IMG/VR virus record: IMGVR_UViG_3300020180_000028
Location: 1-46,345 of that record
Strand: one strand, 5' to 3'
Origin: a virus
DNA length: 46,345 bases
In this document: one piece after another, positions 1 to 46,345 of the stretch
Layout of the letters: the number at the start of each line of letters is the position of its first letter
Numbering within the stretch: the first letter of the stretch is position 1
Program-made: the position numbers and the translations under genes
Notes under the pieces: generated by a model
What the model was told of the DNA's origin: nothing
The model's database searches: none
Seen by the model: the letters and a program-made list of their open reading frames with translations, nothing else

Positions 1-1619
1 CCTCTGACCTGACTAGAGCAGGAAGCTAAATTCCACCGTCCAAGAGTCAAGTTACCAAAAGTTGTTCCGTTTCCAAGAGTGGCTATTGTTAAATATTCTA
101 CGGAAAGAACTAAGGGGCCATTGTTGTCACCGCCGCCAATCATTGCCCTGGTAGAAGACGAACATGCGGCAGAGTATTGCCTAGAGTTGGCCAAAGTGCC
201 AAAACTTATAGCATTGCCAGTAGTAGCAATGGTCACGTAGTCGATCACATTCAAGACCGTCGGAGTGTTACCTCCAGCAAAGATTGCCCTGGTAGTAGAT
301 GCACACGCGGCGATACCCATACGTACTCCTGTAAGATCGCCAAAGTCGATAGCGTTTCCAAGTGTAGCGATGGTCACGTAGTCGATTACGTTGACACGTC
401 CGCCTGATGTTCCTGCGGCGATCAATCCCCGTGTGTTATTAGCTGTGGCAGATGGCTCAGACCTAGCAATTGTAAGGTCACCAAAGTCAATGGCGTTCCC
501 AAGAGTGGAGAAGGTCACGTAGTCAATAATATTTGACGCAGACGATCCCGCCCACAAACCTCGCGTTCTATTTCCCATAGAGGCGACACCATAAGCGGTG
601 CGAGTCAAATTTCCAAAACTAATAGCGTTACCTGTTGTTGCTATTGATATATATTCAATAGCAGATGAAGGCGCATCGCCGCCTCCAAACAAACCTCTAG
701 ATAAGGGGCTACTACCGTTAAACCTTGCAACCCTAAACCAATTAGTTCCGTCAGAAACTAATGTTACGGCTGAAAAGTTAGTCTCTATAAGTTCAATTGT
801 AGTTGAAATCCCGTCTAAATTTCCAGACAGAATTACATGTATTTTGTTTGTAGCTGAAGTTCCCTTGTAGTCCTTGATAGTGGCTATGAATTTATCAGTA
901 GGAGCCGGTAGGATCACTTCAATTGCACCGGCAGAGGTGTCTATGTTTATAATTTTGCCATTATCTGTAGTTAAAACAGTATACGGGTTTATGGTGGTTT
1001 CTTTGATTGATATGTTGTCAAATTGCAAAGTAACAGGATCGCCGCCGTTATATAGCTGTATGAAAACATTCGAAGATAAGGCTGTAAATACACCCGTTGA
1101 AGTTACCCAGCCGGTAGTCGAATTTGTGGCAGAAAAAAGCAGAGTGCCGCTATTATTAGCACCGTTATAAACATTAATTGTCGTGTTTCCAGTTCCACTA
1201 ACCATTCTAGAATCGGCAGAAAATGTGTATATTACTCCGGTTGCTAGAGAGGTAAGGGCTTGAGTAGCAGGTCCGCCGCCAGCGCTGTAGGTTTGCTGAA
1301 TGACACCCGCAGTCCATGAGTTGTTAGACCCTAGAGTCCACCCGGTCGCATTGGTATCTAAAGTACCGTTTGTAACTAATTCTGAACCACTGGTTACATA
1401 CCCAAGAAGTGTTCGGTCTTTAGTGCTGCTAACTCCGCCGCTTCCAATGCCTCCGCTTCCAACAATAGAGGCCCAAGCACCACTTTTGTATTGCCATAGT
1501 CCAATTTCTCTAATGGTACCGTCAGAGAAGTAAAAATCTCCGTCTACTGGCGTAGATGGGTCTGTTGCTTGCGGTTGCAATACAAGCCCTCTACTTCTTT
1601 GTTGAAAATCTATAGCCAT
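1..1619 (-). CDS. Tail fibre/adhesin with kelch-like repeats (3' end cut by window edge)
   Basis: The frame is open from the ATG at 1617-1619 to the left edge, giving at least 539 aa; the C-terminus is missing. The N-terminal ~60 aa are fibre-like. A jelly-roll, CBM-like stretch follows (roughly residues 80-200), starting near LVTNGTLDTNATGW and ending FDNISIKE. From about residue 308 (nt 698 downward) come five imperfect repeats of 44-49 aa of the pattern RGLFxGG...IDYVTIATLGNAIDFGDLT, resembling kelch/beta-propeller blades. Such repeats occur in phage adhesins that contact host surface polymers, so receptor binding is the likely role (inference). A promoter-like GTGGTATTATAG lies just upstream at 1637-1646. 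It is the last of three consecutive fibre genes on this strand. The fold was not tested. Confidence 0.8.
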   Translation of the reverse strand, partial: MAIDFQQRSRGLVLQPQATDPSTPVDGDFYFSDGTIREIGLWQYKSGAWASIVGSGGIGSGGVSSTKDRTLLGYVTSGSELVTNGTLDTNATGWTLGSNNSWTAGVIQQTYSAGGGPATQALTSLATGVIYTFSADSRMVSGTGNTTINVYNGANNSGTLLFSATNSTTGWVTSTGVFTALSSNVFIQLYNGGDPVTLQFDNISIKETTINPYTVLTTDNGKIINIDTSAGAIEVILPAPTDKFIATIKDYKGTSATNKIHVILSGNLDGISTTIELIETNFSAVTLVSDGTNWFRVARFNGSSPLSRGLFGGGDAPSSAIEYISIATTGNAISFGNLTRTAYGVASMGNRTRGLWAGSSASNIIDYVTFSTLGNAIDFGDLTIARSEPSATANNTRGLIAAGTSGGRVNVIDYVTIATLGNAIDFGDLTGVRMGIAACASTTRAIFAGGNTPTVLNVIDYVTIATTGNAISFGTLANSRQYSAACSSSTRAMIGGGDNNGPLVLSVEYLTIATLGNGTTFGNLTLGRWNLASCSSQVR

Positions 1620-1636
1620 TGTTTTCCTGTAATACT

Positions 1637-1646
1637 ATAATACCAC
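1637..1646 (-). promoter_or_regulatory. Extended -10 promoter motif GTGGTATTAT
   Basis: The minus strand reads GTGGTATTATAG between the stop of the 776-aa fibre gene and the ATG at 1619. TGG+TATTAT fits an extended -10 (TGn + TATAAT-like). No good -35 is seen. The same 10-mer recurs ahead of other cassettes. Confidence 0.5.
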
Positions 1647-1657
1647 TTATTTAAAAA

Positions 1658-3988
1658 TTAGGTCTTTATGCGCTTTACGTCTGCCCTAAGCGTTGCCGTG
1701 TTTGCTCCAGATGAGTAGCGAATATTTACGTTTGCTCCATTTACTATAGCGTCAAAGGTAACTCCAGTAGAAGCAGTTTGATTGCCGGTTTCTACTACGC
1801 TAATGTTAGTTCCATTTGTAACGACAGATATTTTAGCAATCCTAACATTGTTTGTAGTTGCCTCTTTAACCTTATAGTGCATTTCAAACCCCTCATACGA
1901 TGCATGTGCAAACGTTAGTGAAGCAATAACTGTGTTGGTCTGAGAAGCTGATAGGGCGATGCTGTGGAAATATTCTTCTTGTAGGAAGTCAGAATTTGAG
2001 GAACCTCTCTGTAACCCACCGGAACTATGTACTAAAACATTTGCCCCAAGTGTCATATCCCCGCCTAGAGTAGCCGCCCCAATGTTTGGAGTTACTAGAG
2101 TTGGGGAGGTGTTCATTACAAAAGTGCTTCCAGTTCCTGTCTGAGCACCTACGGCCGTAGCGTTTCCTGTTGAAGTGATGGGGCCGGTTAGGTTGGCGTT
2201 GGTGGCATTGTTTCCATTGAGTTTTTCAATAGCCTGTAGAATTGTGTCTGTTGCAGCTACAGTGCCAGCACCAGATGCGTATCCTGTTAAAACCTTACCT
2301 ATCACTACAGAGTTGGGGACAGTGGCAGCGTTATTTATTGTGGTTACGTCTCCCGTGAGAACTGTTAGGTAATCAGCACCCGCTGTTGCTGCAGATATAG
2401 CCGTTCCATCTCCCTTTAGAACACCAGTAATCGTTGTGGAAAGAGTTAAAGCCGGGGTTGCCCCACCAGAGCTAGATCCAGCAAAACCATTAGCGCTAGA
2501 TACAGAAACAGCAGTTACCGTTCCAGTACCGGCAGGGGACCAGGACCCGTCTGCTCTTAGGAAATTAGCTGTACCACCGCCACTTAGTGGAGCGATACCA
2601 GGCTGTGTAGCTGTAAATTGCTGCAAAGCCAAAGCCTGACCTGTTAATATAGCGCCTTTTGCGTCTCCGGTGACTCCCGCTGCAGAAAGAGTGATGTCTC
2701 CGCTATTTGTACCGGATAGGTTGGCTACCGCACCGTTTGCTAGCATAGCGTTAGAAATAGCACCGTTTGCAATATCTGTAGCGTTTCCTGTTGAGGTAAC
2801 AGGGCCGGTTAGGTTGGCGTTGGTTGTAACTGTTCCAGAGGTTAGTCCAGAGGCAGTTCCAGTAATGTTGGTACCCACCAAGGCAGACGGAGTGCCAAGG
2901 TCGGGAGTTACTAGTGTAGGTGAGGTGGCAAAGACCAAAGACCCTGAGCCAGTTTCGTCGGAAATAACCCCTGCAAGCTGAGCAGATGTGGTTGCGGCAA
3001 ACTGAGCTAGTGTTCCACCTGTTAGCGACCTAGTGTCAATATCACTTTGTAGTTCGTTAAGTGCTAGTTGTACAGTAATTGCTGCTAGGTTTCCAGAAGG
3101 TGCGTTTGTAATTTTTGAAGCTGTGTAGTCACCGTTTTCGGCTGTAACAACTCCCTGTCTATTAAACACAGACATAACTGCATCGGAACCAGGTGTTTTT
3201 TGCCAAACAGTGCCGGAATACATAATAAGATCGCCAATACCAAAGTTTAGCGATATTGAATCAAAAGTTTGTGTGCCAGCTACGTTAACCCTATAGGTAT
3301 CTCCTGCATTTCCAACGCCATCTGACAAAGAAGGGCTGTTGGTGGTTGCATTCCACTGCCCTTGGAATTCCATAACAGTGTTTGGCAATTGAGAGGCCGG
3401 TACTTTGCCGCCGCCGTCTAGGGTGGCGATTCCGCTAGAAACACCTAGTTGGTCAAACCTAAGAGCGTCTCCATTAGCAGTTGGGTTTCCCAATCCAGTA
3501 AGCTTAAATCCACCCATCGACTGATTAGCAGCGAATGCGTTTACGCCGCTTGCTAAGATGGCTTGTTCGTACCTTACTGAATCACCGGCCGAAGTGCCAT
3601 TGCCCAATCCAGTAAGCTTAAAAGTACCCATCGGTTGATTAGCTGTAAAACCTCTAGAGCCGTCTTTCAAGATAGAATTATTAACATCTATTAGATTAAC
3701 GTTGGCATCTGCCATTGTAACTGTTCTAGTAGTTGCTGTTGCTACGCTAGAAACATCAAACGCTAAAATTTTAGTCGCATCTGCTAGGTTTTTAACGTTA
3801 AAAGAATCATCAAAAAAACTAGAGGTTGCTGAAGCACCTGTAACTATAGTTGTAAAGGAACCGTTTTCCCTTAAGATTAGCCTGTGGGTGGAGCTATTGT
3901 AATAGATAAGTCCATTGCCGGTGTCAGAGGGGTCGGCGGCTAAAGAGCCGACTTTTATTGGACCGCTAACTTCAAATGTGCCTGACAT
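1658..3988 (-). CDS. Tail fibre protein, low-complexity repeat type
   Basis: 776 aa, rich in Gly, Thr, Ser, Asn and Ala, with repeat modules typical of phage fibre shafts. Two collar-like repeats of the form FKLTGLGN..TxxGDxxRxxQ lie near residues 125-180. A SVFNRQGVVTAENGDYTASK element follows, then several SPTLVTP.LGT and ANLTGPxTSTGNAT modules. At DNA level the last module is a near-identical direct repeat of about 48 bp (near 2155-2205 and 2775-2825). The C-terminal ~90 aa form a beta-rich tip resembling the C-termini of the neighbouring 1093-aa protein. ATG 3988 is preceded by AGGGG. Role inferred: distal part of a tail fibre. No catalytic motif is visible. Confidence 0.8.
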   Translation of the reverse strand: MSGTFEVSGPIKVGSLAADPSDTGNGLIYYNSSTHRLILRENGSFTTIVTGASATSSFFDDSFNVKNLADATKILAFDVSSVATATTRTVTMADANVNLIDVNNSILKDGSRGFTANQPMGTFKLTGLGNGTSAGDSVRYEQAILASGVNAFAANQSMGGFKLTGLGNPTANGDALRFDQLGVSSGIATLDGGGKVPASQLPNTVMEFQGQWNATTNSPSLSDGVGNAGDTYRVNVAGTQTFDSISLNFGIGDLIMYSGTVWQKTPGSDAVMSVFNRQGVVTAENGDYTASKITNAPSGNLAAITVQLALNELQSDIDTRSLTGGTLAQFAATTSAQLAGVISDETGSGSLVFATSPTLVTPDLGTPSALVGTNITGTASGLTSGTVTTNANLTGPVTSTGNATDIANGAISNAMLANGAVANLSGTNSGDITLSAAGVTGDAKGAILTGQALALQQFTATQPGIAPLSGGGTANFLRADGSWSPAGTGTVTAVSVSSANGFAGSSSGGATPALTLSTTITGVLKGDGTAISAATAGADYLTVLTGDVTTINNAATVPNSVVIGKVLTGYASGAGTVAATDTILQAIEKLNGNNATNANLTGPITSTGNATAVGAQTGTGSTFVMNTSPTLVTPNIGAATLGGDMTLGANVLVHSSGGLQRGSSNSDFLQEEYFHSIALSASQTNTVIASLTFAHASYEGFEMHYKVKEATTNNVRIAKISVVTNGTNISVVETGNQTASTGVTFDAIVNGANVNIRYSSGANTATLRADVKRIKT

Positions 3989-4002
3989 AGAATTTTACCC
4001 CT

Positions 4003-4043
4003 GTTGATTATATACTTTGTTGATTATATACTTTGTTGATTAT
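4003..4043. repeat. 16-bp tandem repeat, about 2.5 copies
   Basis: The unit GTTGATTATATACTTT occurs at 4003-4018 and 4019-4034, with a partial copy at 4035-4043 that contains the TAA stop of the upstream gene. It fills the gap between two fibre genes. It looks like replication-slippage duplication of the end of the 1093-aa gene; each copy regenerates a TAA on the minus strand. Confidence 0.85.
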
Positions 4044-7000
4044 GCCCATCTTCTCATTGAGGCCTTGAACGTTCCTGAAAAACCTGTGCTAGAAGATGTG
4101 TACTGTAAAAGAATGTCTCCCGCTGAGAAAACCGCCGTTAGTGGAATTGCTGCACCATTTATCCCCACACCGCCGGTAGGTGTAGATGTGTCTGTAAAGA
4201 ATGCTGTAGCTCCATCGTGAGTGACGGTTATAGTTCCAACCCTTCTCTGTCCATTTCTTACGATTGAGTAATCAACTATTGCAAATGGATAAAGTGTGGC
4301 GTCGTAAGTAGCTAAGGTATCTGCAGCGACTTGATTGTCATTAATCGTTAGTGGAGCTGATAGTCTCCCTATATTTAGCCCGTTTAATGAAATTTGCTTT
4401 CCTGCGTTATCCCAAGTGAAATTAGAATCAGCTTCTAGGAAACCACCGGTACCGTTAAACTGAACTTCAGTTATATTACCCGCTGCTAATGCTCCGCCTA
4501 CTGCTGATCCAGAATAATTAGGCAATCCTCCAGGACCACCAGAACTGTCTGACCATCTCTTAACAGAATAATTAATTAGCCCATCAATCCCTGAGTTGCT
4601 AGCCGTGTATCTTAGTCTTACGGTTGATCCTGAAATATCTGCAAATAAATTAACCCCGGTATCACCGATAAATGCACTGGTTTTAGGATGGCTGATATCT
4701 GTTCCGTCAGTCGTTATTACGATACTGCCGGTTTCTTTGTTTACGCCTCTGACTACTGAGAAGTCAATAATCATGTTTTCAGAGCCAGCATAGTTAACTA
4801 CAAAGATATTATCAGTTGTATTATCTATGATATCTGTTATCTTTAAAGAACTCTGCTCGTAATAATTAGCGCCGCTGAAGTAGCGAACATAGTCGTTAAA
4901 ATTAAAGGAAGATGTTGAATCGTTATAAACACCCGCAGTTCCTTCAAACCCAGCACCTTCGGTAGCCCTAACAATCTCACCACCTACCGGGTCTATTCCG
5001 TTTTCAAAGATATCTTGAGCGGCCCACGCAAGAGCAACACCAACTCCTGAGACTTTATAAGCACGGTTGTTATTTACAGCTAGATTAGTAAACAACACAA
5101 TATCATCGTCGGCAATCGTCACGTCATCAATTACAGCACTTACACCTGCGGGAAGGGTGGTGGAGACAGGGTCAATGAGATTTACCTTAGCTTCGCCTGA
5201 GCCGGAGCCGGAGCCGCCGGAGCCGCCTATAACACCTAGTTGAAGAATGTGATCAGATTCAATATCATCCATCACACCAGCGGTATCAGTGATTAGAACC
5301 TGACCAAGAGCAATCCCTTTGGTGTATTTAGCTTTAGGAGCATTGGCTACAACGGCTTCAGACGTGGAGGCTGGAACTACAGAAATAGTAGCTGTTATTT
5401 CGTTTTCTGAATTTGAAATGCTTGAGGTAAGGGTGACTGCGTACCAAATCGATTCTCCTGCGGGCAAGGCGAACGGAGTAAAGTTTACACCTAAAGCGGT
5501 TACCCCGTCTGACTTGAATACATCACCAGTTGTAAAATCAACAACAGCACCCTCAAAGGAGAGTACCAAGTTCTTCATTGACTGGGTAAGTGTGATGCCG
5601 CTAGCAAGAATCGCGTCTGCACCGCTAATACGAACGGAGTCGCTTAGGGTTTCATGAGGAGTGATGCGCAATTGAGACAAAGAAGCAGCGGCAGCAGTGG
5701 CAACGCTGTAAAGAGACTTGTCTAGAGATTTAATCCCTTTAGTTAGGTTATCACCGTCAGTTAGGTAGTGATTAACTTCAGGAACAACAGTAGCGTTTGT
5801 GTAATCTGGAGTACTGTCGCCGTCTCCTGAACTTCCAGTGTATTGAAGTACCGCTAGAGGTACTCCGTCTGAAATATGAAGACTCTCGCCCTGTTCTAGC
5901 TCTGCACCTAGGAAACGTACATATACCCTTGGGATACCGCCATTGTCGTCTCTGAACATTAGCCAGTAAGTATTTGCATCAAATGGAACATCTTGTCTTG
6001 CTGCAATCTTGATGTGTCGGTCAGTTGATGGAGCTGCGTTTGTGCGATAATTGCCGTATGCGTATTTAGCGTCAATACCGTTGATACCGGTAGATGTTCC
6101 AGTGAATACTGTCTTAAGGGTAACTTGACTTGTAGAGTCAATACTTAAAATCTGATAGTATTCCGTATCTTCATCAGAGCCAACCTTAATAAAATCATCT
6201 GCCTCTAGTAGGGTGGTCCAGGAGACTGAGCCTACAGATGTTACTACTCCAGAGCCGTTTGTGAAAATAAGCTGTGGAGTTATGTCTTGATTACGAATAA
6301 TATTAATATAGGCAGCTTGGCCGTCTGCTAGTGTTAGATTAGTACCGGCGGCATATGCCTCTAGCTTATACTTAAGACGAGAGGAAATAACCGTAAGGAA
6401 AATATTCTCATCCCAATTCATCTGGCCAGCGACGGATGAGCTATGGGTGATAGTTCCTTCACCTGTCATGAGAGTATTGGCTACATCGTAACGAAGCCCC
6501 GAAATAGAGCCACCAATAGCAGGAGAATACCAATAATTAGTACCCTTGAGTAGTTTTATTTCTGTCTTAAGAGCGTCGTCGTTTTCTTTGAAAGAAAGAA
6601 TCTGCTTATCTCCACCTCTAAAGGGAGAATTCAAGGAAGACGAACTTTGCCAGTAGTTTTCTACTCTGCCCTCTGAATCGTTAGTCCATGGATAATCATA
6701 AAAGGGGTCTGGAGTGCTTACACCTGCAGTTCCCAATCTGAATAGCATAGGGCGACGATCTTGGACAGATAGTACGTTGTTTGCAGTGTCAGTTTCTACT
6801 ATAGAGATAGGGATAACGTTAGATGCGAACAAGGTAGAGGAGATTATGATTTGAAAATCAAGAGTCTCAAGGAAGGGAAGGGTTTTTACTATTTCAGCGC
6901 CTACGGTAGGATTCCACAAGTAGGTTTGAATAGCAGTAGAGTCGTCAACTTGACGAATAAACTCAAGCCCCACATAGTTTAGAGCACTGGGCGTAAACGC

Positions 7001-7321
7001 ACCTACAATTTTAGAATTAGTGGTGGACGATAGGGTTTCATTCGCAGTTCCCTCTCTTACTTGAAAGAATGTACCGGAAGTATTGGATTGTCCATGCAAC
7101 ATGGCAGAACCAGACACAATCATCTGTAGATTGGAAGCAGACGCCCCAATAGAGCCTGCCATTTCTAGCTCAAAACCGCGAATTACATAAGATTTATTTT
7201 CGTTAGTAATGAGTGAGGAGAGTAACTCATCGAAATCGTTAGAACCTCCAGACTCAATAGCCCTCATGTGGGGAACGTCCAACCTCATTTGTCCTAAAAA
7301 ATTTACTCTGGAACGAATCAT
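4040..7321 (-). CDS. Large tail fibre/baseplate-attached structural protein
   Basis: 1093 aa starting MIRSRVNFLGQMRLDVPHMR. The long N-terminal part (about residues 1-230) looks like the virion-anchoring domain of large phage fibres, including a DRRPMLFRLG segment. Middle regions are beta-rich, with a GGSGGSGSGSG linker near residue 700. The C-terminus has two copies of one beta module (about residues 835-920 and 1000-1093). Each has the form xDxSVxRG...GxIxVTxDGTxI...GVxLxAxxxGxxVxLxYTxS...SxKRW, and a related module ends the 776-aa fibre. It probably forms the proximal fibre that carries the downstream fibres (inference from order and size). A GTGGTATTATA on the minus strand at 7448-7457 may be its promoter. 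Confidence 0.75.
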   Translation of the reverse strand: MIRSRVNFLGQMRLDVPHMRAIESGGSNDFDELLSSLITNENKSYVIRGFELEMAGSIGASASNLQMIVSGSAMLHGQSNTSGTFFQVREGTANETLSSTTNSKIVGAFTPSALNYVGLEFIRQVDDSTAIQTYLWNPTVGAEIVKTLPFLETLDFQIIISSTLFASNVIPISIVETDTANNVLSVQDRRPMLFRLGTAGVSTPDPFYDYPWTNDSEGRVENYWQSSSSLNSPFRGGDKQILSFKENDDALKTEIKLLKGTNYWYSPAIGGSISGLRYDVANTLMTGEGTITHSSSVAGQMNWDENIFLTVISSRLKYKLEAYAAGTNLTLADGQAAYINIIRNQDITPQLIFTNGSGVVTSVGSVSWTTLLEADDFIKVGSDEDTEYYQILSIDSTSQVTLKTVFTGTSTGINGIDAKYAYGNYRTNAAPSTDRHIKIAARQDVPFDANTYWLMFRDDNGGIPRVYVRFLGAELEQGESLHISDGVPLAVLQYTGSSGDGDSTPDYTNATVVPEVNHYLTDGDNLTKGIKSLDKSLYSVATAAAASLSQLRITPHETLSDSVRISGADAILASGITLTQSMKNLVLSFEGAVVDFTTGDVFKSDGVTALGVNFTPFALPAGESIWYAVTLTSSISNSENEITATISVVPASTSEAVVANAPKAKYTKGIALGQVLITDTAGVMDDIESDHILQLGVIGGSGGSGSGSGEAKVNLIDPVSTTLPAGVSAVIDDVTIADDDIVLFTNLAVNNNRAYKVSGVGVALAWAAQDIFENGIDPVGGEIVRATEGAGFEGTAGVYNDSTSSFNFNDYVRYFSGANYYEQSSLKITDIIDNTTDNIFVVNYAGSENMIIDFSVVRGVNKETGSIVITTDGTDISHPKTSAFIGDTGVNLFADISGSTVRLRYTASNSGIDGLINYSVKRWSDSSGGPGGLPNYSGSAVGGALAAGNITEVQFNGTGGFLEADSNFTWDNAGKQISLNGLNIGRLSAPLTINDNQVAADTLATYDATLYPFAIVDYSIVRNGQRRVGTITVTHDGATAFFTDTSTPTGGVGINGAAIPLTAVFSAGDILLQYTSSSTGFSGTFKASMRRWA

Positions 7322-7423
7322 GCTATAAGTCTTTGATATTGTTGGTTTTTTGTATTAGAAGTTATTTAAAGATTACAATGAACGATATGGTAAAGATTGC
7401 GTTTTTATATGTTTATCTATTGT

Positions 7424-7457
7424 TTGACTATTTTTTCTGTATAGGTTATAATACCAC
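7424..7457 (+). promoter_or_regulatory. sigma70-type promoter, overlapping a divergent minus-strand motif
   Basis: Plus strand: TTGACT at 7424-7429, a 17-bp spacer, TATAAT at 7447-7452, then AGGAG and an ATG at 7474. The same bases read on the minus strand give GTGGTATTATA (7448-7457), the extended -10 motif found before several minus-strand cassettes. The site could therefore fire both ways, leftward into the 1093-aa fibre gene and rightward into the Imm5-like gene. The rightward elements are the stronger match. Confidence 0.75.
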
Positions 7458-7473
7458 TAACAGGAGACAGTTT

Positions 7474-8094
7474 ATGCAAATTAACAAAGAATTCTTGAAA
7501 AGCCTTAAACCCTGTGCTGACAGGTATAAGGTTTTTCTAAAACATCACGCTAATTTTGATGGAAGCCTTAGTGAATTCATGGGCTTACCTGATCTTGACT
7601 ACGACGATAAAATTTGGATTGCAAGGAAGGTATTAATCAGGAATCAACTGGTTAAATGGGCAACGCTATGCGCTGAAAGTGTAGTACCTGTTTTTGAAGC
7701 AAAATACCCGGATGACAAACGCCTTAGTGATTGCATCAATTTTCTTAAAACCGTTAATAATTTCAATATCTTGACATATGCTCAACTATTAGAGGTTAGT
7801 AGACATATAAGCGCTACCAATAGTGCCCGCTTTGTTTCCAGTGCTGCCTGTGTTTCCAGTGATTCCGCCAGCGCTGCCCTTGCCGTCTATTTTGCCGTCT
7901 ATGCCGCCAACTATGCCTATGCTACCTATGCCACCGAAGCTGACTATGCTGCAGCCTATACCGCCCATTATGCCATCGAAGCTGCCACCTATGCCACCGA
8001 ATCTGCCAAGGATGCCGGTAAAGATGATGACGCTGCTCAACAAAATCAAGAAGCTCTTAACATTAAGTTTCTTAAGCAAGTGATTAGTTTGTAA
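7474..8094 (+). CDS. Imm5-like (putative immunity protein family) Ala/Tyr-rich protein, isolated plus-strand copy
   Basis: 206 aa from the ATG at 7474, with AGGAG at 7462-7466. The N-terminal ~100 aa carry the family signature: MQINKEFLKSLKPC.DRY, LPDLDYDDKIWIA, WATLCAESVVPVFE and YPDDKRLSDCINFLK. The C-terminal half is a run of short Ala/Tyr helices (AVYAANYAYATYATEADYAA style) ending LNIKFLKQVIS. The pattern W.xxCAExVxxxFExxxPDDxR followed by A/Y repeats matches what I know of Imm5-like putative immunity proteins. That assignment is by pattern recognition, not a search. Seven paralogues sit in an array at 41.7-46.3 kb. This copy is alone, on the opposite strand, between fibre and tube-like genes, with its own strong promoter. 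Biochemical function is unknown. Confidence 0.8.
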   Translation: MQINKEFLKSLKPCADRYKVFLKHHANFDGSLSEFMGLPDLDYDDKIWIARKVLIRNQLVKWATLCAESVVPVFEAKYPDDKRLSDCINFLKTVNNFNILTYAQLLEVSRHISATNSARFVSSAACVSSDSASAALAVYFAVYAANYAYATYATEADYAAAYTAHYAIEAATYATESAKDAGKDDDAAQQNQEALNIKFLKQVISL

Positions 8095-8108
8095 AATAGG
8101 AGTTATTT

Positions 8109-8249
8109 ATGAAAGAAAACGTAAAATCAAGCACTTACAAAGACGAATGGACAGAACGTGATGCGTTGCCAGAGAATGACGTTTATGGGGATGAAAACCC
8201 AACAAAAAACGACAATACTAGCTCATGTCAACCGGAGAATAGGGAATAA
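8109..8249 (+). CDS. Small hydrophilic hypothetical protein
   Basis: 46 aa (MKENVKSSTYKDEWTERD...). ATG 8109 has AGGAG at 8098-8102 and lies 14 nt after the Imm5-like stop, so the two are probably cotranscribed. The protein is charged and Asn/Asp/Glu-rich with no recognisable domain. Its 3' end overlaps the convergent 3' end of the tail-tube-like gene by 32 nt. Small but well initiated. Confidence 0.55.
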   Translation: MKENVKSSTYKDEWTERDALPENDVYGDENPTKNDNTSSCQPENRE

Positions 8250-8675
8250 TCCCCTTAAACGTAAAAGAAAGTTTAACGGTTCCCTTTGCTTGGATACTCA
8301 TTGTTTCTGCGCTAACAACACACTGTGGGATAAATATAATCTTAGTGTCAGACTGGCGCTCTCTTATTTCAAATGAAACATACGGAGCAAAAAGCTTTTG
8401 ATTAATCTTTGTCAGCGCATCGTGGCCTTGAAGTCCGCCAGATAGCTTTACAAAAATACCAGAAACAGAGCCCTGAACTGACACTTTAGTGATAGCGATT
8501 TCTTGTGGAAAAAAAGAGTCAATTCCATATATGAAATCTTGACCGTAATCAACCGTGTAAGAAATGCTTTGAGCCTCTGGGTAAAGCTTACCGCCGATAT
8601 ACAAACTGCACTCGGCCCCTTTTAGTACTATTGATTGACTGATAACCCACCACCTGTATTTTTGTAAAAAATCAT
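8218..8675 (-). CDS. Tail-tube-like virion protein, apparent frameshift near its 5' end
   Basis: The conserved part (VLKGAECSLYIGGKLYPEAQ onward, about 135 aa) has the alternating beta pattern of contractile-tail tube and tube-initiator proteins: SISYTVDYG, IYGIDSFFPQEI, VSVQGSVSG and a final beta hairpin. The best start is ATG 8675, preceded by AGGGA and following the upstream TAG. That frame gives MIFYKNTGGGLSVNQ and stops at TAG 8628-8630. The conserved part lies in another frame, whose only upstream start is a poorly placed TTG at 8745 inside the previous gene. Restoring one TCAA unit in the TCAATCAA run would join the two parts into one protein. This may be mutation, sequencing error or recoding. 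The tube assignment itself is moderate. Confidence 0.5.
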
Positions 8676-8683
8676 ACTGTTCC

Positions 8684-10288
8684 CTATACTGGGTCTGGTC
8701 CGAATATCTTTGTGATTTCAGAGTTAACAGTTCCCCAATGACCAAGTCCTGTGTCTCCGGGATAAAGAATATAAAACACTAGCTGAATACCTGTAGCAGC
8801 TACTAATCGAATAAGCTCTTCAGCGTACAAACGTCCTGCCACTACGTCTGTAATATACGACTGATATGAAGTCCCATCCGTAGCTGGATCAAATGGGAAG
8901 TTTTGAGAAATCAAAGAAATGTTTGTCCCAGATGGGTGTGAATTCTCAAACACATAAGAAGGGTTTAGCAACAACTGAGTGCTAGAAGGACGTGCGGTGT
9001 ATGGAACGGGCCCTTCTTCTCTGCTAGTCCCAAACCCAAACACCAAGTGTCCCTGCTTGTCTGGAATATCAGAGGCATTGTTTACTGTAATCAATAATTC
9101 TGCATTTCCATCTACTAATTGAGTTGTTTCGCACTCTTCTCCACCAATAACGTAAGCCTTGGTGATATCGTAAATATACGGGCCTAGTTCGTCCGGTAGT
9201 CCAGAGCCAGACGTTACAAAGTGTGTAGATCCTATTCTGTTTCTCCTAACTACCTTGGTGGTAGCTGGCATGAATACCTCTAAAAGTCTGTTTTCTGTTT
9301 GAAAAGCCGCTGCAAAAGTGTTTTTAGAAACAAGAGTCTTTCTTTCTGGGCTAAAAAATAAAATACCCTCATCATTTCCCTGAGCTGTTGTTTCAGAAAC
9401 ACCTGTTGGGTTTTCCCACTCAACATAGGCTTCTCCTGAGACTCCGCCATGAGAGTTTGTTATTGTAAAAGTGCCTCTGTTTACTGCGCTAAAAGCAGTT
9501 CCATATATATTTACGTAGTCATCTTTATTGACCTTACCTACAGAGGGGTCTGGTCCGCCAGACCATGTGGCTCTAATGATACCGCCGTTTTCAATACTGA
9601 TAGTCCACTGAGTCGCGGCTAGTCCGGTAGTTTGCCTTATCTCGGCAAACCTTAATTTATTTTGAGCCTTACCTCCCAACACTCTTACTGAAGAGCTGGG
9701 TCCGTTAGTTTCAGATATTAAGACGGGATACCCACCAATACCGTCGTCTTTGGCTATTGCAGAGCCCTTTCTTCCTAGTCTTCTAGTTTCTTTAGTAATA
9801 GCGTCTGACACTTCTTGGGCTGTAGCTGAATTTATGTTAGAAAACTGAGAGGCTTTAAAGACTATTGTTACGGGTGGTTGGTCATCAAAGCTAACGATTA
9901 AGTTATCACCATTTTCTAATGCATACGTTTCTAGCTCTTCAGCCTGTATTGAAGCCCTTACAAAATCTTCTCCATATACGATACGTAAAATTTCATGAAC
10001 CAAGTCCCTAACCTGTTTCCTAGTAGAAATGGCTATCCCAATTTCCCTAAACGCTTCATCTGCCAGACCTACGTTGTCTGGCCTTGTAATGTTTCTTCCA
10101 GCTAACAGTTGGTCTAGATACTGCCCTTCAGCGGTAACTACATAAAGCATGTCATTGATTTGCTCTACATTGTTAATGAGGTAGGAAGCACCCGTAGATA
10201 GAGCGTTTAGAACTGCGTCAGTTCCTGGGCCTCTAATGCTAGGGTTTAGATAGCTTCTTAATCGCTTTTGTTCGTCTTCAATACTCAT
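8684..10288 (-). CDS. Baseplate (wedge-type) structural protein
   Basis: 534 aa from ATG 10288 (MSIEDEQKRLRSYL), just after the TAG of the 1970-aa baseplate J gene. An upstream TTG would overlap that gene and is less likely. The N-terminal ~110 aa (LNALSTGASYLINNVEQIND, YLDQLLAGRNITRP, RKQVRDLVHEILRIVYG) are helical and resemble the region at the start of baseplate J-type proteins. About residues 220-290 hold a beta module (WTISIENGGIIRATW ... NRGTFTITN) like copies in the 1970-aa neighbour. The C-terminal region ends LVFYILYPGDTGLGHWG. Gene order suggests a baseplate wedge component; I cannot name the T4 equivalent. Confidence 0.65.
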   Translation of the reverse strand: MSIEDEQKRLRSYLNPSIRGPGTDAVLNALSTGASYLINNVEQINDMLYVVTAEGQYLDQLLAGRNITRPDNVGLADEAFREIGIAISTRKQVRDLVHEILRIVYGEDFVRASIQAEELETYALENGDNLIVSFDDQPPVTIVFKASQFSNINSATAQEVSDAITKETRRLGRKGSAIAKDDGIGGYPVLISETNGPSSSVRVLGGKAQNKLRFAEIRQTTGLAATQWTISIENGGIIRATWSGGPDPSVGKVNKDDYVNIYGTAFSAVNRGTFTITNSHGGVSGEAYVEWENPTGVSETTAQGNDEGILFFSPERKTLVSKNTFAAAFQTENRLLEVFMPATTKVVRRNRIGSTHFVTSGSGLPDELGPYIYDITKAYVIGGEECETTQLVDGNAELLITVNNASDIPDKQGHLVFGFGTSREEGPVPYTARPSSTQLLLNPSYVFENSHPSGTNISLISQNFPFDPATDGTSYQSYITDVVAGRLYAEELIRLVAATGIQLVFYILYPGDTGLGHWGTVNSEITKIFGPDPV

Positions 10289-10289
10289 T

Positions 10290-13200
10290 CTATCCAACTT
10301 TCGAGATTTGAATGTCGTTAATAGGGTCTATAATAAACGCTTTTTCTGAAGGATTTACAGCTATTACATCGTTTGTAATGTTGTAAGATGGAGAGGTAAT
10401 ACTAACCGCTTTTACACCGGGAATGCTGTTTACAACAGACACAATGTCTGAAATGGCAATACTAACACCAACTCCAGAAGAGTTAATCAAAGAAGAGACG
10501 TTATTCCTAACCTGTTCTGCGATTTTACTGAAGGGTATTCCTGTATTTACCCTAACTCCAACTCCAACCCTTATCCGTCTCTTTAGAGAAGACTTAATAA
10601 AGATTTCAGCACCGGCGGCCGATGTTCCTGGATAGCTTGCATTATCTCTAGGATCTCCGTAGGTAATCCTGTTTGCCTCTGCGATTAATCCAGTGTTGAA
10701 TTTATAGGAATCTAACCCTAGTTTAACGCTAGTAGAGAAATTCAACTTTCCTATGGCATAAACAGACACTTCACCTGCGTCTCTGTTTGACTTCAAATAC
10801 TGATCGTTTGTGGTGAATATAAGATCTGTCCTGCTTGAATTTCCAGGATCAACAGCCTTACTGTAGATTTGTTTATACCCAACATACTTGAGAAACTCTT
10901 CAATATATACTTGAATAAATTTATCAGCTAGTTGAACGGCTGTTTTAGAAGCCAAAATAGATCCGACTACAATAGTGTTTCTATCTAAAACTGCTACTAC
11001 TGAATAATCTCCAACGTTATCCCCATCAAATACATCGCCTGAATTGATGAATCTATCTCCGACAACGGTTGCGTCGTAATCAGAAAAAACAACAGAAGGG
11101 TTGTGGGCTTCAAATACGTCTGTTATGGTTAGGTTGGTTTCTACTACGGCCTTTGAGTTGGCAACCTCAATGTAGTTAACCCCTGATTTCAAAACCATGA
11201 AATTACCCTGATTGTCGGCGTCAAAGTCGGTACCAAAAGTAGCCACGTCTCCAAACTTAGCAAGGCTAAGGGTTGGCTGTGTACCTACAGAGTTCCACTC
11301 AACACGCATAACGCCGCTGGACACTACAACATCAAACTCTGTTGTTCCACTGAAACCCAATGAACGCAGGTTACTTGCAACAGTGACAACTTCTTCTACG
11401 GCATTGATATTTTCAATATAAAAACTATTGCTATATGGTCTAATAACCCTAAAGGTACCCCTGTTTAGAGTAGCAAAAGAATCGTCTATAACTACGCTAT
11501 CTCCCTCTCTAATTTTAGCTGAGATAACAAAAGATCCAGCCGCTACGACTTGACCGACGGCATCGATGCCGTCTGGATTATCAACAACAAGTACACTTCC
11601 ATCGTCCGAAACACCTACTACTGGGAATGTTCCGTTGTTTTCAGCATTTGTGAAGTTAGTAATAACAGCAACATCACTTCTCTGAGACTCTAAAAAGTTT
11701 ACGACTCCAGAAGAAACCGTGTATTCCGTATACCCAGTGGCTTCGTTATAGTTAACAGCAACAGTAGAAGATGCATCATTAATCTCTACAGTTTTAGAAA
11801 AAACGGGACTTGATCCGACTTCTGTCCATGAGATACAGACTAGTTTACCGTGCTTTTCTACCTGGAATGTTCTGTTTCTGTCCCTAAAGAAATTTCTAGG
11901 CTCTCCAAAGTAAAGGTCGGCAGAGGTTCGGCTAGAAAGTTCAATTGTAGACTGACCGGCTGTAGGTGCGTTTGCTGTAATATCTACAACGGTTGCAAAC
12001 CCCATCCCAGTGTCTTTCTTCTGAGCCCTTAATGCTTCTAGTTTAACCCACTGGTTTGAATATAGCCCTTCAGAGGCAGAACGCAATATAATTGCCTTCA
12101 TCATGTCAGAGTCTTCAACCTTAGAGGCTGACTGCAGTAGTGGTGCCTGAGAGCTATTCCCTCTGCCACCAGCAATCTGGACGGCTCCGTTAGATCCTAG
12201 GATATTAGTTCTTAGCTGTATCTTTCTGTCTCTAGAAGAAGTGTTAATATCTCCGAGCGTGGTAAATCCCGTAACTGCTAGGACATTTAGGAATTCAGAG
12301 AGTTGTTTTGCAGTTGTTGGGATTAGCCTGACTTCTTCACCAGTATTGAAGGCGTATGCATTAGCTGTAGAAGTATTGAACGAAGGAATAGACAACGCCT
12401 TCTTAAACCTAAACTGATAAGTAGGAGCGGCAGCGTCTAGGTCTGATATTTCAATCCAATTAATGCCGTCTAGAAGGTTAATACCGACATATGCAAAGTC
12501 AGAATCTTCTTCTGTGGATTTAGAAATAACACCAGCTCCAGTTGTGCCACTGTCATCTACCAATACTGAAGTTAAGTAATCAGCCAAATTACTAGAACAA
12601 TAGGCCACTACTTCAGCGGCAGTTGTATTGTCGGCTAGATATAGCCTAATAGTGTTATTAGTTAGGGTAGCCTTGTTAGACTCTGCAGTAGCAGCCCCAA
12701 CCTCTCTGATAGTGGTAAAAGAACTGGAAGTAGAGCTGGAAACTCTAAATGTACCTGTATTTTCCAGGGCAAATTCACCTTCTGGGATAACGGTTGCATA
12801 ACCACCAGAAGAAAGTGCTGAATCAATGCTAGGGTTAGTTCCAGTTGCATTCCATGTATATGTTACGGCATCATATGCGCCCATGTTTGTAACTGTAACA
12901 TCCCACTCGGTAGTTCCATCAATAGCATTAAGAACAGCGTTGCCGGATTTTAGTGCTATACGAATGTTAACGCTAGTACCCACAGAAACGACATGTGTCA
13001 TGGGCTGATTGTCAGATGTTGGATAGATATACCCTACGTTATATCTCTCTCCGTCGTATCCCCAATCTACAGACCTAAATATAACTGCGTCTTGGTTTGC
13101 CATTGGGTTTGTGGGGTGCAGTACATTTCTAGCCTGCATCAATGCGCGGTAGTTTTTGAATGCAAATTCTGCACCAAAAAACTCTTCAAATTGAGTAGTA

Positions 13201-16200
13201 GCTCCTGAAGCGGTGTCATACGCTCTAAAATTGTTAGAGTTTATCCCAGTAGTGTTGTTGGTTATGGCTCTTCTATATAGAGGAATAGAAAACGTCTTGT
13301 CAGAAGAATTTGAGTCTAAAATAACAGTTAAACCATCGTTTGCCCCAAACTGATAGGTATCCGCAACATGGAATCTATCAGCTACCCTCAATCTGCGGAT
13401 TAATTGACTGGAATCAATTTCAATATTGTTTGCCGTAATTGCGTCAATCTGAACAGACTCTCCAGAAGAGATGTTGTCTGGTATTAACCCAAACGGCTCT
13501 TCCATAGTAACCTGTGCGTTTGGATTTATTCCAAGTGAGGATATGTCGGCGGCAGAATCAAAGTCCGAAACAGTAGAGTTTGGTGGGTCTGAAAAGCTAT
13601 CGTCTGTAATCTTTTCGTGAATAAACAACGGAAACTCGTTATCAGACGCTTCACTAACTTGGAATGCAAACAAGGAAACTTGGCTGGATTGACGAGTGTT
13701 TTCTTCGAAGTTAATCAATTTACCGGACTCGTCAAAGGTTATTACGAAAACTTCGCCATCTAACCCCTCTGTCTGTGTTGTGACAGAGATGAATTCATCA
13801 TTTTCAGCAACAGAAGTAGCCCCAATGATATTCTCGGACAATGAAGCGGCAATGCTGTTTATGTTATAAGAACCTGAAGCTATTTTTACTTTCTGAATAG
13901 CTTTTTTAGTTCTAACTACTGCAATACCTTCGCCCCAAACAATTGGACCCTCGATTACTGCAGAGCCGTATTCTGAAGGAGTTACCTTAAGTTCAATATA
14001 ATTAGCTGCATTGGCGTATACTTTAGCCTCAAGCCTGTTTGCCGTAGACAAGTCTGTAGACCATAGAATTACCCAGTCTCCTACTTCAACGTTATCAAAA
14101 GCAGTGGCATCGTTTGATGTATATCTAATGACATTGACTGCTGGCTTGGTTACAGAAATTGTAGTGTCGGAAATCACACCAGTGTTTATATAAGAAGCGT
14201 CTTTATTGTCAATCAAAAACCATAGGTATGCGTCGTTGATCAGTGTTACTGTATTACTAACAAAGGGGCTACTTACGATGCTGCCTTTTGTAAATTCAGT
14301 TCCGGCAGTTAAGCTATCTCCAGCCTCAAGCGGCTCTATTAGTTTAAACTGAGCAGTGTTTCTAGACAGAATGAAGTCAGCCTCAAGACCACTTGCTTCA
14401 AGACCGATTAGGGCGGTAAATAAACCCTTGACTACTAGTGTTGAAGTGGGGTTAATAGAAAGACTTGCCCTAGAGCTTGATCCTAAATTTGAAGAAATAA
14501 AGATTTGATTGCCGTTAATGGATGCCGTAACACCTGTTATTTTTGTATTGAAAACATTAACCCAAGACTCAAGACTGTTGTTTTTAGATACAGAGGTATA
14601 GCTACCCTCTTCAAGGAAATCAGAATTTGTAAAGGTATAGGTGATTTCTTGAGTACCATCTACAGACAATAGAATAGTGTCACCAGTTGTAATGGCGTTA
14701 GACCAATTAGACTGGTTTTCTGTAGTGATCTTAGCTGGACGGCCGTTTCTGTTTAGGGCTTTTTTGTTCTTATATAGCCGCAATGTCTGGATTTCTCCAA
14801 CCGGCAACCCTAGTAGTTCACCGGCATCGTTTCCAAAAGTAGGGACTGTTTTCTCTAGAAACTCACTCTCTTCTTCTCTAGAAAAAATAACCACTCTAGT
14901 TCTATTCTCTATAGTACTAGCTGAATAGCTAGACGTTGGGTTTGCATTGATAGAAGATATAACCTCATCGGCAGTAGCATTTCCTGGAGATCTAAAGTCT
15001 TCATTTTCAAACGTATGTTGGGATATTTCCCCACCAACAAGAATGGCCAACCTATCTCCGCCAGTAATCTGAAACGGTGCGGTAGCGTTGGATACTAGAA
15101 AAGCCTTAGCTACAGAAGTTTGTCTTCCGCCGGTGGCTAGTTGAAAATACTTTTCGCCACCTAGAGCGGAGTCGATGATAAACTCAAGACCCACACCATC
15201 TGTTTTTTCTTCGTAACCTTCACCATCATCAATAAACATTGTAGTGGTAACGCCGTCTGAGAAAATCTCATTAGACTTAATTACGGCGTTTTCATCTGGA
15301 GCCTTTGCTCCCAACACTGCTGATTTTACAGCAATAGCAGTCCCCAACCCTCTAGAAATTCTGGCTAGCTTAATTCTAGTCCTAATTTCAGGATCGGTGT
15401 CTGCATTTTTTCCAGTAGTAAAGGGACTATCGTTGGTTACACTAGCTCCCGAAAACGGGTTAGAGGAAAACTTCTTAATTCCATTTCTAGGTACGTTTCC
15501 ATCCGAACCAGGATCTTGGGCGGCAACAGGAACACTGGTGATTGAATTTTCTCCGTCTAGAATAACGGCTTGTTGAGTAAGTGTGAAATTAACATCTCCA
15601 GAAACGCCTGAAGTAGGTGATACCACCACTTGACCAGCCGCAACAGTACGGACTCCGCCTTGAGCTAAAATAACAGACTCTGAAATATTGTGAAATTTAG
15701 AGGTAATAGATGTTAGGTTAATCTCGTAATATCCACCAACAGTTGTTATAGAGCTGTAAGCTAGCGGTCCCTCGACGTTTGGGGTACCTCGGCCGATATA
15801 GATTGATCCGGTGGCACTAAACAAGGAAGCTTCGGAAACCTTAATAACGTTAGAGCCAATATTGGGAGGATTGCCGCCTGCATAGATTTTAGTAGAAATC
15901 TTATCAAAAGATGTGTCCCTAATAGTAACAGTTCCTGTGGCTACCCTGTCTCCGTCTACTTTTACGAATTCTTCGCGGGCTATTCTTTTTAGTTTTTCAC
16001 CAGAAGCCCTGTCTACGTTGAAATCCCTCAAGATAGAAAAGTTGTCGGCTGAAGCCCTATATACTGCCTGAGCCATTGCTTCAAAAAACGAAGTTACAGC
16101 AGAACCTGTATTTAGGTCTGAAATACCTCTGGAAGCCATGTAGGAGGCTAACATGTCTGAGAGTATCTGCTCGTAACTTTTGGGTAAGGGTACACTGGCC

Positions 16201-16202
16201 AT
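10290..16202 (-). CDS. Giant baseplate J-like protein
   Basis: 1970 aa. The first ~330 residues follow the baseplate J family (P2 gpJ / T4 gp6-type wedge): an N-terminal helix region (SYMASRGISDLNTGSAVTSF, ASADNFSILRDFNVDRASG) and a VPVAAQDPGSDGNVPRNGI stretch. These are followed by the conserved GKNADTDPEIRTRIKLARIS helix and GTAIAVKSAVLGA. The last ~150 residues return to a baseplate-type C-terminus (GVRVNTGIPFSKIAEQVRNN, ISDIVSVVNSIPGVKAVSI). Between them lies about 1500 aa of beta-rich insertion, far beyond the usual 300-660 aa of the family. The insertion holds repeated modules of the type EWxxxGTxPxL...GD...NxGxFxV. ATG 16202 is preceded by AAGGA. It probably forms the baseplate wedge ring, with decorations. 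Confidence 0.85.
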   Translation of the reverse strand: MASVPLPKSYEQILSDMLASYMASRGISDLNTGSAVTSFFEAMAQAVYRASADNFSILRDFNVDRASGEKLKRIAREEFVKVDGDRVATGTVTIRDTSFDKISTKIYAGGNPPNIGSNVIKVSEASLFSATGSIYIGRGTPNVEGPLAYSSITTVGGYYEINLTSITSKFHNISESVILAQGGVRTVAAGQVVVSPTSGVSGDVNFTLTQQAVILDGENSITSVPVAAQDPGSDGNVPRNGIKKFSSNPFSGASVTNDSPFTTGKNADTDPEIRTRIKLARISRGLGTAIAVKSAVLGAKAPDENAVIKSNEIFSDGVTTTMFIDDGEGYEEKTDGVGLEFIIDSALGGEKYFQLATGGRQTSVAKAFLVSNATAPFQITGGDRLAILVGGEISQHTFENEDFRSPGNATADEVISSINANPTSSYSASTIENRTRVVIFSREEESEFLEKTVPTFGNDAGELLGLPVGEIQTLRLYKNKKALNRNGRPAKITTENQSNWSNAITTGDTILLSVDGTQEITYTFTNSDFLEEGSYTSVSKNNSLESWVNVFNTKITGVTASINGNQIFISSNLGSSSRASLSINPTSTLVVKGLFTALIGLEASGLEADFILSRNTAQFKLIEPLEAGDSLTAGTEFTKGSIVSSPFVSNTVTLINDAYLWFLIDNKDASYINTGVISDTTISVTKPAVNVIRYTSNDATAFDNVEVGDWVILWSTDLSTANRLEAKVYANAANYIELKVTPSEYGSAVIEGPIVWGEGIAVVRTKKAIQKVKIASGSYNINSIAASLSENIIGATSVAENDEFISVTTQTEGLDGEVFVITFDESGKLINFEENTRQSSQVSLFAFQVSEASDNEFPLFIHEKITDDSFSDPPNSTVSDFDSAADISSLGINPNAQVTMEEPFGLIPDNISSGESVQIDAITANNIEIDSSQLIRRLRVADRFHVADTYQFGANDGLTVILDSNSSDKTFSIPLYRRAITNNTTGINSNNFRAYDTASGATTQFEEFFGAEFAFKNYRALMQARNVLHPTNPMANQDAVIFRSVDWGYDGERYNVGYIYPTSDNQPMTHVVSVGTSVNIRIALKSGNAVLNAIDGTTEWDVTVTNMGAYDAVTYTWNATGTNPSIDSALSSGGYATVIPEGEFALENTGTFRVSSSTSSSFTTIREVGAATAESNKATLTNNTIRLYLADNTTAAEVVAYCSSNLADYLTSVLVDDSGTTGAGVISKSTEEDSDFAYVGINLLDGINWIEISDLDAAAPTYQFRFKKALSIPSFNTSTANAYAFNTGEEVRLIPTTAKQLSEFLNVLAVTGFTTLGDINTSSRDRKIQLRTNILGSNGAVQIAGGRGNSSQAPLLQSASKVEDSDMMKAIILRSASEGLYSNQWVKLEALRAQKKDTGMGFATVVDITANAPTAGQSTIELSSRTSADLYFGEPRNFFRDRNRTFQVEKHGKLVCISWTEVGSSPVFSKTVEINDASSTVAVNYNEATGYTEYTVSSGVVNFLESQRSDVAVITNFTNAENNGTFPVVGVSDDGSVLVVDNPDGIDAVGQVVAAGSFVISAKIREGDSVVIDDSFATLNRGTFRVIRPYSNSFYIENINAVEEVVTVASNLRSLGFSGTTEFDVVVSSGVMRVEWNSVGTQPTLSLAKFGDVATFGTDFDADNQGNFMVLKSGVNYIEVANSKAVVETNLTITDVFEAHNPSVVFSDYDATVVGDRFINSGDVFDGDNVGDYSVVAVLDRNTIVVGSILASKTAVQLADKFIQVYIEEFLKYVGYKQIYSKAVDPGNSSRTDLIFTTNDQYLKSNRDAGEVSVYAIGKLNFSTSVKLGLDSYKFNTGLIAEANRITYGDPRDNASYPGTSAAGAEIFIKSSLKRRIRVGVGVRVNTGIPFSKIAEQVRNNVSSLINSSGVGVSIAISDIVSVVNSIPGVKAVSITSPSYNITNDVIAVNPSEKAFIIDPINDIQISKVG

Positions 16203-16219
16203 AAAAATCCTTATCTTTT

Positions 16220-16229
16220 ATAATACCAC
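16220..16229 (-). promoter_or_regulatory. Extended -10 promoter motif GTGGTATTAT
   Basis: The minus strand reads CTGTGGTATTATAAAAG in the 30-nt gap before the 1970-aa baseplate gene, followed by AAGGA and the ATG at 16202. A -35 is not clear. Same motif as at 1637, 18939, 23572 and 26047. Confidence 0.55.
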
Positions 16230-16232
16230 AGA

Positions 16233-18899
16233 TTATACTTCGAACGTTATAGGGACTATTCCACTTCCACCAGCAATCTTTACAGACATATCAATAAATA
16301 AAGTGGGGCCGTTTAACCTGATACTGATACTGTCAATAGCATCAAATCTGGGATCGTCTTGAACCATTTTATTCAAAGCACTGATTATTTCGCCGCTTTC
16401 TATGTCTGCTAGTGAAATACCCACAGACAACCCTAGTCCAAACTCAAGGTGTCTTAGTAGGGTGCCCTTTTTTGTCCTAATTTTAAGCTTAAGGGCTTGA
16501 ATTAGGTTTGTAAGACCGTTAGCTAGTTGAAACTCTCCAATATCATTTATAGCCAAATCGCCATTGTCGTCTAGCAAGAAATCGACCTTGGATACTTTGC
16601 TTAGATTGTCTTCGTCTAAATGACTAGGTGTTCTTATTCTGTCATCTGGGTCGGACGGGGCATCTACTGGGATATAAATTTGATTCTGACTATTTACAGT
16701 TCCCGGTAAATACCCCTGAATCTTTGCATTGCCAGCGGTAGTTAGAAGGGAAAGGTTATCCAACCCATCAAAACTAATTAAAAAATTGCCTTCACCTATC
16801 TTCTCGATATTGATGATTTTTCTAGTAAAAGCAGGCACAGTGTCACTTTTTAGGGTTATTTTCTGACCTATATAAAACCTACGTTCGGTGTCATCTACAT
16901 TTATCTGCCTACCGTCTCCATTGGATAGCAAGCTATATATAAATCCGACTTCATCTATGTAGGGAGAAGTTAGCTTGTTTAAGGTAGCTATTTCTACCCA
17001 CTTGTCAGGGTTTCCTAAATATCTAGCCGCAATGGCTTCAATTGTTAATCCAAATGGAATGGGAACTAGTAGTTTTGACTCTGATTGATCAAAATCAATA
17101 CCAGCTTCGCCAGCCAATCCGCCAACGTATTCCATCGGGTCTTGTATAGACAAATCATCGAAGGCTTTTGTGGAAGTTAGTAGGTCATACATTTGAATCG
17201 TGTCAAACAATGATGCTAATAGTTCGTTTTCTTCAATAGACATCGGCAATGTTCTTGCTCTTGGGTCTGGACGACCGTAAACGTCCGAATACACTTGGCT
17301 TCCTGCTCCAAATACGTTTGACAAATCAAGGGCAAGTGTCAATATTTCCTGTCTAAAATTTCTTAAGTCATTACTAGTAATCAACCTAGTACTGTCTATT
17401 TCGTCATCAATAGATTGCCGCTGCTCTGGAGAAATAGACAAACTATCAATGTCTACGGCATCAAATAAATCAAAATAAGTCTCTGGATTTTCAAAAAACT
17501 CATTAGTAGCACTAGTTCTTTGAGACTGAGACGCCCCTAGCCCCAATGCGCCGCCAGAAACAGCATCGTTACTTAGACCTTCACTATATAGACTTTCAAA
17601 CCTTATCTGATTGTAAGCTAGTCCAGCCTTGATTTCCTGGCTATCTGCCCGAATGGCTCCTGCTGTAAATAAACTGCCTGAAGAGCTTCCAGAACTGCCT
17701 CCAGGGCCTCTTTGAAACGAACTTCCAATGATGTTTAGAGAGTCCCTTATTGAAGACCTATAGTCACTGATAATCTGTCTAGGTAGGTCGGCAACACTTA
17801 TTACCGCTCCCGACACATCCTTTATCAACAAAGCTGTTTGCCTTAGAACGTTCAAAGGAGCTTGAAAATCTGTTCTAACGGCTTTAATCAGATTAATACT
17901 ATTCCCAACAAGCCTGCGACTTTCTTTAACAGTGCCCATAACTCGTTGAAATACGTTAGCATCTAGCTCGGGTAGTAGCTGTGACCCGGCGGCAGGTGCC
18001 TCTAGTTTAATTCTTTTCCAAGCCTTAAGCTGTAGATTCCACAGCATTTCCATGGGTTTCTCTTTGTTTTGCTCAAGAGAAAAACCCTGTGGAGTAACGA
18101 TAAATGCTTGATTTTGCTTAGGAATATCGAAAACTAAACGCCAATTCTTGTTTTTTGGGTTTCTTTTTGCGACAACATACCTTTCAAGGAACTGACCAAG
18201 AAGGAGTGCCTGGTAGTAACCTGTTGAAAACACTGTAGACCCATCATTAAATGGCTCAACCGCATCTGTAGTGGTAGCTGGATACGATCCAGAAAATGCC
18301 CTAGCAATTCTCTTAGAATCACCTAGAATATTGTTAAACTGACTAAGGCTTCCTGCGAATATACTGCCCAAAGAAGAGGGCGACCTGGGAATACCGCCTA
18401 TAGAGGGCTTTTGGGGCCATATACCCGTGGTACCCTGAGCTGTAATGGTCTTAAACCTTACACCGCCGTGTTCTTCTACAATACCCCTCATTGTAGCGCT
18501 GGTGTTGATTGCAAATTCATCAGCAATTCTAAGCATTTGAGGGGTTATTGGTAGGTTAAGCTCCCAAGATCCATTTCGGATTTCTTGGGTTAAAACATAC
18601 TCAAAACCACCGTTTTCCTGTGGTCTGGAGGTTTTTCCTTGAGTTAAAGTACCGCGAGAAGAGCCTCCTCCTAGTATTTTATTAGGTTTAGTGATGTCTA
18701 TAACCAATAGTCGGTATGGGTATAGCTTGTCCCACCTAGAAGGATCAATATCTAACGGCTTAAAAAAGGCCTCTTCTGGTTCGTTTAATTTCCAAGCAGA
18801 AGGCTGTATTCCGGTGGAATTACTGACTTTATCACTACCCAACCCTAATTGTTTGGATACGAAATTCTGTCCGTTTTTTATCAGGCTATTGGATGCCAT
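16233..18899 (-). CDS. LysM/gp53-like and gp25-like fused baseplate protein
   Basis: 888 aa. The N-terminal half has a conserved tail-associated region (WDKLYPYRLLVIDITKP, LTQEIRNGSWELNLPITPQM), then a Ser/Gly-rich low-complexity stretch around residue 400. About residues 590-690 carry a LysM-like element (VPIPFGLTIEAIAARYLGNP, KWVEIATLNKL, FYIGQKITL), as in XkdP/gp53-like tail proteins. The last ~115 residues match the GPW/gp25 baseplate wedge family: LTNLIQALKLKIRTKKGTLL, LEFGLGLSVG, and a terminal beta pair (ISIRLNGPTLFIDMSVKIAG). In T4 these functions are separate proteins (gp53, gp25), so this is a fusion. It sits directly upstream of the baseplate J gene in transcription order. The RBS before ATG 18899 is weak. 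Confidence 0.8.
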   Translation of the reverse strand: MASNSLIKNGQNFVSKQLGLGSDKVSNSTGIQPSAWKLNEPEEAFFKPLDIDPSRWDKLYPYRLLVIDITKPNKILGGGSSRGTLTQGKTSRPQENGGFEYVLTQEIRNGSWELNLPITPQMLRIADEFAINTSATMRGIVEEHGGVRFKTITAQGTTGIWPQKPSIGGIPRSPSSLGSIFAGSLSQFNNILGDSKRIARAFSGSYPATTTDAVEPFNDGSTVFSTGYYQALLLGQFLERYVVAKRNPKNKNWRLVFDIPKQNQAFIVTPQGFSLEQNKEKPMEMLWNLQLKAWKRIKLEAPAAGSQLLPELDANVFQRVMGTVKESRRLVGNSINLIKAVRTDFQAPLNVLRQTALLIKDVSGAVISVADLPRQIISDYRSSIRDSLNIIGSSFQRGPGGSSGSSSGSLFTAGAIRADSQEIKAGLAYNQIRFESLYSEGLSNDAVSGGALGLGASQSQRTSATNEFFENPETYFDLFDAVDIDSLSISPEQRQSIDDEIDSTRLITSNDLRNFRQEILTLALDLSNVFGAGSQVYSDVYGRPDPRARTLPMSIEENELLASLFDTIQMYDLLTSTKAFDDLSIQDPMEYVGGLAGEAGIDFDQSESKLLVPIPFGLTIEAIAARYLGNPDKWVEIATLNKLTSPYIDEVGFIYSLLSNGDGRQINVDDTERRFYIGQKITLKSDTVPAFTRKIINIEKIGEGNFLISFDGLDNLSLLTTAGNAKIQGYLPGTVNSQNQIYIPVDAPSDPDDRIRTPSHLDEDNLSKVSKVDFLLDDNGDLAINDIGEFQLANGLTNLIQALKLKIRTKKGTLLRHLEFGLGLSVGISLADIESGEIISALNKMVQDDPRFDAIDSISIRLNGPTLFIDMSVKIAGGSGIVPITFEV

Positions 18900-18938
18900 G
18901 TGGTTGAATTCTCGGGGTTTAAAAGAAGGGAAAAGAAG

Positions 18939-18947
18939 TGGTATTAT
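18939..18947 (+). promoter_or_regulatory. Extended -10 promoter for the plus-strand operon
   Basis: Plus strand AGTGGTATTATAGG (TGG 18939-18941, TATTAT 18942-18947), with a weak TTAAAA at -35 distance. It reads toward the three-gene plus-strand operon starting at 19001. Confidence 0.55.
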
Positions 18948-18951
18948 AGGT

Positions 18952-18977
18952 AAAGATTGAGATTTAAAGCAATCTTT
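18952..18977 (+). promoter_or_regulatory. 5'-UTR stem-loop
   Basis: AAAGATTG (18952-18959) and CAATCTTT (18970-18977) form a perfect 8-bp stem with a 10-nt loop, at the predicted transcript start of the plus-strand operon. No U-run follows, so it is not an intrinsic terminator. It could stabilise or regulate the mRNA (inference). Confidence 0.4.
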
Positions 18978-19000
18978 AGATAAACCATATAAAAGGCTGT

Positions 19001-19141
19001 ATGAATTTCAACTTTCTATTCGGCTCCATTATAGTCCTTGGCACTATCATTAGTGTAATTTATAACACAAAAAAAGCCATCCTAGCTAAAGAAAAGAAGT
19101 CACGACTAAAAATCGTACAAAACCAGTACAACAGGCAATGA
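19001..19141 (+). CDS. Small single-pass membrane protein
   Basis: 46 aa: a hydrophobic N-terminal segment (FLFGSIIVLGTIISVIY, about residues 5-21) then a basic tail (KKAILAKEKKSRLKIVQ). Its stop overlaps the next ATG as ATGA (19138-19141), so it is coupled to the metallopeptidase. Size and topology suit a small inner-membrane phage protein, but nothing identifies it as a holin or spanin. Confidence 0.6.
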   Translation: MNFNFLFGSIIVLGTIISVIYNTKKAILAKEKKSRLKIVQNQYNRQ

Positions 19142-19680
19142 GAACAGTTATTTTAATCCTTATCACGTTTTTCCATTCTGCATGTGTTGTACTTAGCATT
19201 GACAAACAACACCCAGACATTCACCCTGAATTAAGACCATATGTAGAGGAAATCGTAATGATGTCTAAGGGTAGGATAAGACCTATACATCTTCAAGGTC
19301 TTACAATGGGTTTTAAAAAGTTTGATTCGAATGACAACGCCATAGGTCTGTATAAGCTCACATCTTACGAAATTGATATCAACATTGACTGGTGGATTAA
19401 CACCCCTTCTCAAACAAAAAGGTTTGAGTTAATAGCTCACGAAATAGGCCACGCTGTTCTTAAAAGAGGACACACTAGTGGTACTGGTTACGAATCCATT
19501 GGTGGATGGCTGGAAAGAACATGTTTTTATTTTGGTTTTTGCAAAACAACCCCCTCTCTAGAGGACGGCTGTCCTGCATCTTTAATGCACCCGTATTCTA
19601 TAGACGAACAGTGTCTTGACAGACATCTATCTCATTACATAGAAGAGCTATTTGAAAGAGAAACAAGTGTCAATAATTGA
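19138..19680 (+). CDS. Predicted exported metzincin-like zinc metallopeptidase (lipoprotein)
   Basis: 180 aa. The N-terminal signal MRTVILILITFFHSAC looks like a lipoprotein signal with Cys16 as the lipidated residue. The zinc motif is H101-E102-I-G-H105 with a further His at 112 (HEIGHAVLKRGH). A Met-turn-like SLMHPY follows at 148-153, as in metzincins. The usual spacing is HExxHxxGxxH; here the third His is one residue further away, so the fit is imperfect. Several Cys (129, 135, 145, 159) could form disulfides in the periplasm. It lies in a plus-strand operon with a membrane peptide upstream. Substrate unknown; cell-envelope proteolysis during lysis or entry is possible. Confidence 0.7.
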   Translation: MRTVILILITFFHSACVVLSIDKQHPDIHPELRPYVEEIVMMSKGRIRPIHLQGLTMGFKKFDSNDNAIGLYKLTSYEIDINIDWWINTPSQTKRFELIAHEIGHAVLKRGHTSGTGYESIGGWLERTCFYFGFCKTTPSLEDGCPASLMHPYSIDEQCLDRHLSHYIEELFERETSVNN

Positions 19681-19960
19681 CTTTAAAACTCACGTTGATG
19701 TAATAATGACCAGCCTAGAGTCTGTTACTCATTATTTTGAAATCTCCACAGATGAAGTTGAAAGACGTATTCTTTTGCATCTTAAAAACGAGTATATGGG
19801 AAAGCTTAAAGAGCTAGGAACTGACGTAGATATAAATAATCCCGACATAATCCATATCTACAAACAAAAAATTGCCACTATTCAAGACTTTATCTCTGAT
19901 ATCTCAAGTGAGATGGCAAGGAATGGAACTGAAAAGTGTGATTACTACTACGAAGACTAG
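19652..19960 (+). CDS. Hypothetical protein, third gene of plus-strand operon
   Basis: Up to 102 aa, from TTG 19652 (overlapping the metallopeptidase by 29 nt) or GTG 19667, which has AGAG 6 nt upstream and is equally plausible. It is mainly helical and charged (VIMTSLESVTHYFEISTDEV, IATIQDFISDISSEMA). No domain recognised. It ends in a 4-nt convergent overlap with the minus-strand gene at 19957. Confidence 0.55.
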   Translation: MKEKQVSIIDFKTHVDVIMTSLESVTHYFEISTDEVERRILLHLKNEYMGKLKELGTDVDINNPDIIHIYKQKIATIQDFISDISSEMARNGTEKCDYYYED

Positions 19961-21261
19961 AGAGTTTTGTAAATCCTAGCGTGGTTTTCATTTGTATATT
20001 TAGCCGGTATCTTTACATTTAAAGTAATAGAATTACCAGCAATAGCCACAATACTTCCTGCTATTTCTTCCTGTCTTTCAGCAACAACATAGATATTGTC
20101 CGATACGCTAAATAAAGAGCCATCTGTTACATGGATTGTGGTGGAATTCAAAGCAGGAGCCCTAAATTTTGAAGATTTTAATACTAACCCATACACCTCT
20201 AGAGCGTTATCGTTAGATGCTATTAGCTCATCTTGAACTGTTTTTCCAAGTTCTAGGCTGACTACATTGTTAAGCGTTCCAGTCAAAAGATTCAATCGTA
20301 AATCAATAGCTTTAAATCTCCTATCATAAAGCCCACTACCTGTGTTGTTAATAACACCTGTTGTAAGGTTTTGACCAATAGTTCCTAGATTGGGGCTCAA
20401 CTGAGATGCTCTGGTAATGATATAGGCTTGTCTTGCAATGATTTCAGTTTTAAGAACGTTAAACTCATTACTTCTAAACTTAGAAGAAGTGAAATCTGAA
20501 GCAATTAAGGCGTTATAGGCTGCCACTGTTGCTGGCAATACCGTAGTGGTGTCAAATGTCGGATAAGCTATCCAGGCATCTAAAATAGCTATTGTGTTGG
20601 CAATATCCGCAATGGCAATATTGTTTTGAGACTGTCTAGCAATATCTGGGTCTGAGGCCAATATCTGAGCCTGTTCTAGTATTAAGAATGCCCTTAAATC
20701 GTTTATTTTTGTAATAAACAAAGGTGCCAGTGTCTGTATTGGGGCATATGGCGTATAAACCCCGTCAACCGTAGTCTTCTGTCCAGTAGATCTTTCAGGA
20801 ACAGGATACCCATCAACTGTCGCAAAATCATTAAAAATTGGAGTTAAATGGTCATCTTCTTTTGCTGTAGAGGTGGTTGCCTCTATGTAGGTTAAACCCT
20901 TTGCTTTAGAGCCACTGAAGGAAGGGAAAAACTTCCAAACCCCGTCAGCGATACTCGGCAGAACTACCTGAAAGTTGTTCGGAAAGAAGAAATTGTTGAG
21001 GATTTTTCTTGCTGAATCAATAAAATCCTGTTCAAGCAGTGTAGTATACACCTCACCTGTTAGAAAGGAACGTTCTGATTGATACGCATTAATAATAGGA
21101 GTAATGTCGTCGGCTATTGACTTGTTGGCATTATCTTTGACTATAGCCTTAGCCCTCTCTAATTCAATCTGGTCCTTAATCATAGAAGCAGATGTGTTTT
21201 CAACGGGAATATCGATGATTTTCCTAGAAATGGCTATTCTATCTGATTGAGTCAATGGCAT
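19957..21261 (-). CDS. Probable virion structural protein of unknown type
   Basis: 434 aa, starting MPLTQSDRIAISRKIIDIP. It is largely helical up to about residue 350 (many Ala/Ile/Asp-rich helices such as ARQSQNNIAIADIANTIAIL), with a small beta domain at the C-terminus (TIHVTDGSLFSVSDNIYVV, GNSITLNVKIPAKY) of the kind used in baseplate and tail proteins. It lies between tail genes and nucleotide metabolism, 29 nt downstream of the dUTPase stop. I do not recognise a named family; the assignment rests on composition and context. Confidence 0.5.
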   Translation of the reverse strand: MPLTQSDRIAISRKIIDIPVENTSASMIKDQIELERAKAIVKDNANKSIADDITPIINAYQSERSFLTGEVYTTLLEQDFIDSARKILNNFFFPNNFQVVLPSIADGVWKFFPSFSGSKAKGLTYIEATTSTAKEDDHLTPIFNDFATVDGYPVPERSTGQKTTVDGVYTPYAPIQTLAPLFITKINDLRAFLILEQAQILASDPDIARQSQNNIAIADIANTIAILDAWIAYPTFDTTTVLPATVAAYNALIASDFTSSKFRSNEFNVLKTEIIARQAYIITRASQLSPNLGTIGQNLTTGVINNTGSGLYDRRFKAIDLRLNLLTGTLNNVVSLELGKTVQDELIASNDNALEVYGLVLKSSKFRAPALNSTTIHVTDGSLFSVSDNIYVVAERQEEIAGSIVAIAGNSITLNVKIPAKYTNENHARIYKTL

Positions 21262-21290
21262 TGTAAGTCCTTATACCTCAAAGATTGCCC

Positions 21291-21806
21291 TTATGAGCCT
21301 GACAGGAAGCTGTCTATGTTCCAGCTAGGCCATCCGGCTATCTCTTTAGCGTCTTTATTCAGGATAGGGCTTGCCTGCTCTTTGAGGCCCGAGGAGCCGA
21401 AACCGCCACCACCACGGTCAGTGTCATCTAGGCTGTTTACAACTTCAATTGTGACTTCTGGCTGTTTTTGTACTACCAATTGAAATAAACGTTCACCGAT
21501 AGCGGGTTTGTTTTCTTCTTTATAGCTATTAGTCTTATAAAGAAGCCCAATCACCTCTCCTGAATAGTCACGATCAATCAAACCTACTGAATTGAACAAC
21601 ATTAGCCCTTTCTTGTGCAGGGAAGATCTTGCAAGCAAAAAGCTGAAATGACCAGCGTCAGGCTGTACTGAAATGCCGGTGTAGACCTTAAAGTGATCTG
21701 AAAACTCCTCCACCTTGTCTGCATATAGGTCTAATCCCGCTGCCTCTTTGGAACCTGCGGTAGGCAAGATAGCCGTATCTGACATTTTTTTTACCTTTAG
21801 CTTCAT
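21291..21806 (-). CDS. dut: dUTPase (deoxyuridine 5'-triphosphate nucleotidohydrolase)
   Basis: 171 aa. Hydrolyses dUTP to dUMP and PPi, keeping uracil out of DNA and feeding dTMP synthesis. All five trimeric dUTPase motifs are visible: 1 AAGLDLYA (22-29), 2 ARSSLHKKG (59-67), 3 NSVGLIDRDYSGEV (72-85, catalytic Asp), 4 GERLFQLVV (104-112), 5 RGGGGFGSSG (131-140). Motif 5 is followed by an unusual ~30-aa tail (PILNKDAKEIAGWPSWNIDS). The start codon overlaps the dNMP kinase stop as ATGA (21803-21806), so the two nucleotide-pool genes are translationally coupled. Confidence 0.95.
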   Translation of the reverse strand: MKLKVKKMSDTAILPTAGSKEAAGLDLYADKVEEFSDHFKVYTGISVQPDAGHFSFLLARSSLHKKGLMLFNSVGLIDRDYSGEVIGLLYKTNSYKEENKPAIGERLFQLVVQKQPEVTIEVVNSLDDTDRGGGGFGSSGLKEQASPILNKDAKEIAGWPSWNIDSFLSGS

Positions 21807-22456
21807 ACTATCTCCCTGTCTAAAATTGCTTTAACCTGTCTTTCTGTTTCACTCAAAGTTCCATTGTTATCTACCTTAAAGCACCTGTCTCTAAACTCAA
21901 AAACACATCGCTCAGACGGATGGGAGTTTTCTGTAATTACCTTTTCAGCTTCATCGCGTTGGATATAAATAGGAATGAATTTAATATCAGGCATTTTATA
22001 AAAATAATCAAACTCATTAGGGAACCTACAGTCAGAGACAATGGTGACCCCATGCTTTTTAATCTTTATTTGCCTGCAGTGGATGTCTTGATCACCACCC
22101 ACCCTTAGAACTTCTGTGCCTACAATCTGAGCGATATGGCGAGGTGAGTTTAGACTCATACCAATAAAGTCATATTTAGAGTCAATTTCTACTTTTGTCA
22201 TATAGATATGAAACTCCTCTAGAACACACTGAATATCCTCGTTAGTAAGAATCTTAGGGATTTCAAACGGAATTTCCTTAAGCTCTTGCTTGTCAAACTG
22301 ATTGCGCTCTAGACCAAAGACTAAGCAGCATGTATTTTTAAGCTTATTTGCAAGGGCTGTTTCTGTAGCCTCAGGCTCAAACTCGTGAATCATATGTGAA
22401 ACTGTAGACTTTCCAGAAGTTTTTACACCCACCAAACCAATAACAAAAGTGTTCAT
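21803..22456 (-). CDS. Deoxynucleoside monophosphate kinase (T4 gp1-like)
   Basis: 217 aa P-loop kinase: Walker A GVKTSGKST at residues 10-18, then TIVSDCRFPNEFD (about 140-152) and NSHPSE (about 178-183), the arrangement of phage T4 gp1-type dNMP kinases. It phosphorylates dNMPs to dNDPs for phage DNA synthesis. ATG 22456 has GGGAGG upstream. It overlaps dut by 4 nt and follows a tiny coupled ORF. Nucleotide specificity cannot be read from the sequence. Confidence 0.85.
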   Translation of the reverse strand: MNTFVIGLVGVKTSGKSTVSHMIHEFEPEATETALANKLKNTCCLVFGLERNQFDKQELKEIPFEIPKILTNEDIQCVLEEFHIYMTKVEIDSKYDFIGMSLNSPRHIAQIVGTEVLRVGGDQDIHCRQIKIKKHGVTIVSDCRFPNEFDYFYKMPDIKFIPIYIQRDEAEKVITENSHPSERCVFEFRDRCFKVDNNGTLSETERQVKAILDREIV

Positions 22457-22469
22457 CTATCCTCCCTTC

Positions 22470-22523
22470 TCAGTATCTTATTGCAATGCCCCACCAGACT
22501 AGGACAATCCATCTAATCATCAT
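22470..22523 (-). CDS. Possible 17-aa hydrophobic peptide
   Basis: MMIRWIVLVWWGIAIRY, starting at an ATGA overlap with the CYTH stop (22520-22523) and ending 13 nt before the dNMP kinase ATG. It is Trp-rich and could span a membrane once. It is supported only by coupling and composition, and may simply be spacer. Confidence 0.25.
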   Translation of the reverse strand: MMIRWIVLVWWGIAIRY

Positions 22524-23176
22524 GCGCTTTGTATAACCGTTTCTACTTCAACACTATTCTTAAAAGGCTGTACGTACATCTCATAAAGGCTTGATTTTAA
22601 ACGATTTCTATAAGTAATCCCCATAGGCTGTAGTATGTCTTCGTATTTACGAATTACATTCATTGCTTCCTTTAATGTTAACTTACTAATGGTTTTCTCG
22701 TCAACCTCAATCTCAATAAAATGCTGTACAGAGTTATCTTCACCCCTAACTGTGTAGAATACCAAGGTAGTGTCGTCCTTCATCTTATAGATATGGCAGG
22801 CCTTCCAGATCGAGAAGTTGCGCTGATACCCCATCATCTCCGCACCTGCGAAAATAGTTTCAGCGGGAGTTCCATCTACTCTCCAGTTGACTTCTTTACG
22901 TTTAATGTTAGACTTAGCACCTATGGGTTTCTCTTTCATAGTCACTTCTGCACGCTTTTCAGTTGTAGCCTTTCTAAAGCGTAGGAAAGATCCGTCTGGC
23001 TTAGTGAAATAGATATCCGGCCCTTCACAGTAGGTAAATGTTTTATAGTCTAATTCGCTTACGATAGCCTTAAACCTGTACTGACTATCACCAGTTACTT
23101 TGTATTTTGCTTCAAACTCGGTGTGATGTGGAAGCAATTCATTTTCTAAATTTTTCAATAACTCTTTTGAATCCAT
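22520..23176 (-). CDS. CYTH-domain protein (triphosphate tunnel metalloenzyme family)
   Basis: 218 aa from ATG 23176 (MDSKELLKNL), preceded by GAGG. A TTG five codons earlier is possible but weaker. The signature ExExK is exact: E20-F-E22-A-K24. Other tunnel strands are visible: FLRFRK, EVTMKEKP, NIKRKEVNWRV, TLVFYTVRG and HFIEIEVDE. The family binds triphosphates in a beta-tunnel with divalent metal: inorganic triphosphatase, thiamine triphosphatase, RNA triphosphatase or class IV adenylate cyclase. The substrate cannot be assigned here. The first 38 nt overlap the 3' end of the mgtC-like gene, so the two are probably coupled. Confidence 0.8.
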   Translation of the reverse strand: MDSKELLKNLENELLPHHTEFEAKYKVTGDSQYRFKAIVSELDYKTFTYCEGPDIYFTKPDGSFLRFRKATTEKRAEVTMKEKPIGAKSNIKRKEVNWRVDGTPAETIFAGAEMMGYQRNFSIWKACHIYKMKDDTTLVFYTVRGEDNSVQHFIEIEVDEKTISKLTLKEAMNVIRKYEDILQPMGITYRNRLKSSLYEMYVQPFKNSVEVETVIQSA

Positions 23177-23540
23177 TTTCCAATACCTCAATAATTATAA
23201 TCATAACGCTAGTAAAAACAGCTTCAAAATACATATTAAGAGCACATAGACAGCCTATAGCAGCGCATATCCAGATTATTGCCGCTGAATTAAGGCCCTT
23301 GACTTTATTTCTGTCAAGTATAATAGCTCCACCGCCAACAAACCCAACACCACTTACTATTTGAGAAATAACCCTTCCTGCGTCAAAAACCTGAACTCCC
23401 ATCAGCGTAAAAAGAGCAGCTCCAACACAGATTAGTGCAGAAGTCTTTAATCCTGCGTCTTTTTGCTTATACTCACGCTCCACCCCTATCAGAGTTCCAC
23501 AAAATAGCGATGTCAATATAGGCAATACGAAGTCATTCAT
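23139..23540 (-). CDS. MgtC/SapB family membrane protein
   Basis: 133 aa, with about four membrane segments. Family marks: GTLIGVERE at the end of helix 1, KTSALICVGAALFTL, the QIVSGVGFVGGGAII motif and VKGLNSAAIIWICAAIG. It matches the membrane part of MgtC and lacks the C-terminal ACT-like domain of longer members. In bacteria MgtC supports growth at low Mg2+ and in Salmonella inhibits the F1Fo ATP synthase (established for MgtC, not for this protein). A phage copy could alter host membrane energetics (inference). An extended -10 lies at 23572-23581. The RBS is weak. Confidence 0.85.
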   Translation of the reverse strand: MNDFVLPILTSLFCGTLIGVEREYKQKDAGLKTSALICVGAALFTLMGVQVFDAGRVISQIVSGVGFVGGGAIILDRNKVKGLNSAAIIWICAAIGCLCALNMYFEAVFTSVMIIIIEVLENGFKRVIEKFRK

Positions 23541-23571
23541 TTACTACAGTCTCACAAGTAGTCTTTACCTA

Positions 23572-23581
23572 ATAATACCAC
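23572..23581 (-). promoter_or_regulatory. Extended -10 promoter motif CGTGGTATTATTAGG
   Basis: Minus-strand motif 32 nt upstream of the mgtC-like ATG, with no clear -35. It could drive mgtC-like, CYTH, dNMP kinase and dut as one cassette. Confidence 0.55.
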
Positions 23582-23605
23582 GGTTTTTAGATACTGGGCT
23601 CAGCT

Positions 23606-24715
23606 TCACTTAAGCTTTCCAAAGATGAATACCCTCTCCCTGTTTTGAGCTAGTCCGAAGTTTTTACTATTTACCACTTCAAAATCTACATCATATCCCA
23701 AGCTACTCAAACCCTTCAATATTTCAATGAAGGTTTCACCCTTATTATGGTTTAGCAGTCCTTTAACGTTTTCAGCTAAAATGTATTTTGGCTTATGTTT
23801 TTCAATAATATCAAAGACATTGAAGATAAGCTTGCCCTTCTTCTCATCCCCAAACCCCTTACGTAGACCGGAAATTGAAAAGGCCTGACAGGGAAATCCG
23901 AACGTTAAAAGATCAAACTGTGGTACATCATCCCTTTCTACTAACTTGGTTGCATCGTGAAAATTGGGAATGTTTGGATAGTGGTATTTTAACACACTAC
24001 TGGCATGTTTATCAAATTCACAGTGCCCAACTACCTTGAATCTATCTGTAAAGCCTAGCTCAGTCCCGCCGCACCCAGAGAAAAGAGACATAACTCTTAT
24101 TTCCTCATTAGAAGGGAACATGGTTTTTAGTATGTGGGCAGATACGGGGCTGGATACGCCATTACCTGCCATTTTATATTTTTGATTATCCGAAATTTTA
24201 ACTACTTCACCTTTTTGATCAATGCCACTATCTAGATGGTTATCAGGGTAACCCTGAAGCCTACAGCATTCGGTAGGTGTAAGTTTGCGGATACGTAGTG
24301 TGTTGATTTTTAATGCTTTTTGACAGACCTTTAACGCTGGAGCTAGATTGTTCTTATCATAGACCTGGTATCCGTCTCTATACCCGTTCCAGTTCAGGTC
24401 TTCATCGCCGTGTCTTGGGTCAACTGTTCCGGCTATCACTACCCTGGCTACAAAATTTTGAGTACTCTGGTTACTACATCCATCACCCGTACTAAGTGTG
24501 TTGGCCTCACCATTTACCTTACCTCTAACGTCTACATGCTTATCTCTAGTTGATTTAGAATAGGCTACGGTTTGCACAATATAAGCTTCTTTCGATATAT
24601 TAGCACTTATGCAGTTTGAAACTTCATCATTTCTTGGAACCAGCACCTTACCTCTTCTTGGACAAAAATCTTTGCCGTCTTTCATAGATTGTTTTCTTAC
24701 TTTTTTTAGCTTCAT
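23606..24715 (-). CDS. DNA (cytosine-5) methyltransferase, circularly permuted
   Basis: 369 aa. Methylates cytosine C5 with SAM; in phage DNA this typically blocks host restriction. Motif order is permuted. A TRD-like region comes first (about 30-130, with EVSNCISANI and ANTLSTGDGCSNQSTQNFV), then motif IX RKLTPTECCRLQGYP (143-157) and X AGNGVSSP (183-190). Motif I VMSLFSGCGGTELGF (208-222), IV GFPCQAFS with catalytic Cys276, VI ENV (315-317) and VIII QNRERVF (358-364) follow. The protein stops directly after motif VIII. The segment that normally follows VIII is encoded by the separate upstream gene at 24752-24985. All catalytic motifs are present, so it is probably active. Target sequence unknown. 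Confidence 0.9.
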   Translation of the reverse strand: MKLKKVRKQSMKDGKDFCPRRGKVLVPRNDEVSNCISANISKEAYIVQTVAYSKSTRDKHVDVRGKVNGEANTLSTGDGCSNQSTQNFVARVVIAGTVDPRHGDEDLNWNGYRDGYQVYDKNNLAPALKVCQKALKINTLRIRKLTPTECCRLQGYPDNHLDSGIDQKGEVVKISDNQKYKMAGNGVSSPVSAHILKTMFPSNEEIRVMSLFSGCGGTELGFTDRFKVVGHCEFDKHASSVLKYHYPNIPNFHDATKLVERDDVPQFDLLTFGFPCQAFSISGLRKGFGDEKKGKLIFNVFDIIEKHKPKYILAENVKGLLNHNKGETFIEILKGLSSLGYDVDFEVVNSKNFGLAQNRERVFIFGKLK

Positions 24716-24751
24716 CTGTTCTGGTTTCGGTCAATGCTTTTGACTCTACCC

Positions 24752-24985
24752 TCACTTATCCTTCCTGAACGAAACCATACGCTCTTGAAATTTAGATTCT
24801 TTTATAATCTTCTCTACTACCTCATTTTTAAGGTAATATTTTTCATTAACATCAACTTCTAAGATATCCATCAACCTTGGTGTCGGTATTCCGTTGTCTA
24901 GCGGAATACTGAAATCAACTAGATTAATTTCAGGGAAATTCTTTTTAATTTTATCTTTAATCTTTAAAACACACTTAATACTCAT
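24752..24985 (-). CDS. Separate fragment matching the post-motif-VIII segment of C5 methyltransferases
   Basis: 77 aa. The core TPRLMDILEVDVNEKYYLKN strongly resembles the DILE..VDEKYYLS element that lies between motif VIII and the TRD in ordinary cytosine-C5 methyltransferases. Here it is a stand-alone gene, 36 nt upstream of the permuted methyltransferase, which begins with the TRD and ends at VIII. It may bind the larger protein as a second subunit or be a relic of a tandem duplication. It starts with an ATGA overlap with the preceding 30-aa ORF. The homology is pattern-based. Confidence 0.6.
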   Translation of the reverse strand: MSIKCVLKIKDKIKKNFPEINLVDFSIPLDNGIPTPRLMDILEVDVNEKYYLKNEVVEKIIKESKFQERMVSFRKDK

Positions 24986-25074
24986 TCATCACCATCAAGC
25001 ATCAAACTAACTATACAAGCCACCAGCACAATTACAGGTGACCATAGAAGTAGAATCCAGTCAAAACGAGTCAT
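24982..25074 (-). CDS. 30-aa membrane peptide
   Basis: MTRFDWILLLWSPVIVLVAC and a short acidic tail (LMLDGDE). It has one hydrophobic segment. It overlaps the upstream gene by 14 nt and the downstream ATG by ATGA. Several such tiny coupled membrane ORFs occur in this genome. Confidence 0.45.
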   Translation of the reverse strand: MTRFDWILLLWSPVIVLVACIVSLMLDGDE

Positions 25075-25273
25075 TTACTTTAAATGTTGCTTGAATATTT
25101 AGGAATTTAATAGGACTATAAGATTCAAACTCAATATATAGTGTACCGTTTTCAATGTAATGTTTTTTTAAAACGCCTACTAGCTCTTCCTTATCGCCCG
25201 TACCAAAGTAAACCTTGTTTGATTTATCACGCCTACAGCCGTTTATTTGAAGATATATATCTACTAAGTTCAT
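25061..25273 (-). CDS. Hypothetical protein
   Basis: 70 aa, basic N-terminal half (NGCRRDKSNKVYFGTGDKEE) followed by beta-prone sequence (GTLYIEFESYSPIKFLNIQ). No family recognised. ATGA overlap with the preceding gene at 25270-25273. Confidence 0.6.
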   Translation of the reverse strand: MNLVDIYLQINGCRRDKSNKVYFGTGDKEELVGVLKKHYIENGTLYIEFESYSPIKFLNIQATFKVNDSF

Positions 25274-25476
25274 CTCTTTTTCCCAAATATTCTCATGATT
25301 TTACTACAAACCTTCTTATACCCAGGATCTGGCTTGTTTTCTTCTACTGGAGTATTTTTGTACGTCCTGTGTAGTGAATCACCCAAAGATGCTGAGTTTT
25401 GAAAGAAGTCGCCTTTACCTTCAGAAGACTCTTCCTCTACTTCCTTAACTCCGTCAGCGTGTATTTCATATTTCAT
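25270..25476 (-). CDS. Hypothetical protein
   Basis: 68 aa, acidic N-terminal half (VKEVEEESSEGKGD), basic C-terminus (VCSKIMRIFGKKR). Probably soluble; no domain seen. It overlaps both neighbours by ATGA, in a run of coupled small genes. Confidence 0.6.
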   Translation of the reverse strand: MKYEIHADGVKEVEEESSEGKGDFFQNSASLGDSLHRTYKNTPVEENKPDPGYKKVCSKIMRIFGKKR

Positions 25477-25727
25477 AGATCCTCTAAATCAATTGAATAA
25501 TCTTTAAGGATGTCGTGAAACTTATCCTCCAACAGTCCGATAATTGCCGCTGTTTTTTCGTCTAGGTTTTGAAGCCCGTCTTCTGAATAACCGTGCTTCC
25601 TAGCCGGACGAAATACCTGAAGAAGTATTTCGTTTAAAGCAAAAACAAGGTCTTGAGATTTTAGGCAACGGTTTAGGTTTGCCCGGTCTTCTGAACTATC
25701 TAGGTCAAACTCAAGCTTTGATTTCAT
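25473..25727 (-). CDS. Conserved small phage protein (helical)
   Basis: 84 aa, MKSKLEFDLDSSEDRANLNRC then ALNEILLQVFRPARKHGY. The opening resembles a common phage family of the form LxFxLPED...F..A..g.....L....R...KYG of unknown function. ATG 25727 is preceded by AAGG. First gene of a four-gene ATGA-coupled string that leads to the methyltransferase pair. Confidence 0.6.
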   Translation of the reverse strand: MKSKLEFDLDSSEDRANLNRCLKSQDLVFALNEILLQVFRPARKHGYSEDGLQNLDEKTAAIIGLLEDKFHDILKDYSIDLEDL

Positions 25728-25769
25728 TGGAATACCTTAAAATTGCCAGTCTATTCCTGGCTGTCACCC

Positions 25770-25816
25770 CACCTACCAACAAAAATTGTAGGTGAGTATT
25801 AGTAATCGCGTTACTA
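25770..25816. other. Two inverted repeats between small genes
   Basis: Hairpin A: CACCTAC (25770-25776) and GTAGGTG (25788-25794), 7-bp perfect stem, 11-nt loop. Hairpin B: TAGTAA (25800-25805) and TTACTA (25811-25816), loop TCGCG, two nt after the stop of the HTH gene on the minus strand. Neither has a U-run on the minus strand. They may be mRNA 3'-end structures or binding sites. Confidence 0.4.
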
Positions 25817-25818
25817 TT

Positions 25819-25998
25819 TTAACGAACCGACAAGGACAAGGATAGCTTTTCGGCTTTGCGACTAACGGATTTAACAGTACGACCTAGGCGGGCGGCAATT
25901 TTCTTGCTAGTCATTTTACCGGCATTGCTGAAGATAAAATTAACTGCAGCTTTTGTAAAAGGCTTTCCAGCGTTACGAACTTGGGTGGGCTTAGACAT
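25819..25998 (-). CDS. Small helix-turn-helix DNA-binding protein
   Basis: 59 aa, very basic. The C-terminal half MTSKKIAARLGRTVKSVSRK reads as a classic HTH (helix KKIAARLG, turn RT, recognition helix VKSVSRKAEKL), the type found in small phage regulators and resolvase-like HTH proteins. ATG 25998 has AGGAGAG upstream. The leader contains, in order, an extended -10 (26047-26056) and an intrinsic-terminator-like hairpin (26012-26034), so its expression may be attenuated or the hairpin may end the upstream operon. Likely a transcription factor; target unknown. Confidence 0.7.
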   Translation of the reverse strand: MSKPTQVRNAGKPFTKAAVNFIFSNAGKMTSKKIAARLGRTVKSVSRKAEKLSLSLSVR

Positions 25999-26011
25999 GA
26001 TTCTCTCCTAT

Positions 26012-26034
26012 AAAAAAAGCCTTAATTGGCTTTT
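26012..26034 (-). terminator. Intrinsic terminator-like hairpin
   Basis: Minus strand AAAAGCC-AATTAA-GGCTTTTTTT: 7-bp stem, 6-nt loop, run of seven T. It lies between the end of the 26058 gene and the HTH ATG, and just downstream of the promoter motif at 26047-26056. Confidence 0.65.
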
Positions 26035-26046
26035 GTTGCTATTTTT

Positions 26047-26056
26047 ATAATACCAC
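26047..26056 (-). promoter_or_regulatory. Extended -10 promoter motif CGTGGTATTATAAAA
   Basis: The predicted transcript start (about 26040) is only about 6 nt before the terminator-like hairpin, and the motif reads into the HTH gene. Confidence 0.55.
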
Positions 26057-26057
26057 G

Positions 26058-26306
26058 CTATTGTGTAATACCGATGTTTTCACCAGTTTCCATGTAGAAT
26101 ACCATTTCACCAGTGGTTTTTAGTTGATGCCCGTCTTTATCATAAAACCTAACGATTTTAACGTCTTGCATTAGTATTAGCTCAACCGTTACTCTGTTGT
26201 TAAAGCCCATTTTCTCGTTAATTTTAAACAAATAACTTTCTACAGCTTCCCTTGGGTTTAGACTGTTCATTGCTAGTTTAATTGATTCTGTTAGATCTCT
26301 ATTCAT
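26058..26306 (-). CDS. Hypothetical protein
   Basis: 82 aa from ATG 26306 (MNRDLTESIKLAMN), with GAGGAAG upstream; a TTG ten codons earlier is less likely. Helical N-terminus, beta C-terminus (VKIVRFYDKDGHQLKTTGEM). It overlaps the zinc-binding gene upstream by 8 nt. Function unknown. Confidence 0.6.
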   Translation of the reverse strand: MNRDLTESIKLAMNSLNPREAVESYLFKINEKMGFNNRVTVELILMQDVKIVRFYDKDGHQLKTTGEMVFYMETGENIGITQ

Positions 26307-26514
26307 TATCGTCTTCCTCATAAATATGTTCGTCAATAAGATTATTAATCAGTGCTTTAATTTCCGATTTCTGAAGATTATCAACAAAAGTTAAATCATA
26401 AATCTGTAAAAGTATAACCTTCAGCCTGTCTCCACAACGCTTTTCTAGCTTATAGTTAGAGCGGGTGTGTTTGTCGTCACCACAGGATTTTTGTTTACAT
26501 ACTGGACAACTCAT
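26299..26514 (-). CDS. Small protein with N-terminal zinc-ribbon half-site
   Basis: 71 aa. It opens MSCPVCKQKSCGDDKH (CxxC plus a third Cys and His, possible zinc site); a helical acidic C-terminus follows (LINNLIDEHIYEEDDNE). The start shares a TAATG overlap with the preceding 45-aa ORF. Confidence 0.6.
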   Translation of the reverse strand: MSCPVCKQKSCGDDKHTRSNYKLEKRCGDRLKVILLQIYDLTFVDNLQKSEIKALINNLIDEHIYEEDDNE

Positions 26515-26651
26515 TACCGATACCTTTCGTAGATAGTGTTAATAAAAATAACACTCTTGGCGTCAAATTTCAAATCAATCATCTCTAATAGTGTCGCTTG
26601 ATCTTTAAAGGACAGCTCTTCCCATTTGTTTGAAAGAATTTTATATTTCAT
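26514..26651 (-). CDS. 45-aa hypothetical protein
   Basis: MKYKILSNKWEELSFKDQAT and on to YERYR. Helical, no domain recognised. Its TAA overlaps the next ATG (TAATG at 26512-26516), which supports translation. It has a plausible ATG but no strong RBS. Confidence 0.5.
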   Translation of the reverse strand: MKYKILSNKWEELSFKDQATLLEMIDLKFDAKSVIFINTIYERYR

Positions 26652-26677
26652 TACATGGATGGTTTGGTTTGTTAAAA

Positions 26678-26989
26678 TCAAGACAACTTCCTGTTTTTAC
26701 AGTAATCAAGGTGATAACTAGGTCTGCTGGTATACCTAGCTCCGCAAATGCAAGACACACTGTCGTTGCTGATTACTTTAGGTATTTTTGTAAATAACAC
26801 CATCGGGCATTCCCCGAACACTCCCTCTAGTGTAATCATAGAGTAGTCAAAGTAGTTACCTGAGTTATTATAATACACATCTCTGCGAATTGACTCAATA
26901 ATGTAAGTCATACTTTCGTCAATATTGTGAGGAACAACGCAGTCCTTAGATATAAAAACTGCGTCACCTACCTCAAACCCCTTTTCCAT
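26678..26989 (-). CDS. Hypothetical protein with C-terminal zinc-finger-like motif
   Basis: 103 aa from ATG 26989 (GGAGAG 8 nt upstream). N-terminal SH3-like beta region (KGFEVGDAVFISKDCVVPHN). The C-terminus CICGARYTSRPSYHLDYC is a CxC...H...C arrangement that could bind zinc. It overlaps the upstream gene by 17 nt. Confidence 0.6.
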   Translation of the reverse strand: MEKGFEVGDAVFISKDCVVPHNIDESMTYIIESIRRDVYYNNSGNYFDYSMITLEGVFGECPMVLFTKIPKVISNDSVSCICGARYTSRPSYHLDYCKNRKLS

Positions 26990-27347
26990 ATAGCTGCTCT
27001 CCAATTGTTTTTATTCTTTCGTCCGAATTAATAACAGAACAGAATGAAACCGAACGAATCTCAAAAGAAGTGATTCTATTGCCTTCTTTATTTTTAATTA
27101 CGCACTCAACAATGGGAGTCAAGTATCTATAAGCTTTCATATTTTCTTTAAACATATCAATGTTTTCAATAAAAAGCTCGCTCCCTTCTTTTACCACCGT
27201 AGCGTTCCCAAGCAATTTGGGTAAATCGCCTTTAAAGTCCTGAAAGATACAAATAGTATCGTTAACTTCGATACTTGCATTTTCAGGCAACATATCTCCA
27301 TTTAAGTCAGTAAAATTATCATCTAAAATCAATACCTTAAGTCTCAC
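26973..27347 (-). CDS. Hypothetical protein
   Basis: 124 aa, MRLKVLILDDNFTDLNGDML. Beta-rich, including LLGNATVVKEGSELFIENI, an element seen in uncharacterised phage proteins. No catalytic motif. ATGA coupling with the upstream gene (27344-27347). Confidence 0.6.
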   Translation of the reverse strand: MRLKVLILDDNFTDLNGDMLPENASIEVNDTICIFQDFKGDLPKLLGNATVVKEGSELFIENIDMFKENMKAYRYLTPIVECVIKNKEGNRITSFEIRSVSFCSVINSDERIKTIGEQLYGKGV

Positions 27348-27511
27348 TTTTTCTCCGCATGTTTATGAATCTTATTAACTTTAATTCTATACCCAAGTAG
27401 CTCTACAGTCAACTGCCACATGCAATAAAAATTAACCTTTTTAAATTTCAATAACTTACCAAAGGCTGGTTTATTGGTAGACACATAGTAACTCCCTATC
27501 CTTCTGTTCAT
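27344..27511 (-). CDS. Small basic hypothetical protein
   Basis: 55 aa from ATG 27511 (MNRRIGSYYVSTNKP), with GGGAGGAGAGG just upstream; a longer TTG start is unlikely. Lys/Arg-rich, ending KVNKIHKHAEKK, so it may bind nucleic acid (inference). ATGA overlaps on both sides. Confidence 0.6.
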   Translation of the reverse strand: MNRRIGSYYVSTNKPAFGKLLKFKKVNFYCMWQLTVELLGYRIKVNKIHKHAEKK

Positions 27512-27825
27512 TTCCTCTCCTCCCAACAATCACCTACGTTTTCAAGAATTTCTTTATATGCTTGTTGGTATCCCATTCTGTAAGCCTTCCAGATGCTGAT
27601 CTCCTCTACTTGCTTTACTTTGTGTCCATGTTTTGCCACTGTTTCTGCGTTTTTAAGTAGAAGTTTACTCCATAGGCTAGACTTTGCACTAAGCATTGCA
27701 AAAAAACGGTTTCTAGACTTCTCAAGTGTTTGCTCTGGAAACGGATCTTGAATTAGCATTGAATTCCTAATATGAGTAATCCTATCCTTTACGTTCCTTT
27801 TAGGGAGTTGTAGTAGGTTGTCCAC
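27508..27825 (-). CDS. Hypothetical helical protein
   Basis: 105 aa from GTG 27825, supported by AGGAG 6 nt upstream. Helical and basic; includes KQVEEISIWKAYRMGYQQAY. It overlaps the lipoprotein gene upstream by 26 nt. No family recognised. Confidence 0.6.
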   Translation of the reverse strand: MDNLLQLPKRNVKDRITHIRNSMLIQDPFPEQTLEKSRNRFFAMLSAKSSLWSKLLLKNAETVAKHGHKVKQVEEISIWKAYRMGYQQAYKEILENVGDCWEERK

Positions 27826-28147
27826 CCTGTTCTCCTATAATCAAGTCGTTAATGTCATCCTCGCACTGATCTAGAGCCTGTTGATCATTTGGGAATCTAT
27901 CACTGCAGTAGTTTGCAACAGCATCGGCGTCAACACCCACCTTTACTTGCAGGAAATTGCGATAATCTTTAAAACATTTCTCTGATTCCAGTGTCTTATA
28001 GCCGTATCGGTTATCACAAAATAGTGCAGCTTTTTCAAAGTCAGGGCCGACAAAGGTTTCAATCTTCCTAGGAAGGCTTTCTTTAATTTTGAAATCAATT
28101 CCGCACGCAGATGTAAGAATCAAGACAACTAGCATTTTACAATTCAT
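27800..28147 (-). CDS. Predicted small lipoprotein, Cys-rich
   Basis: 115 aa from ATG 28147 (GGAGAAGG upstream). MNCKMLVVLILTSACGID is a lipoprotein signal with lipobox LTSAC. The mature part has four more Cys in two similar blocks (ALFCDNRYG...CF and ANYCSDRFP...CE), likely disulfide pairs and possibly an internal duplication. It is expected at the envelope of an infected Gram-negative host; superinfection exclusion or a lysis role are options, unproven. Confidence 0.65.
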   Translation of the reverse strand: MNCKMLVVLILTSACGIDFKIKESLPRKIETFVGPDFEKAALFCDNRYGYKTLESEKCFKDYRNFLQVKVGVDADAVANYCSDRFPNDQQALDQCEDDINDLIIGEQGGQPTTTP

Positions 28148-28371
28148 TTCCTTCTCCACCACTTAAAATCTTCAGTTTTAATAACTACGTATTCTATTTG
28201 CATAAAAGGCTTACCTATATACTGCTCTACATTATCCTTCTTCCTCAGATAGCGCACCTTGCATTTAAGGCCAGTAGAGCATGGGTAAACTGCCAATATA
28301 TGCAGGTAAAGATCTGCATTTGCAGCGATGTGTACCCAGTATCCGATGCCTAAGCTACTCATCGTTTTCAT
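28144..28371 (-). CDS. Hypothetical protein
   Basis: About 75 aa from ATG 28371 (MKTMSSLGIGYWVHIA); ATG 28362 is an alternative, and the region further upstream is coded by the preceding gene. Beta-prone with a YPCSTGLKCKVRYLRKK segment. ATGA overlap with the lipoprotein start. Confidence 0.55.
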   Translation of the reverse strand: MKTMSSLGIGYWVHIAANADLYLHILAVYPCSTGLKCKVRYLRKKDNVEQYIGKPFMQIEYVVIKTEDFKWWRRK

Positions 28372-28531
28372 CAACAAAATCCAAAGAGACTTGGAAGTCA
28401 AAATCAGAAGCCCTTAGAAAGGTTTCCAGTTCTTCCAACACAGTCGTTAGAGTTGTTGTCTCAAAAGAAACTTCAACTGTAGAAATTTCAAGTGGATTAC
28501 TAGGCTCTTTTTTAAGCGTATACTTGGCCAT
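28355..28531 (-). CDS. 58-aa acidic hypothetical protein
   Basis: MAKYTLKKEPSNPLEISTVE and on to DFVDENDE. Ferredoxin-like alternation (beta VEVSFETT, helix TVLEELETFLRAS, beta FDFQVSLDF). Its 3' end overlaps the next gene. Good reading frame and codon use like its neighbours. Confidence 0.6.
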   Translation of the reverse strand: MAKYTLKKEPSNPLEISTVEVSFETTTLTTVLEELETFLRASDFDFQVSLDFVDENDE

Positions 28532-28539
28532 TTTTTTCC

Positions 28540-28665
28540 TTAGCGGTTATAGTTTATTTCTGAATCAGATTCAAATTCATCGTAAATTTGATCGTCTTTT
28601 TCGTCTTCTGAAAAGGTGTCACATTCTTCTGTTTCAAGGTCATCAATAAATTTTCCATACTTCAT
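28540..28665 (-). CDS. 41-aa highly acidic protein
   Basis: MKYGKFIDDLETEECDTFSE followed by more Asp/Glu. ATG 28665 is preceded by AGGGG. It is extremely acidic, like DNA-mimic or host-takeover peptides, though composition alone does not show function. Probably cotranscribed with the small genes downstream. Confidence 0.5.
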   Translation of the reverse strand: MKYGKFIDDLETEECDTFSEDEKDDQIYDEFESDSEINYNR

Positions 28666-28714
28666 AGTTACCCCTTATTACTATATTAAATGATCACTGA
28701 GGGTATGTCAAGCT

Positions 28715-29122
28715 TTAAATTGCAGATAAACAGGTATCAACCACAATAACCCTTGTGCCATCTACTGAAAACGAGTTAATTCCGTTCCAAGGAGCTAGAA
28801 TCACTACAGAAGTGACTCCTTCTTCAACATACCTACGTACCTGCCTGTATACGTCTGCTAGAATTCTGTCGTATTCTTTAGATTTTTCGACTATCTGGAC
28901 ATATAGATTGTCTATAAAATCAACAGGGTAGCGTTCGGAAATCCATAGAATGTCCCTGCAAACGCTTAGGGTATTGGGTAGGGATATTGGTTTATGTGTA
29001 AAGAGGCCTTGAGAGCCGTAATTCCAGCCTTGTGTGAATAGAATGCGAATTCTAGCCATAACGTGAGGCTCAGCATCAATAATCAGTCTGTCTTCGTGTT
29101 TAAAAACCCTTCCTAAATTCAT
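28715..29122 (-). CDS. Hypothetical protein resembling the N-terminal domain of phage SF2 helicases
   Basis: 135 aa. The N-terminal part (LIIDAEPHVMARIRILF, KPISLPNTLSVCRDILWISE, RYPVDF) resembles the pattern ..PHVxxRxKRxF....IxLxNTxExCRDLxWxxxRYP seen before the helicase core in some phage DEAD-box proteins. No Walker motifs are present, so it is not a helicase. It follows a 156-nt non-coding leader that carries promoter-like sequences. Confidence 0.45.
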   Translation of the reverse strand: MNLGRVFKHEDRLIIDAEPHVMARIRILFTQGWNYGSQGLFTHKPISLPNTLSVCRDILWISERYPVDFIDNLYVQIVEKSKEYDRILADVYRQVRRYVEEGVTSVVILAPWNGINSFSVDGTRVIVVDTCLSAI

Positions 29123-29278
29123 ACTAAAAATGAGTTTAGGATTTCGTATGATATGTAAAACCAGTGGTGTAAAAGTTCAGTTATAAAAAAAACAAAACTC
29201 AAAAAAATGTATAAAATGATTGTCCAGTATAAAAATCTCAAAAATAGTCCCTATAGTGTTTCTCTATAGTACCACGTA
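29123..29278. other. 156-nt non-coding leader
   Basis: AT-rich gap upstream of the 28715-29122 gene. It holds GTGGTACTATAG at its upstream end and a second CACTATAGGGA about 15 nt further on, then A/T runs (minus-strand T8 and T7 tracts near 29182-29207). No ORF with an RBS was found. Confidence 0.5.
29266..29275 (-). promoter_or_regulatory. Extended -10 promoter motif CGTGGTACTATAG
   Basis: Minus-strand TGG+TACTAT directly after the stop of the 47-aa gene; variant of the recurring GTGGTATTATA motif. It likely drives the gene at 29122 and the small genes beyond. Confidence 0.5.
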
Positions 29279-29422
29279 TTATTTTGACTCTTTTAACTGT
29301 CTCCTTACTTCTCTCTTGGCTCTTTGGCGCTCTGAAGAGTTCAGATTTTTTCTGATTTTGGTTGGTTTTTTGTCGATGGATTGCTCTTCTTTCAGACGCT
29401 TGCGCTTGTATTGTGCAGTCAT
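29279..29422 (-). CDS. 47-aa very basic protein
   Basis: MTAQYKRKRLKEEQSIDKKP then KNLNSSERQRAKREVRRQLK. Lys/Arg-rich helix with no domain; could bind DNA or RNA. Starts 6 nt after the spike gene stop and ends at the promoter motif at 29266-29275, so it is the last gene of the tail hub cassette. Confidence 0.5.
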   Translation of the reverse strand: MTAQYKRKRLKEEQSIDKKPTKIRKNLNSSERQRAKREVRRQLKESK

Positions 29423-29428
29423 AGCAGC

Positions 29429-30619
29429 CTAGCTTATTAAAACAGAACTTGAAAAGGGCCCGAGAGAAGTCGAAATAACGGGTCCGCCCAGGTTTCCAAT
29501 ACCGATAAACTTGGTCAACATGTTGACGGCAGGTAGTGGGGCGGGACCTATTAAAACCGTAGACCCCTTCAAAATCATCGATCCACCTGACACTAGCTGT
29601 ATTAGTCCGTCTGATTTAACATCTACCATGCTCTGCCCGATTATTTTAACCATGCTTTGAGCCTGCATTTCTATCATTGATTTAGAGTTTAGCTTAAACC
29701 CCTGTGTTTCAACCCCCATCTTACCTTCGTTTTTGATGTCGAATGTTTGTTTCACCATGTATAAAGCTTTGCCTGTAGCCTCTACTAACCAGTCTTTAGT
29801 TATCTTAGCGTTCATTGACTCTTTAGCTGTTATGTTGAAAGACTTGTCTGTTTTGAAGGAGGTGCTATCTCTAGACTGAACATCCACTGTTTTCTTTGTC
29901 TTATCAAGCCTAATGCCTTCATATTGAATACCCTCTGGAGCGGCTTCGGCGGCTTTAATCTTTTCAGATGCTAGATTAGACTGAGACAGCTCTCCTCTTA
30001 AAATATCATTATGTACTTGAAAAGATCCATCCTTTTCTATTTTAATTTGAGTTCCACCAGCGGTTAGATTAGACGGCTTTCCTGTATCGTCTGTAGCCGA
30101 ACGATAGGTTAGCGTGAATGCCCCGTCGTTGTTTACTTCAAATCTAAGACCGTTAAACTCTCCCTCTGCGTGATTTTTTTCAAGATCCGTTAGGGTTACA
30201 CGCTTATTGGGGTTTGGCATAAACCCAACAATTACAGCCTTTTCGGAGTTTTTATCTAAACATAGGATTAGTGCAAGAGTGCCATTTTGGTCTTTAAAAG
30301 ATAGCTGGGTCTTTACTTTTTTGGGATTTTTTGTTGGTCTAAGCTTAAACTGAAAATAATCGGCTACTCCGCCAAATGAGTCAAAGGCTAGGCAACTCTT
30401 ATAAATACTCGAATTGATACCATTTGTTTCGGCCTGTTCAATACACATTACGTCGTATTCAGGGCCTAGTTTTGATACATTCCTTTCGTCTGTAGTTTCA
30501 ATGGTTTCTAATACAACCCCCAACTTAAGACCTGTATTGTCAAATATTTTCCTACCCTGGAGAGTACTGCTCTCATCTCTAGATGAAAGTAGTGAGGAGT
30601 TTAAAGTTGGTCTATACAT
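29429..30619 (-). CDS. Baseplate central spike protein (gp5/VgrG-like)
   Basis: 396 aa. The N-terminal part to about residue 130 is beta-rich and OB-fold-like (GLKLGVVLETIET, TLALILCLDKNSEKAVIVGF). The C-terminal half has short periodic beta strands (KIIGQSMVDVKSDGLIQLVS, GGSMILKGSTVLIGPAP), typical of the triple-stranded beta-helix of gp5/gpV-type membrane-puncturing spikes. No lysozyme domain is present. It lies directly downstream of the gp27-like hub, the expected partner. ATG 30619; weak RBS. Confidence 0.7.
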   Translation of the reverse strand: MYRPTLNSSLLSSRDESSTLQGRKIFDNTGLKLGVVLETIETTDERNVSKLGPEYDVMCIEQAETNGINSSIYKSCLAFDSFGGVADYFQFKLRPTKNPKKVKTQLSFKDQNGTLALILCLDKNSEKAVIVGFMPNPNKRVTLTDLEKNHAEGEFNGLRFEVNNDGAFTLTYRSATDDTGKPSNLTAGGTQIKIEKDGSFQVHNDILRGELSQSNLASEKIKAAEAAPEGIQYEGIRLDKTKKTVDVQSRDSTSFKTDKSFNITAKESMNAKITKDWLVEATGKALYMVKQTFDIKNEGKMGVETQGFKLNSKSMIEMQAQSMVKIIGQSMVDVKSDGLIQLVSGGSMILKGSTVLIGPAPLPAVNMLTKFIGIGNLGGPVISTSLGPFSSSVLIS

Positions 30620-30684
30620 TTTTTACTTTCTGTTTTTGGAGTTAGTTCGTCGTAGGTTTCTATGTAAATCTCTATTTTTTTCAT
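30601..30684 (-). CDS. Possible 27-aa peptide between hub and spike genes
   Basis: MKKIEIYIETYDELTPKTES and a short end. It starts 5 nt after the hub stop and overlaps the spike start by 19 nt. No function suggested; it may serve only to couple translation. Confidence 0.35.
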   Translation of the reverse strand: MKKIEIYIETYDELTPKTESKKCIDQL

Positions 30685-30689
30685 TTTTC

Positions 30690-32510
30690 TCAGCTATCCT
30701 TAGAGGGCTTTTTTTCCTCTCCGGTAGGTAGTGTTGAACTTTTAGTAGCTTTCTTGTTTTTCGGGTTTAAAGTGAAAGAGTCTTGTTTGGTATTGGTAAG
30801 CTCTTCTCCACTTACCCTACCACGTACATCCTGTGTATCTGAAAATCCTGGAAGGATTCTTTGGTTTTTCCAGTCTTCAATATCTTCTCTTAGTTGATCT
30901 GTATTTTCCATTTGAGGATAAACAGGGCGTTTACTGTTTGACCTTAGATCTACTCCAGATGATACCTGTATAGTTGTGCGCCATGTTTTAATGCCGTTAG
31001 CTCCAACAGACATCATATCCCTAACGCTTTCAATATGATATACAACGTTATCAAACTCCAGATTATCCCCAACACAAATGGGCTCCTGTATTCCCTGAAA
31101 TACGAACGTTCCAGATTCCTTAAGATGGCCGTCTATAACCCAATCAGAGACTATTTTTGCCCAGTCATTGGCTCTAAGCTTTTTATTAGTTTTAGTTGGA
31201 AAATCAAAGTTAGAGGTTACAACATATGGTCTAAGCCCATTCCTCTGTATGTCTCCGTCGTCTACTATAAAGTTACCAGCCGCTATTTGCTGTGCAGCGT
31301 CTCCTTCAGAGCCTAGTATTTGATTGTTGGTGAATACCTGTACAAAGTTCATTCTAGCCGCTTCGTCTTTTCCTAGATCAAGCGAATAAAGGAGTGTAGG
31401 AGATACCTTCCACCTAGGTATATCGAAAAACTTAGTAGTGGAGTATCCAGCAGGTGCGTTAAAATGTTCTGTAGTGAAGGGTTTTTGTCTTAAAATAATA
31501 GTTGGCATAACATTGTTGTTTTGGTCTACCCTAAAACAAGTGTACATTTCATTCATCGTAGAGTTCATGTTGCTTTGAAGAATAGACCACGCGGTAACGT
31601 TGTTCCAAGATTCTGGCAATATTTCCTTGTTGCCCTGTATAGGGTATTTCCCTATATATGTTCCGGGTTTTTCCGTTTTAGAAAATCCGGGATTAAACAA
31701 TATACCCAAATTCTTAGCATCAGTTGGTACTTCCTTAGAATTTCCCCACCCACCAATATAGTAGTTAAATAATTCTGTAGCGAATTCCATTTTTCTACCG
31801 AGCAGTGTGCTTAGTGTTTTAGGAAGTCTAAAGTGAACAGCTCCAAAGTTTTTTACTTTAACATTGTTTGATCTACGGTTTTTGCCTATTAAAATCTCAA
31901 ACAGATCTTTCATAATTATCTGTACATCTGAATTGGTTTTAATATTATCTGAATAGTAATCTCCAACCAGTGTGGGGAACATGAGTGTGCCAGCTTCCCT
32001 AAAAGCTGCGGCAATTGCTGGATTAAAATAGATAACGTTATTAAATTCAGTAAAACCGGCGGCATGGATGGTGTAGGTTAGGATTTTCTTATCTCCTGCC
32101 ATTTGAAGATTTTTCCTTACGGTTTGAATCTTAAAAACACCCTTAAACCCGTCTTCATATCTATTAATTGACTGGTTATTCCCCACCCTGTCTCTAATTT
32201 TTTGAGCATCGGTTTCCCAATTTAAAAGGTTTACTAGAACAAAATCTCCAGGATGAACTGCGGTACTGTAGTTAATGTCTCCGCCCTTTAAGGTTGCGCT
32301 TAAAGTTGGACTTAGGCTACCCTTAGTGTTGCTGACAGACACATTGATTGCGTCTGAATAAACAACCATCGGTTTCCTAACATCGAGAGGGTCTTGAGAT
32401 TCGTAATTATATGAACTCCTATTTTCCCAACGACAAAAAGTAAGCACGTAACCAGGGCTCGTTTGGTGAGAATCGCCTGTATTCTGTGTGATTGGTTTAA
32501 CAAATCCCAT
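30690..32510 (-). CDS. Baseplate hub protein (gp27/gpD-like)
   Basis: 606 aa. Features of phage late-control D/gp27-type hubs: an opening beta domain (MVVYSDAINVSVSNTKGSLS, HPGDFVLVNLLNWE, GVFKIQTVRKN), a central helical and beta region, then a second barrel domain ending near FVFQGIQEPICVGDNLEFDN and VVYHIESVRD. The C-terminal ~80 residues are low-complexity and charged. It sits between tape measure and spike, the classic order. It forms the trimeric hub holding the spike. Confidence 0.7.
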   Translation of the reverse strand: MGFVKPITQNTGDSHQTSPGYVLTFCRWENRSSYNYESQDPLDVRKPMVVYSDAINVSVSNTKGSLSPTLSATLKGGDINYSTAVHPGDFVLVNLLNWETDAQKIRDRVGNNQSINRYEDGFKGVFKIQTVRKNLQMAGDKKILTYTIHAAGFTEFNNVIYFNPAIAAAFREAGTLMFPTLVGDYYSDNIKTNSDVQIIMKDLFEILIGKNRRSNNVKVKNFGAVHFRLPKTLSTLLGRKMEFATELFNYYIGGWGNSKEVPTDAKNLGILFNPGFSKTEKPGTYIGKYPIQGNKEILPESWNNVTAWSILQSNMNSTMNEMYTCFRVDQNNNVMPTIILRQKPFTTEHFNAPAGYSTTKFFDIPRWKVSPTLLYSLDLGKDEAARMNFVQVFTNNQILGSEGDAAQQIAAGNFIVDDGDIQRNGLRPYVVTSNFDFPTKTNKKLRANDWAKIVSDWVIDGHLKESGTFVFQGIQEPICVGDNLEFDNVVYHIESVRDMMSVGANGIKTWRTTIQVSSGVDLRSNSKRPVYPQMENTDQLREDIEDWKNQRILPGFSDTQDVRGRVSGEELTNTKQDSFTLNPKNKKATKSSTLPTGEEKKPSKDS

Positions 32511-32511
32511 C

Positions 32512-34857
32512 TTAATCTTTTGGTTGAGAGGCAGGAATACCGTTTTGTTCCATCATCTTAACCACCTGCTCTAGCTGTCCATTCATTTGTTGTAATGCGT
32601 CTCCAGAACTCTTGGCTGCTTTTACGAAAAAATCAAACTGTACGTTATACATTTCAGCAGCTTGGGTATGCTTAGAAGCTGCCGCCACTAGTCCATCTAA
32701 ATGTTTATTAACTGCAGACAATTTGGCGGCATCGCCGATAGCTGCCGATCCTGCTATCCGTTCTGTTGGTGTTATATTTGCACCATCATCAGACCCGAGT
32801 TGTCCTGCTAGTCTAGATGAGAAATTGGCATCAACCCCCTCGCCGCTCATGCGCCTAGCTCTACCGACTGTTGCTGACCTACGGCTATCCGCACCCTTGC
32901 TTGATTCAGCCGTGCCAAAGGAATTGATATCCTCAATAGAGGCATCGGTAAAAAGAGAAGCTCCTTCTGCCGTCTTTAGAAACTCTGCAATCTTATTTGG
33001 GGTCATTCCCCTTATTCCCTCCCCAAGGGCGGCTGTTGCTTCAGCTTGAGAGGAGGTTCTGGTTTGTTTAAACTCATCTTTTTGTCTCATTCCTGAAATT
33101 AATTCGCCAGTGGTGATACCCATCTTATCAGCCAAACCCCTTGCCAGTTCTGGATCTTTTTCTAAATCCTCTGCTGAGTATTGGTTAAGGGCGTTCATTA
33201 ATTTGGAATCAGACTTTATTTTGTCAAAACCTTTACCGAATGCTTTTTTACCGCCCGCGCCTTGAAGGAAACCCATTCCCATCTGTCCTTCAAGCCCACT
33301 AGCCGATTTTGACCTGTCAATCATTTCTCCATAGGTATCCCTAGCACCCTGCATACCGGACTGGGTTAGACTAGTTACACCTGCGCCGAAATTAGATAAA
33401 GCTGTTTCACTAAAACCGCCGCCGGAGCTAGCCAATTCTGCGGTGATGCTAACCATGCGTTTCATTTCCTGAGGCATAGTAGAAGAGTTAATACCAAGCT
33501 TCATAGCCTCTGACATTAATTTAATTACAGCCTGGTCTGTCTGACTGGACTCCATGCCGGTACCTGACAGTTGTCCCATAACCTCTTGAGAGTTTCCTAA
33601 CCTCAAATTGCGCTGGAATTGAAGAGCCGAGCCGGCCATAGCCCTTGCACCCTGCGACGTGGCTCCTGCGCCTATCAGCGATTGTGACGATGCTGAAACC
33701 TCGTCCTGTGTAAATCCAATCTTGGTACCATAGGGGTTCATGGCGTTTGCCATCCACCCCTCTTTTCCAGACTCTCCGTATAACCCTCTACCGGTAATCC
33801 CCAAAGAACGTTCAAGTCCTTTGTTTCTATCCATAGACCCCTGCATTGAGCTATAAGCCATTGATTTTTGTGGATTTTTAAGCTCCTCCATTGCGAGGTT
33901 TTGCTCGTATTTCTCCATACCTTCTTTAGTCATCATCTGTCGGTAAGAGTCTTTATCAAAAACACGGTTTAATAGCTTCGGGCTTGACACCATAGCAGCA
34001 CCAAAACCCACGCCCGCTCCCGTTGCTGCTCCCGCTGCTGCTCCCGCTAATGTTCCCGCTCCTGGAAGTACAGAGCCAGCTACAGCACCGGTGAGCATAG
34101 ATGCTCCGATTTTAGCCCAATCAAGTCTTGCTTCGTTTTTCTGTTCTTTAGCAGCCAATCCCATAGCTCTTTGGCGCTCTTCTGCAAAAAACAACCCCTT
34201 AGATCCTTGACCGGAAAACTGTTCTTGAATTCCGCGACCAGATATCCTGGCAGTGATCCCTTGAGAAGCCAAAACGTTTCTCTCGTTTTCAATACGACCT
34301 GATGCAATGTTTAAAGCGCCGTTTATGATTGCACCAACGCCGATTGACTTTAGAATTCCTGTAAACGCCGTAACACCCTTGCTTTGTTCGTCTGGAGTGC
34401 CCATTTTTGCCGGGCGATATCCTCCCGACTGAATATCGCCAATCCTTGAATTGATATCTTGTCTAGTGCTCTCCATTCCTATAACTTTTCTAGACATTAG
34501 ATTGACTTCTCTATTTAATAGGTCGATTTGCTTTTGTTTTTCAGCAGTTATACCACCTTCAGAGGTTTTAATCTTATCCAATTGAGCTTGTTTTCGTCCC
34601 AGAGCAATTGCTTCTTTACGCTGTTCAGACTCAATCTCCTGACTTTGTTTTCTTAGAATACTCTCAGATGATTGGTTATATTTACCCTGGGCATAGGAAG
34701 CTGCTGGAGACAGTGTGGAGCCGGAACTGGCCATGTTGGTTATTTGATTGTTAGTTTTCTGCAATTGTTGAAGACGCGCAGTCATCTTTTGAATATCTTG
34801 ATCAAAAGATGAAGTATCTAGCTGTGCTCTTATTTTTATTGACTTACCGTCTGACAT
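32512..34857 (-). CDS. Tape-measure-like tail protein
   Basis: 781 aa. N-terminal coiled-coil region (about 10-140; DQDIQKMTARLQQLQKTNNQ), then a Gly/Ala hydrophobic segment (about 245-290; GAVAGSVLPGAGTLAGAAAG) typical of tape measures, then long Gln/Met/Ser/Gly helical sequence. The C-terminus is again coiled-coil (ALQQMNGQLEQVVKMMEQNG). No peptidase or lysozyme motif. At about 0.15 nm per residue it would set a tail near 117 nm (family rule of thumb). It lies 1 nt upstream of the hub gene. Start ATG 34857 with AGGTAAC. Confidence 0.7.
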   Translation of the reverse strand: MSDGKSIKIRAQLDTSSFDQDIQKMTARLQQLQKTNNQITNMASSGSTLSPAASYAQGKYNQSSESILRKQSQEIESEQRKEAIALGRKQAQLDKIKTSEGGITAEKQKQIDLLNREVNLMSRKVIGMESTRQDINSRIGDIQSGGYRPAKMGTPDEQSKGVTAFTGILKSIGVGAIINGALNIASGRIENERNVLASQGITARISGRGIQEQFSGQGSKGLFFAEERQRAMGLAAKEQKNEARLDWAKIGASMLTGAVAGSVLPGAGTLAGAAAGAATGAGVGFGAAMVSSPKLLNRVFDKDSYRQMMTKEGMEKYEQNLAMEELKNPQKSMAYSSMQGSMDRNKGLERSLGITGRGLYGESGKEGWMANAMNPYGTKIGFTQDEVSASSQSLIGAGATSQGARAMAGSALQFQRNLRLGNSQEVMGQLSGTGMESSQTDQAVIKLMSEAMKLGINSSTMPQEMKRMVSITAELASSGGGFSETALSNFGAGVTSLTQSGMQGARDTYGEMIDRSKSASGLEGQMGMGFLQGAGGKKAFGKGFDKIKSDSKLMNALNQYSAEDLEKDPELARGLADKMGITTGELISGMRQKDEFKQTRTSSQAEATAALGEGIRGMTPNKIAEFLKTAEGASLFTDASIEDINSFGTAESSKGADSRRSATVGRARRMSGEGVDANFSSRLAGQLGSDDGANITPTERIAGSAAIGDAAKLSAVNKHLDGLVAAASKHTQAAEMYNVQFDFFVKAAKSSGDALQQMNGQLEQVVKMMEQNGIPASQPKD

Positions 34858-34974
34858 TTTGTTACCTAGGATCGATATTTACCAGTTAGCCTAACCCACT
34901 GAAATTAAAGGTAAATGGTTGATTTTTAAGGAGTTGATAGGCAGGAATAGCTTAAAGATTGTCATTTTAAACGG

Positions 34975-35154
34975 TTAAGGGTTGATTCTTTCCTCTAATT
35001 CACAATGATACTGTTGATATATATTACCATCAATCAGTTTGTGGTCTATTAAAGTGCAGTTATCTCCTGAAAAATCAACATAATCGTGTGTACACGATGC
35101 GATAATCAAGAGAAACAGTGCAATTACAAGTAGATAGGGAATTTGCTTAATCAT
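34975..35154 (-). CDS. Small lipoprotein
   Basis: 59 aa from ATG 35154 (GGAGG 6 nt upstream). MIKQIPYLLVIALFLLIIAS then Cys: a lipobox IASC. The mature ~38 aa has two further Cys (GDNCTL and YHCEL), probably disulfide-bonded. A short phage lipoprotein at the envelope; o-spanin or exclusion protein are possibilities, with no direct evidence. Confidence 0.65.
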   Translation of the reverse strand: MIKQIPYLLVIALFLLIIASCTHDYVDFSGDNCTLIDHKLIDGNIYQQYHCELEERINP

Positions 35155-35205
35155 TACCGCCTCCATAGAGTGAATTGATATTATAAACAATAAAATCGTA
35201 AAAAA

Positions 35206-35481
35206 TCACATACACCCACTATAGTAATCAAACCACATATCGCTCCAGTACTCATCCTGACTTTCTTGGCAAGTAGGACATAAAACACACCAGTTACGGC
35301 TTTCTTCTTCGTATTTAGTGTTCTGCAGTCTATTGGTGGCATTGTTGTTTCCGCAACAAATACACTCCAAGGAACCATCTTCAATTGCATCCAAAACCCT
35401 ACTTGAATACCCCTTGCAAACCACGTTGGTGCACCTGCCGTCTTCCTTTATTTTTTTAGAACAAATAGGGCAACTTCTCAT
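35206..35481 (-). CDS. Zinc-ribbon protein
   Basis: 91 aa with three Cys clusters: CPICSKKIKEDGRCTNVVC (4-22), CICCG and CVLCPTC. The last is HNH-like in layout (CxxCG...N.L....CxxCh), but the catalytic His/Asn are not in place. ATG 35481 is preceded by GAGGGAAGAGG. It may bind DNA or proteins through zinc. Confidence 0.65.
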   Translation of the reverse strand: MRSCPICSKKIKEDGRCTNVVCKGYSSRVLDAIEDGSLECICCGNNNATNRLQNTKYEEESRNWCVLCPTCQESQDEYWSDMWFDYYSGCM

Positions 35482-35557
35482 ACCTCTTCCCTCTATATGG
35501 TTTATTTCCTAAACCAAAACCACCCATTAGGTGTTTATTGCATTCATGGCAATTCAT
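35456..35557 (-). CDS. Possible 33-aa CxxC peptide
   Basis: MNCHECNKHLMGGFGLGNKP then a basic tail. It starts in an ATGA overlap with the cupredoxin stop and overlaps the zinc-ribbon start by 26 nt. Half a zinc site (CHEC plus His9). Confidence 0.4.
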   Translation of the reverse strand: MNCHECNKHLMGGFGLGNKPYRGKRYEKLPYLF

Positions 35558-35832
35558 TGTTTAACTTTAACCTCACCCTTCATCATAGCCTTGTGAGGCT
35601 GACAGTAGTATTTAAACCCCTTGTCTACCTTTACCGTAAAAACCTGATCTTTCTTTAACATCTTTGATTCAATCTTGCCGTCTTCTGACACTACATTGTG
35701 AAGCATCGAGTCTTTATTGATGAATGTTATTGTTTCCCCCTTAGAAACCGTAATAGTAGAGGGGTTAAACTTCATGTTCTTGATTTCAACAACTTGCGAG
35801 TTTAACATAATGTAAAGCAGTAGACTAGACAT
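35554..35832 (-). CDS. Cupredoxin (plastocyanin/amicyanin-like blue copper protein)
   Basis: 92 aa from ATG 35832 (AAGGAAG upstream). The N-terminal MSSLLLYIMLNSQ is a short, weak export-signal-like segment. The fold signature is VEIKNMKFNPSTITVSKGET (about 15-34) and ITFINKDSMLHNV. Predicted type 1 copper ligands are His45, Cys77, His80 and Met83 (CQPHKAM), the C-x2-H-x2-M spacing of amicyanin-type cupredoxins. It would carry electrons or bind copper, normally in the periplasm. Neighbours: DenV upstream (8-nt overlap) and a CxxC peptide downstream. Phage cupredoxins are best known from cyanophages (plastocyanin); this context lacks photosynthesis genes. Confidence 0.8.
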   Translation of the reverse strand: MSSLLLYIMLNSQVVEIKNMKFNPSTITVSKGETITFINKDSMLHNVVSEDGKIESKMLKKDQVFTVKVDKGFKYYCQPHKAMMKGEVKVKQ

Positions 35833-36223
35833 TTTTAACTTCCTTTTTACTAGCGTCAATTCTCTCGTTAATCCTGATATTGTTTATATTAACAGCTTCT
35901 TCAGTGGGAACATAGTCCCTAAAAAATCCATCTGGACAACGCTCGAAAATAGTAATATCTGTAAATTTTGGGCTATACCCACGATAGATCATCTCCTTAA
36001 CTAGCATTTCAAATCTTTTCTGTAAAAACAACATTTTATTATAGAAGAACTTAACATGCCCCTTGCCTAGGGTGTAATTTTGCGGAATTTCATCAACACT
36101 AAATGGTTTTTTGCGCTTTAGAGATTTTTCAAGATTGCCAGGTAAGCGTGTGATTTCACGATACTCGGCAACAAGATGTTGTCTAATCAATTTACTTGGA
36201 TCTATTACATTTATTCTGGTCAC
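35825..36223 (-). CDS. denV: Pyrimidine-dimer DNA glycosylase (T4 endonuclease V-like)
   Basis: 132 aa. Excises UV pyrimidine dimers by glycosylase plus AP-lyase action using the N-terminal Thr amine. The start is GTG 36223, with AGGAGG upstream. It gives MTRINVIDPSK, placing Thr2, Arg3, Arg22, Glu23 and Arg26 at the T4 enzyme's catalytic and binding positions (LVAEYREITR; E23 catalytic). LGKGHVKFFYNK (T4: LGAGHVTFFYDK) and MIYRGYSPKF also match. The longer frame upstream would bury Thr2 and is rejected. It overlaps a 27-aa membrane ORF by GTGA and the cupredoxin by 8 nt. Confidence 0.93.
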   Translation of the reverse strand: MTRINVIDPSKLIRQHLVAEYREITRLPGNLEKSLKRKKPFSVDEIPQNYTLGKGHVKFFYNKMLFLQKRFEMLVKEMIYRGYSPKFTDITIFERCPDGFFRDYVPTEEAVNINNIRINERIDASKKEVKNV

Positions 36224-36303
36224 TTTAACCTCCTGAAACACTCATAAGCATACCATGCCCAGACGATAATAGCAAGCAAAAGCAGTTTGATTTCATGGCT
36301 CAT
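36220..36303 (-). CDS. 27-aa membrane peptide coupled to denV
   Basis: MSHEIKLLLLAIIVWAWYAY then ECFRRLK. One hydrophobic segment; AGGT 6 nt before ATG 36303; TGA overlaps the denV GTG (GTGA), which suggests it is translated and couples denV. Confidence 0.45.
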   Translation of the reverse strand: MSHEIKLLLLAIIVWAWYAYECFRRLK

Positions 36304-36339
36304 TTTGTACCTATTAGATCTACTCTAAAGACCACATAG

Positions 36340-36657
36340 CTATTCAAAGAAGTCTTCATTAACTTGCATAAGGAACTCCGAATGATCTTCCTCATGCTTT
36401 TCCTTACAGTGTGAACATCTCTTATCGTGATCCACCCCATACGGGTCTGAATTTTTATTACATCCGTCACACCCAAATACATCGCACAATTTTTCTGGAA
36501 CTGGAGGAATGGTACTCTTCTCTGGCTCTGGCTCTGGCTCTTGCTTAATTATTACGTCAAAACTTTTACAGCACGTACCGCAAAAAACCCTACCGTTCTT
36601 TTTAGCCCAAGCAATGTCTATTTCTATTAGTGAATTGCACAGCGGACACATGTTCAT
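36340..36657 (-). CDS. Multi-CxxC zinc-ribbon protein
   Basis: 105 aa. N-terminal zinc ribbon (MCPLCNSLI ... FCGTCCKSF), a KQEPEPEPEKS linker, then Cys/His clusters (CDVFGCDGC and RCSHCKEKH). ATG 36657, GGGGG upstream. Probably a small protein- or nucleic-acid-binding factor. Confidence 0.65.
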   Translation of the reverse strand: MNMCPLCNSLIEIDIAWAKKNGRVFCGTCCKSFDVIIKQEPEPEPEKSTIPPVPEKLCDVFGCDGCNKNSDPYGVDHDKRCSHCKEKHEEDHSEFLMQVNEDFFE

Positions 36658-36695
36658 TTATAACCCCCTAAGCTCTACATAGAAACCTACTAGTC

Positions 36696-36863
36696 CTAAA
36701 TGGATAGGATTCCCCAATAAAAACCACTCAAGATAGAAACCGTAAAACAGATAAGCAAGATTCCTAGTGCCTTTTTTTTGCCTATCTTTTCTAGATTGTA
36801 TATGAAAATAAAACCACTCAATAGACCAGTGATAGCTGGGTGTAATATGGAAATGAGTTTCAC
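36696..36863 (-). CDS. Two-span small membrane protein
   Basis: 55 aa from GTG 36863 (GAGAGG upstream). Two hydrophobic helices (ISILHPAITGLLSGFIFIY and ALGILLICFTVSILSGFYW) joined by a basic turn (EKIGKKK). The topology suits a holin-like or membrane-anchoring protein; no name can be given. GTGA overlap with the preceding gene. Confidence 0.5.
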   Translation of the reverse strand: MKLISILHPAITGLLSGFIFIYNLEKIGKKKALGILLICFTVSILSGFYWGILSI

Positions 36864-37030
36864 TTTATACCTCTCCGATGCATCATCCTATATTGCCAGT
36901 CATTACAATCCCAGGCAAACCCGAGTATTCTAAACGCCCTCTTGTATTCCCCGTCAAAACATTCCCAGGTAAGAAAGGCCCAGTGTCTAATTGAGACACA
37001 CCTTTTTGGTGATATGTATTGTAGTTTCAC
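36860..37030 (-). CDS. 56-aa Trp/Arg-rich hypothetical protein
   Basis: GTG 37030 with GGGGG upstream: MKLQYISPKRCVSIRHWAFL, then EYKRAFRILGFAWDCNDW and a basic end. Soluble and basic, with no known domain. It ends in the GTGA overlap with the two-span membrane protein. Confidence 0.5.
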   Translation of the reverse strand: MKLQYISPKRCVSIRHWAFLTWECFDGEYKRAFRILGFAWDCNDWQYRMMHRRGIK

Positions 37031-37042
37031 TGTTAACCCCCG

Positions 37043-37369
37043 TTAAAAAGAATAATCATGATAAGCGTTACGAATTCCAAAAGCTACTTTTGTGTATTCA
37101 CCAGATTTGCGCCACTGACCGTCTTTTCTGATAGAAACTCGAATTAGCTGAGCATCTGTATTTGCGCTATATTCGTAATCCTGACTCTCACTCATACCGT
37201 TATTATCTATACGTTTCGCTGAATCCGGCTGAATCCACGCTGTCCGCCCTGATTTAGACACTCTAACTACGGTTGCAGCGTGTCGATCCGTATATAGATA
37301 GACTGTGGCACCATCACCTACTTCCGGGGCTTTACATTTAATCTTAAGGATGTTTGCAATTTGTGTCAT
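37043..37369 (-). CDS. Conserved phage hypothetical protein
   Basis: 108 aa. VGDGATVYLYTDRHAATVVR and DNNGMSESQDYEY match a recurring phage/plasmid family of unknown function (pattern VGDGAT....DRHAgTV and NNGMSESQ.Y). SH3-like beta barrel likely. AAGGAG before ATG 37369, and a promoter at 37387-37415. First gene of its own cassette. Confidence 0.7.
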   Translation of the reverse strand: MTQIANILKIKCKAPEVGDGATVYLYTDRHAATVVRVSKSGRTAWIQPDSAKRIDNNGMSESQDYEYSANTDAQLIRVSIRKDGQWRKSGEYTKVAFGIRNAYHDYSF

Positions 37370-37386
37370 AAAATCTCCTTAAACAC

Positions 37387-37415
37387 ACAATACCACATGG
37401 GAGGGTTTGTTGCAA
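37387..37415 (-). promoter_or_regulatory. sigma70-like promoter
   Basis: Minus strand TTGCAA (37410-37415), 17 bp, TGG+TATTGT (-10 at 37387-37392). It reads into the 37043-37369 gene. Confidence 0.6.
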
Positions 37416-37488
37416 GCTTATTGTTTATCCCCAGAAAATCCCGTTCAGGCCCTTGGCAACTAGAAACTCATTGAATGTATGATCCATA

Positions 37489-38124
37489 CTACACCTTGCT
37501 AGTAGCACTCAGTACCCTGGCTATCCATTTTTCAATTTGTGAAATAGATACCGGTGCATAGTTGTTTGCAGCCACACCAACGTCATATTGTCGTCCAAGT
37601 TCGCGTTTTTTATCGTTGTGGGGCCCGGAGTGTATGTGACCAGATAAATGGAATTGTCCTTCGTCCGCCACGCTATATTTACGATTCTTAATGTCACCGT
37701 GCCAGCATTCGTCACCTGTTGAATTTCTCATACCGTTGGTGTCTTCTCTAAACACGCCGGCCAATGGGCAATGACTCATTGTAATTCTATTCTCACCTAA
37801 ATAGATAGTTGCGCCGTGCATTACAACATCAAACCCCATTTCGTAGCAACTATTGTAGCCACGGTCATGGTTCCCCACTACTAGAACTTTAACCCCGTTC
37901 ATTTGTGTAACCACTTCTCTAGTTAAACTACTACTACCTAGTCCAATATCACCGAGAAAGTAGCAAATACCTCTTTCAGGTACGGTTGCGTTGTAGTTAC
38001 TAATAAGAACATCGTGCATGTGTTCCAGGTCCCTAAAGGGCCGCCTATCAAACTCCAGTACGCTTTTATGCCCGATATGTAGGTCTGAGGTGAAAAATGT
38101 AGGTTTGCGTACTTCAGAAGTCAT
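37489..38124 (-). CDS. Metallophosphoesterase (calcineurin-like)
   Basis: 211 aa from ATG 38124 (AGGG 8 nt upstream). All metal-site blocks are present: SDLHIGH (D14, H16), GDIG (D59), GNHD (84-87), ITMSHCP and GHIHSG near the C-terminus. Members cleave phosphoesters (nucleotides, polyphosphates, RNA ends). The compact layout resembles phage and YfcE-type phosphodiesterases; the substrate is undefined. It overlaps the upstream gene by 11 nt. Confidence 0.85.
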   Translation of the reverse strand: MTSEVRKPTFFTSDLHIGHKSVLEFDRRPFRDLEHMHDVLISNYNATVPERGICYFLGDIGLGSSSLTREVVTQMNGVKVLVVGNHDRGYNSCYEMGFDVVMHGATIYLGENRITMSHCPLAGVFREDTNGMRNSTGDECWHGDIKNRKYSVADEGQFHLSGHIHSGPHNDKKRELGRQYDVGVAANNYAPVSISQIEKWIARVLSATSKV

Positions 38125-38353
38125 GTTTCTCACCCTGATATTTTAGCCGTTCTAAACTAATACGCTCTCCTTCACCATTCTTCAAAATAAATCCACCATC
38201 GCGCATGTCAATACGAAGCTCAATATATTTACATTCAGAATTTTTAAACCACTGCCAACCATCAGGGTTATCCCCCGTAGCAGTTTGAATGAAATCAAAC
38301 ACACCCTGTAGATTAGTATTCCATACGTTGTCAGGTTTTAAATCTTTTTCCAT
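38114..38353 (-). CDS. Hypothetical protein
   Basis: 79 aa: helical start (VWNTNLQGVFDFIQTATGD), then beta strands (KYIELRIDMRDGGFILKNG). GGAGAG before ATG 38353. It follows the 64-aa gene with no gap. Confidence 0.6.
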   Translation of the reverse strand: MEKDLKPDNVWNTNLQGVFDFIQTATGDNPDGWQWFKNSECKYIELRIDMRDGGFILKNGEGERISLERLKYQGEKHDF

Positions 38354-38548
38354 TCAAAGCTCTCCGATGAATACGTTTTCGATGTAAAATAATGACGTGG
38401 CCGGACCTTCAAGCCAGCATCCGAAGTCCTCATCAAAATGGCAGAAGGCTGCGGTACCATTGGTTGAATGTTTAATGACGAACAAATAGTTGTCCTTGGG
38501 CACATACCAGAACCCTTCACGCGGGCGCAATGTTTGGTCATCTTTCAT
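38354..38548 (-). CDS. Hypothetical protein
   Basis: 64 aa, beta-rich and aromatic (REGFWYVPKDNYLFVIKHS, GCWLEGPATSLFYIENVF). Starts inside the end of the membrane-protein gene (11-nt overlap). No family recognised. Confidence 0.6.
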   Translation of the reverse strand: MKDDQTLRPREGFWYVPKDNYLFVIKHSTNGTAAFCHFDEDFGCWLEGPATSLFYIENVFIGEL

Positions 38549-38726
38549 TCACCCCCCTTTCTTGCCGCAACTCGGTCCCTCCAATCCCCCACCCAATTAC
38601 GACAGTTGCAATTATTGAACCCAGGGCGACACTAAGAATAATTGTTCCAGCCACTAAGTGGCGGGGTGTGGTGAAGATCATCGCCGCGATCGCAATAACT
38701 ACTTCGATGATAAGAATTGTAATCAT
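38538..38726 (-). CDS. Two-span small membrane protein
   Basis: 62 aa: helix 1 MITILIIEVVIAIAAMIF, helix 2 LVAGTIILSVALGSIIATVV, charged tail TELRQERGVNER. ATGA overlap with the Gly-rich gene upstream. Unknown role; holin-like by topology only. Confidence 0.55.
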   Translation of the reverse strand: MITILIIEVVIAIAAMIFTTPRHLVAGTIILSVALGSIIATVVIGWGIGGTELRQERGVNER

Positions 38727-38845
38727 GTGCCGTCACCGCTGCCATCGCCGCCCTCGCCGCTGTGGCCATAGCCGCTACCGCTGCCGTAGCCACGGCCGTC
38801 GCCGTGCCCGATCATGCTGTGAGCGTCCTCTAGTTCTTTAGCCAT
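38723..38845 (-). CDS. Gly/Asp/Ser-rich repeat protein, short paralogue
   Basis: 40 aa: MAKELEDAHSMIGHGDGRGY then GSGSGYGHSG-type repeats. AAGGAGAGCAA precedes the ATG. The start region and RBS copy those of the 87-aa gene upstream, so the pair arose by duplication. The GC-rich codons (GGC, GAC) contrast with the AT-rich genome. Unknown function; low-complexity GDG runs could bind Ca2+ (speculation). Confidence 0.6.
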   Translation of the reverse strand: MAKELEDAHSMIGHGDGRGYGSGSGYGHSGEGGDGSGDGT

Positions 38846-38869
38846 TTGCTCTCCTTGGTTTTGCCGTGG

Positions 38870-39133
38870 TCATGCGCCGTCGCCGTAGCCGTCTCCATCG
38901 CCACCATCGCCGTCTCCATAACCATCCCCATCCCCATCTCCATCTCCGTCGCCTTCGCCGTCGCCGCTGTAGCCAAAGCCATAGCCGTCTCCAAAGCCGT
39001 CTCCGTAGCCGCCAAAGCCGTCTCCGCTGCCGTCGCCGTAGCGGTCGCCGTCGTCTCCGTAGCCGCGAAAGCCACTGCCCTTGCCGTCGCCGCGGCCGAC
39101 AGCGCTGTAAGCGTTGTCTAGCTCTTTGGCCAC
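38870..39133 (-). CDS. Gly/Asp/Tyr-rich repeat protein
   Basis: 87 aa: MAKELDNAYSAVGRGDGKGS then repeats such as GYGDGFGDGYGFGYSGDGEG and an alternating GDGDGDG run. Nearly all codons are GGC, GAC or TAC-type. GGAGAGCAA before ATG 39133. Other frames across it give Arg/Trp- or Ala/Thr-rich shadows. Similar Gly-rich low-complexity ORFs occur in other phages; function unknown. Confidence 0.6.
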   Translation of the reverse strand: MAKELDNAYSAVGRGDGKGSGFRGYGDDGDRYGDGSGDGFGGYGDGFGDGYGFGYSGDGEGDGDGDGDGDGYGDGDGGDGDGYGDGA

Positions 39134-39444
39134 TTGCTCTCCTCACAATCCAGCACAAGAACCTCGGCCCCCCGGTGAAAACGGCATGTGCCTGCGGGTT
39201 CCAAAATTGTGTCGTTGAGGGGGCCGCTGCTCGCCAGTTCGCCCAGGCCTTTGGTCGTGCCCCACCGGCGGATCACTGAAGAATCGAGTAACAAGCACTC
39301 GTCTCCCTCGCGCGAGTATGTGCCCACGAGTACCCAGCCGCGCTGTAGCACTACAATTTTTCTACCCGTCGGTGACTGTGTGGGCGCAGGTGCGGATTTC
39401 TGCTGGAAGACCATCTCAATAATCGCTTTCTGAAACTCGTTCAT
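39118..39444 (-). CDS. DUF6948-like phage protein
   Basis: 108 aa. After a Pro/Ala-rich linker come IVVLQRGWVLVGTYSREGDE, VIRRWGTTKGLGELASSGP and ILEPAGTCRFH. The IRRWGTTKGLGELA signature is that of a small phage family of unknown function that I associate with DUF6948 (from memory). GGGGAG before ATG 39444. It lies in a GC-rich patch. Confidence 0.65.
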   Translation of the reverse strand: MNEFQKAIIEMVFQQKSAPAPTQSPTGRKIVVLQRGWVLVGTYSREGDECLLLDSSVIRRWGTTKGLGELASSGPLNDTILEPAGTCRFHRGAEVLVLDCEESKWPKS

Positions 39445-39462
39445 ATATCTCCCCTGTGGGCA

Positions 39463-39702
39463 TCATTGCCCGGTTGTTAACTTCGCAAGATAGGCCCTTG
39501 CTGCTACCGTGGGGCAAGTACCCCCAACGCCAATCCATCCGTGTGACTGGCAGCTTCCATGATGATCGAAGTGGCATTTTGTATCCTCGGCATCAACCAT
39601 CGGCCCCAGGTACTCAATGAGGCGCTTAATGGTGGCATCCCGTTCGGCAATCTTTTCGAGAAGTTTTTTAACACTTTTATCTTTCTGTTCAATCTCTCTC
39701 AC
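39463..39702 (-). CDS. Small protein with coiled coil and C/H motif
   Basis: 79 aa from GTG 39702 (GAGG upstream). N-terminal coiled coil (KSVKKLLEKIAERDATIKRL), then CHFDHHGSCQSHGW...CP. The CxxDHHGxCQxH motif recurs in small phage proteins and probably binds zinc. Part of the GC-rich patch. Confidence 0.6.
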   Translation of the reverse strand: MREIEQKDKSVKKLLEKIAERDATIKRLIEYLGPMVDAEDTKCHFDHHGSCQSHGWIGVGGTCPTVAARAYLAKLTTGQ

Positions 39703-39729
39703 GGTTTCACCTCGATTACGCGGTTTTAC

Positions 39730-40074
39730 TTATAGCTTCTCATAGTTTTTTTCAATGGCGTCTGCTATCTTATTGAAACTAGTAATAGCACGATCGTTTA
39801 AATTAATTAGACTAGTTTCACCATCAACCTTCGAACCGTAACAACTAACCATTCCAGCCCACTCCATTACACTGTTTGGAAGGTGTGCAGACATTTCATC
39901 AAACCTACTAACATCGCGACTGCTATCGTAGTCACAAACACCCTCAACCAGTGCTAGGTTGCACAGTACGCCCAAACAACAATTTGTCCCATCTTTCTCT
40001 AAGTTATTAAAACCTTGTTTAAACTCTCCAGACCTAAGAGCATCTACCCACATATCAGCAATTTGTTTTTTCAT
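39730..40074 (-). CDS. Conserved phage hypothetical protein (CCLGVLC family)
   Basis: 114 aa. WVDALRSGEFKQGFNNLEKD and NCCLGVLCNLA match a widespread phage protein family (pattern W..ALRSGeY.Q....L....CCLGVLCdLa). Later LNDRAITSFNKIADAIE is its usual C-terminal helix region. Function unknown. It overlaps the SET gene by 20 nt. Composition returns to AT-rich here. Confidence 0.75.
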   Translation of the reverse strand: MKKQIADMWVDALRSGEFKQGFNNLEKDGTNCCLGVLCNLALVEGVCDYDSSRDVSRFDEMSAHLPNSVMEWAGMVSCYGSKVDGETSLINLNDRAITSFNKIADAIEKNYEKL

Positions 40075-40468
40075 AAGCCTTCCTTATTCTATAGGTTAAA
40101 TCTTTAATAGCTACCTTAGGGTCATATCCGTAATCTATAAACAGTTGTGAGCCTTTCCTTATGTTACTATTTGCCCAGTACTCCATGCATTTGTCCTTGT
40201 AATTGCAAGAGTAGTCTATATTGCTTTTTTCTTTATGGTTAAACAAACTACCAAACCCCAATGCCAGGCACTCTTTATTACCTTTCCAGATATATACGTA
40301 TAGTTCTAAATACTTACCTGCGGTATCTTCTTGTTCTAAATACTTACCTGCGGTATCTTCTTGTTCTAATATAATAATAGGACTAGACTCAATAAGCTCT
40401 CCAGCTTTTATGTCTTTATTAGCGTAAAGACCGCGCCCATATTTTTTAGTAGTTCTAATTTCAATCAC
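40055..40468 (-). CDS. SET-domain protein (putative lysine methyltransferase)
   Basis: 137 aa from GTG 40468 (GAGGAG upstream). SET marks: RGLYANKDIKAGELIESSP, ALGFGSLFNHKEKSNIDY (NH core, SAM binding) and IRKGSQLFIDYGYD (terminal Tyr motif). A compact SET domain without post-SET Cys. A perfect in-frame 10-aa tandem duplication LEQEDTAGKY x2 lies in the variable insert after the first strand. Possible target: host or phage protein lysines (inference). Confidence 0.8.
   Translation of the reverse strand: MIEIRTTKKYGRGLYANKDIKAGELIESSPIIILEQEDTAGKYLEQEDTAGKYLELYVYIWKGNKECLALGFGSLFNHKEKSNIDYSCNYKDKCMEYWANSNIRKGSQLFIDYGYDPKVAIKDLTYRIRKAYEKTNC
40303..40362. repeat. Perfect 30-bp tandem duplication in the SET gene
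   Basis: Copies at 40303-40332 and 40333-40362, followed by a 7-base partial third copy (GTTCTAA). In frame, encoding a duplicated LEQEDTAGKY. Confidence 0.9.
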
Positions 40469-40487
40469 TTACCGCTCCTCACAATAA

Positions 40488-40566
40488 TGGTACGACATCA
40501 GAGAATCGAACCCTGCTTTCAAGTGTTTATAAGACACTTCCGGTAAACCACCAGCCGCCATGTCGC
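40488..40566 (-). tRNA. tRNA-Ile (anticodon UAU)
   Basis: 79-nt cloverleaf on the minus strand. The acceptor GCGACAT pairs with ATGTCGT, then A and an encoded CCA. 3-bp D stem CGG/CCG with GG in the loop; anticodon stem AGTGT/ACACT with loop CTTATAA, so U33, anticodon UAU and A37; T arm CAGGG-TTCGATT-CTCTG. It would read AUA (Ile), a codon bacteria usually read with a lysidine-modified CAU tRNA. It has its own promoter (40573-40601). Confidence 0.85.
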
Positions 40567-40572
40567 ATAATC

Positions 40573-40601
40573 AGTATACCACGGTTTTAGTATTGAGTCA
40601 A
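40573..40601 (-). promoter_or_regulatory. sigma70 promoter for the tRNA
   Basis: Minus strand TTGACT (40596-40601), 17-bp spacer ending TGG, TATACT (40573-40578). The predicted start is within a few bases of the tRNA 5' end. Confidence 0.8.
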
Positions 40602-40617
40602 TTAAATCTCATATATT

Positions 40618-40680
40618 TTAAACAACACAGTCAGCACAGGAAGCGTCACCAACCTCAACCGTTCTTATTCCACTTGGCAT
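40618..40680 (-). CDS. Possible 20-aa CxxC peptide
   Basis: MPSGIRTVEVGDASCADCVV, overlapping the ligase stop by TAATG with AGGA upstream. Very short; support is only coupling and RBS. Confidence 0.25.
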   Translation of the reverse strand: MPSGIRTVEVGDASCADCVV

Positions 40681-41648
40681 TAGCTATTCCTAGTTCTTTT
40701 GCTTTTAGCGGCGACCTTTAGATCTGAAATCATCTTTTCCATTGTGCAATCCTCTGCATTTAAATCGTCACGAAAGCGGAAAAATGTAGGGTGGCGAAGT
40801 CTTGGTGGGCTGTTTTTTGTTTTTAAAACTTCCTGCGCCCAGACATCCAGAACTTTTCCTTCGTATTCATAAAAGTTTTTGCTCATTTTAATTCTTAACT
40901 CGTCGTCAAAGCCGGAGGCAAATCCCACTTCCACAAGGGAGCCATTCTGATATACCGAAAGCGCTAGTGAGCCAATCATTCCCTTGTACTTGTTGGTCCC
41001 CTCTTTCCAACCAGACACTACTACTGAAACGTCATAGGACTTCTTCATTTTTGACCAAAATTTTCCGTAACCCATTCGAATGTCTTTTATGATTAACCCT
41101 TCGCCTCCTGCTGCTACCACTTTATTAAATTCTGCGGAGAATCCAGAAGTAATCCAAGGAATAGGCTTAACGAATTCGTTACCCATTTTTTTAACGACTG
41201 CTTCTAGTAATTTCCTGCGCTGCTCAAGTGGGAGATCTCTAACGTCTTTGCCCTGAAACATCATGATGTCGAAAACCATATAGGTTAGGTTTCCAAGTTC
41301 TTTCTGTTTACAAGACGCTTCTGCCGCGCCGGAGTTCATTATTGAATTAGTATTTAAAAAGTCGCTTGAAACTATTTCTCCATCAATCACAGTACCTTCT
41401 AGGCCCTCGTAATCAACCTTGGTGATGTGTGGGATATTGTCAGTCTTGTCTACCAGCAAACCGTCAGACACAGAGCCGCGCCTAGAAAGAAGTGTATGTC
41501 CTGACTTTCTTCTTTCGTATGGGCATGAGTCGAAATACATAACATATCGTGAGCCATCAATTTTTTCTTCAGCTATAAAATAAGGCTTATCAAAGTCTTC
41601 AGGAAGTTTTGCTGTACAACGGCTAGGGATACATAATTCTAATTTCAT
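40680..41648 (-). CDS. ATP-dependent DNA ligase
   Basis: 322 aa. Seals nicks via a lysyl-AMP intermediate. Motif I EEKIDGSR with Lys29, IIIa-like YMVFDIMMF (122-130), IV GGEGLIIK (180-187), V WSKMKK (197-202), followed by a C-terminal OB domain (VVSGWKEGTNKYKGMIGSL, DVWAQEVLKTKNSPPRLRHP). The size fits small phage ligases lacking an N-terminal DNA-binding domain. ATG 41648 with AAAGATGG upstream. Confidence 0.92.
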   Translation of the reverse strand: MKLELCIPSRCTAKLPEDFDKPYFIAEEKIDGSRYVMYFDSCPYERRKSGHTLLSRRGSVSDGLLVDKTDNIPHITKVDYEGLEGTVIDGEIVSSDFLNTNSIMNSGAAEASCKQKELGNLTYMVFDIMMFQGKDVRDLPLEQRRKLLEAVVKKMGNEFVKPIPWITSGFSAEFNKVVAAGGEGLIIKDIRMGYGKFWSKMKKSYDVSVVVSGWKEGTNKYKGMIGSLALSVYQNGSLVEVGFASGFDDELRIKMSKNFYEYEGKVLDVWAQEVLKTKNSPPRLRHPTFFRFRDDLNAEDCTMEKMISDLKVAAKSKRTRNS

Positions 41649-41739
41649 AGATCCATCTTTAGTTTCTTAAAATACACAGCGCGGCATTGGAGGCAGCCAT
41701 GGGTAGAAAGAAAGATGTACGTCTTTATTATTTTGCACG

Positions 41740-42330
41740 TTAAACCCCACCTATTACTTGGTTGAGAAATTTAAGATTCAAGGCTTGCTGTTTAAGCTTG
41801 GCAGCAATGTAAATAGCATCTTCAACATCACTGGAAGCATTGGCGGCAGCAAAGGCAGCTTGGGCAGCACCTTCGACGGCATAGTGGGCAGCGGCGTTGG
41901 TAAAAAAGACATAGTCGGCATTAGTGGCAATGAATGCAATGGGGGAATCATCGGCAGCATCGCGGGTATAGCAGAAGGCAACACACTTCGCTTTTACACG
42001 CTTTTTAACCTCTAATATTTGAGCATCTGTCAAGCTATCGAAATCATTAACAGTCTTAAGAAAATTGATGCAATTGCTAAGGCTCTTATCACCTTTATAT
42101 TTTTCTTCAAAAATATGTACTACGCTTTCAATGCATAGCATTGCCCATTTAACTAGTTGATTCTTGGTTAATACCCTTTTTGCAACCCAAACTTTATCGT
42201 CGTAGTTGACATTAGGTAAGTACAGGAAATCACTAAAGCTTCCGTCAAAATCAGCATTGTAATTCAGAAAATGTTCATATCTGTCAGCACAAGGCTCTAG
42301 GTTTTTCAGTACTTCTTTATTGATTTGCAT
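41740..42330 (-). CDS. Imm5-like paralogue, array member 7 (last transcribed)
   Basis: 196 aa: MQINKEVLKNLEPCADRYEH, WAMLCIESVVHIFEEKYKGD, then Ala-rich helices (AAHYAVEGAAQAAFAAANAS) and LNLKFLNQVIGG. The acidic PDD of other members is replaced by KGD, and Tyr repeats are fewer. It starts 11 nt after the stop of the upstream paralogue with no room for its own promoter, so it is cotranscribed with it. Confidence 0.75.
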   Translation of the reverse strand: MQINKEVLKNLEPCADRYEHFLNYNADFDGSFSDFLYLPNVNYDDKVWVAKRVLTKNQLVKWAMLCIESVVHIFEEKYKGDKSLSNCINFLKTVNDFDSLTDAQILEVKKRVKAKCVAFCYTRDAADDSPIAFIATNADYVFFTNAAAHYAVEGAAQAAFAAANASSDVEDAIYIAAKLKQQALNLKFLNQVIGGV

Positions 42331-42341
42331 AAATATCCTGG

Positions 42342-42971
42342 TTAAGCACTGATTGCTTGTTTCAAAAACTGAAGGTTAAGGGCTTGCTGTTTAAGACTGG
42401 CAGCGGCAGCATCTTCACCGTAAATGTCACAATAACCAAGGGTATCATCATAGGTAGCTTCGGCGGCGTAACACAAGACGTGGGAGGCAACATCGACAGC
42501 ATAGGCGGCAGCATAGGAATCACAGTAGGAGACGTGGACAAGGGCGGCAACATGGGAAACATTGAGAGCGTGGGCAGCGTGGCCAACAAAGATGTCAGGG
42601 TCGGTAGAAGCACGGGCAACAGCAAGGGCGAGATCTCTGTGCTTTTTAAGCTCTAATGCTTGATCAATTGTCAAGTTATTAAAATCCTTAACTGTTTTAA
42701 GGTAATTGATACAATTAATAACATGTTTATAATCCGGGTGTTGTTCTTCAAAAATATGCACTACGCTTTCAGCGCATAGCGTTGCCCAGCTAATGGCTTG
42801 GTTCTTGTTTAATACCCTTTTTGCAACCCAAATTTTATCGACATATTCAAGATTGGGTAATTCCATGAATTCGCTAAGACTTCCATCAAAATCAGCGTGA
42901 TGTTTTAGAAAAACCTTATACCTGTAATAACAGGGTTTAAGGCTTTTCAAGAATTCTTTATTAATTTGCAT
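42342..42971 (-). CDS. Imm5-like paralogue, array member 6
   Basis: 209 aa from ATG 42971 (GAGAGGGA upstream; the longer TTG frame is rejected). MQINKEFLKSLKPCYYRYKV, WATLCAESVVHIFEEQHPDY, then Ala/His/Tyr-rich helices with extra Cys (DVASHVLCYAAEATY) and LNLQFLKQAIS. Preceded by a strong promoter at 42990-43018. Confidence 0.78.
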   Translation of the reverse strand: MQINKEFLKSLKPCYYRYKVFLKHHADFDGSLSEFMELPNLEYVDKIWVAKRVLNKNQAISWATLCAESVVHIFEEQHPDYKHVINCINYLKTVKDFNNLTIDQALELKKHRDLALAVARASTDPDIFVGHAAHALNVSHVAALVHVSYCDSYAAAYAVDVASHVLCYAAEATYDDTLGYCDIYGEDAAAASLKQQALNLQFLKQAISA

Positions 42972-42989
42972 AAATCCCTCTCTCAAGCC

Positions 42990-43018
42990 ATTATCCCATA
43001 TAAGACTAAGCTTGTCAA
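42990..43018 (-). promoter_or_regulatory. Array promoter (member 6)
   Basis: TTGACA (43013-43018), 17 bp, GATAAT (42990-42995) on the minus strand; the spacer contains CTTATATG, which is shared with the other array promoters. Confidence 0.8.
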
Positions 43019-43026
43019 GCTAAATA

Positions 43027-43656
43027 CTAATTAATCACTTGCTTAAGAAACTGAAGATTTAAGGCTTCTTGATTTTCAAGAGCAGCAATTTTATTAGAAT
43101 CACAGACGGCATGGGTGGCATAGGAAGCATAGATGGCAGCTTGGGCAGCATGGGCGGCATAGATGACAGCTTGGAAAGAGGTGGAGGCAAAGGTGGCAGA
43201 ATGGGCGGCAGCATGGGCAGAGGTGGCGGCATAGTTGGCAGCATGGGCGGTGGCATTGGTAGAAAAGAGAGTAGCACTGGCGGCTGCATGGGCAGCATCG
43301 GTGGCAGCAGAGGTGGCTATTTTATGCTTCTTAATCTCTAATGGTTGACAATTGATCAAGCGGTCGAAATCATTAATAGATTTAAGGTAGTTGATGCAAT
43401 CACTAAGGCGCTTGTCATCTGGATATTTTGCTTCAAACATATGTACAACACTTTCAGCGCATAGCGTTGCCCATTTAACGGCTTTATTTTTGTTTAAAAT
43501 CTCCCTTGCAACCCAAATTTTATCGTCGTAGTTGACATTAGGTAAGTCAAGGAATTCACTAAAGCTTCCGTTAAACTCACCGTGATGTTTTATAAAATGC
43601 TCATACCTGTCGGTAAAAAGGTTAATACTTTTCAAGAATTCTTTGTTAATTTGCAT
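43027..43656 (-). CDS. Imm5-like paralogue, array member 5
   Basis: 209 aa. MQINKEFLKSINLFTDRYEH (the PC of most members is LF here), WATLCAESVVHMFEAKYPDD, then Ala/His-rich repeats (HAANYAATSAHAAAHSATFA) and LNLQFLKQVIN. AGGAG before ATG 43656; promoter at 43685-43713. Confidence 0.78.
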   Translation of the reverse strand: MQINKEFLKSINLFTDRYEHFIKHHGEFNGSFSEFLDLPNVNYDDKIWVAREILNKNKAVKWATLCAESVVHMFEAKYPDDKRLSDCINYLKSINDFDRLINCQPLEIKKHKIATSAATDAAHAAASATLFSTNATAHAANYAATSAHAAAHSATFASTSFQAVIYAAHAAQAAIYASYATHAVCDSNKIAALENQEALNLQFLKQVIN

Positions 43657-43684
43657 AATTCACTCCTGTTTTTACTCTTAACCC

Positions 43685-43713
43685 ATTGTTACATATAAGA
43701 CTAAACTTGTCAA
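43685..43713 (-). promoter_or_regulatory. Array promoter (member 5)
   Basis: TTGACA (43708-43713), 17 bp with CTTATATG, AACAAT (43685-43690) on the minus strand. Confidence 0.65.
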
Positions 43714-43723
43714 TATAATTCTA

Positions 43724-44383
43724 CTAATTAATCACTTGTTTTAGAAACTTAATATTTAAGGCTTCTTGACTTTCTTGAGCAGCAATTTTATTAGAATCAC
43801 TAGCATCGGTGGTGGCATAGAAGGCAGCTTGGACAGCATAGCACTCAGTATCGGCGACATCAACATCGATGTCATAGGCAGCAAGGGTGGCATAGGCGGC
43901 TTCACGGACAGCGGCACGGACAGCGGCACCGACAGCATCGGCGGCATTGGAGGCACCGGCAGCATAGGGGGCACGGGAACAATAGGCGGTAAGAGAGACA
44001 GCATAGGGGCCACCAGCGGCAACGAAACAAGCAGCTCGGGAGGCTTCTTCATGTCTCTTAATCTCTGATGCTTGATCATTTGTCAAATTATCAAAATCCT
44101 TAACTGTTTTAAGGTAGCTAATGCAATCACTAAGACTCTGGTTATCAGGGTATTCTTTCTCAAAAATATGAACAACGCTTTCAGCGCATAGCGTTGCCCA
44201 CTTAACAGCTTGATTCTTGGTTAAAACTCTCCTTGCAATCCAGATTTTATCGACATATTCAAGATTGGGTAGGTCCAGGAAATCATTAAGACTTCCGCTA
44301 AACTCACCGTGATGTTCTAGGAAATGCTTATACCTGTTGTCGCAAGGGTTTAGGCTTTTCAATACGTCTTTGTTGATCTTCAT
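43724..44383 (-). CDS. Imm5-like paralogue, array member 4
   Basis: 219 aa from ATG 44383 (MKINKDVLKSLNPCDNRYKH), with GAGGG 7 nt upstream. An upstream ATG at 44419 lies inside the promoter spacer and is rejected. WATLCAESVVHIFEKEYPDN, then mixed Ala-rich repeats with several Arg and Cys (YCSRAPYAAGASNAADAVGA) and LNIKFLKQVIN. Confidence 0.78.
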   Translation of the reverse strand: MKINKDVLKSLNPCDNRYKHFLEHHGEFSGSLNDFLDLPNLEYVDKIWIARRVLTKNQAVKWATLCAESVVHIFEKEYPDNQSLSDCISYLKTVKDFDNLTNDQASEIKRHEEASRAACFVAAGGPYAVSLTAYCSRAPYAAGASNAADAVGAAVRAAVREAAYATLAAYDIDVDVADTECYAVQAAFYATTDASDSNKIAAQESQEALNIKFLKQVIN

Positions 44384-44395
44384 CATCTTTCCCTC

Positions 44396-44424
44396 ATTAT
44401 CACATATAATACCAGACATGTCAA
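44396..44424 (-). promoter_or_regulatory. Array promoter (member 4)
   Basis: TTGACA (44419-44424), 17 bp, GATAAT (44396-44401) on the minus strand. The spacer also contains TGGTATTATA, the other recurrent promoter motif of this phage. Confidence 0.8.
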
Positions 44425-44434
44425 TATAATTCCA

Positions 44435-45103
44435 CTAATTAATCACTTGTTTAAGAAACTTAATGTTAAGAGCTTGTTGGTTATGCTTGGAAGCATCATC
44501 AATAGAATCCCGATCATCATAGGTGGCAGCATAGGTGGCATAGTCGGCAGCATAGTCGGCAGCATAGTCGGCAGCATAGCTGGTAGCATAGGTGGCAACA
44601 TCGACAGCATAGCGTACTTCACGAGCGGCAGCAAAGACGGCATAGTAGGCAGCACGAGCAGCATTGGTGGCACCGATGGCGGCGATGGCGGCACAACGGA
44701 CAGCATAGGCAGCATCAGCGGCAGCTTCGATGGCAAAGCGGGCAGCATGGACAGCTCGGGCATCACTTATATGTCTCTTAATCTCTGATGCTTGATCAAC
44801 TGTCAAGTTATCGAAATCATTAACTGTTTTAAGGTAGTTGATGCAATCTCTAATGCATCTTTCATCCGGGTATTCTTTTTCAAAAACATGTACTACGCTT
44901 TCAGCACAAAGAATTGCCCAGTTAATGGCTTGATTCCTTGTTAAAACTCTCCCTGCAACCCAGATTTTATCATTGTAGTCAAGATTAGGTAAGTCAAGGA
45001 ATTCACTAAAACTACCGCTAAAATCAGCGTGACGCTCTAGAAAATGCCTATATCTGTCAACACAAGGCTCTAGGTTTTTCAGTACTTCTTTGTTAATTTG
45101 CAT
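44435..45103 (-). CDS. Imm5-like paralogue, array member 3
   Basis: 222 aa, the longest intact member. MQINKEVLKNLEPCVDRYRH, WAILCAESVVHVFEKEYPDE, then a long Ala/Tyr repeat tract that includes a perfect four-residue repeat (YAADYAADYAADYA; 12-bp DNA repeats at about 44543-44580) and LNIKFLKQVIN. AGGGA before the ATG; promoter at 45113-45141. Confidence 0.8.
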   Translation of the reverse strand: MQINKEVLKNLEPCVDRYRHFLERHADFSGSFSEFLDLPNLDYNDKIWVAGRVLTRNQAINWAILCAESVVHVFEKEYPDERCIRDCINYLKTVNDFDNLTVDQASEIKRHISDARAVHAARFAIEAAADAAYAVRCAAIAAIGATNAARAAYYAVFAAAREVRYAVDVATYATSYAADYAADYAADYATYAATYDDRDSIDDASKHNQQALNIKFLKQVIN

Positions 45104-45112
45104 CTTTCCCTC

Positions 45113-45141
45113 ATTGTTACATATAACCCTAAGCTTGTCAA
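45113..45141 (-). promoter_or_regulatory. Array promoter (member 3)
   Basis: TTGACA (45136-45141), 17 bp ending TTATATGT, AACAAT (45113-45118) on the minus strand. Confidence 0.65.
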
Positions 45142-45144
45142 CCT

Positions 45145-45723
45145 TTACAAACTACATGCCATTCTCAAAAACTGAATGTTAAGCTCTTGCTGGTTATTCC
45201 CGGCAGCGTCAGCATCTTCACCGGTATCAGCGGCTGCAAGGAGGGCAGCATAGACGGCATAGGAGGCAGAACGGGCGGCATAGTGGAAGGCATAATTGGC
45301 TGCATAGTTGACAGCATAGAGGGCATAATAGGCAGTATAGAGGGCATAGTGGACAGCACTGGCGACATAGTTGACTCCGCTAATATCTTCATGTTTTTTT
45401 ATTTCCCACTTTTCAGTATCAGTTAAGTTATTGAAATCCTTAATAGACTTAAGGAAATTGATACATTTGCTAAGACGTTTATTGCCTGGATAATTAGCCT
45501 CAAAAATATACATAACACTTTCGGCACAGAGAATAGCCCAGCTAACAGCTTGATTTTTAGTTAAAACCTTTTCTGCAATCAAAACTTTATCTTCATAACT
45601 AATAGTACCTAGGTCCAGGAATTCAATAAAATTACCATCAAAATCAGAGTGGTGTTCTAGAAAATGCTTATATCTATCATCACAAGGATTTAGGCTTTTC
45701 AGAAATTCTTTGTTAATTTGCAT
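45145..45723 (-). CDS. Imm5-like paralogue, array member 2
   Basis: 192 aa. MQINKEFLKSLNPCDDRYKH, WAILCAESVMYIFEANYPGN, then strongly Tyr/Ala-repetitive sequence (YALYTAYYALYAVNYAANYA) and a divergent C-terminal end (LNIQFLRMACSL). AAGGAC before ATG 45723; only 12 nt follow the upstream paralogue, so it is cotranscribed with member 1. Confidence 0.78.
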   Translation of the reverse strand: MQINKEFLKSLNPCDDRYKHFLEHHSDFDGNFIEFLDLGTISYEDKVLIAEKVLTKNQAVSWAILCAESVMYIFEANYPGNKRLSKCINFLKSIKDFNNLTDTEKWEIKKHEDISGVNYVASAVHYALYTAYYALYAVNYAANYAFHYAARSASYAVYAALLAAADTGEDADAAGNNQQELNIQFLRMACSL

Positions 45724-45735
45724 ATGAAGTCCTTT

Positions 45736-46345
45736 TCAAACACTAGTTACTTGTTTAAGAAACTGAAGGTTAAGAGCTTGTTGGCTATACTTGGCAGCAT
45801 AATTAATAGAATCCCGATCATCGTAGGTGGCAGCATAGTTGGTAGCAGAGGTGGCAGCATAGTTGGTAGCAGAGGTGGCAGCAGAGGTGGCATAGCGTGC
45901 TTCACGAGCGGCAGCACCGGCAGCATAGATGGCAGCTTGGACAGCATTGGCGGCACCAGAGGCGGCATAGGCGGCACAGCGGACAGCATAGGCAGCATTG
46001 GCGGCGGCATAGGTGGCATTGGTGGCATAGACGGTGGCATTGGCAGAAAAGAAAGCAGCATTGGCGGCCATTCCATGCTTCTTAATCTCTAATGCCTGGG
46101 CATTTGTCAAGTTATTAAAATCATTAATAGATTTAAGGTAGCTGATGCAATCACTAAGACGTTTATCGTCAGGACGCTTATCTTCAAAAATATGCACAAC
46201 ACTGTCAACACAAAGAACTGACCATTTAACTAGTTGATTCTTGGTTAAAACTATCACAGCAACCCAGATTTTATCTTCATAGTCAAGATTAGGTAAGTCC
46301 ATGAATTCGCTAAAGCTTCCGTTAAACTCACCGTGGTGTTTTAGA
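45736..46345 (-). CDS. Imm5-like paralogue, array member 1 (N-terminus beyond window)
   Basis: The frame is open to the right edge (upstream codons read LKHHGEFNGSFSEF before MDLPNLDYEDK), so about 20-25 N-terminal residues lie outside the window. WSVLCVDSVVHIFEDKRPDD, then Ala/Tyr/Asn repeats with an eight-residue repeat (TSATNYAA x2, 24-bp DNA repeats near 45825-45875) and LNLQFLKQVTS. Confidence 0.78.
   Translation of the reverse strand, partial: LKHHGEFNGSFSEFMDLPNLDYEDKIWVAVIVLTKNQLVKWSVLCVDSVVHIFEDKRPDDKRLSDCISYLKSINDFNNLTNAQALEIKKHGMAANAAFFSANATVYATNATYAAANAAYAVRCAAYAASGAANAVQAAIYAAGAAAREARYATSAATSATNYAATSATNYAATYDDRDSINYAAKYSQQALNLQFLKQVTSV

Follow-up and report, generated by a model that had tools for sequence, protein, structure and literature searches.

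A tandem array of divergent Imm5-like paralogues in a phage, laid out like a homogeneous polyimmunity locus

Results

Seven tandem paralogues and a distant eighth copy

The window, a complete virus record of 46,345 nucleotides, ends in seven same-strand Imm5-like paralogues (41740–46344, minus strand; w1–w7 in Table 1). The first-pass annotation had described seven consecutive minus-strand genes, the last of them running off the end, and both the coordinates of the open reading frames and the alignment of the products over their full length confirm that the tandem array is real. The w2–w7 products are 46–54% identical to that of w1, the intergenic gaps measure 11–67 bp, and no toxin gene lies between the copies. 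The window stops, at the end of the record, within w7, so that the 5′ part of this gene is missing. An eighth paralogue (w8) lies away from the array. One flank of the array holds a DNA ligase gene, a tRNA-Ile and a SET-domain gene; the other, seen in a near-identical relative (G001, see below), holds a 168-aa ORF and a gene for an ssDNA-binding-like protein. No toxin gene was recognised within or beside the window array, in a search that toxins without a named family could escape.

Table 1. Imm5-like copies and promoter-like sites in the window
Feature	Position	Strand	Remarks
w1, Imm5-like paralogue, 196 aa	41740..42330	-	last of array; 11 bp after w2; no promoter-pattern site precedes it
w2, 209 aa	42342..42971	-	highest PF21805 score, 33.3 bits
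promoter-like site preceding w2	42989..43018	-	TTGACA, 17-nt spacer with TG before second hexamer, GATAAT
w3, 209 aa	43027..43656	-	paralogue
promoter-like site preceding w3	43684..43713	-	
w4, 219 aa	43724..44383	-	alternative start at 44419 possible in open frame
promoter-like site preceding w4	44395..44424	-	11 nt to start codon
w5, 222 aa	44435..45103	-	one 12-bp unit more than in G001
promoter-like site preceding w5	45112..45141	-	8 nt to start codon
w6, 192 aa	45145..45723	-	separated from w7 by 12 bp; differs from its G001 counterpart, which has an altered end, by 8 substitutions and 1 indel column
w7, partial	45736..46344	-	5′ end off record; one 12-bp unit fewer than in G001
w8, 206 aa, solitary	7474..8094	+	23 substitutions, in two tracts, against G001 counterpart (a8)

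Family assignment

The resemblance to Imm5-like proteins, previously claimed from recognised patterns, held up in profile searches. Pfam PF21805 (Imm5_like) matched all eight window copies at E ≤ 5e-4; four exceeded the 25-bit cut-off (27.6, 33.3 and 25.1 bits, and 29.0 for w8) and the other four scored 20.4–23.4 bits, under it. For w1, w4 and w6, the best stretch spans only about positions 7–45 of the 129 in the profile. In a profile–profile comparison, the phage family matched two bacterial Imm5_like proteins (96%, E 4.1e-9, 37 columns). PF14423 (Imm5) was not listed at E 1 for the seven array copies, and neither the best-scoring copy (a9 of G001, 14.7 bits) nor w8 (10.2 bits) reached its cut-off of 25 bits. 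PADLOC gave no match at E 0.1 for any of the eight copies, NCBIfam gave chance-level matches only, and the PDB searched by sequence gave no convincing match.

Among named phages, neither megablast of window positions 30000–46345 nor tblastn of w5 (E 0.01) found a match, and the head consensus retrieved eight records at E 10, with Methanosarcina virus MetMV as the sole clearly significant one. The phage alignment matched 100 stretches of genome contigs, none of which proved to be a relative. A plasmid search returned four weak matches, two of them annotated as 'putative immunity protein', and the annotated neighbours were not toxins by name.

Protein architecture

The proteins consist of a head of about 111 residues, an Ala/Tyr-rich body of 66–101 residues and an end of about 15 residues. 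Among the 11 distinct full-length copies from the window and its relatives, the 111-residue heads are 58–74% identical (median 64%, 55 pairs), whereas the bodies have a median identity of 40%, against 31.5% in shuffled bodies. Since this hardly exceeds the shuffled value, the likeness of the bodies is mostly one of composition. The conserved LN-containing end seen earlier was recovered as a common motif, Q-x-(A/E)LN-x-(Q/K)F. The proposed contrast between a fixed head and a fast-changing body thus stands in part: the head is conserved and the bodies diverge, but at these identities the head is not fixed, and it contains the densest of the strain differences, the one between w8 and a8. The dN/dS comparison suggested in the first-pass annotation was run on the head and gave a median of 0.22 (78 pairs, one of them with no defined dS), indicating purifying selection; the proteins are therefore maintained.

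Alanines in the 12 bodies examined are spaced as in a helix; the observed score was reached in none of 2000 residue shuffles and none of 2000 shuffles of four-residue blocks. These shuffles overstate independence, because the scored lags were picked after the spacing was already visible in these sequences and because the bodies are related by descent.

Promoter-like sites

All four promoter-pattern sites of the window lie in the array, 8–30 nt before the start of a copy. The same holds for all eight in the relatives G001–G003 (five, three and none, respectively), which represent seven distinct sites, four of them identical to the window's own. The pattern did not occur in 100 shuffled sequences, a result that is not independent support because the pattern was built from these same sites and their orthologues. 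A general promoter scan of the array gave 16 sites against 14.4 expected, a count not above chance, which leaves the specific pattern to carry the case for promoters. In addition, 5 of 10 extended −10 promoter-like sites in G001 precede a copy (a raw count, without shuffled control). Because the w4 and w5 sites leave only 11 and 8 nt to the start codon, transcripts from them would be nearly leaderless. The w4 site is partly readable as coding in the longer frame of w4. As judged from sequence, the four sites may point to several transcript starts in the array.

Relatives and strain variation

Scans with the tape-measure and terminase genes found three relatives. G001, of 124 kb, is near-identical to the window and carries 11 copies; G002, whose aligned pieces are 99.83–100% identical to G001, adds one further copy (b4); the third is G003. 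A single-copy, invariant locus in all relatives, lacking any family match, would have spoken against the first-pass annotation, and what we found is a family match and a multicopy locus, although, with these three relatives only, the copy-number comparison draws on four records, all from a single group of phages.

Window and G001 were compared over 45,667 bp. The copies make up 4,989 bp, or 11% of the bases, and contain 31 of the 37 substitutions and 25 of the 26 indel columns, in the form of clustered tracts and 12-bp repeat changes. Counted as events, these are five or six clustered in copies against seven outside (Fisher p 0.006 or 0.0015). A test per substitution (p 2e-24) was set aside, as it treated clustered changes as independent. 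Other pairs showed no such excess: the copies of a second array (a9–a11 against b1–b3) differ by 0, 1 and 0 bases, and the singleton a8 differs from c1 of G003 at 2 of 621 positions, rather less than an excess given that the surrounding G003 stretch is 1.6% diverged.

Predicted structures and bacterial gene neighbourhoods

The models of w5 and w2 had mean pLDDT values of 61 and 69, a medium level of confidence, with the lowest values in the body. The w2 model aligned best with 7jtu chain B (3.3 Å, 155 residues, 10% identity), at a Z of 12.4; for helical bundles, the guidance of the tool sets a level of about 13. Two DUF416 structures were effectively tied (Z 11.5 and 11.4), and the next scored 6.6. 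The w5 model aligned best with the DUF416 structure 2q9r (Z 6.4), and 7jtu was absent among its matches listed (76 aligned chains in all). To our knowledge, DUF416 is not an immunity family. According to PMC7901873, 7JTU contains the deaminase toxin SsdA together with SsdAI, an immunity protein that is all-helical; from its length and helices, chain B would be SsdAI. Structure prediction of two members, as proposed earlier, thus suggested for w2 a likeness to an SsdAI-type chain, but w5 did not repeat the match.

Neighbourhoods were scanned around 80 bacterial PF21805 loci, the best 80 of 329, which are 61–82% identical to the query and occur across phyla. Their 156 nearest ORFs (93 + 63, E 1e-5) included no toxin family among the families listed (25 of 79 and 25 of 135). 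Such conservation across phyla does not look like that of a fast-changing immunity gene, though taking the 80 best loci biases the set towards similar ones. The 'immunity' label of PF21805 is weak, because no toxin family was found among those listed neighbours and the SsdAI fold match comes from one medium-confidence model.

Discussion

We tentatively prefer to read the set as a homogeneous repertoire of the polyimmunity type, carried by a large tailed phage and encoding small helical binders that likely block toxins or defences of the host. Each gene would encode a small, probably soluble helical protein in which a conserved head with the Imm5_like core is followed by an Ala-rich helical body of variable length and then by a conserved terminal helix. 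Because several copies carry their own host-type promoter-like site, synthesis of the products probably starts early and relies on the host RNA polymerase. The copies may diversify by point change, by gain and loss of 12-bp (four-residue) units through repeat slippage and, as the clustering of substitutions suggests, by swapping short tracts with one another. Their likely task would be to bind several host proteins and so block them, one target per copy; toxins or defence effectors are the most plausible targets. A diversifying repertoire had also been the suggestion of the first-pass annotation; the high copy number, the divergent bodies and the excess of differences between window and G001 agree with it, but one array and one singleton in other pairs were not variable. 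A bolder version seems improbable, though worth stating: the phage would carry a self-diversifying library of helical inhibitors with twelve or more cassettes, of which several have a promoter of their own. Copies would trade head segments, and the binding helices would grow or shrink in four-residue steps, so that sister phages of one population would differ mainly in the host toxins or defences that they block.

Gene dosage is a less probable but serious alternative. Head and end would then perform a single conserved function in every copy, with the Ala-rich body as no more than a drifting, slipping helical spacer, and the array would be kept for dose. Purifying selection on the head, body identities little above the shuffled level, the gain and loss of 12-bp units in the bodies, and the barely alignable bodies of single-copy relatives in other phages are all as expected from dosage. 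Pure dosage would, however, favour copies that are alike, and here the heads diverge too and take tract changes. The bodies also retain their helical Ala spacing, though a spacer helix would need that as well.

The strain variation, as distinct from the array itself, might instead be an assembly artefact of collapsed paralogues, which we regard as unlikely. The window, G001, G002 and G003 each end within a copy, as where assemblers stall on repeats, and the variation is almost confined to repeated genes and to the window–G001 pair. Against this, no sampled copy holds the complete w8 tracts (the longest exact matches over a changed site are 32 bp for tract 1 and 15 bp for tract 2), so that a chimera would require an unsampled copy, and the a8 state at all 23 w8-variable sites recurs in a separate record, G003.

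It is more doubtful still that the proteins are host-takeover adaptors, or that they share some other role outside immunity with helical proteins of the DUF416 type, 'immunity' being a family mislabel. DUF416 is the best or near-best fold match of both predicted models, and bacterial PF21805 genes lack adjoining toxins among the families listed, but such a role by itself leaves amplification and local variability unexplained. Least probable is protection of the infected cell from competitors, the proteins acting against toxins or exclusion functions that come from other phages or from neighbouring bacteria. This would be consistent with polyimmunity loci as a pre-emptive stock, as the part of PMC3482391 consulted has it, and a deaminase-like gene does lie 0.57 kb from array 2 of G001, but that gene matches an ordinary nucleotide enzyme (dCMP_cyt_deam_1, 56.7 bits) better than MafB19-deam (29.5 bits).

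Returning to the repertoire of binders that we prefer, its proteins share with PF21805 the core WA-x-LCAESVV-x-x-FE-x-x-YPDD and an Ala-rich second half, but add about 50 residues ahead of the matched part and the conserved end; the phage copies are amplified and divergent, unlike the bacterial loci retained. The w2 model may resemble SsdAI, the all-helical immunity protein of a T6SS deaminase, whereas the window array has no recognised SsdA-type toxin gene nearby and w5 did not reproduce the fold match. Imm5 is listed together with DYW deaminases in PMC3482391.

Among phages, the A5 family (Salmonella phage 9NA gp10, Shewanella phage 1/4 and Vibrio phages) has a homologous head (hhalign 97.4%, E 9.6e-12, 75 columns), a variable, mostly Ala-rich body (not clearly so in K120 and F86) and a short conserved end. 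It differs in occupying one place per record in all 16 phage records found (E 0.01), and none of seven members matched PF21805 at E 1. A contig scan found six, with at least one such gene in each of the four examined. MetMV AZF89938 has a matching head (E 1e-6) and an Ala-rich repeat body, but scores 16.8 bits with PF21805, under the cut-off, occupies a single place in its record (E 10), and its repeats follow another pattern; as a query it retrieved one contig only, 100% identical.

The closest parallel in layout is with the homogeneous polyimmunity loci described in PMC3482391, where, in the part of the text consulted, members of a single immunity-type family follow one another on the same strand, with short gaps, no intervening toxin and differences between strains. 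The seven paralogues show this layout, with the immunity nature of the family putative. Extended loci are there placed in four bacterial lineages, with one polycistronic message inferred, and Imm5 is absent from the homogeneous loci named as prominent; the present array sits in a phage, and several of its copies come with a promoter-like site each. Among the papers listed from one literature library, judged by titles and abstract openings, we found no earlier account of such a phage array. Extended polyimmunity loci have been described as stocks of immunity genes in bacteria; a phage form with promoter-bearing cassettes and a localised source of variation would, if true, be a counter-defence repertoire varying among sister phages. 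It would also provide a testable role for the Imm5_like family and for proteins of the 9NA gp10 type.

A tandem array of Imm5-like genes in a large tailed phage

The window is in its entirety one 46,345-base virus record from IMG/VR. The first-pass annotation had read its right end as a phage-borne array of Imm5-like paralogues that looks like a diversifying binding repertoire. The array of tandem copies (w1–w7) was borne out, and an eighth copy (w8) lies outside it. From w7 to w1 the intergenic gaps measure 12, 41, 51, 67, 55 and 11 bp, and w7 has no start codon because the record stops inside it. The carrier is, judging by gene content, a large tailed phage of the myovirus type: the window has matches to baseplate and hub proteins, including Baseplate_J, and its relative G001 encodes a terminase, a major head protein, a DNA polymerase, a ribonucleotide reductase and GroEL. 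Among named phages, the closest terminase is that of Myxococcus phage Mx1 (30%).

Copies were found in three further records, G001, G002 and G003. Pieces of G002 match G001 at 99.83–100% identity, and the final three copies of G001 (array 2) are present again in G002. Since this near-identical record extends beyond the end of G001 and reaches an extra copy, b4, the phage has at least 12 copies. The record end falls inside a copy in all four records. The reading frame is broken in one copy of G003, and a 1-bp change alters the end of copy a6 in G001.

Positions of the copies and of other features in the window and related records
Feature	Record	Position or length	Strand	Remarks
w1–w7 paralogues	window	41740-46344	minus	seven ORFs
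w8, eighth copy	window	7474-8094	+	solitary, in baseplate-gene region
Copies	G001	124,069 bp		11 copies: orthologous array of 7, a solitary one, and 3 at right end
Copies	G002	59,232 bp		4 copies
Copies	G003	51,691 bp		about three genes, giving 4 matches
Alignment jump	window / G001	1-983 / 187-3593		88% match, then jump to 3593; difference of >2 kb, insertion or rearrangement, at large ORF
MgtC-family protein, phage-borne	window	23139-23540		PF02308, 123 bits
Match overlapping itself by ~120 bp	window / G003	24290-24412 / 13842		within DNA methyltransferase gene; suggests short duplication or deletion
Repeat stretch	window	38830-39158		low-complexity; multiple open frames on both strands
SET-domain protein	window	40055-40468		PF00856, 50.8 bits; adjoins tRNA-Ile(tat) gene
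Deaminase-like gene	G001 (L049)	121283-121645 (1283-1645)		dCMP_cyt_deam_1 56.7 bits, MafB19-deam 29.5 bits; 0.57 kb from array 2
Annotated CRISPR spacers	Vibrio phage 2.044.O (L071)	1824-1897		piece of related gene's Ala-rich body

Conserved heads, variable bodies and predicted fold

The heads share 58–74% identity (55 pairs) and are constrained, with a median dN/dS of 0.22 over 78 pairs at a median dS of 0.9. Body identity is 23–61%, with a median of 40% where shuffled bodies give 31.5%, and alanine makes up 25–46% of the 13 bodies tabulated (w8 and a8 were counted separately; b4 is incomplete). Alanine spacings of 3, 4, 7, 11 and 14 (and 10) recur, while 2 and 5 are avoided. The pooled spacing score of 12 bodies, for which the lags were picked after the spacing had already been seen in these same bodies, was matched by none of 2000 residue shuffles and none of 2000 shuffles of 4-residue blocks; because the latter never reach the score, the periodicity is not merely that of a 12-bp unit. 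The bodies are thus probably packed helices.

AlphaFold models were almost entirely helical, with mean pLDDT values of 61 (w5) and 69 (w2) and the body modelled worst. For the w2 model the best alignment was to 7jtu chain B (Z 12.4); two DUF416 structures followed at 11.5 and 11.4, and the next match scored 6.6. The w5 model matched DUF416 at 6.4, with 7jtu absent among the matches listed. In BFVD, the top match of w2 was nameless (E 5.4e-4), and an Imm-5-like protein from an uncultured phage ranked second (E 2.8e-3); the top match of w5 had an E of 0.016.

Variation between strains

In the 45,667-bp alignment of the window with G001, copies take up 4,989 bp and hold 31 of the 37 substitutions and 25 of the 26 indel columns. 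These differences represent few events: a 12-bp unit each in w5 and w7, clustered changes in w6 and, in w8, two tracts dense in substitutions (12 within 44 bp and 11 within 29 bp). Counted by event, the excess is 5 or 6 inside against 7 outside (p 0.006 or 0.0015), and w1–w4, four of the eight copies, are identical to their G001 counterparts. The w8 tracts resemble the outcome of exchange between copies: a 30-bp stretch of a8 (G001) recurs in w4, and w8 has 32 bp in common with w2 and 24 bp with b3, although neither tract occurs whole in any sampled copy. Array 2 shows 0, 1 and 0 base differences between G001 and G002, and a8 differs from c1 of G003 at 2 of 621 positions in a G003 stretch that is itself 1.6% diverged; these low differences count against copy variability as a general rule.

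Promoter-like sites

The pattern TTGACAWGYYTRGNNYTATATGNNAYAATR has four sites in the window, directly upstream of w2, w3, w4 and w5, so that each of the four longer gaps carries one and both short gaps (w7–w6 and w2–w1) lack it. Among viral contigs it is restricted to G001 and G002; all eight sites in G001–G003 (7 distinct; none in G003) lie 8–30 nt upstream of a copy. A looser extended −10 scan of G001 returned 10 sites, five of them upstream of copies and one coinciding in position with a promoter-like site of tRNA-Ile. Before w8, a TTGACT-17-TATAAT promoter-like site was read by eye. From these sites we suggest that site and gene were duplicated together as one cassette, and that the host polymerase reads the predicted promoters, probably early.

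Immunity label and known relatives

PF21805 (Imm5_like) is the sole Pfam family matching every copy, at 27.6, 33.3, 23.4, 23.3, 25.1, 22.4 and 20.4 bits for w1–w7 and 29.0 for w8 (cut-off, 25 bits). DUF6931 is a weak runner-up in four of w1–w7, and Imm5 itself was sub-threshold for the copies in the Pfam scan. We sampled bacterial PF21805 loci as relatives of a Spirosoma plasmid copy, taking the best 80 of 329 (61–82% identity to the query; several phyla). A second, weaker copy lay nearby in five of the 80, in the same direction in four. Among the 156 ORFs closest to these genes, which were searched for Pfam-modelled families as two lots (E 1e-5), there were glyoxalases, sigma factors, acetyltransferases, signalling proteins and others. 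Because no toxin family was among the 25 families listed per lot (of 79 and 135), the immunity label rests on the Pfam name and a model-based fold match rather than on genetic linkage. In a passage of PMC3482391, deaminase toxins are a class with which Imm5 immunity proteins are listed, and a possible link between the deaminase-like gene of G001 and array 2 therefore deserves attention. The copies most likely form a repertoire of helical binders that would work like a polyimmunity locus, with toxins, defence proteins or other molecules as possible targets; the main rival is dosage, with amplified copies whose body is a drifting spacer.

An 11-copy profile matched a two-protein bacterial Imm5_like alignment at 96% (E 4.1e-9, 37 columns) and the gp10 family of Salmonella phage 9NA at 97.4% (E 9.6e-12, 75 head columns). 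The CRISPR annotation within a related gene of Vibrio phage 2.044.O is probably a false call. Like the window copies, most members of the 9NA gp10 family have a conserved head, a barely alignable Ala-rich body and a short conserved end; in these members, unlike in the window, the gene is single-copy.
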